Source: Isoetes taiwanensis (lineage: Eukaryota; Streptophyta; Lycopodiopsida; Isoetales; Isoetaceae). From it: a stretch of 64,000 nt of DNA. The stretch spans positions 618,001-682,000 of the forward strand of contig JAJEKV010000213.1 of NCBI GenBank assembly GCA_021234155.1, given 5' to 3'. The translations under genes and the position numbers were made by a program. Below, piece after piece: positions 1 through 64,000 of this stretch. Under the pieces are notes generated by a model. The model was not told the origin of the DNA and searched no databases. It saw only the letters and a list, made by a program, of their open reading frames with translations. How positions within the stretch are numbered: the stretch's first letter is position 1; each line of letters opens with the position of its first letter.

Positions 1-1000
1 AGCGTTCTGTTGGTTCTGTCAGAAAGAGCTAGAGCACCCAGGAAAGTTCTATGCATAGCTTTCATCGATTTCAAGCTTTGGATAATGTGCCAAGGGATGG
101 TCTAGATATAAGAATGGAAAGGCTAGGTGTCCCAGATTCTTTACAAGGCTCAGTGGCTTGCCTGTATGAGGAGGTGGTTATCAATCTGGGAACTGGAGTA
201 TCAGACCTGGTACATAGCACGATAGGGGTACCGCAGGGCTGCCCTTTGTCACCTACTTTGTTCAGTCTGTGTATTGACGAACTTGAGGAATGGCTTCAGA
301 ATAGTGGCATGGGAGGTACCCAGTTGGGTAATTTTGTGATCCAGCTTTTACTGTATGTAGATGTTGTGATTCTTCTCATCGATAGACATGAAGTATTACA
401 AAGCCATCTGGATGTGTTAGCACATTTCTGTGAAGAAAGAAAGATGCAGGTTAATCTGGGGAAGTCGAAGGCAATGATATGTGGGACTGTAAGTAGACCA
501 GACCTGTTCTACAATGGAGATAAACTAGAAGTCGTGGATTGTTACAAATACTTGGGTTTAGAATTTTGTTCTAATTATAGATGGAAAGCGTCTGTAAAGA
601 AAAGAATTATTGGGGCATGTTGAGGAAATGCCACAGATTCAGATTGGGGATTGAAAAAAATATTGTTCAAGACATTGGTCCAAACCGTATTATTGTATGG
701 AGCGTCGAAATGGGGACCCGCTATCTTGAGAGAGTACTGGAACCAAATAGAAGCTATTTTGAAGGCTTTCTTGACAGAGGAACTAATAAACACCAAACTC
801 CTTATGCAATAATACTAGCTGAGGCAGGATTGATCCCCTTGGAAGCTGAGGCCTTGAATCAGACCATAAACTTTGTGAACAGGAAAAACAAGCTGATAAC
901 TGCTTTTTCAAGGAGGCAATGAACCAATCAATGGAATCGGGTTGGTACAGTGATGTTACAAATCACATCCATATCTTGCTGGCCAGTCAAAGGATAGAGG
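1..1000 (+). pseudogene. LINE reverse transcriptase fragment
   Basis: The translation starts inside RT motif A (FIDF followed by ALDNVPRD), continues to GVPQGCPLSPTLF (motif B), then LLLYVDVVILL where the catalytic YADD of motif C should be. The second acidic residue is lost, so the RT would be inactive. Frame changes near position 600 lead into a connection-like region (TVLLYGASKWG in another frame, then PLEAEAL). The N-terminal part lies outside the window. The family is a non-LTR retrotransposon, and the matching C-terminal Cys/His part follows at 2366-2640. What I see is the motif order; that the two parts belong to one element is inference. Confidence 0.85.
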
Positions 1001-1757
1001 TAATTCATATGTTTTTGAATGCCACAACTTCTGCTGTTCATTCGTACCCCTTAATGCTGACTTCGATTATAATACGCTGGAAGATCTCAAGAAGTTCCAA
1101 CAGTGGAGTGTGGAGCCGTGAAGTTATGAACATTTCTGTTAAAGCAAGATACGACAAGACAACAGAGAAGCACTCTGAAAGGCCTTTGATTCATTTTCAT
1201 CTGTTGATTCAGCATCATCACTTTCATGCCAGCTGGTATTATTGCAATATGTATTTTATTCGATTGTCTGTGTACATGTTAGTGCACTCTATTTTTCTTC
1301 AATCGACCAGCCTGTTATCTTATGCAACATATTCAACTCATTCCCAGCTTGTTTGAGTTATTTGCAGCGTATTCAACTCGTACCATGATGTGTATTCTCT
1401 GGGCAGTCATAATAATATGTATTGCAGTTTGAAGTTTTGAAGTTTCTCATATGGTGATATACAAACTGCATGTTTGTCTGCAAAACCTTTTGGAATGAGT
1501 CATTATGAGGTTTTCAATGTTGAAGCCTCATTCAAGGTGAATCTCTTACATGTTCTTTACAATTAAACGTGCGTTCTAGATTCTATACTTCTTGTCGATT
1601 GAAGATTATATCTTCAAACTACAACACGATGGTTCCAAAGCTCAATTGTTGTTGCTTCACGTATTAATTTATCTTTTTATCATCCACGTGTGTTGTTATT
1701 ATGCTAGATATTAATGTTGTTATTTGTTTTTGGCCCCGAAGGGGCAAAAAAAATTTT
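1001..1757. other. LINE-internal or decayed sequence, no intact gene
   Basis: Open frames here are short and AT-rich. The stretch probably continues the LINE relic (a possible ISVKARYDK segment near 1130) and ends at the foldback element starting at 1758. Nothing else is recognisable. Confidence 0.4.
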
Positions 1758-2158
1758 AACGTATAACACAAACCATTACATTACACACCTTAAAATTAAA
1801 TTCCCCCTTAAACCCCCTTTTGTTTGGGTGCATATTCACACGGGGGGTGACGTAGGGCAGCGAGAGCCCCTGTAATTATGTTTTGCACGTACAAAATCAA
1901 CACCATATAGTATATTGCCTGAAATCTTATAGTATTTTGTAAATCTTGTTATACAGTATAATAAATTCTAGACATCTATACCCCACAAACGAGGAACTTT
2001 GTGTACGGTGTAGATTAAGGAATAAAGGGCGAATATGCCTATCCAACAGCTCTCGATGCCCGGAGTCACCCCCCGTGTGAATATGCACCCAAACAAAAGG
2101 GGGTTTAAGGGGGAATTTAATTTTAAGGTGTGTAATGTAATGGTTTGTGTTATACGTT
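1758..2158. mobile_element. Foldback/MITE-like element with identical 94-bp inverted arms
   Basis: Positions 1758-1851 and 2065-2158 are reverse complements of each other over all 94 bases by eye. The outer end reads AACGTATAACACAAACC. The likeness continues imperfectly about 15 bp further inward (GGGCA.CGAGAGC). The spacer is 213 bp and has no coding potential. I could not identify a target-site duplication outside the arms. It sits within the LINE relic, so it is probably younger than that LINE. Confidence 0.85.
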
Positions 2159-2365
2159 GGGCTGAGAATTGGGGGATTACTGTGGATATTTGACCAGACA
2201 CGGATGTAGGGACGAAAGATTTAATGTAAATGCTAGCTATGAACAAACATTGGGCCAAACCAGGGTTTCGGATGGATTATTATAGAGAAGAAGTAAATCC
2301 TATGGTCCTATACACAAACCAAGCATATTTAGGGTCGAAGGTACCAAGACATACAAAATAGACCA

Positions 2366-2640
2366 TTGCTAGGTACAGAACTAGTTCTCATCGTCTTAGA
2401 GTAGAGACAGGGGGTTGCGCAAGGATTCCAATAGAAGACTGAAAATGCTTGTTATGTGAATCAAACGAAGTGGAAGACGAGGCACATGTCTTCCTTCATT
2501 GCTCGGCTTATCAACACTTACGAGATGTCTTTGACATCAACTTCATCAGCTTTCACTCACCTGATGCTTTAGATTTATACATGAGTAAAATAGAATCTCA
2601 TAGATTATTTTTGTTAAAAATGAAACAGATGTTGTAAATT
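2366..2640 (+). pseudogene. LINE C-terminal Cys/His region
   Basis: The frame reads TSSHRLRVETG, then RIPIED, one stop codon, then CLLCESNEVEDEAHVFLHC and a further ORF to the stop at 2637. The C-x2-C ... E-D-E-x-H-x4-C pattern is the zinc-binding tail found after the RT in many plant and animal LINEs. It fits as the 3' end of the element whose RT is at 1-1000. One in-frame TGA before the first Cys marks it as broken. Confidence 0.75.
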
Positions 2641-2684
2641 GTTTCTCCATGACCTCCAAGGTCCAAAAGGGGGCATGATTAAAT

Positions 2685-2686
2685 CA

Positions 2687-2722
<36 letters not shown>

Positions 2723-2739
2723 CATTATCATTATCATAA

Positions 2740-2770
<31 letters not shown>

Positions 2771-2773
2771 TGG
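2685..2773 (+). repeat. (TTATCA)n/(ATT)n simple-repeat tail
   Basis: A run of TTATCA hexamers with ATT triplets at both ends lies about 45 bp after the LINE stop codon. Several LINE clades end in a short tandem repeat rather than poly(A), so this is probably the 3' tail of the element at 1-2640. Confidence 0.7.
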
Positions 2774-2941
2774 TAGATTCAATGCCTGATAGAGGCACTC
2801 AAGAGCATCATCATCTAGTATTATGTCCTTTTTTTCTGAATGCCAAGTTGATCCATCATTGTACCAAGATGGCATATTCAACAAAACTTGGACTTATTCA
2901 AAGCTAATAGATAGCACTTCAAGGATGCCATTATAAGAATA

Positions 2942-3332
2942 TATGTATTGTTTAATTCTTCTTGATTGTTATAATTTTTAAAAGTTCTAATTATATAAGT
3001 TTATCAATTGTAATAGTTATTAAAGTATAAAATTCTTTTTCAAACTAATTTTATCTATTTAGAATTAGACATTTCAGATATAAGTTTTCAATTTTTAGTG
3101 ATTTCACAAATTTAAAATTTGGCAATCATAATAATTTCTAAATGATATTCGATGGTTTGATAATTAATAACTTAAAAATATTGTGAGAATTTTCACAATT
3201 TACAACTTTTATATTTTTTAAAGCACTTTAAGAAAAGTTTTAGGTTGGAATTATTAAGATAAAGTTAATGGTTTAAGAATAACTATTGAATAAATCAATA
3301 ATAAACAATTCAATTTTTTTTTTTTAACTATT
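2942..3332. repeat. AT-rich dispersed repeat, copy 1 (fullest)
   Basis: A block of about 390 bp starting ATGTATTGTTTAATTCTTCT. Parts of it recur at 4407-4558 and 5519-5842. It ends in a T-rich tract near 3313. No coding potential is visible. Confidence 0.75.
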
Positions 3333-4079
3333 CAAAACCCTTTGTGGGCAAGGTAGTGGGCACCTTTGTCTCCAATATTGTTGCCCCACGGGTCGTGATA
3401 TTGCCCAACTGCACAAATGAAAGTTTGGCTATGTTCTGAGACACCATCCCCTACTCAACACAACAGGAGATGATTCGTTTCTCCATTCTTGATGCTTAAT
3501 TCGGGTCCAGGCAGCAGCAGTACAAAAGAAGTCGTATCTTGTAGTTTAGATCCATTTTGTCACTGTCAGGCATTGATTTAGATGTCCCAAAAACACGTGG
3601 CAGTAAATCATAAAGAAGGATTGTGGTTCAAAAAAATTCAATGGGCAGGGAACGGAAATAAAAAGTTTAAATCTCGATTATATATGTTTAGATTATTGTC
3701 AATGGTAATGAATTATTTATGTTATATGTTTTAGAGATAGAGAGTACTTCGGATTACCATATGATTGCGGGAAATGATGATGAACATAAGGATATCCAAT
3801 CTCTGATAGGATCCATTTTTTTCTTATCAGTTGTTTTAAATCTAATCCTTTAGCAATTTTATTTTAGATTCAACATTTTGTCTTGATCAAAGTCAATGGA
3901 TTCGAAATGAAGGTAAGCATTTTACGTAATTAATAACTATAAACGCTTTTAGTTTTTATATGTTTAATTTGATTTTAGCAGGCATTCATTGATTATACGA
4001 CAAGTCATTCAAGCATATCAAAGAATGCGGCTGAAGATTGTGGGCGAGTAATATATTTTGTCATGCTTATACATTTTCT
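3333..4079. other. Intergenic, nothing recognised
   Basis: No open frame, motif or repeat that I could support in this stretch. Confidence 0.4.
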
Positions 4080-4370
4080 TACTTCTTGACCTATTTCCAA
4101 CTATCTTTTTAAGAGAAGCCCAATTATTCTTGCTAATCCCTTTTTTAGTCCTTTGGCTATTATCTTAGCTACAATCTTGTAGAGGGTATTGTTTAACACA
4201 ATGGGGTGCCATTCATGGAACTGCATAGGCCGGCCTCTTTACTTTAGGAACAAGTGTAATAATGTCTGTAGCAATAGCTGGATGCATTTTCCTGCATGCC
4301 CATATGACTTTAATAGCTGATGTAATATCAGCTACCAGAACATCTAAGAGGGAAAAGAAAAATATATTTA
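4080..4370 (-). pseudogene. LINE reverse transcriptase N-terminal fragment
   Basis: On the minus strand the fragment reads TDIITLVPKVKRPAYA, then after small frame shifts YKI(V)AKIIAKGLKKGLA. This is the LINE RT segment 'T.I.LIPKv..p ... lYKiiaKilA.RLK' just ahead of motif A. Stops and frame changes are present. No catalytic motif remains. Confidence 0.7.
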
Positions 4371-4406
4371 TTTAAAACCATCTTAGAAAAACATAAGGAC
4401 AATTTA

Positions 4407-4558
4407 TGTATTGTTTAATTCTTCTTGATTGTTATAATTTTTATAAGTTCTAATTATATAAGTTTATCAAATGTAATAGTTATTAAAGTAAAAATTCTTT
4501 TTCAAACTAATTTTATCTATTTAGAATTAGACATTTCAGATATAAGTTTTCAATGACT
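4407..4558. repeat. AT-rich dispersed repeat, copy 2 (partial)
   Basis: It matches the first part of the block at 2942-3332, including TTAGACATTTCAGATATAAG, and stops abruptly at 4558. Confidence 0.75.
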
Positions 4559-4599
4559 TTGAAACAAAATTACATATATTCAAAATTTTTGCCCATAGG

Positions 4600-4740
4600 G
4601 CTACACATTCTGCCCGAAGGCCTTTCATATTCCACAAGAGCCCGAAGGCTTGAAATCTTTTAAACAAAAAGCCCGGAGGCTAGCAAGCATACTGTCTGGC
4701 TGGAGGGATATACAACATATTAGCCCGGAGGCATGCACAA
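4600..4740. repeat. Short GCCCGGAGGC direct repeats
   Basis: GCCCGAAGGC or GCCCGGAGGC occurs about five times in 140 bp in one orientation. It lies just downstream, in the minus direction, of the acidic ORF at 4720-5169. A comparable arrangement (AAGGCACTAAGG repeats) follows the acidic ORF at 57447-57830. Confidence 0.6.
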
Positions 4741-5169
4741 GAAAAAAGCAAAACAATAAAAAAAAGGGACCACTTCAATTTCAATTTCCTTCGCCTTCTT
4801 CACCATCTGCATCACGAGAAAGAAGAGGAGTCCTGTTAGGTTTACTCTAAAAAAAAGTAATCTACAACTACAATTACCATTCAGCATTTTCAGGAAGTCC
4901 TTGAAATCTGCAGACTCGTCTTCAAATTCGGCATCTTCTTCTTCCTCCGACCACTTCTCTCCAGACGAGTTCCCGATCCATCCCTGAATAACACCAGTAA
5001 CATACTCTTGCTCCGAGAGTTCCTCTTCTTCCTCAATCTCTGATTCCTCATCAGAGGAATCAGAGGAATTAAGAGCAAGAAAAATCTGGAGTGGAGGGAA
5101 GACCTCCTCCAGCCGTAAGAGGCGCCTCTTGGAGGACGCCTCTGGCTCTTCGGCTGCGGAGCGCTTCAT
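4720..5169 (-). CDS. Acidic Ser/Glu-rich hypothetical protein
   Basis: 149 aa. The first third carries a basic patch (SSKRRLLRL), then an acidic run (SSDSSDEESEIEEEEELSEQ) and a second acidic segment near residues 70-95. The last 50 residues are hydrophobic and probably not genuine: a possible splice donor (GTAATT) sits after MLN near position 4886. I do not recognise a family. A similar acidic ORF, also on the minus strand, lies at 57447-57830. It could be an exon of a chromatin- or transposon-associated protein, or a chance open frame. Confidence 0.35.
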   Translation of the reverse strand: MKRSAAEEPEASSKRRLLRLEEVFPPLQIFLALNSSDSSDEESEIEEEEELSEQEYVTGVIQGWIGNSSGEKWSEEEEDAEFEDESADFKDFLKMLNGNCSCRLLFFRVNLTGLLFFLVMQMVKKAKEIEIEVVPFFYCFAFFLCMPPG

Positions 5170-5518
5170 AACACAGGTCGGGAGGAGAATTCTGGCAAAG
5201 ATTGGACGGAGAATGAGCAGGGAATGGACGCCAAACTAACGTGAACAGATATATGGCGGATTTGACGTATGCCATTATTTGCATGTCTCAAAATTCGAGC
5301 CATGCAATATACCATAAATATCCAATATCTTCCTTATTTAACCTTTTGTCAAATACTATATGCTCCGTATTTAACCTAGACATCAATACAAATATGATTC
5401 GAATTTAACCGAAAATTTAATACCAAAATGTTATGTCACACTATGCCGCTTAAAAAAAAAAACTCCAAACACTTTTGGAGAAAACCACGTAAGTGCCGAC
5501 CTCTCTTTAAATAAGCAC

Positions 5519-5842
5519 TTTAATAGTTATTAAAGTATAAAATTCTTTTTCAAACTAATTTTATCTATTTAGAATTAAACATTTCAAGGATATAAGATTT
5601 CAATTTTCAGTGATTTAACAAATTTAAAATTTGGCAATCATGATAATTTTTAAATGATATTCGATGGTTTCATAAGTGATAACTTAAAAATATTATGAGA
5701 ATTTTGACAATTTACAAATTTTTATATTTTCTAAAACACTTTAAGAAAAGTTTTAGGTTGAAATTAATTAAATGATAAAGTTAATGATTTAACAATAACT
5801 ATTGAATAAATTAATAATGAACTATTCAATTTTTTTTTTAAT
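5519..5842. repeat. AT-rich dispersed repeat, copy 3 (partial)
   Basis: It matches the later part of the block at 2942-3332, from TAATAGTTATTAAAGTATAA to the T-rich end. Confidence 0.75.
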
Positions 5843-8318
5843 CGAAACATAAACATAATAATACATAGTTTGAACATAAATGTAATCATTTAATTAACTT
5901 TAATGTAATCAATTTAGAACTTTCTTTAAATATTTAAAAAAAATAGCATTTTAATCATACAAAATTTATCTTAGATGAAAATTTAATTTTAAGTATATTA
6001 AAGTGAAAATTAGTTTAGAAAGTAATTTTGTACTTTGATCAATAAGAATAGAATAGAATAAGAGTAAAATTACGTATAATTTTATTATGGTTATCCTTCA
6101 CGTATATATATTAGATTTGAATAAGTTCAAATTTTGTTAAATATGTCATCTAGATGTTTAACGAGCATCTACTTATTTAAAATGTTTTTGGGGTGGGTTG
6201 TCTCCCTTTTTTCGGTCGCCAGTAATGCCGGTAACACTCATTTTTTCGGCCAAAGGCGTGATTTTGGGACTGGAAAAGCTTGGTTTTTTTTGTTTTCCAG
6301 CGATATGTTGGTTTTCAGCCTCCCTCGACCCAACCTAACGCTCCATTTACCTAATGCTCCATTTATCATGGTAGGAGCAAGCGGAATTATGGGGTGGTTC
6401 ATATTTTTCTGTTGCCAATCCGTCCGTTTTTCCTTTTTGGGTTTAGAGACGATGCCAAGGTCGAAACACAAAAGCTTCAATCTGGAACTCCATAAATCCG
6501 TTTACCAAAGCTTTTGCAGCTGGACATTTCATTCTCGCCGAGCAGAAATATTGCATACAACATCTTGGGTTTTGGTCATCGGTGCCTGCTTAGTGGTCGG
6601 AAGTAGCTATTGGTGCCTGGTTATGGCAGACAGAACTTGCATACGAAAGAATCCATCACCGCAACATAATGCCTAGCAGCTTTGATAGGGTAAGATTTTC
6701 AGTTATTGAACACTGCAATATCATGAGTTTCAACCTCGAAATATTCTTGCACAGATTTGTTCCACAGTTATATAGAGAAGGCGTGTTTTAGATATCTTAA
6801 GCATTTGACCAAGTTCAATTTCTGAGCCTGGATCTCTTTGTTGTGCGTATTTTGCTGGATGTAAAACCTCCTGATTTAATCTCCTCAAATCTGTATTTCA
6901 CAAAAAAGATCAGATGCTTTAAAGAAGTTGGAGATGAGTTTTAGCCTACAAGGACATTTCGGATGTGAAGCTACAAGGATCTGACATGGACAAAGGAAGC
7001 AAAGGTACAATGTATTCCATCTTTTTGGGTTTTTCTTAGAATCCACTATCCGTTCAGATTTCTCTGCTGTCAATCCGTTGTTTCTTCCTTTCTAGATTTA
7101 TAGCAACGATGCTAAGGTCGGAACACAAAAAGCCTCAATCCGAAACTCCATATCTCTATTATCCAAAGCTTTTCCAGCCAGGAATTGATTCTGGAAGCCC
7201 CGACCAGATTTTCTGGAAGACGGTTTTTCCAGCTTCTTTTTGTTCTACTCTTTTTTTTTTCTTTTTTGAAGTGCGTGCTTCAGGATGGCAATTAGTAGAC
7301 ATGTCCTTCAGTGCAGGTCCTTTAGCTGTAGACTAAACAGAATTATCAGAATTCTGGTACCTGATTCATTCTAAGGACATGCATAAGAACTTTTTCCAAA
7401 TCCATTATGTGCTATAGGTGCATTAACCATTATCATTTTTCCCAAATATTCTGTGTAGTAATCCTGATCTATCATAGAGATCGACTGAATAAAATTTCGC
7501 ATTGACTTGCTCATGTTGCAGGGTTTTGAAATCACAGGGTTCTTTTTCTAATCACAGAATTCTGAGTTTTAGAATTGCAGAGTTTTCTAATCACCAATTT
7601 TTTCAGCAGGTACTGCGCTCTAGGATTGTTTAGGATGGAAAATCCGAGAATCTGCTGCTCTGTCACAAAGGAAGCCAACATTGCATTGCATTTTTGCAAG
7701 CCAGTCTCGCATGTAAGGTATACTTCTATTGCATAATTTCGTTGTTCTTATTTTTAGGCCATTTTCATGTCAAATTGAATGTAAGTTCTTATTCTGTAAA
7801 GCCTATCATTAAGCAAAGAAGGATAAGAGGTCCTTTGTGAACAAGGTGACGGTGCAAACGCACTAATAACTTGCGTTTGCACTAATAAAAAGCATCTTTC
7901 AAAGATTCCCTAAGATACCCTTAAATTCAGCCACTTTTGGGGGGTCAATTAAAAAAATGACCCTAAATTTACGAATTTGGTAGCTATTTTAGGGGTCAAA
8001 ATTACCAAAAATTGGCGTCTTATTAATTTGACATCCCCATTTTAGGTATAAAAATAATAATCTAATTTAGTTGTTTTAGGTGGCAAAATGAAACAACGAG
8101 CAAATTCTTGACAAATTTTAAAGACAGAAACAATAAAATGCAGCCGTATGCATTTTTTATTGCTCAAGGAGCAGCACACATGCTATGCGCGCGCACAAAA
8201 ATAGTTTGCTACACAAGAAACAAAAATTGCAAAATGCTATGCGCGCATAGCAGGGATCCTAAGTTTGAAAGACAAACGTTGTACAAACTAGTCATGTACA
8301 GCTGTACAAATATTCAAA
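5843..8318. other. Intergenic, no supported gene
   Basis: There is an open frame of 180 codons at 6134-6676, but its translation is Phe/Trp/Ser-rich without any family motif. Two short hairpins are visible: 10-bp arms TGCAAACGCA/TGCGTTTGCA at 7853-7881, and the palindrome GCTATGCGCGCATAGC at 8236-8251. Confidence 0.4.
8236..8251. repeat. Perfect 16-bp palindrome
   Basis: GCTATGCGCGCATAGC is its own reverse complement. A half-copy (GCTATGCGCGCGC) lies about 55 bp upstream. It is 68 bp past the stop codon of the minus-strand gene that ends at 8319. No function is assigned. Confidence 0.7.
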
Positions 8319-9518
8319 TTACACGAGTAGCTTACGCCCTTTAAGAAGAGCAGGTATTGGAATGTCGTCGTACTCATCAATTCCTTCAGACTGGTCATCA
8401 CTCTCCTCATTGACACTCTCCTCATTATCGCTTGAAGTGGTGGAAGAGCTAACCGCCGGAAGGCTATCCTCGTCTTGTTCAGCTTCGTCCTCGCTATCCT
8501 CGCAGAAAGACTTCAGCAAGTTTACTGTTGTTCTGCGGAGTCTGTTATCAACCTTTAAAGTAAAATCGTAAGCCAAGACTTGAGTTTCAGCAGGTCCAGA
8601 TTGTCTGAGTGATTCTTATTCACTGTTTTCCGTCCTTTCTTAAAAGGAATTATCAGAGGATCATACCGATCAACAAATGGATCTGTATCCTTAGTGGCAT
8701 ACCAGTGAACTTTTATCACTGAGGGTAGGTTGCCTTTATAAACAATGTCTTTAACCCTTGCATTTGTTTAGATCTTGCATTTGGTCGGAATGGACTCTCG
8801 AGCTTGCCTCCATCCCTCTTGGTTATGACCTGAATTCAATGGCTTCAGTTCATGCCGGACTACCCCAATGACTGGAGACTTTACATCCTCTTGTGGAGGA
8901 TCTGGAAGGGCAGAAATAATTTCATCTTCAATTGTGAAATCACTCATCCCGAAGCGGTTATTAAGCAGATTGAATACGACATCAGATGGATCAATGCTGC
9001 TATTTAAAGTTTTGTATAAGGTTTCCTATGAATCTTACAATCTCTCTGTGGTTATTACAGGTATTATTTTTGTGCTGGTGCGTAAACTCAAATGGAAGAA
9101 GATCGATCCGGTGGTTAATCAGCAATGGCTTAAAGTATTCGGCCCGCCAGATCTCTACAGCCATGAGGAGCCGTGCCTATGCAACTGTTGCTGTGATCAA
9201 AACCCTGGCGCAAGAAGAGGCCAATTATGTGAAGCAAAGGACAGCAAAGGCCATTTCAATATGGCAAAGGCAGAATCCTGCCTATGCGCATTCTGCACAC
9301 TCACGGTTATGGTCAGAGGCAGAGGAAGGAAATCTACCAATCAAAATCTTAAATCTCACTTTTAGACAGTCTGTTATATCTCAGCTGACAGCTTCATCTA
9401 TCCCATATCTGTGCTTTAAGTTTTTTATTACTCTACTCTATCTCCTTTTTAGGGTTATACTTCCCTATAAAAAGTTCCTTTTTGTAACACCATAAATTAT
9501 ACATATACGCCTTCAATC

Positions 9519-9549
<31 letters not shown>

Positions 9550-9837
9550 ACGTTCTTCGTCATCGTCAGTTGAAGGTACAGCTACTAGCATCCCTTTCTG
9601 CAGATCTGCAAGTTTCTCTGGAGTTTGACCTTCCTTTTTCTTGAGTGCACGTCGAGATCCCCACTGGGTTTCTTCTCGGGCTAGGGTTTGAGCCGTTTTT
9701 GGTTTTTTCGGGGCTAAATGTGATCCATTTTTGAAGGGCGGTGTGTAACGCCTATAATAGCTGATTATCCACACACATTTAAGAAATGCAGAGATGGTTG
9801 GAAAGCTGGAGAGCCGATTTTTCTTCTGGGCAAGCAA
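8319..9837 (-). pseudogene. C-terminal part of a DUF7869-type transposon gene, split by a LINE
   Basis: The minus strand reads a basic Pro/Lys-rich segment, then KGMLVAVPSTDDDEERPF ending at about 9548. It resumes beyond the LINE at about 8760 with ARVKDIVYKG and VIKVHWYATKDTDPFVDRY, then an acidic Ser/Glu tail ending in LLKGRKLLV and a stop. The order 'G-x-LVAV...D..ERPFW...V...IKVHWYA' resembles the tail of the DUF7869-type gene at 18224-19700 (GYFVLVRPDDEDCPIWLG ... QVQYWEP). A small frame change occurs near 8580. Upstream exons were not found. Its original role is unknown, presumably an element-encoded protein. Confidence 0.55.
8762..9547 (+). mobile_element. 5'-truncated LINE with poly(A)
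   Basis: The plus-strand translation gives LLWRIWKGRNNFIFNCEI followed in another frame by GRRSIRWLISNGL. This is the region typical between the zinc knuckle and the RNase H-like end of plant L1 LINEs. The element ends in 29 A residues (9519-9547). It interrupts the minus-strand gene between the ERPF and ARVKD coding segments. No clear target-site duplication was found, so the left border is approximate. Confidence 0.75.
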
Positions 9838-12800
9838 ATCCAGTTTCTTTGCTCAGCGTTTTACCCCTTCGATTTCCTTCAGAGCTCGAAAATGGAGGAA
9901 GCAAATCAGAATCGGAGGCCTCTGGCAGCAATAGCAGATTAGATTAAATGGCAGTAAACACATGCCTCCCCATACTGTTAGCCTCCAGGTTTTTAATGCC
10001 CAGATTGCAGGTTGGAGCTTCATGTGAATCTTTTTTGCCTTTAAGGTTGATTCTTTCAAGTTTTTTGCTTTTGCCTTCTCTTAACCGTGTGTTTTTATAG
10101 GCATGAAACAGAGGGAACGCTCTCAAAACTGCAGAGCATTAAGGAGCAAGTAGCTAGGTTTGAGACAAGGTAACCAGTTGGTTTTTCTTTTGAAATTTAG
10201 AAACGAATAAGCATAACAGGGATAGAGCAGAAACGTGGTAAGCAGGAGTAAGTATGCTATGTTCTTTCCTTTCCAGCAATAGGGCTGACGGATCTGGACC
10301 AAGACAAAGTCTATTTGTATGGCAATACAAATTATTGCAGCTCAACATTTTTCTCAGATCCAAAGGCAACATGATGAGCCTAATATTGTAATACTTGCTG
10401 GAACACCCACTTCAAATGTCTCTTTATCTGATAAGTAGAGAACATTCATCAGATGTTTTTTTACACCTAGATGCATAGAGCATTTGCAGGCATTGCCAAA
10501 CTCAAGTTTATATTCTAACCTACTAACCTACTATTCTAACTGTAGTTGAAGACGTCTATAAAATAGCATAGAAACACTCTGTAACAGCATGCAGCGGATC
10601 TTCCTGCAGTGATTCTTCACCGATTTTTATGTCGCAATATAGAACGAGCTTTAAGGATGCCTATAACCAGAATCTTCACACAAACAAAGGATTCCAACTT
10701 CTGTGCTATTGATGAGGCAAGACATAAATGCAGTTTCATCTTTTTTCCATTTTCCTCCTACATTTAAAAACACGCAAAATGCAGTTTCGTGCTTTTTCCA
10801 CTTTGGCTATTTAGGAACAAGAAAGTAACCTTGGATCGGTGCTAGAATCGTGATTCATTTCATTTCTTTGGACAACTATAGACGTTGATGGCAGACATAT
10901 GGAAGTAAAAAAGATGTACAAAGATAGGTGGATACAGTTCACCGAACAGTTGAAAATATCAAGAACATATCCCTATTTTTATTTCATCATTGCTAATTCT
11001 CTGCATTTTTTTCTAATTCTTATGCTTCTTACTGCATCTAAGAGCTTTTGGAATTTTTTGCTTGGCTTTCATTGCTCAGGTTAATCTGGCATCTGCAGGG
11101 ATATGACTCTGATCTGGCCCCTCTTTTGTGGCCGAAAATTTCATAATAAACTCCTGTGGCTTTCCCATTAGCATTCATCATAGTAGTCCTAAACCATGGG
11201 TCTGTTTAATTGCAAGATATGGCATCTTGCAAAAATTTTATGCTTGGTGAAGTATGGCATTTTAGAATCTTGGAGATATTATAGTTCCATTTTCAATTCA
11301 GTGATGTTTGTTTGTGTTTTTTCATCCCTAGATGGTAAGATATATAAGGCGGTAAGGTGTATAAGAGATGCGACTTCCATATACTTAGAATTCTCTATTA
11401 TTTGCAGGCAGCGAAATTCTCTGGTCAGTCGTGTGAAAAATAGCGTGTGAAGTAGCATGAGGGAGTGGAAGAGATGAGGCTAATGAGTATGCTAGTACCG
11501 ACCATCTTTGTAAAGCGCTTTGATAAATCTCAAGAAGAGGAAGAGGTGTGCCTGTTACTTGATTGTTAATTTCTTAAATAAAATCTAATACAATGGTCCT
11601 TTTTCCCGATTTTAAAATTCTCAAATCCGCACATTATATCAGAGACATTCAGTGATTGTGGTCCAATGTGTGCGATTAGGATTTCTATTGATTGGGAATA
11701 TGGATATATTAAAAAGCATGATAAATTTTTGAAAGAATAGTTTTGTAAATTATTCTTGAAGTTTTGAGTACTAATGCATGTTCTTGGTATGAGGGTATTT
11801 GCAAGGGTATTTGGTCCGCAGCTCCTGTGCTCCAGATGGTATAACTTTTGTCCATTTTTAGATTCACTTGGCATGCATTTGTTGGCCATACTGTTTAACA
11901 CTTTTTTCTTTTACTTTTGGGGTTCCTTAATGTACCTTTATTTTCCGAGGGAATTCTAATAGATTTATGCATTGCATTGCTGGCAACAGCTGTCAGTCTC
12001 CAAGGGTTTAGGTTTCCACATGCTTTCACTTTTTGCCAATGAAGGCAAATTCTCTTCCACATGCTAGCACTTCCTACCGTGGCAGAAAACGAACTCCAAA
12101 ACTAATTTTTTTTTAGTCCAGATCTCGCTTTAGCAACAAAAGTCTTCATGCATGTCAGTTTTGCCTCACCACTATGAATTTACATTGGATGCATATTTTT
12201 CTCTTTCGATTTATCTATTTTGGCAAAGCAGTTGAGTTATGATCTAATTTGAAACTTGGAATTGTGCAAGGTTGCTCTATTTCAATCAAATGCGGTAAAG
12301 TGTACATTAAACAAACTATTTTAGAATAATGGCTGAAGGAACGTTTTGACTAAGCTGGCACCTAAGTTTTGAAGGATATGTTTTTTTTTTCAGATGTTTA
12401 TTATGGACAAGGCGCATGAGGCTGGAAACAATATTTGCATAGGATATTTGAGTAATGAGGTCAAATCTTAAGTTCAAGATTCAATCTCAACTAATGTTAG
12501 GACAGATTGGAAATGATGGCATCAACCTATCCCCATTGATTTGGTCCCCCCATCATTTTCTGTGCGAGACATTAACAGTTCAATCAAGAAAAAATTGATC
12601 CTACTACGACAATTTTCTGTGCGAGACATGTCAATCACAGATTTTCTGTCACAATTTTTTTGATCCTATTAAGGCAACACAAATCGCACATTTGGTAGAA
12701 CTTTTGTGTACAACAATACCACACTCGATATCATAACAAGATATCAATACCAACATCCCAATTTACACTGCATTATAACAAGTTATCGAGAGACAACATA

Positions 12801-12990
12801 AATTTAGCCCTTCAACATACTACCTTTGATCTTATTGGCTTTTGATAATTATCCTAAACATCGATGCCTTTTGTAACTTATTGCATGAATCTGCAAATGC
12901 CACAGCTATAACAATAGTATTTAGACAATGCACCTAAGTGTTGGCAAGTCCAAATTGCAAATAACACGCATTAGCAATTAACACCTAAGG
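9838..12990. other. Intergenic or intronic, nothing recognised
   Basis: Short AT-rich open frames only. The stretch may contain introns or lost exons of the minus-strand gene ending at 8319, but no motif supports any of them. Confidence 0.35.
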
Positions 12991-14630
12991 ATGTTGGAAC
13001 ACACATTTGTTATGCCACCACAAACAGCTGCCACAACATGGTTTGACATGCTTACATTCCTAAGTACAAGCACACGAAAAAATGAGTATCATATAATAAA
13101 ATACATCGATACTCCAATTGATCAATCTAAAAAAATACCTATGCTTATGCGCGGCAACATTGAAATTCATGAAACGCTGGCAAATGCTATTGATGGTATT
13201 TATAGTTTTAGGATCCATGGCCGCATGAGCCATAAGATGTGAATCACTATTGTCGTCACAAGAGCATCAAGAGAATGCAAAACTTGCACAAATATACATC
13301 ATGGATGGTGATGACATGTAAGTAGAACATAGGATATCCATTTTTAATGGATCGAGACAAAAACTACCAATGCAAATTGGGAAGAGATTAGGAGGGAGTT
13401 ATTATATGGCCAATCACCAAGTAGTCGACCAGAGTTAGTGGCTAGAGTATTCCATATGAAGTAAAGGAATTGATAGATCTCATAACTAAGTATATTCGGC
13501 CGCATAATTGCAAAATTCTATGCTATTGAGTAGAGAGACTTGCCACATGTACATTTGTTGACTATGTTAGATCAGGCCGACAAGCCCTTCACAGTTGAAG
13601 AAATTGATCAAATCATTTGTGCTGAAATACCAAACAAGAATGCATATCTTGAATTGTATGAGGTGGTCACCGGTAATATGATGCATGCAATGTAGTACTG
13701 GATATCAAATAGTTCGTGCATACAAGATGGTAAGTGTACAAATTTTTACCCACTTGCATTTTCAGATGAGACAGTAGTTGTTGACAGATATCTTTGTATC
13801 GAAGAATGAATGATGACCAGAAAGTGAAAAAAGGTGATGTAAATCTGGACAATAGATGGGTCATGCCATATAATCCATGGCTAACATCGTACTTCAAGTG
13901 CCATAATGTTGAGGTATGCTGTTGTAAGGTCGTTAAATATTTCGCCAAGTATGTCTCCAAAGGGCCAGATATGATAAATGTGAACTTAGACACAACGAGT
14001 GATGGTGCATCGGCTAGCAGGGTATTCACCATAAACCATGATGAGATTGAATAATTTTTAAATACATGCTACTTCTCAGCTTCTACGGCATTATGAAGAA
14101 TTCTCTCATATGAAATACAACTATAATTTCCTGATGTCACTAGATTGGTTGTGCATCTCCCAATGCAACAAGATGTATACTATCGAGCAGGTATGAGCTT
14201 GGATACTATAAGAGATAAGAATAACGGGACAATGTTGACAATCTTTTTGGAGATGAATGCATGTGAAAATAGAGAGGCTACTCAATTGCTCTACCATATT
14301 TTTTCTAAAAAGTTTACCAATAAGAAATCCAGTAGAAAATGGCAGGTTAGATCTAACAACCAGAAGTTCCCCACTATTGGACGCATGTACTTTGGTAATC
14401 CTTCAGAAGGAGAGCGATACTATCTACGACCCATATTGACCAGCGTGACAGGTGCAATTAGTTTTGAAGGTTTGCGCTCTTTCAATGGGAATTTGTGTGC
14501 TCTTGCATTCGTCGCATGTTGCTTCAAGATGACACAGAATGGCTCAAGTCTCTTCCGGAAGTGGCAGCATGGGGCATGCCACCACAATTGCGGCACCTGT
14601 TTGCGTCACAAAAATAATTATGACAGCAAA
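12991..14630 (+). pseudogene. Helitron Rep/helicase fragment
   Basis: The segments occur in the order known for the Helitron N-terminal helicase-like/Rep protein. They are FRIHGRMSH; LAQIYIMDGDD; IICAEIPNKNAYLELYEVV; SCIQDGKCTNFYPLAFSDET; YRRMNDDQ then VMPYNPWL; a KYFAKYVSKGPD segment; HLPMQQDVYYRAG; IGRMYFGNPSEGERYYLRP; then DDTEWLKSLPEVA. Several frameshifts and stops break the reading. The sequence ends shortly after LRHLF, before the Pif1-type helicase domain. It is therefore a truncated relic of an autonomous rolling-circle element; neither terminus was identified. Confidence 0.9.
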
Positions 14631-15771
14631 TAATGTCCGTTCTTGCCAGTATCAACATGTGCTATTGTCAGAAATTGCATATATGGACGTTAAGGACCAA
14701 GTAAAAACACACGTCAAGATATTAGCCCGGCAATGCCGGGCACACGTTTACTAGTTGTTTTTTCATTTGAATCTCTGGGATTTCAAAATCGATTTGGTCC
14801 CAAATTGTCACAAATCCTCTATCCATTCTTGGGAACAAATGACATAACTTTTTCAATATATTTGTGCTCTATGGACGACCGGATACCAACATTAAACAAT
14901 CTAAATGTCTTATTTATCATATCTTCCAAGTGGGGTTGAGGATCACTTAGTGTTGGACTCAAGTGACACTTGTTCAAAGTCATTCCTGCCAATCAACTTC
15001 TTAGGAAATGTTTTACATAGAACACCGTTTAGATTAAAAAAAAAACAATGACAATGACCTTGTGACAAGCAGGATAGAGGTATGCCCTTTCATCATTAGA
15101 ATCTTTGTGGACACATGTGCAGCCACAACATTTACATTACTTTTTGGATTGCCAGAAGCATCAACTCTATGATTTGGTTCTGATAATTTTTGCACCTTTG
15201 TTAGTACTTTAGAGTTGATTTACTAAACTCTTGGCTTTGCTTTTGAACCTATTGGTATTGTTTCCATTCTTATGGACTCAACCCTTTGCACATTCAGAGA
15301 AACTGCATTAGTAGTTGGTAGATCATTTGTTCAAGGCTTTTCTTTATTTGTTCACGTTTTGCCCTAGTTGCTCGGTCTTGGGCTGCTTGGCTATTGGAAC
15401 ATTATGCTATATCTAACTGTGGAGCCAATGTTGAAGGTGGAAGCAGAAGGGGGAGAGGATTGCTATCACACTTGTCTAGAAATTTCTCAAAAAAATGTCA
15501 AGGATGTCCCTGCACTGGTCATCACTAACAAAAATCAAGCACTTCCTTTCTATTTTTAGATCTGTTCCGATATACCCACCTCCAACATGAAGTTTACAGC
15601 AAGTGATATCAAGTGGAGCAAAGTCTCAACAAGATAACTAGCCAGATTGATTGTGAACCTATATCTATTTAGGGCACCCTTGCCAATAATACAACAGTAA
15701 TGTCCCTTCAGAAGAGACGATCCTTAAGATCATTAACTTCTTCCTTGTCCTCCATCTTGTCATCTCCCCCC
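14631..15771. other. Possible Helitron remainder, nothing recognised
   Basis: Short open frames only (for example 14733-14939 and 15368-15559), with no helicase motif. The Pif1-type domain expected after the Rep fragment is absent. Confidence 0.35.
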
Positions 15772-17788
15772 CTTTTTTTGGAAGAACAAGAAACCTATAT
15801 TAAGAGAAAAATGTATTACATAAGAATGCTAAGAAAGGTGATGATAACTTCAAAACTCATTCTAGATATCAAATACAGGTCGTGCAGACGAGATTTAATT
15901 TCTACAGAAAGGTTTGGAGCTGGAGTGCATTCACCCCTGAAGACTATTTGACATTTGTGCTAAAGCCCTGAAAATATTAAATGCCCACTTCTCGAAATAT
16001 GCCCACCTTGAAGGACTAAGATCAAGGAGAATTTTCTAGCTTGTGGGATGCTGCAGAACTGTTTCCCGAATGGGATATAGATGATCACCTAAGACAATAG
16101 GCAATGCTCTATTGACTTAGGAGCGACTTTATAGATTGGACAAAGAGGGCAAATGACCAGGTTAAACGAATGAACTCTAACGTTAATCTCATCTCCCTGT
16201 GCAAAACTTGTCAAAGGAAAACAGACTATTTTGGAAGTACGTTTTGCCCCATACCTTAGACCAAACTAGCCTGTGACTGACATCTGGAACTACACATTGC
16301 CAATGAGATGGAGGAGGCCAAGAAGGTTGCATAGTGAGGTACTTATAGCACCTTCTCACAAAAAGCTTATTCCAAGAAATGTCCCCTGTAAACTTCCATA
16401 CACACTCCGTGGCAACATTGGCCCATACCGGGATGTTGTCAGCCACTACTTCCCATTTCCTATCATATTTGCAGTGCTGCTTGAAAATGTACAATGCTGC
16501 CAAAGATGTCATACCCTCTTGCAACTCCTATTTTTTCTTTTTCATGCATGTGAATCTGCCATAAGGATAGGTGGAGGGTGCTTTTGGTTAGCGCTTAAGA
16601 TGCAATGTTTTACACCATTTGTAAATAAATCATTAAAAGCACATTTTGTTCAGCAATTTCTTCCAATCCTCATAATCATCTCGTGCCAAAGATGCCAGAT
16701 AAATGCCTTAATTCTTGGAGTAATGGGGGAATTCCACATGAACTTCAAATTAACAAAGCAGGTAATTCTCCATTTAGTGTGCAGAGTAATGGTAAAGCCT
16801 CTAAACAAATATTTGTAAGCTTTATTAACCTTGTACCCGGATTACCATTAACATGCCACTGGATATCCTGATCATGCCATGTTCCTTGAATGATGCAATG
16901 CTTGATTGCCTGATAAAGTCCTTCATTTTCACCATCCAGATTAGTTAAGGCAAAATTATGGAAATCAATAAAATGAACACCATTAAACAGTGTGGGACAA
17001 ACTCTAAAAACCCAACAAGTATATTTCCTGTATAATTTATGCTAGGCGTAAGGGGCCTATGAAAATTTAGATTTCATCCGGAAAAATATAAAGAAACCCA
17101 CGAATTTTGACCGGAAAACTTCCTGGAATTTTTTTTCTCTATCGGAAATTCTTGATTTCAACAGGTAGGATGCTAGTGTTCCTAGGAACTCGGCACACAC
17201 TGCCATTAAACAAATGAGAAATGTGAGTAATACCCATATCTGTCCACTTCCTGCATTGAGTAGGGAAATTCATAGCAAGACACGTGTTAGGATTATTGAG
17301 AATCAAGGAAGGATTCCAAAAAATCGTTTGGTCTCTGGAGAGGCCTTCCTTCCAAGTGTACATCTTGTAGACTTCTTTCCAAGCCCTTATCCATTTCTTA
17401 ATAATCTCAGGAATGCTATTAGGGACTTTGAAGTCAAAGAACAAGCTGTCAGGAAGCTGCATATGGAGATTCCTCCAATCAAAAGGTCTCCACTTAGATA
17501 AGTAATGCCTAATCAGATCAGACACTGGATGCCCTGCTCTAAAGATATATTTGGCAGCCAAAGCCAGCCCCTGTTTCTCAATATCAAGAACTCCAAGATC
17601 ACCATTTTTCCTTTTCTTCATGCATTCTTTCATAGACACAGGGATCCAGGTTCTGTTGCTATATCCTCTAGCAATGAATCTATCCAAGATGCTTTGAAGC
17701 TTGGAGGTGACCTTCTTCGGGGCCATAAGAATAGAGGAATGATACATATGAGAGCAGGATATAACAGAATTGGCTAAAATAACTCTCA
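15772..17788 (-). mobile_element. LINE 3' half, minus strand
   Basis: The open part at 17139-17789 reads RVILANSVIS, a basic thumb-like region, GDLGVLDIEKQGLALAAKYI and WRNLHMQLPDSLFFDF. This is the post-RT region of plant L1 elements. Further along the minus strand a frame gives CPLCPIYKVAPKSIEHCLL, a C-x2-C...H-x-C zinc knuckle, near 16110. On the plus strand a T-run at 15773-15779 marks the poly(A) end. There are many stops. The 5' side stops exactly where the inverted-repeat end at 17789 begins. Confidence 0.8.
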
Positions 17789-17970
17789 AGTCGCATTTAA
17801 TTAAAGTGGGTCAGATCTTGACGTTTGGGTCTCAGACTGAAAATGGAACTCATACTAGAAAAAAAAAATTTACTGAATTGAATGCATGTATAGAATTACA
17901 CATCGTATACTAAGAACTGGGTCACTTATTTTCCTCATAAATATTACAAGCCATGAGTTGAGAAAGCGTT
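17789..17970 (+). repeat. Terminal region of a TIR element (same family as 49951-54525)
   Basis: The first 24 bases differ at two positions from the 24-bp terminal repeat of the element at 49951-54525 (shared core ATTTAATTAAAGTGGG). The likeness continues loosely for about 150 bp, to GTTGAGAAAG. The matching other end was not found in the window, so the element is either truncated or larger than I can trace. The DUF7869-type gene at 18.2-19.7 kb lies just inside this end. Confidence 0.6.
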
Positions 17971-18030
17971 CAAGCTTCTCAATTTTATCTACCCTTATAC
18001 AGTGCTATAGCATGGAGGTTGCTCATGGCT

Positions 18031-18153
18031 TCGTCCATCTCCCTTTTGGGGATCTTGTGGGTCTTGTCCTTTGAAATGTGACAGTTGGATAGGATCGTCC
18101 ATCTCCCTTTTGGGGATCTTGTAGGTTGTCCTTTGAAATGTGACAAGTTGGAT
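18031..18153 (+). repeat. Tandem duplication, period 64 bp
   Basis: TCGTCCATCTCCCTTTTGGG begins at 18031 and again at 18095. The copies differ by a few bases. Confidence 0.8.
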
Positions 18154-18223
18154 ATGACCATACCACACACTCCACCAATTCCCTCCTTTGAGGATTAGCA
18201 TGATTTGTCCTCCACTTCTTCTC

Positions 18224-19700
18224 CTAGCAGTCGGTGTATTGCTCCTTCAAGTTGCCCCTCTTGTGCCTTCCAACGGGCTCCCAATATTGAACCTGGAATC
18301 CAAGACGCAGCTCCTCTCCATCAGGCATACTGGTGGTAACATCAAAGAGTCCCATCCCTAACCAAATTGGACAATCTTCATCGTCAGGCCTTACTAGCAC
18401 AAAGTATCCTTCCTTAATGTCCTCAAAAGGATCCCACTCAAGAAGATCAACCCACTTCAGCTTTGAAGCCTTGCTTCCCACAAACCACTTGGAGCTGATG
18501 CAAACGGGCTTCCCTGTCTACAAGACTATCAAACACAGTTAGTCCAAACAGTCTGGAATCTCCAAATCAAAGTCTCTCGGCACAACTTATCCACCCAACC
18601 GGGCTCTGATTTGCAAACACGACAAGTCTAAGCTCAAATTCCTCCCAATTCTGAGAGTCTGCTAACCAACTGGAAAGCCTCTCTGGGAATCTCTGGAATT
18701 CTCTAGAGCAAAGGAGGCACTTAAATTCAACCATAAATTATTAGAGGATTTACAGCAGTCAAACTTCTATATCACACTAGACACTTTTCGCTTACTCAAT
18801 TCAGCAGATCCGATTCATTTATACTACTCTAAAAGGTGTTGGTTGATCTAATTTTGGTTTACCTTTTACCTTTTATGCCGAATCCAGCCATCTCGGACCC
18901 GTCTCTCGGTTCCCTCCCCGCATGGTTGTTCTGTTTCTAAGCATGTCACAACTTTCTCTCAATAATTGATTAGGGAGTCCATGTGATTTTTCTTCAGAGT
19001 GGAGGTGTGCTTTTTTCGCAAGCAAGATATTTTTATTTCATTGATAAAAGAGGGTACATTGACCTTATTTTGAGGCTCCACAATAGGCCAGTGGAGGTGT
19101 GCTTTCCATTTCGAATATCATCCCAGTGCGTTATATAATCCTTGATGCCCTTCACTAGTTGGCTAGAGTCTTTAACAGTCTTGAAGGGAGGAAGTGGTTT
19201 TGGCTGCCCTCTAGGAATAAGAACTTCACATGTAGCCCCCCTTTGCCACAACTCGATTCCTTGTACAGGCATCCACAACTTATCACCTGGTCTCCACTTA
19301 TATTGCATGATCGGTATACCATCCCTGACCCAAAACTTGAACTGAAGTGGCTTTGTGTGTCCTGTCAACTAATCCTTACCATCTAGCAAGTATCCCTCGA
19401 CAAATGATTTCCAATCTGCAACCTCATCCATCAAGAAAGCCATTGGGTTGGGGTCAATGCAGTTCTCAAACACATCCATTAGTTCAGGGAGACTAGTCAC
19501 GTTTTCTCTCATGAGCTTGGTAGAGAAAGTTCCAAAGAATGCATCTATATCATCATGCGTATGCCCAACCATCATGAACCCCACCTTCACAATCTTGAAT
19601 ACTCCCACTGCTGTCAAGTATGACATTGCCTCCAACATCCATCTATTCTTGTTTTCTTTCCAACAGTTGTCCAATTGAACACATAGCTCTTATGACAGTT
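18224..19700 (-). pseudogene. DUF7869-type transposon-derived protein (C-terminal half)
   Basis: The most upstream exon reads VQLDNCWKENKN, then VGFMMVGHTHDDIDAFFG. From memory, the D-N-x-x-x-E-N-K-N and G-H-T-H-D-D-I-D motifs define the DUF7869 family, thought to be an RNase H-like transposase-related domain. One in-frame TAG (19369-19371) follows LLDGKD. The frame then continues as LTGHTKPLQFKFWVRDG to KHTST. There a 76-bp insertion (19014-19089) interrupts it. A last exon, with acceptor AGACAG near 18513, contains GYFVLVRPDDEDCPIWLG and FQVQYWEPVGRHKRGN. Exons before the DN motif are missing. It is a broken copy of an element gene rather than an active host gene. Confidence 0.7.
18998..19105 (-). 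mobile_element. Very short LINE-type insertion with 16-bp target duplication
   Basis: AGTGGAGGTGTGCTTT occurs at 18998-19013 and 19090-19105. The 76 bases between start with a T-rich stretch and resemble LINE 3' ends elsewhere in the window (TTTTTATTTCATTGATAAAA). This looks like an extremely 5'-truncated minus-strand LINE copy. It lies inside the coding part of the DUF7869-type gene. Confidence 0.75.
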
Positions 19701-21386
19701 GTTTTTTAAGTAAGGGGAAGTCATCTCAAGAGAGAGAGACTTTTTTCTGCCAGGATGTTCATGGAACTGCCAAGTGATGAGATTTGCTCAGCATAGCTTG
19801 ATCGTGCCTGTGTTTTCTTGGTTGAATCGTGCCTCAGTCGTCTTATGGATAGCCATAGTTTTGCCAGGCTGCAGAGACTTGCCATGAGAGGAGCAGTCGT
19901 ATGCTGTCGGGGAGCTTTTGCATTTACCTAGTCTTCCACAATTTTCTACGGACCAAAGAATAGAAAAGGGTAAGAGTATTCGGATTATTTACTGTTAGTT
20001 TTTTGTGAGATTGCAATAGTATTCTTGGCTCTCAGTGTACATATTTGTCTGGCCATAGGTGTTCTTTATAATTCCATGCTTTTTTATTTCTAGCTTTCTC
20101 CATTTGCACAGATACTGCTGAACAAATGTGATATGAGAGAGTGTTTGAAGTCGCTTTGGTTTTTTGAATCTTTCGCTATTGTTTCAATCTTTTCTCTGGA
20201 ATCTTATGACATTTGTATGATTCTTCTTACTCTCTACAATCTTACAGTGTTGGTATAATGGTTTTACATGAAGATGATTTGAAGCAACCCCTATGTGTTA
20301 ATAGTGGCCGGAATGGTACTGACTGAAGCTTTGTTATTTCATTCATTAGTCACATTGATTTGACATACATTGGTAGATGCATTAATTTGTTGCAGATCTA
20401 GAAGAGGGAACTGCAGATGAACATCCTTGTGCTCCTCCAGATGTTGCAGTAAATGATATGTTACTAGATGTTAATCATAAAGTTACACATAGTAGAATGT
20501 TTTATACTTTCAGGACTCCATTTGTGGCAACATGAGATGGAAAACATTTTACGTCTTTGGCTAATCTAGACCAGCTATTTAGTATTAGTGGTTCTGAAGG
20601 TTAGTGCATCTTTATTTTTTTCGCAGCTCATGCAACTATAATTGTTGTTTGACAATGGCAGAATTTTATTATTGATTTATTTTATGCAGCTCATTAAATT
20701 GCAGTCTACAATATTGGATCTACAGCCTTCTACAAGTATGTCCTCATTTCCTCTCTGAAATAGATATATAGGGACATTTATATGCTTTAAAGAATGGAAA
20801 CTAAACTATAGACATTCTTAAATTTATCAGGTTCCCATCTCAATTGGTGTGTCTACACATGCTTCAATTGTTTTATGCAAGACGGGGAGGAAAGAAGCAT
20901 GTGCGAGCAAGGAAGTAGCCTATAATTGTTCAGAAGATCAGATTAGTTGATTAGTTCTGCGTGCTCTTTATGGCATGATTGTCAGTATAATTTGAGGGTT
21001 ATATTGTCTAGGTATGCTCTGTTGAAACCCTTTCTTAGCAAATGTCTGTGAGTGCCAATCCGGCTACCCATTCCCTCATTTGCCCACTTTCGATTTGCGG
21101 ATATAAGAGCTAGCTAACAACAAAGGCAGGATGGATAAGGCAGATTATCAGTTGCAACATGAAAATCAGAATAAGAAAAGTGTGCATGCAAAAGGATAGC
21201 ATACTTCATAGCGAAAGCAAAGTTTTCAGGAAAAGATGCCAGCAGGGCATAGATTTGATGCCAAATCACGGCTTCAATTTCTTGATCGGATCCAAATTTG
21301 TCATTTGGGTATGCATGGCATTGGGGATCGAGATGGTAGAATAGTAGATTCACGTCTTTTCTTCAAATACTGGGTTATAGAAGAGA
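19701..21386. other. Intergenic, one weak exon-like segment
   Basis: An open stretch at about 20396-20500 reads DLEEGTADEHPCAPPDVA on the plus strand and meets a stop soon after. No family is recognised. The rest is AT-rich with no motif. Confidence 0.3.
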
Positions 21387-21935
21387 CATTAGGGATTTTT
21401 TGAGATCATAAAAGGGCCTTCTAAGAGTTGCTGACTAAGCTATATGAACTACCAATCAGAAAATAGATATGGTAATCCAGTCAGCAAAACAGTTATAACT
21501 AACTCACTGGATCACATTTTCTAGCATAAGTGTTGATAGAAAAGTCCAAATGAGTTCTTGTTTGGTGCAATAGATAGATCTCATTGAGATCTTTCCAACC
21601 TTGGGTGGTTTGCATAACTTTTAGCCCGTAGGATAGTAAAAAATGGTAAAAACCATATTTTTTGGAGTTTTGACAATCATAAATGGTTAAAATATGTGCA
21701 AAGCACCTAAGGTTGGAAAGATCTCAATGACATCTATCTATTGCACTAAAGGAGAGCTCATTTGGACTTTTCTATCAATAGTTATACTAGAAAATGTGAT
21801 TCAGTGAGTTAGTTATAACAGTTTTGCTGACTGGACCCGTCAGGCTCTGATTTCTGATTGGTAGTTCATTTATCTTCATTTGGCTTAGTTGGCATGTTTT
21901 GAAGGCCCTTTTTTAATCTCAAAAAAACCCTAATG
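21387..21935. mobile_element. Foldback/MITE-like element, long imperfect arms
   Basis: The left arm starts CATTAGGGATTTTTTGAGAT and the right arm ends with its near reverse complement. Arms of about 240 bp pair with scattered mismatches and one insertion (shared parts include GAACTACCAATCAGAAA, CAGTTATAACTAACTCACTG and GAAAAGTCCAAATGAG). A loop of about 60 bp near 21640-21700 separates them. No ORF. Confidence 0.8.
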
Positions 21936-23356
21936 ACCCCATCAGAGCTGAAAATCCAAAATGCGATTGAATTTCTTATGTTCAAGCAAAACTCAATTCA
22001 ATATACTAAAGCAAAAATTGAAAACAAGAAGGAAAATACGCCAACGAATGGGTTGACGAGAGGCGGACAAAAGAAAAGGCTCTTCCAGTAGACAGGGCTA
22101 CAATTGGCTTCTAGCAGAAAAGAAAAAGGCGTCGTACCGACAGCATTTGGCAGGTTGGATTGAAGAAGAAAGCTTGGGAAATTGATTAGGAAGCTCAAAG
22201 TAGAGACATATCAAGGAATTGTTTGTCCACTGTTCTATGCTTGCGTCTGATGAGAGGATTTTTTTTGGCAACAAAAGTAAACAATTAGAAGAGGGTACTC
22301 TCTGTTCAAACAGTACAAAGGCTGCATAAGATTCAAGTAACAAAAGTAAACAGTTAGAAGAGGGTACTCTCTGTTCAAACAGGACAAAAGCTACATAAAG
22401 GGATGAGAAACAGGAAGGTTTATTATTGCTGCTTTATTTTTGTACAAATTATCTATGGCCTTTTAGTTCCTTTCCTTTTTCGAAGATTATGTATGGTCTT
22501 TTATATCCTTCTTCTTCTAGGTCTTTCAGAATATGGTGTTCCCTTTTTTTTTCCACTAGATGATATGGTATTCCAAGAAAATGGTCTTCATGCATCTAAC
22601 TTTCTCATCTCATAAAATATCATTCACATGAATTGTGATCACTTTTTTCAAGATCGCCATGTCGACGGGCGTCGAGTGCTTTGTTGCTACCTAAATCTGG
22701 TACCAACAAAACTGGAGATCTTCTCTTGGCCCTTAAAGACCGGTCTGAGAGGCAGTTGCATGTGGCTGCCTTATCATTGTTACACTAAAATAATTAATAA
22801 AGAAATAAATAAATGCCTTTTCCCTTAGTAGTGGTCTGTACCTATCTAAAGAATTGGGGTAAAATTGTTGCCTAAAATGTGGCCATTACCAAGACATATA
22901 TTGAATGGAAACACCGTCCTGGACTGTACACCATCGTAGCTTTCCTCGCACCACTATAAGCACACAACTGTTAGGAAAAAAAAAAAAAGAAACTTGAGTT
23001 ACCATCGTGGCTTTCCTCGCACCACTATAAGCACACAACTATTAGGAAAAAGAAGAAGAAACTTGAGTTATAATCGGATTCAAGGGAAAGCATTCAAGTG
23101 AAGATGAATGTTTACAACATCAACGTTGCTACATAAATTAAAATCTTCATTTGTTTTAACTTGCCTAAAGCATTCGAAGGACAACCCTTACTTTGTTAGT
23201 ACCCTATTTTAGTACATAAGCATCTTGAAATGCAGGTTCTTTGATACTTTAATTAAGTACTCACATAAGCGTTTTCAAACCAAATCTGAAATAACTCCTG
23301 TTGCCACATAAACCACAACAAATTCTATAAAAGGATCCTTTATCATTCACCCACCT
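21936..23356. repeat. Intergenic with two local tandem duplications
   Basis: 22270-22399 holds two copies of a 69-bp unit containing GAAGAGGGTACTCTCTGTTC. 22930-23069 holds two copies of a 70-bp unit containing CTTTCCTCGCACCACTATAA. No supported gene. Confidence 0.7.
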
Positions 23357-23824
23357 CTATATACACGAGGTCAGGAAAGAGAAATGTTCGCGGCGGCCAA
23401 GGCCGCCGCGATAAATTTCTTGTAACATTAAGCCATAAAATATTAAAACCATAACATTAAAACCATAGAACCATAATATATTCTTGTGGCCATGTGCCAA
23501 TTCCTCAGCGATTGCTGACGTGGCTATGTCAGCAGTCCGCACACCCACGTCACGCATGACATAGCCTGTACATGCCAGATATTCATTAAGGCACTTTTTC
23601 GAGGATTGAGGATGCAGCCAGAAATAACTGCACTCTTCCCTTTCCTCGACTCCGACCGATTCATCCTCCTCTGTTTTGTCGAACTTCTGTGTCCTTTGTT
23701 TCTTCTGTTCCTGCTGGGCGATCAACCGACGAACACCTCTACAACCTATTCTTATGACAGCTGCCTGGTCGACGGATCGTGACGCATCCAGCGCCGAAGT
23801 TTTCGTGCAGATCGAGTCCTCCAA
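23357..23824 (-). CDS. Hypothetical protein, unrecognised
   Basis: 155 aa from ATG. A Lys/Gln/Glu-rich part (QEQKKQRTQKFDKTEEDE) is followed by SYFWLHPQSSKKCLNEYLAC, then a hydrophobic stretch around residues 115-135 that could be a membrane helix. No family motif. Flanks are repetitive. It could be a single exon or a chance open frame. Confidence 0.25.
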   Translation of the reverse strand: MEDSICTKTSALDASRSVDQAAVIRIGCRGVRRLIAQQEQKKQRTQKFDKTEEDESVGVEEREECSYFWLHPQSSKKCLNEYLACTGYVMRDVGVRTADIATSAIAEELAHGHKNILWFYGFNVMVLIFYGLMLQEIYRGGLGRREHFSFLTSCI

Positions 23825-24371
23825 AGGCCGCTATTGTCTAAGAAGAAAGTGAGGTTCTTTTTAGTAAATTTTTAGCACTATTTTTACCATTGATCTTTTT
23901 ATTTCCATATGCTTTAGTATATTCTTACTTACTTCTTCCTTTTATAGTATTTAGAGGATCTTACTATCCCTTGATACAATTTCCAGCCCGACAAACCCCT
24001 ATTCTCGATTTGCAAGTGCCTATGTAAGCAAGGAATCAGACATGGAAATTGCGTCTTCTTCCAGCAAATCTGTCAGGTACGTTCTTTCCTTATGTTATCT
24101 TGTTTTATTCAGGTCGTGTCAGGACCAGGATCATTGTTTTCTGTTTTTTTCTTTTTTTGGAAGCCAATTCCGTATTCTTTGTTTGTATTATTTAATTGAA
24201 TGTCTCACTGTTGCCATTTAATCATAACTACGAATAGGGACAAGCAACCAAAATTGCCGACTAGGAATCCTCCAAAGACAGGTGATAGAAGGAAAAAATT
24301 GCAGAGCAAGCATGTACACAAAAAAAACAACTATGAATGTTTCATTGCACAGAGAATCGCGACCCGCGAAT

Positions 24372-24620
24372 TGAGAATCCTTCACCCAGCCAACACTCCA
24401 TAAAGTACTCTCCCTATTCTCGCCTCACGAGTCGAGTTGAGAATCCCTCACCCAGTCAGCACTCCAGGAAGTACTCTTCCTATTCTACCCTCGCTCATGA
24501 GGCTAGAATAGGAAGAGTACTTCCTGGAGTGCTGGCTGGGTGAGGGATCGAGGCTAGAATAGGAAGAGTACTTCCTGGAGTGCTGGTTGGGTGAGGGATT
24601 CTCGACTCGCGAGTCAAGCA
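24372..24620. repeat. Local tandem and inverted repeats next to palindrome array
   Basis: 24444-24487 and 24504-24547 are 44-bp inverted copies (arms end TCCCTCACCCAG / CTGGGTGAGGGA, one mismatch). 24555-24598 repeats the right arm. A further partial direct copy lies at about 24372-24420. GACTCGCGAGTC motifs occur at the edges. Confidence 0.8.
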
Positions 24621-24689
24621 TGCCTCAGCCAGCCAACACTCCTATTCTCGACTCGCGAGAATAGGGGCTCAGTCTTGGTAGACACGCAA

Positions 24690-24939
24690 GTCGAGAGGAC
24701 CATAAAGAGGGCTGGGGGCTTTCTCGACTCGCGAGTCGAGAAGGCCCTCAGCCCTTGACCTGCCCAAGCTCTAGTGCATTCTCCAGTGTCGAGTTGCAGG
24801 TGCCTCTACCCAGTCAGAGCCACTTTCCTTCGAACCATCTTCCTCGAATATTGCGAAGGGGAGGGGCTCGGACTGGGTGGAGGCCTCTGTGACTAACCAT
24901 AGGGGAATGTATTTGAACTGCATCCCTAAGAAGGGCTGG
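24690..24939 (+). repeat. Palindrome-array unit left of the 18-kb insertion
   Basis: The palindrome core TCTCGACTCGCGAGTCGAGA starts at 24722. The following 200 bp match the units at 42943-43880, apart from a missing 40-bp segment. The unit ends at AGGGCTGG, directly against the terminal repeat of the 18-kb element. Confidence 0.9.
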
Positions 24940-24959
24940 GTAAAAGCATGAAAGGGTGT
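24940..24959 (+). repeat. Left terminal inverted repeat
   Basis: GTAAAAGCATGAAAGGGTGT. The next base inward differs from the right copy, so the repeat is exactly 20 bp. TGTACATATACATATGTAC follows at 24979-24997. Confidence 0.85.
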
Positions 24960-25194
24960 CTATAAATGTAGCCCTTTTTGTACATATACATATGTACCGA
25001 ATGCACATTTTTGGAATAACTGTCATCATGACCCGCTAGTAACTGCCATGATTAATGGCTATCCACCACTCTGAAACCGCACAATTTTCAGATTTTGAAA
25101 TTCTTTCCCAAATTCTTTCTTGGTTTGCCTCTCGTTCACTATCCCGCCCCTGCCTTCTCTGCTTGAATTCTGATCACGAATTCTTCATCTAGCT

Positions 25195-28100
25195 ATGGCC
25201 CCAAAACGCCCCCAGATGAGTGCTTGCTCATCACCACAGCCCAAGCAAGAAGCCAGTGCTTCCGGCAGTGGAATTTTACCTCCAAGGAGTACGTTTGGGT
25301 TCTGAAGTGATCCAAACCAAAGATCTCCGTGATAAACATGCAGAGGCCCACATATGGTTATGAACGAGGTATGGGGTGAAGCTCCAAAAAATAGACGAGG
25401 ATTCAAGGAAGGGAGAATCCAGAACACATGGATAGATGATTTTTTTAAATATTATGAATTGGTTTATGGCAAGAAACAGGTTACAAACCATTATATATCT
25501 ACCTATTTTGCCAGAGCATTTGCTCTTCACTTGAAGGGACGGGTTGTTGATTGGATGGACGTGGCTAGGACCGCCAAAGATCTTGCCAAAACCCTCATTT
25601 CAGACGTTACAGAGGACCCTACAACAGGTAAATCCTCAAATATCAAACAGGACATCGTATTGCAGCAGAATATTAGAGCCCTGGGTTATTCTAGATCAGA
25701 TGTTGACACAATAAAGCAGTTACTTAAGCATGGGTTGGAGGAGAAAACTAACCTATTGAATGAAGTAGAAGCATTGGAAGAAAAAAGGAGGGATGCATTG
25801 AAGGTCATCAGCCGGATTGAGGGTAGAAAGGATATGCTATCCGAAGATCTGCAGCAGATCTGCCAGAAAATAGATGAGACAAAACAGGAATTTGACAAAT
25901 TGTCCAAGGATCCTGCTGGAAATCAAGTTATCTTCGGAGTGTTGAAGTACAAGTTGGAAGACTTGGTTATGAGTAGACACGAGAAAGAGCAGCACTCTTC
26001 TAAGCTAGAAATTGGTTTGCAGGAAGCAACTAAAGATATTGAAAGGCATGAAATCTCAATTGAACAAGCAAAGGAAAAACTTAATTGCATTGAATTGGTT
26101 CAGCAAAGGCATTCACAGATTTTGGATTTTATGGGGGAGCGGGGACCTATTGTTCGCACCGAGGCCCTACCCCTCAGTAGGAGCTACTTCTATAGAGCAG
26201 TTCATCACATTAGGTTCATGTACTGTTGTGGCCAAGGCTTTGGCAAAACTGGTTTGTTCTGCTAGCTCCATGCGAGAGATGCTTATTGCCTCTTACGCTT
26301 GTGTTATCTCGGTCCATGAAAAAGGCAATTGCATAAAAGGTTGCATCGGGATGAGGGCATTGAATTCAGCTTGGTTTCCCTGCTGTGAAAGGTATGCATT
26401 GCTCTCAACCAATTTAAACTTATATTTCTCGTAATTCATATTTGTTATTGTAATGTGCATAGTTCTACATGTATGGCTTTCAGTGCATTGCTATTCCTTG
26501 TACATGTATAACTTTTTAGTGTAAATCAGAAGCAGAGGTACATAGGCATATATTTGCTTGTTTATTGATGCTTTTATTTTTGAGCTTGGACTGCAGTTGT
26601 ATCAGTTGTACATGTATCTAATGGAGTCTACATCTGCAAATAGATGTACATGCATTTATTTTTAGAGTGCATCTGTAGATGGATTCATAAGTATGTGCAT
26701 TTTTTACATATATGTGCTTTTTTTGGGCATAGATCTACATTCCCTAACTGGATACCTGGGTACATCTGGGTACATCTGGGTGCATTGATGTACATCTATG
26801 TACATTGAGGAACATGTACGTGTACATTTGGCTACAGTTAAATGTAGTTACGTACATTTGGTACATTTTATGTACATGAAATGTACATGTTGAAGCAGAA
26901 TGTACCAGATATTTCTCATTGTTTAAGTTCTGTTTTCATGTTCTTTTATGTCTATTGAAATTTAGATCATTTGTTTGTTTGCATATGAGGCTGTTCCTAT
27001 CCCAGAAGCAGCTTTAATGGCTGATGTTCTTGAGCCATCTGCATCGACTCTCTTTACAGATGTTATTGAGCATAAGCAGACCGAATCTGTAGACCCTCAA
27101 CCTTCCAGCTCCAGATCACCAATGACATTTACAGTGCCAGTAATAGAACCATCTGCAACAGTGCCTCCTCGAACATGGCAAAGTTGAGTCCACTCCAAAG
27201 AGGAGGCAAAAGAATGCTGGTGATGTAACTCCTGGAAGAGGAAAAAAACAGGCAAAATCTCCAAAGAACAAAAAATGTCCTCCAAAAAAGAAAATCTCCG
27301 GCAAAAAAGTGCCACCACCACCAAGAAAGAGGTATGTCCAAGATGAACTAATTTTGTTAAACATCTCAGATTTATGATAATTAACCAAATTTTTTTTGTG
27401 GATAGGACACGATCACAGGCCGTGAAGGAAGCGGATCCTGATCCTTCTGAGTCGGAACCGGAAGAGGAAGAGGAGCTACAGGAAAATATTGATGTGATAA
27501 CAAATAAGGTGCAAAGCATCCACGTAAGATCTTTGAAGCGGTGATGAATTTACAAGGTGAGTAATATACAATTGATTACAATAGATATATTCTTTTGCTA
27601 ATGTTGTTGTTTCCTTGTACAGTTTAGTGAACCGACTGAAAAGGTTGGTTCCATTCACTCCTTATAGGGACTGCCCTCCTAAGCCTGCACCCTCTATCTT
27701 TCAAAGTGATGGACGAGTTCTGCTGGAAGCTGGACTTGACCTCTAAGATGGTAGATGTCTATGGGAGGTAGGCTAGCATTTCAACATATTTATGTTATTT
27801 CATTCCCTAAGTCACTCATCTTATGTATTAATATGTATTCGGATTTGTGTGTGCGGTACCTTTGTAGCGATCTTCCATTTGATTGGAAACACAAGTTTTT
27901 TATGGTTTGACCGGACACCTTCCAGAATTTTGTGAATTCCCTCAAGAACCGGGGGGGTAGATGCACAGAACACTAACATAAAGGAAGGGCTGGATGGCAT
28001 TTTGATTGCAAGATGCCAATACATATTTGTTCCAGTCGCAAGGCCCAAATGTGGCATTGGCAATACTTGTGCTTGCTGGTCCAAATGAAAAGCACTTTTC

Positions 28101-30197
28101 CATCTATAGCTAGCCCAAGTATCTGAGATCCTCTCTCCTGTCAAAGGCTATGTACCCGATGCTAAAGTGGTCCGAAGTAAGTATGAGTTTCATTTTGTTT
28201 TTATGATTTGATTATTCTCATATTGCAATTTCTTATGCTTGATTTATTCTCACATTGCAATTTTGCAGGTTTCATAAGCTTGTGATCAATAACATGATGC
28301 TCGGATCCAACGGCTTAAGCCATGGTAGGAAGCACTTTGATGCTCCCGTGTTCTCGTCCTAAAATGCGAAACTAGTACCAAGAACCCTTGCATGTACATT
28401 GTGGCTTACATGCACAAATTCATAGATGCCGTGGTTGATGCACAGCCAAGCTCCATTTTTGTAAGTAGAACATGTCATTTTGCTATTAGTTATTTGTTGG
28501 TATAGTCCTCTAATACTTGTGCACCATGCAGATGACACCCAGTTGGTTCACTGATGCCTATGCCAAGTCACGGAGGGATCATCTAATGGAGGAATTAATT
28601 GTAGAAGGCGAGATGAATATACAAGCAATTGTTCCTACACAGGGTAGATAGTCCCTTTGACTTGTTTGTAAATTACAGTTTTGTATGAGCCATGCTCCGA
28701 ACTTCATTGTACTCAATAAGTAATGAAAAAATTAATTTATTTGTCTCACTTACACCTGTGCAAATAACAATCGTGTAATTATCAATGCGTTTTCTCAATT
28801 GTGTGATCTGAAATGTAATTATAAATTGTGAATCTCAAGTGTTTTCTTTGCTGACGGTGAATCATCTAATTCAGGGAGAAAGCTCATTATCTTTGACTTA
28901 AATTACGTGTTGGGCAAGAGTGTGCACAAGAATGAAAATATTAACTCAAGATACCAACGAGATCCGGAAAAGATGAGCTTCAATTTAATATAGGAAGCGG
29001 GTTTTTCATCGCAGGCCGGGGTTAGCATCATTGTTAGCATTTGTAAGAGAAGGGTTTGATGTTGCCATCTGGTCTTCACTCACTTCTAATAATCTTCACC
29101 CAATTGTGGAACATATTTGTGATGCTTTTTCCATAAAGTGAAGTTTGTTTCTGACCCGAGGGCGAGTGTTGGACTCGCCACACGGACACCCTCTTGAACC
29201 TCAAAAGGGGTTGTTTGTGAAACCATTAGCTATGGTATGGAAAGAGTACCCAGAGTACTATGGACATACTGATTCGATCGACGATTTTAAAGATACAAAT
29301 CCACTTTGAATTTCGTAGGAAGCTACATATGTCCTTTCTCTTGGACAACCGATATTGGTGGTGACAGATTGCTTGTCATGGAGCTCATTCCATGGCTTAA
29401 TGGATTCAAAATGGTCAAGATGGTATAGTTTATGTGAAAGAGCATCCAATGACTAATCGCAGCAGATAGCATATCGGGCGAGGTGGAGCAGATTTTCTTT
29501 GGCAAACTATGGCAGCAACTTGGGTGCTCTAACGCCTAAATTTAGTCAATATCTGGAGCAAGGAATGGAGAAACCGCCATCATGTTATTGGCCTCTCGAC
29601 CGCCCATTGTTGGTGGAGACTTTGGTGATGTACAAATTCAAATGTTATGAATATATGTATCAAAGTTTTTGTTCATTGCACTTGAGTACTCTGTTTTTAC
29701 TGTCTCTCTTATTGGTACAATTATGAGTGTGTATACATAATTAAGTGATCTTCATTTGCTTTGTAGATGAATGGACTGAAATACAAAAGACTATTAAGAA
29801 ACTAAGAGATCGAAGTTCTGCGCGCACCCAGAGGTAATACAAACCAACATAAGCTGCAAATACATAGGGTTGGGGACCGATTATCGCCTCTATACTGCTG
29901 TTCCTGAACTTTGGGAAAAGGTTGAGCAAATTGAAAATTATGAGGAACGAGCAACCATGAAATGTATATTGGCAGCAAATCACTTGTTGCACAACCCTTG
30001 GGGGAAGGCACGTGTCCTGGAAGATGCTTGGCCATGTAGGATGGAAAGGTTTGCCGCTGGCGTGCTATATAGAAACCGCATGGACTACTGCTTTAGAGGA
30101 TATCTCTTCAGCCTCTCGGCGGGCTGGAAGACATGATGCAATAGTCATAAGATATCAGGCTCCTACTGACATTTTGAAGCTTGGTCATGAATTATGA
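25195..30197 (+). pseudogene. Coiled-coil, Ulp1-like and NLI-phosphatase-like composite gene of the 18-kb element
   Basis: The gene probably starts at the ATG at 25195 (MAPKRPQMSACSSPQPK). An open block at 25354-26265 follows with a long Glu/Lys/Leu coiled coil (residues about 110-270). Later exons give a basic region (KKQAKSPKNKKCPPKKKISG, 27235-27305), an intron at 27332-27405 with GT/AG ends, then an acidic exon (DPDPSESEPEEEEELQEN). Next comes a decayed Ulp1/C48-like protease: YIFVPV at 28019, a frameshift, MWHWQYLCLL at 28049 (catalytic His type), and KNPCMYIVAYMHKF with the likely catalytic Cys codon at 28389. Next is an NLI/FCP1-like phosphatase-like region: LIIFDLNYVLG at 28883, RRPGLASLLAF at 29007, IWSSLTSNN, and DSIDDFKDTNPL near 29271. 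The DxDxT site reads D-L-N-Y-V, so activity is doubtful. The gene ends with further broken frames to 30197. Stops and frameshifts occur throughout. Confidence 0.6.
26755..26895. repeat. TGTACAT cluster, intronic
   Basis: About ten GTACAT or TGTACAT motifs in 140 bp, in an intron of the plus-strand gene. Similar clusters occur at 30385-30445, 40440-40680 and 42845-42922, all inside the 18-kb element. Confidence 0.8.
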
Positions 30198-30384
30198 GCC
30201 ATGCTCATTTTCGGGTGTGTTGTATTTATGTCCACAATATAAATATATCAACCATTTGTACATGAAAACCTGTCCATTTCTTATCTTTGCCATGACTGAA
30301 ACTATTTTTAATGTTTATGCAATTCAACTTTCTTGTGTTCAATTCTAATCAACTTACACTTAACAAATTTTTATAATATTTCTG

Positions 30385-30445
30385 GAATGTACAACAGATG
30401 TACATAAGATGTACATATGTTGTACATCTTATGTACATTGATGTA
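30385..30445. repeat. TGTACAT cluster between the convergent genes
   Basis: Five TGTACAT-type motifs in 60 bp, between the end of the plus-strand gene (30197) and the stop of the minus-strand gene (30540). Confidence 0.8.
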
Positions 30446-31971
30446 CATAATGCACTTCTGAAGTAGTCCAGTTCTTCAGTTCTTATCTTTTATATGAACA
30501 AAGTATTACAATATTTCTGGAAAGTACTACAGATCTGACTTAGTCCATGTCATCTACAATTGCTGGAAGTTGTGATAACAATGTCTCATGGACTTCATCT
30601 GGCAAGTGAAATGATGTGCTTGCCCCCTTCAGCTCGTGTTTTACTTTCTTGAATGGGATTCGAACCCCAATCACAGATTCTGCAGGTACCAAAACATTCT
30701 TAGTAGGAAGCAGTTTATACTTCCTTCAATGACACTAGTGCCAGCAGAGTATTCATTTCCATAGTCATCAATTGAATCTTCTTCCAATGCATGCTTTTCC
30801 TAGTGCACATGAGAACATAGTATGAAACACCTTCCACATTGTCCAGTCGCAAAAAGACACAAATACATCTCAAAGCTAGCTACAAGTGTCATCTAAACCA
30901 CCCGCCCTCCTCAAGATACAAAACATCCACATCATTTTCAGCTTCAACACGAGAGGCAATATGATCCGTGGGCTCCAAACTTTTAGAGACCATTCTCCAC
31001 AATGTTTAATGTTCTCACAATTCAACCAATTGAAGTTCATGCAAGCATCACAAAAGCACGAGAGTAGTCGCAGACGCAACTTTGTTGGATCTATTTGGGT
31101 TTATAGTTGACACGAATGTATCCGTTGAGTACCGTGTAAAGTCTTGCAATTGAATGCTTGCTGCTTTGTTCACATCCGTTTTTCCAACCTCACAAAACAC
31201 CCTTTCACAATCCGATTCCTTGGCCCTTAAAACCGCATTGTTGTTTACGCACCTATCAACGGCATGCCATTTTGTTTTCTCGCCGCTCTCAAGCCACAAC
31301 TTTGCTATACCAGCCTCGCCATCATGTGTGCCTTTCCCATGGCCAGATCCAAAGAAATTCCATATCACTCGAATTTTATTTTCAACATGGTATCTATAGA
31401 TTCCATACCATGCCCGTGCAGATTTGAATTGAGATGCACAACCATCCGACCACACATAATGAAGGTTTATGTGTCCACCTCCATTATTCTTAAGCCACCC
31501 CAAATGTAATTTAAAACCATGTTGCACAAAATGAGTGTCATGCTTCCTATCATCTGAAACATAGAAATGCACTGTATTTTTAAGCTTACCTTCTATTTTC
31601 ATCATTGAAATATGGACCAAAATACTAATTTGATCAGGATTCCAATGCTCGGATTGCACTTCTGTTCCTGGTTTCAATGTGTAGTTCTCTACAAAGTCAA
31701 CAACAGACAACATACTATTATCCGGGAGTTTCTCAACACATCTTTTAAACTGTTTGCTCTGCCAGTGTGCTGTAAAGTTATGATCTGTAAACTTAGCAAG
31801 CTGATTTTTCATGTTCTTTAACAAAACAGATGCTTTGTCATTCTGATCAACTAATCTAAGCCTTCTGAATGTACCTTTTTTGGATGGCTCATTGACATAT
31901 GCATATACTTGCCAGTCCACATTCTGAATTCCAATTTCCTCGTTTGGACAGATGTCTAATTTCTTCACTCC

Positions 31972-34440
31972 ACATTCTTTTTTTTTTCTTTTTTTCTTTT
32001 TTTTTTTGAGGAAAAGGAAGGATTATATTACTCATAAATTAAAAACATACAAAATAAGGCTCAGAGCCCATAACAGAAAAAATTAAAACAGTAATATAGT
32101 AGCAGTAGATCCAATCAGCCATTTGGCACAAAATATAGACTGTCTGATCTGATGATCACCTTCAGAGCCATATACCAGAAGTAGAGGGAGCAGGATTTTG
32201 AGAAATTGGAGTAACAGCAGAAGGAAAAGGCAATGGAGATAGGTTCAATAATGAATCCGGAATGGCAGGGAGGTCAGGGAAAGAGTGTGTAGCATTAAGG
32301 TGCAATGAAAAACAAGGGGGGGCAAGCCAATTGATCTCAGCCCAGGAGGGGGTCAACAGCAAAAGTTCATCAATAGGGACCTGAATAATATCCAACAAAA
32401 CACCAGCTGCAGCTTCACATCTACCCTTGTGATAATAGTACATGGACCTTAAGCATGAAAATTGTCTTTCTGTGAGAAGATGGTTATGAGCTCCAATAAA
32501 CTTGTGCAAGATATGAGCGTTGTAAGCTTCCTTGAGCAGGAATTTTAACCGAAAAGTAGCCCTTACTGCCTGCCTGGGAGTCCCCAAGTGGTGAGTGGGT
32601 ACATCATCCGGGAGAATTGTCCTCCTAAAAACCTGGACCACACTGTTCAAGAAAGCTGCAATCCACGAAGGCATTCAAGTCAATGAGAGAATCCAAATGA
32701 ATAGTAAAGAAGTTAGACTTGAAGGATCCCCAATTCAGCCAATCCAAGTCAAACTTCTCTAATTTTAGAGCCTTATGAGCCATGGCACATCTGATAAGTT
32801 CAAATTGAAAATTAAGCTTCATCCAGTTAAGGTCACATTTCCTGTTTGCCAGAGCCACATTATTTCTATGTTTCCAGATTATCCACAAGGCTAATTGTAA
32901 AATTGTGCAATTGACAGGAATTCTAGAGCTGGAAGAATTGGGAAATACCGAAACGTAATCAAGGTCGGGATTTTTAAACCCTAACCGAGTCAACCATCTC
33001 CAAAAGTCCACGAATCCTTTGGCAAGTGAAAATGTGTAGTGACTCATCATGAGTGTTCAGAGTGGCGCAGAAAAGCACTATGAACAGACCTGAACTTTCT
33101 CTTGATCATGTTAGTATTGCTCAGAATAGCATTATGGAGAATGAGCCAAGAGAAAACTTTAATCTTAGGGCAGGCATAGGATTTCCAACTGGATTGAAGA
33201 GTTTTCTTAAAGTTCTTGGGGGAAAGGCCCTGGAGAGAGGCATGCTTTTTGCTTTTTTGAGGAAGACATGCATGATAAATCTTAGAAACTTTATAGCTCC
33301 TCTTGATTTTGAAGAACCAGTTCAGAGATGAATGACTTTCCCCTTTACCATCTTTGCCTAAGAAGGGGGAATAAATCTGCACAACTTTCTTATAAATAGA
33401 TCTGTGAGTAGCACTCCCTCCCACTTTCTTCTTAATCACTTCCCAAGGAATCCAGTTTTCCTCATCATCAATAAGGTCTCTGACATAAAGAATATTAGCA
33501 GAATGCCATTTTTTGTAGCAGGTCGGATGACTTATAGCCATGGCCAGGGAGGAAGAAGGGGCCAATCACAGGTGACCAGAATATGGAAGTATCCCTCACA
33601 GAATTTGAGAGTTTGTCATGAGTAAAGATTGCAGCTACCTTTTCCCAGGCTTTAAAGATACTCCTGAGAAGAGGGGAAGTATTGGCTGCACATTGAAAAT
33701 TATAAAAGGCCGAGTCTGGGAGCTGATGTTTAATAGAGGGGCTTCCTAAGGGTTTGCTCTTATTAAGCCAGAACCTGATAAAGTCCATAGCAGGAGATTG
33801 GAAACCAGAGATGGCTTTCCAAACATTTTTAGCCCCAAGAACTTGGGCCTGAAGAAATAAGGACTTACATCCCAATCCTCCTGCTTTTTTACTATGAGTC
33901 AGCTGGTCCCAGGCAGATAGATGAGTACCTTGCCAAATGTATTCTTTAATACACTGCTCAATCTTACTATAAGAGGCTTTGTCAGCAATCAAAGCAGAAG
34001 AAAAGTAAACATGATTGCTAGCAAGGGACGTAATTGGCTATCAAGATTCTCTCGGCCGAGACAAGGAACCTTTAAGGAGGAGAAGCTTTTTTCCGATCCC
34101 CGTTAATGAGAGGCTGCCATGCAATCTTATGAGACATATGCACTGCAAGGGGGAGCCCTAAGAGGGTCAAATATTGCCCATTGGGGAAAACTTGATACCA
34201 TGAGTGTTGAGATCAGGATAAGAGCCATAAGCTAGAATAGAACACTTGGTATAATTCAGGTGAATTCCGGAAGCAGCACTAAATTTGGAGATACAGTCCA
34301 TGAAATTGCTCATATTGTTATTATCAGCTCTGAGCATAGTGAAGGTATCATCAGCATATTGGAGGATCGAGAGCTGTTTATTAGAATCAGGCATTTGAAG
34401 CCCTTGGAGCAAACCCTTATCTTGATAAGAGAGGACATTC
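31972..34440 (-). mobile_element. 5'-truncated L1-type LINE nested in the transposase exon
   Basis: The body is 31978-34434, flanked by ACATTC on both sides (31972-31977, 34435-34440). T-rich sequence at 31978-32008 is the poly(A) tail seen from the plus strand. The minus-strand order is RT motif C (ILQYADDTFTML, near 34370) and LNYTKCSILAYG. Then come a thumb region (IKEYIWQGTHLSAWDQL), GGLGCKSLFLQAQ, the zinc-knuckle region (KIKVFSWLILHNAIL, with its Cys pair decayed) and an RNase H-like tail (ALWIIWKHRNNVALANRK). Several frameshifts break it. The 5' end, including the endonuclease and RT motifs A-B, is missing. Removing the body plus one ACATTC (2463 bp, a multiple of three) rejoins the host exon in frame. 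Confidence 0.9.
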
Positions 34441-34770
34441 ATCACATTCACCTTTGATGCATTTTAGTTTATGCCATTCATCCGTCACATATTTCTCGCA
34501 AACTGTTGACCTCCACAAGATACTAACATTATCAAAAGTTTTCTTGTTTGCTTGACATACTCCATTGTTTTGCTGGGATGCACAGACACTGCAGTAGCAA
34601 GTGCAATTAACATGTAGGGATCTCCTCATATCATTGAAGGCCTTTCTGTACAGATCTGCTTGCTCATGTTTGACACAACAACATGTGTTTCTCTCCTTCA
34701 ATTTCCTTATGCAATCAGGTTTCAGATACTCGAACTGTCGAAGGCAAATTTTGGTATCAGGATTCTGATA

Positions 34771-35386
34771 TACAAACTGTTGATGTTATACTGTATGTAC
34801 ATCTAATCTATGAGAAGCAGTGGCAGTAGATTAGAATGTACTGACCTATGAGAAGCAGTGGCAGTAGGTCAACTCCTAAGGTATAAGTCAAAGGTGGCGG
34901 GCTAGTGCTACCCGGGTGTTGCTACACTCACTAGAAATCGTCAGGTACCCCCTGCCCGCCACTTAGGGTTTTTGGTTGACTAGTCAAAGTCAAAGTTAAT
35001 CAGGGCCGAAATTTAAGGTCGGCAAGCCCTATCAGCCCCGAACATTTAGGCAATCGACAAGTGGACGTAATTTGACGGTGAGAAGAAATAGAAGGGCCGA
35101 AGATCTCGCCTGACCGAGCTGCTACTCTGCACCGACAGAATGTATATAAAAAGTGGTGTAATGCAATGCATTGGTGTGCGGTGTGACGGATTGAAGTTGA
35201 AGACGAGTTTGTCTATGTGTAAGGAGCTTGGGCTCTCGGAGACAATGTACAATGCTTAAGATATTTTGTTCAATGGTTTTAAATATACAATATTGAGAAG
35301 CATTGATTGAGAAAGGAACAATTGTTTTCATATTGTTGATTCATCTCTATTAAAATTAGAGTACTCACCTCTATAGATTCTCTTCA
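34771..35386 (+). repeat. Copia 5' LTR
   Basis: It ends in TCTTCA directly before the primer-binding site. A TATA-like TATATAAAAA lies at 35143-35152. It differs from the 3' LTR at only about three substitutions and two small indels, apart from its first 15 bp. Confidence 0.9.
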
Positions 35387-35387
35387 T

Positions 35388-35400
35388 TGGTATTAGAGCC
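35388..35400 (+). promoter_or_regulatory. Copia primer-binding site (initiator tRNA-Met type)
   Basis: TGGTATTAGAGCC directly follows the 5' LTR. It matches the usual plant Copia site TGGTATCAGAGC with one C-to-T change. Confidence 0.85.
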
Positions 35401-35413
35401 AGGTTGAAGCATA

Positions 35414-38400
35414 ATGGCTACCAGATTTGGTGCAAATCTGCTGAATTCTATAGAGGTATTTAAAGGAGATGGCGGCTTTCAAATTTGGAAGCAAAGTATC
35501 AGAGAAGTATTGGAATTCGAAAAACTGTGGTATTTAGTTGATCCTAATGTTTCTGGAAGCCCTCTTACAACTGTGAGTGCAGGGACAGCTAGTCAAGGGG
35601 GAACTAGTGCCAGCTCAAGTGCTGAAGGCTCTACTCTAAGGGCAACTGCTGAAAGTGCACCTTCTCGTCCCTCTATTGTAACAGTTAGTGGAGAGGATGA
35701 AAAGCTGAAAATCATGGAAGCACAAGCAATCATCAGTTGCAAGGTTGGATCTGTGATTAAGTTGAAATTGAGGGGTATGACCCCAAGGGAAATGTGGATG
35801 TATTTAATTAAAGAATATGAAGCCAAAACATCCTCTCAGATTGATGTGTTGGAGAAGCAGTTGAGAAGGTTAAAACTGCATGAAAAAGATAATGTAACTG
35901 AGTTTTTTGAAAAGTTTGATTCCATTATAGCAGATCTAGAAGGTGTTGGAGTTATTCTCAATGAAGAATATCAATTACTGGCCATATCGCGAGCAGTATC
36001 ACACAACACTCATCTTGCTACCTTATTAAGGAATGTTGCAAAATCGAAGGAGCATGCAATTAGGATGGTAAGAACTGAATTTGAGCAGAGTAAATTGCAT
36101 GAAGATGATGATGAGAATACAGAGGTATTGTACACTGGAAAATATAAGAAGAATAAAGAAAAAAGGAAGATAGGGCCATGCTATAATTGTGATAGTTATG
36201 GTCATCTTAAGGCTGACTGCCCAAGGTCTGGAAGAGAGATAATATGTTACAATTGTGAAGGCAAAGGTCATATGGCCTCAAGCTGCCCAAGTCCGAAAAA
36301 TACAAAAGGCAAGGATAAGAGTTCTGGTTTCAAAAAGGGATATAACAGCAGGAGAGGAGCACCAAGGAAGAACCCCACGATTAATCTCACTGAAGACAAA
36401 CAAAGTGAAGAAGAGGAGCTTGATGAAGATGCAGAGGTAAGCCTCCCTGGATTGCATTCTATTGTTAGTAATAACATTGATAATAATGTTATGATAATAG
36501 ATTCTGGAGCTGAAAAAACAGTAGCTGCAAATCCCAATATGCTTAAAAGTTGCAGGGGAAGTAAAGGAGGACATGTTCAATTAGGAAACGGAGAACTTCA
36601 AGAAATTGAAGATGTAGGAGAGAGTTGTTTGACTTAGAAGGAAAAAAGTTGCAGTTGGAGAATGTGCTTTGTGTGCCTGGCTTAGTGAGAAATTTAATTT
36701 CTGTCTCTCAATTAGTGGATCTTGGATATAAGGTCTTATTTGAGAAGTTGCATTGTAAAGTTTTGCTCAATAATAAAGTGATGTTCTTGGGAAAACGTGT
36801 TGGCAATTTATTTGGTTTATGCAGTGATCATATACTGGCCAGTATTAACTTTGTTGGATATCCAACCTTAAAATAATGGCATCATAGAATGTGTCATGTG
36901 AATTCCAGAGCCATTGAACTATTGGAAAAAAAGGGAATGATTAATGTTAGCAAAGAGGCTGAAGAACTAAAATGTGCAGGCTGCATATTGGGAAAGCATT
37001 ACAGATTACCTTTTAAAAAATCTCTCAAAAGAGCAAAAGGACTATTAGATCTGATCCACACAGATCTATGTGGGCCACTCAATGTGACAAGCTTATCAGG
37101 TAAACGATATTTCATGACTCTTATTGATGATTTCAGTAGGAAGACATTTGTCTATTGTATTAAGACAAAAGTTGCAGCTCTGGAAATTTTCAAACAGTTT
37201 GTAAATGAAGTTGAAACCGAAACAGGGAGAAAAATTAAGTGTTTAAGGTCAGATAGAGGGGGAGAGTTCATATCAGATGAATTCAAACTCTATTGTAGGA
37301 AGAGAGGAATCAAAGGCAACTCACATGCAGGTACTCTCCTCAACAAAATGGAATTGCAGAAAGAAAGAATAGAACAATTTTGAATGCAGTCAGAAGTATG
37401 CTAAAATTTTCAGGATTACCCAATTTTCTTTGGGATGAAGCTGTTAGAGCTGTTGTTTATGTTAAAAATATGTTACCATCAGTGGCCTCACAGGGAACAA
37501 TTCCAGAAATGCTATGGTCTGGTAAGATACCTCATTATGAAAATTTGAAGGCATATGGATGCATAACTTTTGTGCACATACCTGATGAACTCAGAAAAAA
37601 ACTTGATGACAAGTCACTAATAACTTACATGGTTGGTTATGATAATCAATCAAAGGCTTATAGGCTGTATGATCCACATAGAAGGAGAATAGTAGTAAGT
37701 CGAGATGTTATATTTGATGAAGACCAATTATATAAGGTTATACCAAAGGTGAATGTACAAGATGCAGATCTGGAATGCAAATCATCTGAGGTAATAGCAG
37801 AAAAAACAAGTGTTGAAGCCATTCAAGAGAAGGAACAGGAGCAAGCTAAACACTTTGATTCTGACACAGAATCTGAAGCAGAAGAAGACACGCCAATTAA
37901 AGATATTGCTAACATGAATAATGATGCAGGTAATGACAATGCTATGCCAGTTCAAGATGAGGAGGTTATAAGTGCCAAGCGTACAAGGAAAAAGAGACAA
38001 ACTGAAGTTCAAAAGTTGCAGGAAGGCTTGCAAATAGATACAACTCATCATGGACGAGATGAACTCGGGAGGAGTAAAAGACTTCACGAGAATGAAGGTG
38101 AGATTCATGATTTATTTGAAATTTTGATGCATTTGGATACTAATGTACCCAAGACCTATAATGAAGCTCTGACTAAAGCTGACAAGGCTGAGTGGTTAAA
38201 GGCAATGAATGATGAGTTAGCATCATTCAGAAGAACAGAGACTTTTGAATTGGTAGATATGCCAGAAGGGCAAAATATAGTGGGGAACAAGTGGCTATTT
38301 AAACTAAAAACTGGCCCTGATGGGAAAACTCCAAAATATAAGGCCAGATTGGTTGCTCAAGGGTTTTCACAAAAAAGGGGCCAGGATTATGAGGAGACTT

Positions 38401-39710
38401 TCTCACCACTTGTCAAAATGAACAGCATTAGAATGTTGTTGTCCATAGCCAATGCTTGTGATCTTGAAATACATCACATGGATGTTAATACTGCTTTTTT
38501 GAATGCTAAACTTGAAGAAGAAATATATATGAGACAGCCTCCTGGGTTTGAAGAAGGAAAGGACAAAGTATGGAAATTAAAAAGAGCAGTTTATGGACTC
38601 AAGCAATCTCCTCGAGAATGGTATAAATGCATGGACTCTTATCTGATTGATCAAGGGTTTAGTAAATTCAAAAATGATGGAAATATCTATAAATTTGTGG
38701 CAGGAAGTGAATGGTGCATTATTGCACTTTATGTTGATGACAACATTATGATAGCAAAAGGAAAAAAATGCTTAGATCAGTGTAAGAACATTCTGAATAG
38801 AAGATTTAAAATGACAGATCTTGGAGAATTGCAGAAGTTCTTAGGTGTTGAAGTGAAAAGGAATCGAGCAAATAAAACTATAATTCTTACTTAGAGGGGT
38901 CAAATTGAGAGCATGTTAAAGAAGTTCAAGATGGAGCAATGTAACAGCTGTAAAACACCTGCTGTACCAGGGTATAAAATCTCAGAACAAATGTGTCCTA
39001 AGGATGACATTGAAAGAGAAGAAATGATTGGCACACCCTACAGATCACTGGTAGGATGTCTGTCTTATGTTGCCAACTGTACAAGGCCAGACATATCACA
39101 CATTGTTAACATTTTAAGCAGGTATAATAATGATCCAGGACGAGATCATTCGAGTGCAGCAAAAAGGGTACTCAGATATCTTAAGGGCACTATGGATGTA
39201 GGAATAACTTACTGCACAAATAACATGATCCTAAGTTCATATTGTGATGCAGATTGGGGAGGTTGCATTGACACTAGGAAGTCCACATCTGGCTATTTAA
39301 TGCTTCTAGGAGGTGGACCGATAGCATGGAAGTGTAAAAAGCAAAGTTCAACTGCTCTATCAAGTGCGGAGGCAGAGTATGCAGCTGCCACTTTGTGTGT
39401 AAGAGAATTAATTTGGGAGAGAAGATTGCTAATAGAATTTGGCTTTCCACAGTCTGAAGCTACTATAATGTACTGTGACAGTACAAGCTGCATAGCAATG
39501 TCTAAGGATCCAGTTTTGCACGAGAGATCCAAGCACATTTGAGTTAGAACTGCATTTTATAAGAGAAGCAGTCAGTAAAGGTCTAGCAAAATTGGCCTAT
39601 GTGAACACTACAATGCAACTTGCAGATATTCTAACAAAAGTCCTAGCTGAAGGAAGATTTACAGAACTCAGAAGATTAATTCAACATACAGATATAACAT
39701 GAAGGGGGAA
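35414..39710 (+). pseudogene. Copia gag-pol, broken
   Basis: 35414-36637: gag with two CCHC knuckles (CYNCDSYGHLKADC and CYNCEGKGHMASSC), then a protease site MIIDSGAEKTV. A frameshift near 36620 follows. 36625-36876: NVLCVPGLVRNLISVSQL, then TAA at 36874-36876 just before WHHRMCHVN (pre-integrase). 36877-37383: integrase core with HTDLCGPL, LIDDFSRKT and SDRGGEF, then a frameshift near 37330 before the catalytic Glu segment. 37380-38894: integrase C-terminus, RT with MDVNTAFLNA and YVDD, then TAG at 38892-38894. 38895-39542: RNase H with YCDADWGG and SSAEAEYAA, then a frameshift near 39540. A polypurine tract (GAAGGGGGAA, 39701-39710) precedes the 3' LTR. Confidence 0.95.
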
Positions 39711-40333
39711 TGTAAATGTTAGGTCATGTTATACTGTATGTACATCTAATCTATCAGAAGCAGTGGCAGTAGATTAGAATGTACTGACCTATGAGAAGCA
39801 GTGGCAGTAGGTCAACTCCTAAGGTATAAGTCAAAGGTGGCAGGCTAGTGCTGTGCTACCCGGGTGTTGCTACACTCACTAGAAATCGTCAGGTACCCCC
39901 TGCCCGCCACTTAGGGTTTTTGGTTGACTAGTCAAAGTCAAAGTTAATCAGGGCCGAAATTTAAGGTCGGCAAGCCCTATCAGCCCCGAACATTTAGGCA
40001 ATCGACAAGTGGACGTAATTTGACGGTGAGAAGAAATAGAAGGGCCGAAGATCTCGCTGACCGAGCTGCTACTCTGCACCGACAGAATGTATATAAAAAG
40101 TGGTGTAATGCAATGCATTGGTGTGCGGTGTGACGGATTGAAGTTGAAGACGAGTTTGTCTATGTGTAAGGAGCTTGGGCTCTCGGAGACAATGTACAAT
40201 GCTTAAGATATTTTGTTCAATGGTTTTAAATATACAATATTGAGAAGCATTGATTGAGAAAGGAACAATTGTTTTCATATTGTTGATTCATCTCTATTAA
40301 AATTAGAGTACTCACCTCTATATATTCTCTTCA
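39711..40333 (+). repeat. Copia 3' LTR
   Basis: It begins TGTAAATGTTAGG after the polypurine tract and ends TCTTCA. It has a 5-bp duplication (GTGCT) relative to the 5' copy. The 5' LTR start reads TACAAAC instead of TGTAAAT, so its terminal TG has mutated or the border differs by a few bases. Confidence 0.9.
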
Positions 40334-40439
40334 GATAAAGCTCAGACTGCAATAACAAAAGCATTAAAGACCATGTTAGCAAAATGATGTCGGCAACCAG
40401 ATGCCAAAAGAGTATTGAACTATACTATTGTACAATTAA

Positions 40440-40680
40440 TGTATGTTCTATGTACATAAAATGTCCATCCAACAGTTCCACTGATCTGTTACTGTACATC
40501 TAATGTACATCTAATGTACATCAGTACATCTAATATACAGCCAACAGTTCCACTGATCTGTTACTGTACATCCAATGTACATCCAGTGTACATCTAATGT
40601 ACATCTAATTAATGTTCCAATATTAGTACATCACATTAATGTTACAATATTAGTACAACTAATGTACATATGTATGATTT
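40440..40680. repeat. TGTACAT cluster in transposase intron
   Basis: At least eight TGTACAT(C/T)TAATG units, mostly spaced 10-20 bp, together with two copies of CAACAGTTCCACTGATCTGT. Confidence 0.85.
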
Positions 40681-40872
40681 GTTTGGCTTCATTACCTGAA
40701 AGTACACTAAAATGTAAAATGATGTAATTTTGATATTCAAGTACATGTAAATGCAGCTGCATGGACATGTAAGTGTTAATGGATGTACATCTAAAAAGTA
40801 CCTAATAGCACATCACTGCAAGATTTCTGCTACTATGTAAACAATGTAAAAATGTAAACAATGTAAAATGCT

Positions 40873-40902
40873 ACGGTTCTATTGCGATAGCAATAGAACC
40901 GT
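40873..40902. repeat. Hairpin with 13-bp perfect arms
   Basis: ACGGTTCTATTGC, loop GATA, GCAATAGAACCGT. It lies just beyond the TGTACAT cluster, where base composition shifts to GC-richer sequence. It may mark the end of another small insertion in the intron. Confidence 0.8.
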
Positions 40903-42844
40903 CATTCCTTGGATGGGGACGCCCCAGTATCACGCCCTCCTATTTATAGACCGGTTTTTCCCTTGGTTGGCTATCGACATTCTCTTGAGCTTTGCTTTGT
41001 TGTCTTTAGCGCCTTCTACCTACCTTCCCGCCCTTCCCTCCCTCTCTTTGTGTTCTTCTCGGATGGTATAGGGTTCATTGGCTCTGGTTCGGTTGAGTTT
41101 CTTGGGTTTGTTGGCAGTAAATTGTTCATGTTTGTTCCATGTTGTTATTCCTCTTTTCCTTTGGTCAAGTGACCATCTACGGTTTCTGTCTTCTTTCTCT
41201 ACCTCTCAGATTGCTTTACTGCCTCTGGCACCCTCCATGTTTTTCGTTGTCTGATGTTCTTGGCAAGTTTATATGTTCTTATGGTTCAGTGTTCTCAGCG
41301 TGGCTCTGTAGCCTCTGAGGCATCCTCCAATTTTTCATCCCTCAGCGTGGCATTGTAGCCTCCGGAGGCAAACACTAATCGAATATTTTTCTCGCGATGG
41401 TCATTCCGCGGGACGATTTTCGATTGGTAAATTTTGTTGTTCCTTTGTTCAGCGTGGCCCCGGGCCTCGGACTTGATTGGATATTTGATATATTATTGCG
41501 CAGGGCGCCTAACTCCTTGACGGGTTTTTTCTTCATCGTTGCCTTTGCAGGTTGATTCTGAGGTCTCTTGGTGATCGAGATGCACGGGATTGCGCAAGGA
41601 CGGGGCTTGCATCCCGAGGAGAAGCGAGCACCAGTTTTCTCTTCCTTGTATAAACCGAGCGGCGGATGAAAGATCTTTGTTCATCTTGTGTTTCGTAGTC
41701 TCTTCGCGCTCTCGATGATTGTCTAGTTTCGGAGCATTTATATTTCACGTTCTTTCAAAGCTCTACCCTAATAGGGGAATCAATTTGTATTCAACGATTT
41801 CACAAAGCTCAATGAGAATACCACTTCACTATCGGCCACTTATGTGTAGATCAGGACCCATCCTAGGAATGCAATACATTTCATGAAAAACATGTGTATT
41901 CATTAACAGGTCACTCGGAACAAAACTAGAATGTACAGAAGAAAGTCATGAAAGCAATTTTGGAAGAAAACATAATCTCCAAAACTGAATTGATTCAATT
42001 ACAAGAGCAAACCTGTGAGATATCAAGGTATTGTATTGCTTGTGTTCTCCTCTTCATGACATCTCTAACCTTTGGTGAAACTTTGGTATTGTCAAGCCAA
42101 AATTCACGAACCTGACATTTGATTGAATCATCGATTCTATTTGATCTTGGCATCCTTCCTGCCAAAGCCTATACATTTGCTCCACTTAATGATATTATCT
42201 TCCTTCTTGCTACAGCTTTGGATAAATTTCTTGGCTGTATCTTTAGCAATTTTGAAGAAACATTCTTGTTTATATCTCCTTTTTTTCCAACAATCATTGA
42301 TAACAGTGAATGTTTTGCAGCCAATTTATCTTTGCTATTAGCAGACTTTACTTCTTGAAGCCCATCTTTCAAGTTTCGATCATTGATTTCATAACAATAA
42401 CCCGGAAGGATTTCCAATTACAGGTTTGAAAAAAGAAAAAAGCACGTCATCTTGCAACAAACGAGCACAAAAACTAATCTTTGATCGGGCCGAAGCGTTT
42501 GCCCGAAAGAATCGAGGATGCAATCCACCGACTGGTCAACACATTTGCTTTATTTGTTTTGTGGCATAACACTGGCCAATGTCGGCATACTTGCGCTTTT
42601 TAGAACCATCACTTCCATTGGAGTTCTCACCCTCCATGAACATTGAAATTGATTTGTATTTCTTGTAGATTCAATTGGCATGTGTTTTATACGGAATTGC
42701 GTTGGTGTTCGATCACGTGAGCGGGGGAATTTTCGGAAAGGGAGGGATGAATCCATTCGAATTGGTTCGGTGGTTCGGTGGTTAACCAAGGCACTGTCAG
42801 GGATGATCTCGCAATCATTGCATATCTGACGCAAAACGACAAAC

Positions 42845-42942
42845 CATAGTATCTTGATGTACATCTAAAATGTACCCCAAAAAAAGCACAAATTCGTCCT
42901 TCAATTCAGTACGATGTACGTACACCCTTTCATGCTTTTACG
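42845..42942 (-). repeat. Right end of the 18-kb element: TGTACAT motifs and terminal repeat
   Basis: GATGTACATC, ATGTACCCC and GATGTACGTAC precede the terminal repeat ACACCCTTTCATGCTTTTAC at 42923-42942. Confidence 0.85.
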
Positions 42943-43880
42943 AGGCTGGGGGCTTTCTCGACTCGCGAGTCGAGAAGGCCCTCGAGTCTTACATACAGCA
43001 ATGCGGACTCTTTATCCCAGATCCACCTTTAACCTGCCCAAAGCTCTAGTGCATTCTCCAGTGTTGAGTCGTAGATGCCTCTACCCAGTCAGAGCCACTC
43101 TCTTTCGAACCATCTTCCTCGAATATTGTGAAGGTAAGGGGCTCAGACTGGGTGGACGCCTCTGCGACTAGCCACAGGGGAATGCATTTGAACTGCATCC
43201 CTAAGGAGAGCTCAGGGCTTTCTCGACTCGCGAGTCGAGAAGACCCTCGAGTCTTGCACACAGCAATGCGGACTCCTTATCCCACATCCGCCCTTGACCT
43301 GCCCAAGCTCTAGTGCATTCTCCAATGTCGAGTCGCAGGTGCCTCTACCCAGTCAGAGCCACTCTCCTTCGAACCATGTTCCTCGAATATTGCGAAGGGG
43401 AGGGGCTCAGACTGGGTGGAGGCCTCTGCAACTAGCCACAGGGGAATGCATTTGAACTGCATCCCTAAGGAGAGCTGAGGGCTTTCTCGACTCGCGAGTC
43501 GAGAAGAGCTTCGAGTCTTGCACACAGCAATGCAGACTCCTTATCCCACATCCGCCCTTGACCTGCCCAAGCTCTAGTGCATTCTCCAGTGTCGAGTCGC
43601 AGGTGCCTCTACCCAGTCAGAGTCACTCTCCTTCGAACGGGAAGGGGCTCAGACTGGGTGGAGGCCTCTGCGACTAGCCACCGGGGAATGCATTTGAACT
43701 ACATCCCTAAGGAGGGCTGGGGGCTTTCTAGACTCGCGAGTCGAGAAGGCCCTCGAGTCTTACACATAGCAATGCAGACTCCTCATCCCACATCCGCCCT
43801 TGATCTGTCCAAGCTCTAGTGAATTCTCCAGTGTCGAGTTGCAGGTGCCTCTAGCCAGTCTGAGCTGCTCTCCTTCGAAC
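42943..43880 (+). repeat. Tandem array, ~264-bp unit with 22-bp perfect palindrome
   Basis: Palindromes with core TCTCGACTCGCGAGTCGAGA start at 42957, 43221 and 43495; a mutated one starts at 43737. Spacing is 264, 274 and 242 bp. Each unit also has CTCTAGTGCATTCTCCA, ACCCAGTCAGAG and its inverted partner CTCAGACTGGGT, so the unit itself folds back. The last unit has lost part of the middle. The array continues leftwards at 24690-24939 across the 18-kb insertion. Confidence 0.92.
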
Positions 43881-43942
43881 CATCTTCGTCAAATAGTTGT
43901 TCGCGAGTTACTCCAATTGGTTGCTCCCTTGCTCAGCATCTC

Positions 43943-44480
43943 TCAACCCCAAGAGCGTCTTGACGCTGAAATATGCTCAACGTGAAAACAACCAAACGAT
44001 CGAGCTTTCGAGCAGTTCCACATTCTAAAGAAGTCTAGCATGCCTAACAGGATCTCTGAAACAAGCATCCTAGTAAAACAGTGGTAAGCACTCACCTCTT
44101 CTCGCAAGTACTCTTTGGGCCATTGTATCACACCCGCAACCTCTCCGAGGGTCTTTGCTTCTTCTGTCAGCCTCATCAACAAGTTATCTCCATCAAAAAC
44201 TTGCATCAAAGTGATTCTTAGCCCTCCTGCATTTTGTCGAAAAGTTTTGAAGCAAGATGGCCTTCGCCTTGTTCTGCATAACCCTCAATTATTGCACCCC
44301 ATGATACCACATCTCAGTCAAGGATATGTCAAAGGCTCTCCGAGCCTCCTCCAAGCTTCCGCATTTAGCATACATGTCTACAAGACTAGTTCCCACTGCT
44401 ATATCCAATTTAAGACCACTTTCAATAATTTGTTTATGGACTGATCTTCCATGTTCTATGGCATATACACTACTACAAAG
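43943..44480 (-). pseudogene. PPR protein fragment
   Basis: The minus strand reads GRSVHKQIIESGLKLDIAVG then TSLVDMYAKCGSLEEARRAF, a complete plant PLS-type pentatricopeptide repeat. After a frameshift comes GAIIEGYAEQGEG...LFDKMQEG, the next repeat. The rest (43943-44209) is open but no longer PPR-like. PPR proteins of this type act in organelle RNA processing or editing. This fragment has only two repeats, and no targeting sequence or C-terminal DYW domain, so it is a relic. Confidence 0.85.
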
Positions 44481-44748
44481 CTTTTAGGATGCTTGAAAAG
44501 GGTGAAAGCATGTTGTAGTGGAACACCCTGGGTGTCCCCCCTGTCCCCCCCTAAAAATGTGGTGGGAGATATCAATTTTGTGGTGCGATTATAAATGTTT
44601 GTTTGGCACCTAGTGCATGTACTGCCCGGATTCAATCATTTCTTGAACTGCAACAACCCGATTCCTACGCCACCCGTCCCATTCCAATCTCCACCTAACC
44701 GATTTCTAAACCCACGACCCACCCGCGCCTTTCCTGAAGCACACGGCT

Positions 44749-47700
44749 ATGGCGCTTAATCCGGTTGTGGATCAATCCAGTTCATACTTTGAATCATTTA
44801 ATTTGGAAGCAAATCTGCCTAAAATCTCAAACCGGAGCACAGGTAAGAGAAGGAGAACTCCAGAACAAGAACGGGATCATAAAAGATGCCAAAGGAAAAG
44901 AAAAAGGGAAGCTAAAGAAGAATTAGCAAAAATTGCATCAGCAGAGGGAGGATCCACCAGAACGGCCTCTACTAGGCGTCGGATGGTATTGAAATTGTTA
45001 TCTTCATTTATTAGATGTACATAGATATTGTAGGGTTGAAGATATCTCAACTTCCAACTTCGTGTGCATTAGAAATAGGGCAATTGAGGATAAAATGGGC
45101 AATTGAGGATAATGGGCAATTGAGGATAAAATGCTAGATGTAGTGCGGAAGATGTTAAGCACTACTACAAATAGAGTTATAGCTTGGAAATGGATAATTG
45201 AGGATAAAATTCTAGACTTATATGTACTTTACAATATTTTAAGGCATATTGCACTTATCTTTTCATAGGAAACCATGAAACGCACTTCGTTCAATGGGAA
45301 TTTAGGAAACCAATGAAACACACTTAAAAAATGAAGGTAAAAACTTGTATCTTTAACTACCACCAAAAAATCGCCAACACAAGAATACATAGAGGATATA
45401 ATCTTTGAACTTTAGCCAAGTTGAAAGATAATTCAAGAGCTCTATTTCATCAAAATTCGCCAAACACAAATTATTGAGCTCTTGTATTTTCCATAGTTTA
45501 GCCAACCCTTAATGCAATCATAAAACATTTAAGGGCCTTAAAATTTACCCTGATTTCATAGCACCACTAAAGGCTTGGCTGACAGTGATAAGAAAGAGGT
45601 TTTACGAGATTTTCTGGAAGATGACACAATGGACAACGTACTTGGTGAAGAGCTGAAAGATTTGCAAGCCAAGAGCATTGTGGTCAGCAACCTCAGGGCT
45701 TCCATTCAACTTGTGAAGAAATCTAACAGCAATGACAGTTTAGCAGCCAAGAGTAGTTGCCTTGCCATGGCCGTAAGAGGAAGCATTAATACCGAAAGTG
45801 CTAATCCACATGCGGTTCTGGGGGTTTTGGTAAAGCTGGCGGGTGTTCATCCTAGGAATCTTACCAAAGCAAAATTGAAGAGGGAAGAGATAGATTGCAA
45901 GGGGGGAAATGGGTTTTGTACAAAAAGAGTTAGAAGAGCAGATGCAATTCCCAATTCGTCATAGAACTTGTGCGGCAATTTTGGACCGAAAACAAGTAGG
46001 GTCTCTCCAAATGCAAAGGATGTTAAGTTCAGGAAGATTGGAACGAAATGTAAGAGAGGATCATGCCACTCACTATCCGGAAGAATCACGAGGTTATTTC
46101 ATTTCTTCATCTTCACCACATTTTTATTGTTAATGTGGTATGTGGTATGTGGTTAGTGATTGCTTGTGATATGTGGTTGGTGTGGTTAGTGATTGCTCGT
46201 GGTGTGTGGTGCTATTAATCTTTGTGATATATGATATGTCTTTGCCTATTGTGGTGAGGCACGTGGTGTAAAATAAATCTTTGTAAATATATGCTTTGTG
46301 GTGCCTAGTGTGGTGAATAACATGGTGTAAAATACATGCTTTGTAATATATGCTATGTGGTACCTAGTGTGGTGAAAAATATGGTGAAAAATAAATGCTC
46401 TAAATATAAACTTTGTGGTGCCTAGTGTGGTGAATAACATGGTGTAAAATAAATCTTTGTAATATATTCTATGTGGTGCCTAGTGTGGTGAAAAATATGG
46501 TGTAAAATAAAATGTGGTGCCTAGTGTGGTGAAAAATATGGTGTGCAATAAATTATGTATTATATGCTTTGTGGTGCCTAGTGTGGTGAATAACGAGGTG
46601 AGATGAATATACGTAATATATGCTATGTGGTGCCTAGTGTGGTGAAAAATATGGTGTACAATAAATTATGTATTATATGCTTTGTGGTGCCTAGTGTGGT
46701 GAATAACGAGGTGTAAGATGAATGATTTGTAATATATGCTATGTGGTGCCTAGTGTGGTGGAAAATGTAGTGTGCAATAAATATCTTTGATCCGTTGCAA
46801 TTGTTGGGGAAATTCAAGGCGGAACATCCTAGTGTTATGATCAAGCAGAGGATGTTTGAAAATTTGAAACCATGGTTTGTTGTAAAATTAAAGGACTTCA
46901 ATAGTTCTTCTTTGTATATACCATGTTAGAATGCGAGATGCTAATAGATGGCTTCAATAGTATAAGAACTAAGCACCCAAAAAGTGCGGTACGCACTTGT
47001 CGACTTTACTGGTGGAACATATATGGTGAATGCAGTGGCGCCCTGAATACAAAATAAGTAGCACAAGAAGCCTGTGGCGGGGGAATTTTATGTGAGAAAA
47101 CTAGCTTCCAACCTTACCATAAGAGGGAATGCATTCGGGTGAGTGTGAAGAGTGTGGGATTAAGAAGTTCTATATCGCCCACATGAACAATCTAGTGATA
47201 GTGGCATGGTGAAGTGGGAATCTAAACTATGAAAAAACTGTATTGAGAGATGGCAAAGAAGAAGTCTAAGCTCGTTCACCAACACAATGAAACTGCAAGT
47301 CTTCCACTGGTGAACAAAATGTTGGAGAAGCTTCCAAAATTTCCTTTACACAACTTCAGATATAAGTGGCAGGCAGGCCAGTACAAAGAACTCCTTGATA
47401 ACTTGCCTGGAGATGCTTACCTATCCGTGGTTGACTTCGCAGAGAATTATACTTTTAAGGAGCAGAATGAAGTTCAGTCCATCTATTTGGGTCAACAACC
47501 AGATAACTATATTTGTTCAAATAACCTATCAGGTTGATCCACAGACAGACACCATTGAGAAGGAAACACACTACTATGTGTCGGATGATAGGGAACATGA
47601 CACACTTTTTGTTCAACATTGTTTTATGAAACATTTTGAGTACTTAAAGCAGAAAGGCAATGTCCCCAAACAGCACTATGTATTTTCAGGATGGTCTTTG

Positions 47701-48677
47701 CATCACAATTCAAAGCGGCCGGATCATTTTATTTTGTTGGAAGGTACGGTTGTGATGAGAGGTCAACATGATGTGGAACTTCTTTGGATCAAACCATGCA
47801 AAAGGTGAACATGATGGGAAGGCAACAGAATTGAAAAGATGGATCACGAGGTCTCTGACTTAAACATCCCGACATTAAACTAGATAATGCCCATGATGTG
47901 GTGAAAATTGCAGAGAAACAATTTCAATGTGGTACATCCGAGTGGACTGAAAATGGAAGAAAAGTTAGGAGATACTACGGGAAATAAAACCCGAGGATAT
48001 CAGCGGGGAAAAAGGCTTGGGGTGCAGAGACAATAAATTCATTCAGGTCCATGGATTCAAACGGCCGAAATCCAACACGCCTACATACCGAGAAAGCTAT
48101 CATGTTTTTGCAAAGAATTGTTTGGATGGAAAATGGGACATGTGTGAGAACAAATTGTATGTAGATGAAAGGAACCTTGTAGTCATTGAACCATCCTCCA
48201 ATGTTCATGCGGATGTGGAAGAGACCCGCAAGTCTACCGGGCCACTATACTCAACCTTGGCAAATGTACTTTGCAGGAAGCACTTAGAGAAGGAGACGCT
48301 TTTTGCAGTTCTTTGCACCTAAAGGGAATGAGGAGGATTCTGTATTTTGGATGTTGCTATGCACCAAGCCAAAATTTGAAGTTGAAAATGACTTCAAGCA
48401 GAACGGAAACTTGTTTATGATAGGTGAAACCGTTGTGGAGGGCATTTACTATAGAAAGAAGCCTCGATCAAAGGTGATGTATGAGTTGTTGACAAACGAG
48501 CTAAAGTCACTTGTATTCTCTACTCAAATTTGTGCTATTCGAGTTCCCATGCGGCCGGATCAAGAAAGGTGCTCGAACTGTTTTTCTGTGCTAGACCAAA
48601 GGCCGGATGAGGAAAAGATTCTAGAAAACGTGCCCGAGGTTTTATCTGATGAAGATAGCATGTCTGATGAAGAATAG
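44749..48677 (+). pseudogene. Second copy of the transposase-like gene (copy B)
   Basis: A first exon (44749 to about 44985, MALNPVVDQSS...) carries the basic segment KRRRTPEQERDHKRCQRKRK. A second exon (from about 45577) has LAAKSSCLAMAV and HPRNLTKAKLKRE, then VRQFWTENK and, after a frameshift, SRVSPNAKDV. These correspond to PRNLSKAVARRK and VREFWLDNTKVSPKVRDV of copy A. After an intron with a minisatellite, the third exon gives MFENLKPWFV, SGECEECGIKKF, LSVVDFAENYTF, VSDDREHDTLFVQH and FFGSNHAKGEHDG. These parallel copy A's core. The end reads VFWMLLCTKPKFEVENDF and ends in an acidic tail. At least five frameshifts break it. Confidence 0.7.
46240..46785 (+). repeat. GTGGTG minisatellite in intron of copy B
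   Basis: About nine units of 56-66 bp, each with GTGGTGCCTAGTGTGGTGAA followed by an AT-rich half. It lies where copy A has the intron containing the TGTACAT cluster. Confidence 0.85.
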
Positions 48678-48849
48678 TTGCACACATTCTTACAGGTTAG
48701 GAAATGATTCAGAAATTTTGAAAATGTTGTTGTGTCTTGCCTTGTTTGTGAATAATATAAGAAACTCAATTCCATGCTCAATTGTATTTTGATGTCCCTT
48801 GTTTCAATGTACTATGTTTGCTTTTGATGTAATATGTAATTGTATTTTG

Positions 48850-48925
48850 ATGTCCCTGATGTAACATCACCACATGTGTCACCACATGTGTTTCACCACA
48901 TGTTTCACCACGTGTTTCACTTTCT
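48850..48925 (+). repeat. CACCACATGT repeats after copy B
   Basis: Five TCACCACATGT-like units lie about 180 bp past the stop of copy B. It is the inverse of the GTGGTG motif in the intron. A similar run (TTCACCACAG) occurs at 55645-55715. On the minus strand both runs fall in short open frames (GETCGETHVV and GEICGESRGD). Confidence 0.7.
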
Positions 48926-49057
48926 GTCTCTTCCCCCGAGACAGATAGATCCTTCTGAACAGCTTTTTTTTGAAATGCTTTCCTTTTCCTTAAATTCTCG
49001 GTCCCATCAATTCCTCTCATCATCCTTTGGTGACACCCGTGCAAAAATCATTATGGG

Positions 49058-49891
49058 ATGGCGAAAATTAATGACCTCGGGCAACCCAAAAGGCCCGAGA
49101 TGCCATTCTTCTTGCTCCCGGCCGAAGAGTTTCTGATTTATTACTGGCGGTTTGGGAGCAGCTTACGATTTCTGGCGGGTCCTTGGGAAGCGGTTTACAA
49201 TTCTGATTGGGTGGGAAGCGGTTTCGATTTCACGGCTTACGGCTACTTGGCGAGACATGACCAACTTCACCTCTTGGATCTTTGCAAAGCGATGAAAACG
49301 ATGGAGAATGGGACAATGTGACCAGAGAAGAAGAGCCCATAATACCCAAAGGCGTCTTTGTCGATTTTCAGCCATGCGAGAATGGATGGACATCCTCGTG
49401 CAACGAAATTTCTCTATTCACTTGGGATGAGAATATGACCCGCGAAATGCTGAAAACTCTCACGGGGAGGATGAATTGTACACCGGACCTCCCGGACCTC
49501 TCAACGTCCTCTGCTTTTGCCTTTGAAATTTTTACACACCAGCATCTTTGGCCCATTCCTCATACTATTGACCAGGATGCGCAAAGGTTGAGACCTTTTA
49601 CGCTTAATGGCTACCAGGCCTTTACGCTAGAGCGGGTTCCTCTTTTGTTATGATAGGTTGTTTCAGAGGACCAATTCCTTCACTTGTGGATATGTTCTAT
49701 CATCACAAGGCCTTGCGGGGATGGACATGGAGAAGTTGCTATTCTGTTTGGTAACACTCCATCATTATGGTTTTGCTTTCCCTCGAATGGGAGGAAATAG
49801 AGGCAGCAATCTGACGTACACCGATCTTGTGATCATAGAAGATGACGAGGAGCTGGACCCAGATCTCTTTTTGATAGACCCACGGGAATGA
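49058..49891 (+). pseudogene. Unrecognised gene in three overlapping frames
   Basis: 49058-49321 reads PEMPFFLLPAEEFLIYYWRF...FDFTAYGYLARHDQLHL. 49282-49653 reads EEEPIIPKGVFVDFQ...LFTWDENMTREML. 49658-49891 reads GYVLSSQGLAGMDMEKLLFC and ends in EDDEELDPDLFLIDPRE. Composition and chaining at about 49300 and 49655 suggest one protein of about 280 residues with two frameshifts. I know no matching family. It lies between copy B and the inverted-repeat element at 49951, and could be a second gene of copy B's element. Confidence 0.4.
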
Positions 49892-50106
49892 AAGCAAGAG
49901 TATATAAAAAGTTTTGTTTCTCATGTAATCTGAAATGTTTAATACAAATAAGTCGTATTTAATTAAAGTGGGACAAATCTTGAATTTTGGGACTCGGACT
50001 GAAAATGGGACTCATATTGACATCAAAATTTCACATCATATAACAAGGACTGGTTCATAATATTTTCTTACAGAATTTCCCAAATAAATAGTTGAGAAAG
50101 TTGAGC

Positions 50107-50281
50107 GAGGTGAGATCGAAAGGAGGAGGGGAAGGGGGAAGACGGGAGTGAGAAAGGGGGAGAAAGAGGGGCAAGCGAGAAGAGGGCAAGGGAGAAGAAG
50201 GGGCAAGGGGGCAACGGGCAAGGGAGAAGAAGGGGCAAGGGGGACGGGGGGCAAGGGGAAGGGGCAAGGGGCAAGGGAGAA
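50107..50281 (+). repeat. Purine-only tract rich in GGGG
   Basis: About 175 bases, almost all A/G, with many GGGGCAAGGG and GAGAAGAAGG units. G-runs are dense enough for quadruplex or triplex formation on the plus strand. The Pro/Leu/Ser-rich minus frames here are by-products. Confidence 0.8.
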
Positions 50282-50368
50282 GAATAATTAATTTAATTAA
50301 TTATACAATAATTTAATCAATTTAATTAAATAAATAACTAATAAAAAAAATATAAATCATTCTCCTCT

Positions 50369-50390
50369 TCTCGACTAGTGAGTCGAGAAT
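50369..50390. repeat. Isolated palindrome variant
   Basis: TCTCGACTAGTGAGTCGAGA: the same palindrome with altered centre (CTAGTG in place of CTCGCG). It lies inside the 4.6-kb element, 2.1 kb from the array at 52450. Confidence 0.8.
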
Positions 50391-51726
50391 TGGAAAACAC
50401 CATTTTCATGGAGCTTCCAATTTTGATGGAGCGCATGATTGATGCTTATAACCCGAGGGAACCGAGCATCGATGCCGTGGATACAGGTGTAAATCACATA
50501 ACATACTCATTGCTTCCACATTTCCACATCTTGCAAAGCAAAGTGAAACCGTGGACGACTTTATCATACCCTGCTTCGGCTTGTGATCATGGCTCAGCGC
50601 CACGGCTTCAAATCCACAGGGAGGGCTCCCCCGTTTATGTGTGAAGAAGGGGCGGATCGATGGATAATCCATTCTCGAGCTGGGCCATTTCTCATGGCGC
50701 TTAACTTTTCGCCGGCTTCTCTTTCTTTTAACTCCGATTTCCTTATATTTCACCTATTTCATTCGATTCTTTGATTCCCGGCTTTGGTACCCCTTTTCCT
50801 TGAATCAACTTGAGATAATGCCACTTTTCATTTGTGGCGGCTAGATTAATGTAAGGTTTCTTCTCATGGAGCTTCTTCTTCTCGGAGATATGAATTTCTT
50901 GTTTCTCTGAAGCTGGAAACAAGGGCCGGATTCTCTGAAGCTGGAAGCAAGCGCCGAAAGCAAAGGTAGGATGCAAAGGCCGGATTCCTGGTTTTTTTCA
51001 TCTCTAAAAGCGTATTATGGAGGCTCACGCTCGTGGAGTCGGGCGGCATGGCAGAAGCGGGAAGTAGGCCCAAAATCAAATCAAAAGCTTCAAAAAAACG
51101 GCTATGGCGCGGTGTTCGCGACAATTCTTTGTCTATTCGCGACGGATTTGGTGTTTCCTCAGTTTTTTCGCCGCTGCAGCACGAATGCTCCATTGCCTCA
51201 TCGCTCAAAATCAACCTATCCCCATGCCCCTGCTGCTCAACCTTTCTAAAGCTTGCTTCCGCCTGCATAGGGCTAAATCTAGCGCCTGAATCTCCTTGAT
51301 TTTGCGAGATTACGGCCTCTAAATTACAGATTTCCTCACAATTTGATTCCCCGTTTCGGGCGTATCAAATTACTGCGCCAAATCCGAGAAAAATTTGGAT
51401 CTTTTTAGATCTGGATGGAATAAACCCATCTGAGGTAGGTTAAGAGGAGATTCTGGGGCGCCGGAAGGTGATTTGATGGGCCATAGCCGAAGCCTTCAAC
51501 ACGGAAAAAGGGACGCTATGTTTGTGACGGTCTGTGTGGAGCTGCCCGGTACCCTGCCCGCTAATGTAAGGAACATGCCCTTCGTGTAGCAAACGACGGA
51601 TCCTCTGGCTTGAACGGGCAAATCGGCCAAGCCGAAGTTGATTAGCAAGCCGGTGGGAGCTATGGCGTTGGGAGCTTCTTCCAAGTGGTACAAATGAACT
51701 TCTGTCTCAAAGGTATGTACCAAAGT
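50391..51726. other. Interior of TIR element, open frames unrecognised
   Basis: Open frames of 60-134 codons occur on both strands (for example 50406-50753 and 50864-51268, minus). None has a motif I can assign. Short repeats of TCTCTGAAGCTGGAA occur near 50905-50945. Confidence 0.35.
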
Positions 51727-51905
51727 TTAAAATTCAAGCATGGGCGGGGCGGGGTATTAGAAAAAAAGGGGTAAAATAATACGTTGAAAAAGAAAGTGTA
51801 AAATAAATGATTTTAAAATTCAAGCATGGGCGGGAAAAAAAAGGCGGGGTATTAGAAAAAAAAGGGTAAAATAATACGTTGAAAAAGAAAGTGTAAGATA
51901 AATGC
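51727..51905 (+). repeat. Tandem duplication of about 90 bp
   Basis: Two copies starting AAAATTCAAGCATGGGCGGG and both containing AATAATACGTTGAAAAAGAA. The second has a short A-rich insertion. Confidence 0.8.
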
Positions 51906-52449
51906 TAATAATATAGGATTATATTTTGACGTGTCCCCAATTTCCTCTTTTTATGTGTGTGCTACTATGTTCACACGTTAAACATTATGTTCCCATGGTG
52001 CACGTTTTCTAGGCATATATTCTTATTCTAAGGTAAAAATTTAACTTTGCGAAGATCATGATATAATTTACACCTTGTTTAACCCATTTTGAAGGTTCAA
52101 GACACAAAATGGGGACAAGTACATATTAATAGGTCTAATGCATATTAATAGATTTAATGCATAGGTCTAATAGGCTCTCATAGGTTATAATGTGCATTAT
52201 AGGTGCATATGTTGCTATTTACATGTGCATTAGGCATTACTCTTTACATAGCTAAATATGAGACCAATGGTCCCCTCTTCATATAGCTATATGGTATGGT
52301 CCATTAGAAAGGGGGAGGGTCCATTGGATATGTGTCCATTAGATAATACATGGGGAGGGTCTATTTTTCATGGAAAATACGTAGGAAATTTATGGGGAGG
52401 GTACTTTTTCATAGAAAACACATAGGATGTTTGAAGGTTATTTATTTCG
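51906..52449. other. Intergenic within TIR element, nothing recognised
   Basis: AT-rich sequence with short repeats of TGCATTA and CATAGG. No open frame of note. Confidence 0.4.
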
Positions 52450-53790
52450 ACCTTCTCGGACTCTGAGCTTTGAAATTGCCCTTTTCTTACTCTGAGCTGC
52501 CTTTTTCGACTCGCAAGTCGAGAAAGGCCCTCAAACTTGCATTTTTCGCTTTGAGCTGCCTTTCTCGACTCGCGAGTCAAGAAAGGCCTTCTGACCCCTA
52601 AAACGTGTGTTTACGGCTTTGAGCGCCTTTCTCGACTCCGCGGTTGAAGGCCTTAATCCCTAAAACTGCGTTTTAAGCTTTGGCTGCCTTTCTCGACTCC
52701 ACGGTCGAAAAGGTCTTCGACCCTAAAACTTGTGTTTTTAAGCTTTGGTTGCCTTTCGACTTCGCCCGAGTCGAAAGGCCTCCTACCTAAAGCGTGCGTT
52801 TTACGGCACAGGCGCCTTTCATGGCCTGAGTGAAAGGCCTTTCCCTAAAACTGTGTTTTTAAGCTTTGGTACGCCTTTCTCGACTCGCGAGTCGAAAGAT
52901 CTTCAACGCCTAAAACTTGTGTTTTTCCTTTGGTACGCCTTTCTGGATTTCGCGCCGACCCCTAAAGCGTGTGTTTACGGCTTTGAACTACCTTTCGACT
53001 TCGCGCCCGAGTCGAAAGAACTCCAACCCTAAAACCTGCGTTTTGGCTTTATTACACCTTTCGACTTCATGAGTCGAAAAGATCTTCAACCTAAAACTTG
53101 TGTTTTAAGCTTTGAGCTGCCTTTTCATTTCGAGTCAAGAAAGGCCGACCTAAAAGCGTGTGTTTACGGCTTTTGAACTACCTTTCTCGACTTCGCGAGA
53201 TCGAGAAGAACCGACCCCTAAAACTGCGTTTTAAGCTTTGGTTTGCCTTTCTCGATTTCTTGAGTCGAAAAGGTCTTGAACCTAAAACTTGCGTTTTTAA
53301 GCTTTGAGCTGATTTTTTCGATTTCGCCCGAGTCGAAAAACTGACGACATGTTTTCCCTGTTTGCCTTTCTCATGCCTGTATTTCCCTCTGAACTACCTT
53401 TCTCGACTCGCGAGTCGAAAGAACTCCCGACCTAAAACTGCGTTTTTAAGCTTTGAGGCCTTTTCGACTTCGCGAGTGAAAAGTCTTCAACGCCTAAAAC
53501 TTGTGTTTTAAGCTTTGGCTGCCTTTTTCGACTCGCGAGTCGAAAACCTTGACTCCCTAAAGCGTGTGTTTACGGCTTTGAACTACCTTTCGACTTCGCG
53601 AGTCGAAGGGCTCCCACCCCTAAAACCTGTGTTTTTCGCTTTGAGCTGCCTTTCTCGACTCGCGAGTCGAGAAAGGTCTTCTGACCCCTAAAACTTGCGT
53701 TTTTCGCTTTGAGCTGATTTTCTCGACTCGCGAGTCGAGAAAGGCCTTCTGACCTGTGTTTTTCCCTCTGAGCTGCCTTTCTCATGCCTG
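52450..53790 (+). repeat. Array of about 20 palindromic units
   Basis: Units of about 55-75 bp run CCTAAAACTTGTGTTTT, AAGCTTTGAGCTGCC, TTTCTCGACTCGCGAGTCGA, AAAGGCCTTCTGA. The palindrome is the same as in the 264-bp array at 24.7 and 43 kb, but the rest of the unit is different. Many units have decayed centres; the best preserved are at about 53655 and 53722. Small indels are frequent. Confidence 0.85.
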
Positions 53791-54525
53791 TATTTTCCAA
53801 AAATGGCCCTAAGATCTGTGTTTTATTTTATTTTTTTGCATGTAGCATCACTTGACTAATTTGAATTTGTCTCTTGCAGTCCTTATCACGACCAGATAGT
53901 ACATGCTTGGGAGCAATGAAAAGATCAGTTCATTGAAGAAAGGTGCCGAGAAGAAGGTGGTGACATCAGTTGGACATACAAGCACGTGGCCCATAAAGGA
54001 ACTCCTCATACAAATTTCTATCGTCTGTAAGTTGCTCCGTGACTAGGAGAGAGCTCCACGCGCCGTTTGCACTAGGTGGTTCATGTGTGAAAAGGGTGTA
54101 ATCATTGTGCCCATACCGTCTCTTCACCCACGGTAATATATATTGTAATAAGCCCATTTATAAATATAGGGTATCTCAAAACTAGTATTTTTGGGTGATT
54201 AAATAAACAATTTGCTTAATTTTTGTTGGAATTTGTGATCTCTTGTCTACCCACCTAAGAAAATAGAGCCAAAATTTCAACTAAGAATCTTTTTCAATTA
54301 GAACTTTGGTTTCAAGCTAGATTGAAATTCCTATGTTTGCGTTGCATTGTTCTTGTTCTCGACACACTATCCAAGAAAACTGGAAGAAAAGCTTGGATGC
54401 ACACTAATAGACAAAAATTCCAATTATGGCTAGTTTTCGGGTCGGGGTGCTTCTTTTTGTGAAAAATAACAGGGTTCCCAAAAAAAGTGGGAATGGAATG
54501 AGTCCCACTTTAATTAAATACGACT

Positions 54526-55640
54526 TAAATCCTCGCTTGTAATCAGAAATGTAACCTTATGTAATCATTTTATATGTTTAATATAAATCTTCACTCTTCA
54601 ATCTTCATTGTTTAATTGACAGGGTGAAAGTGACACACAAAAAAATTACATTAAGGATGAACAGAATGGGACAGAGAAACACATGATGAAACCCACCATT
54701 GGAAATCTGTCACATCAAATGCAAGGTCAATCATTCAAAAGCTGGTTGTGCAGGAAAGATTGGAGGGAAACCCTAAATCTAGTTTTGCATGCAGACATTG
54801 GCTTATCCCAATCCAGCTATGGCGGAAGAAAACAGAAGGAGAACACGAGCACAAACAATTTCACCAGTTCAAATGCACCGTGATACGGTAGGACCTATCT
54901 TTGGAGCAAATAAACCAGAAAGAGGCGGATATTCGAGGAGCGGAGGACCCATGAATTCGAGGTATTCTAGGCTTAAAACATAGGTTAATTCCTCGATGGG
55001 CTTAAAGAATTAGAAGCCAAGGCGTTGATAGGCGGTTGCTTTTCTTTGTAGTAGATGTTGTTTTACATGTGATGATGTTGTTTACACAGATGCAGTCGGA
55101 GACTTAACAGAGCTAGTGCAGCCGACAGGGTTCTGGGGGTGGCGTATGATTCTAAGGATGAGTTCGCAGCTCTCTCCATGCTTGAGGAAGAGGATATGTT
55201 CATCCAACTAAAGCAGGAAATGTCACCATTAAAAAAAAGTGCTCAACAGGCCGGATGCATGGAGACATAACAACTGAGACAATACTTTATGAATCAGTAT
55301 CATAAGTGGGAGCGTAAACGAAGCTCATGTTTTAGTGTTCTTTGGATTACACCAACTATTCAGTGAGAAAAACTTGACGAAATCTTGAACATACTTGGAA
55401 GAAGAAGAGTTCTGAGATCTCACAATGCAGGATCTCGATTGAGGCCCGATGGCGTATGTCATCATTAACCTCTTTAAAACAACTATTATTATATCTCTAA
55501 TGCATTTTGATAATACTAGAAGCTCGGGGTTATAGTTTTCCTCGATTTTTAAGATACTTCATTTCATAAGAAGTATGAACTATTCTAGGGTATGGTAGAT
55601 TTCCATATGTATTTTTCTCCCTTTGAAATATAAAAACAAC
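54526..55640 (+). other. Exon-like segments, unrecognised
   Basis: Two open stretches on the plus strand read MAEENRRRTRAQTISPVQ (from about 54822) and RCSRRLNRASAADRVLG...ALSMLEEEDMFIQL (55090-55270). They look coding but match nothing I know. They lie just before a CACCAC run like that after copy B. Confidence 0.3.
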
Positions 55641-55715
55641 GTTTGCATCACCACAGCTTCACCACAGTTTTCACCACATTTATCACCACGGCTTTCACCA
55701 CAGATTTCACCATAA
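55641..55715 (+). repeat. TTCACCACA repeats
   Basis: Five to six CACCAC units spaced 12-14 bp, comparable with 48850-48925. The minus strand reads GEICGESRGDKCGENCGE within an ORF at 55580-55888, parallel to RGETCGETHVV at 48.9 kb. Confidence 0.7.
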
Positions 55716-55888
55716 TCCCGGGGGCATTGACCATTTTTGACCCGAGAAAATGGAATGGCTCTCGATTCTGATAGTATCTTGATTTGATTTTGGTGACAGC
55801 AATATATGGATCCCAAATTAGGTCCCCGAATTGATATGAGGCCAAAATTCATTAAGCTCGCTTTGTGCAAAGATTCTTGCAAGGCCAC

Positions 55889-56264
55889 TAACTTTTTGCT
55901 TGAGTGGAATTACGTGTTTTTCTTTTAGGTTTCTTTTTGAACTCTATTTCTTTTGAACCCGAGCCACCCATCTCATATTTTCCTATTTGCCGAGCTGGTT
56001 ACCATATTTTGTTAGTGTGCGGATCATAGATTACGCACCTTCAAATTCCTTGTTTGCATTTTATAATTAATGACAAAAGTTCAATTAACCGAAAGAACAA
56101 AGTGGAAACTCGAGAGACAGTTAAAAGCAAAACAAGTTCTATTGCAAAACAAGGACTATTGCAAAACAAGTTCTGTCATTAATGAAAAGCCTTTACAAAG
56201 AATAGTCACAAGGACTATTGCCAAAAAAATTGAAACCAGGGATTACAATACAAATCTAAACTAA
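55889..56264. other. Intergenic, nothing recognised
   Basis: One short Lys/Gln-rich open frame (56070-56264) with small internal repeats of GCAAAACAAG. Confidence 0.4.
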
Positions 56265-56589
56265 TCAGGCGGGGGCCATCTTGAGCTCTATATGGAGGTC
56301 GTCCTCGCAGGCATACATCTTCATTTCGAGGAGTCGCTCCTCGTCATCATAACCTGCATGCACCCACTCGAGCACCCGCATCGAAGCGACAGCCTGTGCA
56401 TCCATGATGAGCTTCTCCACCTCTGGTGGAGTGAACTTGGCCACCACTGTAACCGGGCGGCCTCCTCTGGTGGAGGAAGACACGGATCCTCCGCAGGAAG
56501 ACACGGATTCTGACCGTGCTGGCTGCGAAGGAGCAGGCACAATGGCCGGGATAGTGTTCCTGCGGAGTGTAGTCTTGAACTTGGCCATG
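56265..56589 (-). CDS. Small hypothetical protein
   Basis: From the second ATG (56589): MAKFKTTLRRNTIPAIVPAP, a Ser-rich linker (SVSSCGGSVSSSTRGG), then VTVVAKFTPPEVEKLIMDAQ, ending with an acidic/hydrophobic C-terminus (YDDEERLLEMKMYACEDDLH). I prefer the internal start because the 63 upstream codons are low-complexity Phe/Pro/Ser. The part after the linker has protein-like composition and no stops. The family is unknown; about 107 aa. Confidence 0.4.
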
Positions 56590-56869
56590 GCGGAAGTGAA
56601 GGAGATGGACGGAATGGGGAAGGAGTGAAGGAGATGGCGGAATAGACGATGGGGACGGAATGGACGGAATGAAGCTGCAGGGCAGAATTTTGGGAATAAA
56701 AGGGATGCAAATCGTAGGCATTCATACGATTTTGGGAATGAGGCAGAAGAGGAAAGGGACGTTTGCATGCATGCCACCTAGGCTCCAACATGCCACAGTA
56801 AAGGGTCAAGCATGCCACATAGACAAGAAAGTATTAGGAAAATCCACTTATCTTGTGGCAATTGTGTAA

Positions 56870-57446
56870 AGGGTAATCGTATAGGTACTTTTATGAATAT
56901 AAAAAGTTTCGCTTTTTGCATTCTCATTTTTTATGCTTCAGTTACAGAAATTTGTACTTGAATGTTGAATGAATTCCAAGGTATAACTGGATTAAACTGA
57001 ATTAAACTTGCACAAGGCCTGGATTAAACTGAAGGCATAATAAAAAGGTATTACAAAACCAATTGATTAAAGCGAGAAAAGCAGAATACTTGAACGAATA
57101 CTTTAAATTACAACACGAGAAAACTTGAAAGGCACAAGGCTGTATATACAAAAAAAGGCATTAAGGCCATCATATATTACAAGGCACTAAGGGCTGTGTG
57201 TCAAGTTTAAGGCACTAAGGCACATGGGACATATGGGTGAGATCAAAGAAAGGCACTAAGGCACGTGGTATATCTTTTTTCAAAAAATAACAAAGGCACA
57301 AAAGGCCTATGGTTGAACTTGATCATAAAAAAAAAAAACAAATTGGCTTTCTCGACTCAGGGACTTCAAGCTTCATCTCAGAAGAAAAGTAAAAGAAAGT
57401 TAGAAAGCACTGCAAAAAAGATTGCAAAAATTGAATTGCATGCTAC
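56870..57446. repeat. Intergenic with AAGGCACTAAGG direct repeats
   Basis: Between 57130 and 57300, AAGGCACTAAGG or AAGGCAC recurs six or more times. It is adjacent to the 3' side of the minus-strand acidic ORF. Confidence 0.6.
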
Positions 57447-57830
57447 TTAGTACTTACTCTCCAGCCAATTGTGAAATTCTGCAAATATTTCTTCTTCTTC
57501 GGGGTCTTCTTCTTCTGGGTCTTCTCCTTCGCTGGTCTCTTCTTCTTCGCTCCAGATGTTGTCTTCGGAATCAACCTCCTCCTCTGAAGAATCTGCATCA
57601 GATGAATGAAAATTGGAGGAATTTTCTGAAAGCTCTGAAAGAGAGTATTCAGAGCTTTCAGAAGAGGAGCTTTCAGAAGAGGAGCTCTCCTCTGAATTGG
57701 GAACAGAATCGTGTGGCAGTTCGACATCATCCTGCAAAGGAATCGTCCATGATCCTATGCCATAACTGGAGCGGTATAAATTTATACCGTTGCAGAACAC
57801 TCGCGGTATAAATTTATACGCCTCGAGCAC
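57447..57830 (-). CDS. Acidic Ser/Glu-rich hypothetical protein
   Basis: 127 aa as an open frame. The first 30 residues are encoded within the GGTATAAATTTATACC array and may not be genuine. The body is SEESSSSESSSSESSEYSLS, then acidic runs (SSDADSSEEEVDSEDN, EEDPEEEDPEEEEIF) and a short end EFHNWLESKY. It resembles the acidic ORF at 4720-5169 in composition, strand and downstream short repeats, but not clearly in sequence. No known family. Confidence 0.35.
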   Translation of the reverse strand: MLEAYKFIPRVFCNGINLYRSSYGIGSWTIPLQDDVELPHDSVPNSEESSSSESSSSESSEYSLSELSENSSNFHSSDADSSEEEVDSEDNIWSEEEETSEGEDPEEEDPEEEEIFAEFHNWLESKY

Positions 57831-58436
57831 GAGCAGTATAAAGCGTTCAGGAACGGTATAAATTTATACCGCTCGTGCTCGAGGCATATAAATTTATACC
57901 GCGAGTGTTCTGCAACGCTATAAATTTATACCGCTCTTGCTTGAGGCGTATAAATTTATACCGTTCCAAAACACTTTCGGTATAAATTTATACGGAAGAC
58001 CCTTAGACTCAACAGATTAAAAAAGACGAGAAACTAGAATAGTACGGAATAGAGACTTACGTGGCCATGGTCGTATGGATTCGCTTATAGCTGTTCGGAG
58101 AAGCAATTTGAGGGGTATATAAAGGCGACTCGGCCTTCGACTCCTAGCTTGGCGTATGTAGAAAATAGAGTGACCGTAGGGCTTAAGTACCTCGCTAAGT
58201 GCCATTTAGGTATAGCGTTTCTCCATAAAGTTTTTTCAATACAAGTGCACATTAGTTTTCGTATAAATTTATACCGTTTTGTTCTATGTTGCCCTCCTCT
58301 AGGTATAAATTTATACCATCTGCGTATAAATTTATACAATCTTCCCGGCTTCAAGTTTGCCTTCTACGTATAAATTTATACCATCCACGTATGTAAACTT
58401 TTACCGCCTGCTGCCCATACGTGAGTATAAATTTAT
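57772..58436. repeat. Palindrome array GGTATAAATTTATACC
   Basis: About 12 copies of the 16-bp palindrome or one-base variants: seven at 57772-57993 and five or more at 58260-58436. In the first cluster the spacers are also inverted: GTTGCAGAACACTCGC pairs with GCGAGTGTTCTGCAAC and GCCTCGAGCACGAGC pairs with GCTCGTGCTCGAGGC. This gives a larger hairpin centred near 57850. The region between clusters (58000-58255) lacks the motif. Confidence 0.92.
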
Positions 58437-58819
58437 ACGATTGTGGCCTTAACCTTACGAGTATGGCTCGAGAAAAAAGAACTGCAGAGCCTCAACTCCT
58501 TCGCTGGCTTCCTCTGCAATGACATTCACACCTCCTCCTCGACACACCGGAAGTAGCCTCGAAAATTGCGCCTCCGATATTCAAACCCCGGCTCGTTGAG
58601 TGTACTCGGCTCGACCACCACCTCGGCTTCCACCACCAGTTCAATTTACTCCACCACACACCCGCTCCCGAGCGTCGTTTGCCCCACCAATGCGTTTTTA
58701 CTCCACCCACAGGCTAGAGAGGGTCGCTCACGTACTCCACTTCATTTGAGACGTCGCCCATAGTCCACCGTGAGGCTAAATCCCGGAGGCAAATCCGCCA
58801 ACTCCATCCATTTCACTAA

Positions 58820-59330
58820 ATGGTACTACAACAAGTGGGAGCAGTCGGCGACACGCGCCAACTCCGTGTTCTCACGACACTTCAGGAGCTGGTCAACGGC
58901 GCCACCAACCTCGACTACTTTTTTTTTCGAGGAGATAGGGAAAGCACCTCCCCCGGGACTTGCCCACACCAAACCTCTCGGCATCTACAAGTACACCTCA
59001 TGTTGATCTCTCGGGACGAAGAAACACCTCATGTTGATCTCGGGGGCGAGGACCTACCAAAGCCACAAGACTCCATGTTCGAATTCAAAGCCCCTGCAAG
59101 TAAGAATCTTAAGCGTAACTTACACAAGAAAGCATGTACAACCGTTAGAAGAAAGAAACTTATGGACGAGGCTCACTTGAGGGCAACACATACAAAGCAC
59201 TGTTGTTCTCACCGTTGTATGCTTAAGATTGGACTAAAGGAATTGAGGTTGATTCGTGATAGTTACAGTTCAATGACTCTGCTAGACCAAAGGGGCTACT
59301 TAGCCTTCAATATTAGGCCAGATTCTGGTG
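58820..59330 (+). pseudogene. N-terminal segment resembling DUF7869-type proteins
   Basis: The plus frame reads KNLKRNLHKKACTTVRRKKL, then THTKHCCSHRCMLKIGLKEL and RLIRDSYSSM...QRGYLAFNIR. A possible donor (GGTGAG) lies at 59325-59330. From memory, a Cys-Cys-x3-Cys segment followed by R-x6-S and a 'yL' helix precedes the catalytic region in DUF7869-type transposon proteins. No DUF7869 core was found downstream. The assignment is tentative. Confidence 0.4.
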
Positions 59331-61685
59331 AGAAGTTTACTTACATATCTTCGTCATACATTTTCAATTTATATCTTCTTCGATTTTTTGCAAGATGTTC
59401 CTGTATCAGGGTTGAACATCATGATATTTAGGCAGGAGGTGGCCAAACATTTCGTTCATATAATTTCAGTTTCCTCTCTATGCATTATATTTTTTGGAGT
59501 AGGCAATCAGTTAGGTCACATTTGGAGAAGATGCACTCCAGACTGTTCAAGATCTTGCTCACAGGTGCCAGTGGCATCAATAACACTGCTTTCTTTGGTT
59601 TGTTTCTTTTCCCTAGAGCTTAGTACCCTTTGTTCTTTTTCTCAATTTCGGTGATCTACATGTCATGGAGGTTTTTTGCTCTCCTGCTCTAGAATCAGAC
59701 TTAATTTTTTTGGTAAAAGGTTTCCATGCTTTATGACATATTAAATATTTTTCTAAATATTTGATGTTTATGTCTATGTTCAGATGAAGGCGGAAAATAT
59801 GCTGAACCAAAAGCCCAATTTCTTTATAGAAAGTGGGGTACAGTTTGCTAACAGAGATCATTATGTACCAAACAGCTTTAGTGGAGTCTTCATTTAAGAC
59901 AGGGGTATATTTCAGGTCCTTTCTATACATCAGAACTTCATTTGCATTTTCATTATTAAGGCTCTTCCTACACACTGAGGGTTGAGGTTCTTCTGCCAGC
60001 ACAACGTTTTTGGATTTAGAGTAAATATAATAACCTTAATGTTACAGGAAGTGAAAACTGCACGCCAAGAAGCCGCCAAGCAAGCAGAGTTGACAACTTA
60101 TCCAGCATAACAGTTATACAGGTCCAATTCGTTCTTAATCCACATGTTTTTTGCATTGTTCTGTTGAAGTTTGATGTTGAACGACGCAAAATCACCAAGT
60201 GCAAAATTACCTCATAGCAATTCTACATGCGTTCTTAATCCATGCGCAACTAAAGCGACACTAAGGAGGTGAAATCGACATCTTGAGTTTTGGACTGCGT
60301 AGAAACTTGCAGGTCATTCAACCGATACGTTATGATTGAGGTTACGGAACAAATAAGAGTTCTTCATTTTAAGTGCTTGCAACGCTTAGTTTAAGCTATC
60401 CTTAGCCCTGATTTTCCTTTTTAGCTTGATGTTTTCCATTTGGCGCATCAAAAATGATCCATATCTTCGAAGTTGGATTTGCATTAAGAACTCTTTAGCC
60501 CAGCCATGTAAGATATGAAGATGAGAGGTCTCCCTGGGAAAGCTAATGCCAGAAATCACTGCTCCAGTTAATTTCATATTCATTGAATATTGTTGAAGTT
60601 TGATTTGTATGGTTACAACTTTAAGTTGTCATTAGATGATGCAAAAGATCATATCTAATGATGCCTCGCTTTGCATTTTATGGTGCAAAGCATCCTCTCT
60701 AGCTTGAAGTTCCCATTCAGTGCAAAGGATTTTCTCCAATAATGCTCTTAGTTATTATTGATGGTGTAAAGGATCCTATCATGATACCTTCAACTTTTGC
60801 CTATTTTATAAGACGACCTTGACTTGGATATTTGATGGAGAAGTATTCCATGCAAGATGTATTCTATCAAACCGTTGTATATTCCACGTAAATGAAAGGT
60901 CCACGCAGATGCTTATAATATGGCAACAGTTGATAGTTGAGAATGTTGTTGAATGTAGGCCCTTACTTTTTGATCATGTAATCCATGCCTTTGTTCTATG
61001 TACTTAGTATATCACTTTATCCTGCCCCTTTGACCTCTTCATAAGCATCATGAAGCATCATATTCATTTTTCTAAAGCTTCTAGACAATCTGTCGTTTTG
61101 TTATCATGCTCTAATTGCAATGCGTGTGATAAAACAATGACATCTTTTGAAATTGCATTGAAGTAGATGTTATGTGGCATGTTGATCTATGGTTGGGGCA
61201 TCTCAAAAATTTGAAGGTGTACATTCATAATGCACACGGTGCCCTTTCCTAGGTCACAAACAAAGATGGAACAAAGTTTTCCACTCATATCTATGGAGTT
61301 ATAAGTGCAGAACACCAATGCAACTATATTCACACTATTGCCTAAAATTATATGTCCTTATCAAACAACAAATTGGAAAACAAAAAGTGAACTTCTTCCA
61401 ACAAATCTACGCGAGTCATGCAACAAATAACACACATTATTAAGTCTCTAACATACAAGTCTCTAACATACAAGCTATAACATGTAAGGCATGAGCTCTT
61501 ATCTTGCCACTATTGTTTCTATGACATTAATTTGGTTTGCTCCAACAAGGTATTTTTTAATGTGCAACATTAGCGTAACCACCATCACAATTTCGATGTT
61601 AGATTTCATTGTTACATTCAAAATTGGACACTTAATTAGCCATATTGTAAATGTCCCAGAACTCCTCTGTTCAAATTATTTTTTT
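59331..61685. other. Intergenic or intronic, nothing recognised
   Basis: Short AT-rich open frames only. A possible exon near 59400-59520 (SGLNIMIFRQEVAKHFVHII) could follow the segment at 58820 but has no motif. Confidence 0.35.
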
Positions 61686-61733
61686 AGATGGGCGATGGGC
61701 GATGGGGATTGGGGCGATGGGCGATGGGCGATG
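61686..61733 (+). repeat. GATGGGC minisatellite
   Basis: Seven GATGGGC/GATGGGGATT units in 48 bp. Confidence 0.8.
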
Positions 61734-62618
61734 TCGACCGGGATATAGCGATATCAGGTAAGTACATTCCTGGAGATCATAGATTGTAGATTAGATAGAT
61801 ACAGTAACTGTGCTCGCGGGTAAGAAGGTTCTGATTGTCGGGATATGAATATGTCCTCGGATTAATGTTTCAAAACAAAACGTGAAAACAAAATAATGTA
61901 ATAGGTCAAACGGGGAGGTACCACTATGATCTGAGATTGAAGGTCGAATCATAAGAGTGAGTCATAAACTCGCATACAGATGAAGCGTCAGTGAAAGGAA
62001 CTCGAGAATCCAGCGTCCGGCGATTTCAAATTAGAGATCTGTTAAAAAAAAAAAGAAAAAAGAAAAAAGAAAAGAGGAAAAAGGGGGAGGGGTATTTAAG
62101 TTATGTTATTTAATATAACATAATATTAATTAAAATTGGTAGAGAATCGAATTTACAAAATTATTTAAATTACTAAAAGAAGGGGAGACGTGGCAAATCG
62201 GGGGAGATCGTGAGAAAATATAAATCAAATTTAAAAATGTAGGGAATTAGCACCTACGATCGGTCCGACGTGTCACCGTAATCATCACAATCATTAAACC
62301 TAGGGGAAGAGAAATAATGAAATATGGATTAAGGGAGGATATAGTACGGGTGTCAGTGTAACAGGTAGTGGACAGGTGGCGGATACACGTATACGAAAAT
62401 AAGAAGGACATGATAAGACAAGACCGGCAATTAAGACAGACGGGCGTAATAAATAAGCGGGAATTTAGATAGATTTCGTAACCCTAAAAGATATAACAAG
62501 GAGAAGACGAAGAGTGAAGCTCCGCCCTCAAATTTTCAAGTTTCTGAGTTTTCTGTATTCTTCGAGCTCCGGCTACAGTGCAACGCCCGACTTGGCTCCA
62601 GCATAATCCAGAATTAGA
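61734..62618. other. Upstream region of the 62619 ORF
   Basis: Contains an A/G-rich run at 62042-62094 and AT-rich sequence. Near 62490 there is AGATATAACAAGG, a weak TATA-like element about 130 bp before the ATG. No other gene. Confidence 0.4.
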
Positions 62619-63167
62619 ATGGATAAGGGGAAGAAGGTCATCAGCGATGGCGATGGGGGTAGGCAGTCAGCCAGGAAGCGCCCAAGAACGGGGGTTCCGG
62701 GCAATCTCACCGTGCCATGGAACCCAGATCTTGAAGATCTTAACCCATGGTGCATTTGTGAGCCGGAATGCATATGTTTATGTAAAGGTCTGGCGTCATG
62801 CATAAGCTGTGGGCGCGTCCATTGCTTGTTTTGTGATTGTATCCACCATGCGTCATCGCTGAAGAATGCCGGTTATAACCTTGGTCTTCTAGGAGTGCTT
62901 GGAGTTCTAGCAGACAAGAACGATACAGTCCGGCGCCAAGATATGGACAGAGTGATGCAATGCTTTAACAGGCTCCAGATGCATGCAGCAATCCAGAAGT
63001 CTTCCAGCTACCAACATAATCTTATGATAGGCGACTACGGTAAGGTATGCATATTCTGCTGTGAGAAAAATCCAGTGGATTTTATATGCCAGGCCTACAT
63101 GCATAGAAATCTGGAAAAGGTCAAGAAGATAAGAGAGCCTTCGACAGGAAAGAAGCAGAAGAAGTGA
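62619..63167 (+). CDS. Cysteine-rich hypothetical protein, intact
   Basis: 182 aa from ATG to TGA with no breaks. The N-terminus is basic (KKVISDGDGGRQSARKRPRT), a likely nuclear localisation signal. Residues about 44-78 form a dense Cys cluster (WCICEPECICLCKGLASCIS, then CGRVHCLFCDCIHH). A middle part is probably helical (LGLLGVLGVLADKNDTVRRQ). A second small cluster, VCIFCCEKNPVDFICQ, follows near residue 145, and the C-terminus is Lys-rich. The Cys/His spacing suggests zinc binding. I do not recognise the family. The intact frame among decayed neighbours argues for a real or recently active gene. Confidence 0.6.
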   Translation: MDKGKKVISDGDGGRQSARKRPRTGVPGNLTVPWNPDLEDLNPWCICEPECICLCKGLASCISCGRVHCLFCDCIHHASSLKNAGYNLGLLGVLGVLADKNDTVRRQDMDRVMQCFNRLQMHAAIQKSSSYQHNLMIGDYGKVCIFCCEKNPVDFICQAYMHRNLEKVKKIREPSTGKKQKK

Positions 63168-64000
63168 ATCCATGGAAGAAAGCAACAAGGAAGGGACGGA
63201 AGGAAGGGCAAAAGTGGAGGGGTTTGAAGTGGATAGGATATAACCTTACGTTTCTCTTTTCTTTAATTTTCTTTAATTTTCTTCTGTTTTGAATCAATCC
63301 TTTTTAGCTCATGTTTCATAGGTGGTCTCTGTCAATTACCATTATGAGTAATCCGTAGCAGCCCTTGGCTGAATATAATTGTTTAACCGAAGTGGATGAA
63401 ACTTTGCAGAATATAGAACTGTGTTTTCTTGAGGAAATACCATGCTTTAAGCATGGTTGAATATGTATAATGCTATCTGTGGAAAGAGAATTTTTGAATA
63501 TAAAAGTAAAATGCCGCATGTTACTGGTAAAACAACTTTATTGTGTAGCTTAAATCGTCTGCTTCTGGTGTGAATCGTTTCTGATCTAAAGTATTAGATT
63601 CTATAATGAATATGAACAATTGGTTATGGAACTGCGGATACCTTCATACATTTATGTTATGACCATGCAAAAAAAAAAAAGCACCTCGGATGGCATATGA
63701 TAACAGAAGGAATAATCTCAGGAGGTACACTTCGACCGGTATCACCCATGGACATATACATGGTAGGTCGGCATACTAAACAATAACAGGACCAATTCAA
63801 CAACAAAGGAAGATGATAGCAGGCAAATCAAAGGAAGATGGACCATATCACGGTAGAAACCAAATCTGGACGCACAAAGGGTGGCGAAGATGGGAGACGC
63901 GGGAGAAACATAGGACAAATTGTGACAGGTAAGCAAATAGATAACAAAACGGTGCCATGTTGGACAGAAAAGACAGATAAGTTGAAGGAGAGTGGACGAT
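63168..64000. other. Intergenic, nothing recognised
   Basis: A CTTTAATTTT run near 63255-63285 could belong to the 3' untranslated region of the preceding ORF. No further gene is supported before the end of the window. Confidence 0.4.

Follow-up and report, generated by a model that had tools for sequence, protein, structure and literature searches.

The window analysed here, a stretch of 64,000 nucleotides of Isoetes taiwanensis DNA, contains what we take, with a probability of about 0.7, to be a decayed copy of a cut-and-paste transposon, most likely of the Sola lineage or of one that works in a like manner, in which a second gene (gene 2) is a working part of the element. The DNA transposon occupies positions 24938-42943 and has 22-bp inverted ends, the register of which was taken from other copies. 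A 20-mer of these ends is found exactly twice in the window, inverted, at 24940-24959 and 42922-42941, and 0 times in 100 shuffles, which bears out the perfect 20-bp inverted pair reported in a preliminary description of this DNA. The borders given there were 24940-42942; the ends lie two bases outward of the 20-mer pair, as seen from other copies and the flanking GGCT/GGCT.

24934-24937, no strand: left target-site duplication GGCT (sequence; 4-bp register from other copies)
24938-24959, plus strand: left terminal inverted repeat GGGTAAAAGCATGAAAGGGTGT (20-mer search, copy comparison)
42922-42943, minus strand: right terminal inverted repeat, final two bases mutated (20-mer search, copy comparison)
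42944-42947, no strand: right target-site duplication GGCT (copy comparison)

The absence of other copies with these termini had been named beforehand as an outcome that would speak against the element; instead, the host genome holds 508 and 530 family ends in the two orientations (20-mer, at most 1 mismatch) and 1889 and 1926, or 3,815, with a wider end pattern, and the controls gave 0 in both searches. The 100 end places listed were paired by eye: 14 pairs were 9.1-9.75 kb apart, 10 were miniature and 2 longer, and 48 places had no partner. Thirteen pairs of the first kind and 7 of the miniature ones were taken for analysis. The 13 full copies are 9131-9324 bp long, with a majority consensus of 9284 bp. 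Miniature elements of 252-265 and 320-325 bp have the same ends and 4-bp duplications. Ten miniature elements with TT-type ends, together with L070, were chosen from the first places of the wider-pattern list. Of the copies sampled, 17 of 20 in one set and 10 of 11 in another stand between exact 4-bp duplications, the shuffled means being 0.93 and 0.89. The duplications of the family are mixed in sequence: GGCT in the window and TCTT in a complete 11.6-kb element of another subfamily (L023 together with L046), which has both genes. No gene was detected in L070 (8.9 kb, TT-type ends) with the queries used, L028 has family-type ends without a matching 4-bp duplication, and an extra 2 kb of sequence did not reveal where the L024 element ends on the right. 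No relatives were confirmed in viral and prokaryotic collections with two peptide patterns per scan, a search that distant relatives can escape.

Two nested insertions had been proposed in the window copy, leaving about 10 kb; colinearity gaps against the 13-copy consensus reveal three. Once all three are removed, the copy measures about 9.0 kb and matches the 9284-bp consensus colinearly at 92-95%, less about 255 bp.

About 31978-34434, minus strand: nested insertion, a LINE by reading (colinearity gap, ORFs), with reverse-transcriptase-like ORFs, the poly-A side at 31978 and CACATTC on both flanks
About 34785-40333, plus strand: nested Copia-type element by reading (repeats, colinearity gap), with near-identical long terminal repeats (repeats D4, D5 and D7, 98-100%)
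About 40852-41867, no strand: third nested insertion, a 1-kb genomic repeat (colinearity gap) with 62 genome matches

The minus-strand gene is, on the evidence of a structural model, a DDD-type transposase, because its predicted RNase H-like core carries three conserved Asp residues; the earlier assignment of a DD[E/D] protein is thereby backed.

30543-34785, minus strand: transposase gene, main coding exon, split by the 31978-34434 insertion (tblastn with the L022 transposase, converted coordinates; ORFs)
31186-31914, minus strand: transposase RNase H-like core with three conserved Asp (row of alignment A3; model of relative L022)
41998-42670, minus strand: transposase gene, 5' coding region, N-terminal part (ORFs), which by reading resembles a 294-codon upstream exon of L021

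Asp 73, 157 and 198 are conserved in 21, 22 and 20 of the 22 alignment rows, respectively, and a Glu two residues past the third Asp is kept in 20 of 22. The core of relative L022 was modelled from 22 related sequences of one genome (pLDDT 68.4, pTM 0.65), and the model matches the HIV-1 integrase core (Z 10.8, 2.0 A over 85 residues) and a short Argonaute (Z 11.2). In a viral fold library the matches were to RNase H, RuvC and terminase-type folds of a generic kind, with two viral proteins labelled DDE transposases at lower ranks and with weak E-values. The whole-exon model is poor (pLDDT 50.8); Foldseek found no match for it at E 0.001 or better, and VIA-align ranked retroviral integrases first (Z 8.4). 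Searches of Pfam and NCBIfam profiles assigned the protein to no transposase family, and a sequence search against solved structures returned nothing useful for it. The best profile matches, Pro-kuma_activ (0.004-0.007) among them, fell below cut-off and were taken as chance.

The DDD residues and the 4-bp duplication fit the Sola superfamily, a putative assignment made by described traits. The word "unnamed" in the preliminary description is not borne out, since the literature ascribes just this combination in a plant to Sola (PMC10741241, in excerpt). According to excerpts of the literature, Sola elements have a DDD transposase and a 4-bp duplication and are present in plants (PMC10741241), are 2-9 kb long, some exceeding 15 kb, with inverted ends of 11-1124 bp (PMC10741241, PMC9033089), and include a Sola1 on record for Physcomitrella (PMC10741241, PMC9033089); membership is judged by PSI-BLAST sequence convergence with Sola transposases, as excerpted from PMC4455052. 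It is somewhat doubtful that the family is instead a DDD/E superfamily of its own, sharing the 4-bp duplication with Sola by convergence: the transposase matches nothing in the profile libraries and its fold matches are of generic RNase H type, yet every testable Sola trait is present, namely the 4-bp duplication, DDD, the length (9131-9324 bp, one relative of 11.6 kb), the 22-bp inverted ends and the plant host.

Two further placements were weighed. Kinship with Kolobok, which has 5'-RR/YY-3' ends, could be argued from the GG...CC ends of the family, from the 3-5-bp duplications of KolobokP (both after excerpts of PMC9587614) and from a CxxH or DxxH motif that 9 of 22 rows have between Asp 157 and Asp 198. 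That motif is absent from the other 13 rows, including that of the window, and TTAA, the duplication of the classical Kolobok lineages, others differing (PMC9587614, in excerpt), occurs in 0 of 27 exact duplications, which makes this kinship improbable. It is highly improbable that the family belongs to the Ulp1-bearing Mutator-like, CACTA or Ginger elements known from plants and animals. Ulp1 domains do occur in Ginger1 and Mutator elements (PMC2836005, in excerpt), but plant Mutators duplicate 7-12 bp and CACTA elements 3 bp (PMC10741241, in excerpt) against 4 bp here, the GGG...CCC ends of the family are unlike TG...CA or CACTA, the window transposase has no profile match, and the Ulp1 domain of Ginger1 lies inside the transposase (PMC2836005, in excerpt), whereas that of the window family is in a separate convergent gene.

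The product of gene 2 combines a coiled coil with a RING-like Cys cluster, an Ulp1-like domain and an NLI/FCP1-type (NIF) domain.

25195-26262, plus strand: gene 2 N-terminal domain and coiled coil, frame-broken (open frame 25336-26262; start codon by reading)
26147-26409, plus strand: gene 2 RING-like Cys cluster (tblastn with L024 exon, converted coordinates)
26927-27205, plus strand: gene 2 low-complexity linker (tblastn with L024 exon, converted coordinates)
27776-28532, plus strand: gene 2 Ulp1-like region, two exons, catalytic positions partly lost (tblastn with L024 exons, converted coordinates)
28844-29546, plus strand: gene 2 NLI/FCP1-type (NIF) domain (tblastn, converted coordinates)
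29745-30191, plus strand: gene 2 C-terminal domain, family-less (tblastn, converted coordinates)

The Ulp1-like and NLI-phosphatase-like parts recognised in the preliminary description are real homologies, and they are clearest in relatives. Peptidase_C48 is matched by L021 (21.2 bits) and L023 (22.7 bits; cut-off 20.7), and the exons of L024, which belongs to the window lineage, gave no match to this profile. The NIF profile is matched by L024 (6.2e-14) and L027 (3.4e-12), with an L021 fragment just under cut-off; the window fragment at 28989-29138 scores 21.2 bits, just under the cut-off of 21.8. The N-terminal domain and coiled coil gave tblastn matches in all 13 full copies, the RING-like part of relative L046 reached 0.0018 with zf-RING_UBOX, under cut-off, and the C-terminal domain had no Pfam match in relatives. 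Judged by eye, the Ulp1 Cys and the Gln-bearing motif are intact in L021 and L023; in L024, which is mostly open, the Cys is kept and the His and Asp places are altered. The word "decayed", applied earlier to these regions, thus suits the window copy but not the catalytic loss in the Ulp1-like part, which predates the decay of that copy since mostly open L024 shares it. In the NIF domain the second Asp of DxDx[TV] is Asn in all 13 covering rows (14 aligned), and L021 has lost both. As far as residues can tell, the partial loss of catalytic positions in the two domains speaks against enzyme activity in the window lineage.

The two convergent genes described earlier are present in the window, in the full copies and in related loci. 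All 13 full copies, and 7 of 8 related loci, have gene-2 sequence downstream of the transposase and in convergent orientation (no gene 2 was found in L026), which disposes of the concern that full copies might never have both genes together. Across the genome, a phosphatase-like exon lies at most 12 kb from at least 38 of 72 window-lineage transposase matches and is convergent in 38 of 38, against 0 in five shifted controls. The counts cover 72 plus 51 of 125 transposase matches, second pieces at C926 and C1056 being left out, and the best 150 of 155 phosphatase-like exon matches; since each list was confined to the top-scoring candidates, 38 of 72 is to be read as a minimum. Before any distance was calculated, the matches had been divided by eye into the window lineage and divergent lineages according to their identity and stop content. 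Among the matches listed, 0 of 51 divergent-lineage transposases had a NIF domain nearby, the NIF query being distant from them, and the complete 11.6-kb element yielded no NIF domain.

An alternative is that gene 2 came from the host, was picked up by a single subfamily and has since been a passenger that plays no part in transposition. Gene capture is frequent in plant transposons, and among solved sequences the NIF domain is nearest to UBLCP1, a host-type phosphatase (9.7e-6). This origin is nevertheless unlikely, as gene-2 pieces occupy the same convergent place in subfamilies that share about 50% identity in the transposase and, in most comparisons, only about 27-41% in the NIF and C-terminal parts, and the NIF exon has a dN/dS of 0.15-0.20 between lineages. 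For the transposase core, dN/dS is 0.06-0.14 between lineages. Some higher values weigh against the main reading: transposase pairs inside the window lineage give 0.22-0.28, close NIF pairs 0.32-0.38, and the Ulp1 and C-terminal exons 0.40-0.53 against decayed copies.

TGTACAT clusters at both ends had also been proposed. The family is indeed rich in TGTACA, with 34 in the consensus against a mean of 3.0 and a maximum of 7 in shuffles. Near the ends, however, it occurs as single copies, and the clusters lie inside.

26499-26887 (26.5-26.9 kb), no strand: first TGTACA cluster, internal
30388-30447, no strand: second TGTACA cluster, between the 3' ends of both genes
40429-40789 (40.4-40.8 kb), no strand: third TGTACA cluster, internal

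The clusters are not a feature shared with the related subfamily. A related element has 6 TGTACA (shuffle mean 4.0, maximum 11) and seven miniature copies one or two each; these low counts and the internal positions rule the clusters out as terminal signals.

For a Sola-like element with gene 2 as a working part, the following mechanism may be proposed. The DDD transposase would recognise the 22-bp ends GGGTARAAGCATGNNAGGGTG and then cut, and insertion, with a presumed 4-bp stagger and no fixed target sequence, would leave the duplications observed. The miniature elements (252-265 and 320-325 bp), to judge from their shared ends and duplications, were probably moved in trans. The convergent gene 2 appears to have travelled with the transposase under purifying selection before the copies decayed, and would thus be a working part of the element rather than a recent capture. 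Its product would most likely serve the element in the nucleus as an accessory factor directed at modification pathways of the host, targeting SUMO or ubiquitin with its Ulp1-like and RING-like parts and offering a phosphoprotein-binding surface in its NIF-type part. The accessory proteins of other two-gene plant transposons are comparable to it. Tentatively, the family may represent an undescribed two-gene lineage with a long-standing association between a DDD transposase and a multidomain factor that counters SUMO- or ubiquitin-based silencing or recruits transcription machinery, the enzyme domains of the window lineage being binding pseudo-enzymes kept by selection. The literature searched yielded no transposon gene that combines an Ulp1-type domain with one of FCP1 type. 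An abundant plant transposon group is thus defined, and its mechanism is open to testing because exact ends and duplications, relatives with open frames and miniature partners are available. The pairing of transposase and gene 2 may help the element to cope with its host, and if gene 2 acts on host SUMO or phospho-signalling, it would be relevant to the way in which DNA transposons coexist with silencing and repair.

Among known systems, MuDR and VANDAL are autonomous elements that likewise carry two genes, one for the transposase and another for an accessory protein; they differ from the window family in superfamily and in accessory domains. Ginger1, with TG...CA ends and an integrase joined to an Ulp1 or OTU domain in one protein (PMC2836005, PMC10741241, in excerpt), and the Ulp1-bearing Mutators also place an Ulp1-type domain on a DNA transposon; they differ in duplication length and ends, and the excerpts of PMC2836005 mention no NIF or RING-like part. 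The Sola2 elements of amoebozoa with a captured Fanzor1 likewise have a second protein gene and 4-bp duplications, but that gene encodes a TnpB-like nuclease and the duplications are AT-rich (PMC3627910, in excerpt), whereas those of the window family are mixed. The window family has an Ulp1/NIF gene that the excerpted Sola descriptions (PMC10741241, PMC9033089) do not mention; compared by those descriptions, it resembles Sola in its DDD transposase, 4-bp duplication, inverted ends, length range and plant host.

The element in the window is a DNA transposon with inverted ends, of a family whose copies are flanked by 4-bp duplications of varied sequence and which includes miniature derivatives bearing the same ends. 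The 20-bp inverted ends reported in the preliminary description are real, as the 20-mer occurs twice in the window, inverted, and in none of 100 shuffles. The limits proposed there fell two bases short of the true ends, and in the register of other copies the window copy spans 24938-42943. Twenty other copies from the same genome start with GGG and end with CCC, with one altered base at the start of the copy L004. An exact 4-bp flanking repeat is present in 17 of these 20 copies (shuffled pairings: mean 0.93, maximum 6); repeats of 3 and of 5-8 bp were found in none of them and a repeat of 2 bp in one. The window copy has GGCT at both flanks, and its last two bases are mutated. It adjoins and sits inside an array of tandem units, each about 242-264 bp long (window 24351-24937 and 42945-43895). 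These units carry the palindrome TCTCGACTCGCGAGTCGAGA, and alongside are inverted 50-64-bp repeats at 24433-24609. A relationship to Kolobok has been considered, since the RR...YY ends of that superfamily agree with the ends of the element and some of its lineages make 3-5-bp duplications, according to excerpts of PMC9587614. However, TTAA accounts for 0 of the 27 exact 4-bp duplications of the family, and the Kolobok C/DxxH motif is found in only 9 of 22 transposase rows. This relationship is improbable.

Other copies with these ends are abundant. The genome that holds them has many full-length matches to the chlorophyll a/b-binding family, which fits a plant or green alga, although the family also matched in one cyanobacterial control genome. 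In the 1.66-Gb genome the 20-mer (up to 1 mismatch) was found at 508 forward and 530 reverse places, and a wider end pattern derived from relatives at 1889 and 1926 places; the control for each, for the 20-mer the pattern read backwards, gave 0. Counted from the initial GGG to the final CCC, 13 full copies are 9131-9324 bp long; their pairwise identity is 88-95% and they retain short open frames only. Seven miniature copies measure 252-265 bp. Of copies with TT-type ends, 10 miniatures (320-325 bp) and a single longer one (8.9 kb) were examined; exact 4-bp duplications flank 10 of these 11 (shuffled mean 0.89, maximum 6). The 8.9-kb copy (L070, C22:249966-258981) has an exact 4-bp duplication and a largely pyrimidine-rich, low-complexity interior, in which the gene queries of the family gave 0 matches.

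The window copy follows a 9284-bp majority consensus of the 13 full copies colinearly, at 92-95% identity, and lacks about 255 bp of it. Two nested insertions had been claimed, but colinearity is broken three times:

about 31978-34434, which reads as a LINE
about 34785-40333, which reads as a Copia-type element and has long repeats 98-100% identical
about 40852-41867, a repeat of 1 kb that holds a palindrome close to one end

With the three taken out, about 9.0 kb remains, against the earlier estimate of about 10 kb after removal of two. The 1-kb repeat has at least 62 genome matches (40 of 2289 candidates scored), the top one at 98%, and in several copies 32 bases from its far end recur beside its near end.

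The window transposase, used as query, gave at least 125 genome matches of 50% identity upwards (best candidates scored); in many of them 400-629 codons are open. The main exon codes for a conserved core between N-terminal and C-terminal parts that are both rich in Cys, and an upstream exon is open for 294 codons in the relative L021. The main exons of L021 and L022, two copies on different contigs, are 98% identical over frames open for 620 and 629 codons, a hint that these copies were active more recently than the window lineage. Animals commonly have proteins with motifs of the DFAENY, SDG..QFK and HGK..DG kind. Comparison of the transposase with curated families and solved sequences gave 0 matches. 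The core was modeled from 22 aligned sequences (244 residues, mean pLDDT 68.4, pTM 0.65) and shows three strands, helix, strand, helix, strand, helix, which is the RNase H order. VIA-align 2, for which a best Z of 7-8 is typical of models without a clear match, gave Z 10.8 with the HIV-1 integrase core (2.0 A, 85 residues) and Z 11.2 with a short Argonaute; the top Foldseek match is an Argonaute chain (1.3e-4). Asp 73, 157 and 198 are kept in 21, 22 and 20 of the 22 rows, the missing cells being two gaps and one other residue, and Glu 200 is found in 20. Their predicted places are strand 1, the end of strand 4 and a point right ahead of the last helix, and RNase H-type transposases hold metal ligands at those three places of the fold. 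The RNase H-like fold is a prediction and the DDD triad plausible; both concern structure and not activity. At the related locus L026 a putative second transposase gene, pogo-like by eye, lies directly behind the first (about 4082-6400, minus strand); perhaps it belongs to a nested or neighbouring element.

Gene 2 is oriented towards the transposase gene, so that the two are convergent as described. It encodes, in order, an N-terminal domain and coiled coil, a RING-type Cys cluster, a low-complexity linker, Ulp1-like and NIF (NLI-phosphatase-like) parts, and a C-terminal domain for which no match was found. The Cys cluster scored 0.0018 with zf-RING_UBOX in L046, below cut-off, and 0.43 with zf-RING_2 in the window-lineage copy L024. 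The phosphatase-like assignment is borne out by relatives over the NIF cut-off, L024 (6.2e-14) and L027 (3.4e-12), while the window fragment (21.2 bits) and L021 (21.4 bits) fall narrowly below it (21.8); the nearest solved sequence is UBLCP1 (9.7e-6). In the NIF motif, Asn stands in place of the second Asp in all 13 rows that reach this position, out of 14 aligned, and L021 has the motif without either Asp. Likewise, the SUMO-protease-like region was correctly recognized, as Ulp1 is over cut-off in the relatives L021 and L023, whose Cys motifs are VPQQGDLASCGLYV and VPQQPDLTSCGLYV. In L024 the Cys is kept by eye with the His and Asp places altered, and the C48 profile gave no match. The altered places and the lost NIF Asp make it doubtful that gene 2 would act as an enzyme, at least in the window lineage.

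The two genes occur together in every full copy sampled. In a tblastn search all 13 of these copies, and the window too, showed the N-terminal, RING-like, Ulp1-like, NIF and C-terminal pieces downstream of the transposase and on the strand opposite to it; the linker piece was found in 12 of the 13. Of eight related 10-kb loci, seven have at least one piece in that position; within the stretch of L026 examined there is none, and L025 has its best NIF match on the far side of the transposase. When two independent lists of genome matches were compared, at least 38 of the 72 window-lineage transposases listed had a NIF match within 12 kb, all 38 convergent and 33 at 1.1-2.8 kb; five shifted controls gave 0. 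Among the divergent-lineage matches listed, 0 of 51 have one; these lineages are distant from the NIF query. A divergent subfamily is represented by L023+L046, a complete element of 11.6 kb that has the ends, the duplication TCTT, a transposase and, from gene 2, the coiled-coil, RING-like and Ulp1 parts; a search for its NIF domain found none. The dN/dS ratios, pushed up by stops in several of the sequences, are 0.15-0.20 in five between-lineage and 0.32-0.38 in three close pairs for NIF, 0.06-0.14 in five between-lineage pairs and 0.22-0.28 in two within the window lineage for the transposase (one pair saturated), and 0.40-0.53 where Ulp1 and C-terminal exons were compared with decayed copies (saturated in one C-terminal pair).

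The consensus holds 34 TGTACA sites, an enrichment over its shuffles (mean 3.0, maximum 7). The sites form three internal clusters and not the terminal ones first described, and near the ends there are single sites. Since L023+L046 has 6 (shuffles mean 4.0, maximum 11) and the seven miniature copies one or two apiece, TGTACA was rejected as a common recognition sequence.

We infer cut-and-paste movement by the DDD transposase; more tentatively, gene 2 may be a helper handling host SUMO, ubiquitin or phospho-signalling. A role in transposition or repair has been proposed for the Ulp1 domains of Ginger1 and Mutator elements (PMC2836005). The literature searched yielded no transposon pairing Ulp1 with an NLI-type or other phosphatase, and within that scope the pairing may be new. 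Mutator, CACTA and Ginger disagree with the element in duplication or ends, as given in excerpts of their descriptions. Sola elements, in excerpts of PMC10741241, have a DDD triad, a 4-bp duplication, lengths of 2-9 kb with some over 15 kb and ends of 11-1124 bp, and occur in Physcomitrella while seemingly uncommon in flowering plants. A table in PMC9033089 lists Sola1 under Physcomitrella and Sola under two peppers. The element agrees with those of the Sola traits that were tested here and is a candidate member of this superfamily, which is defined by convergence of transposase sequences.
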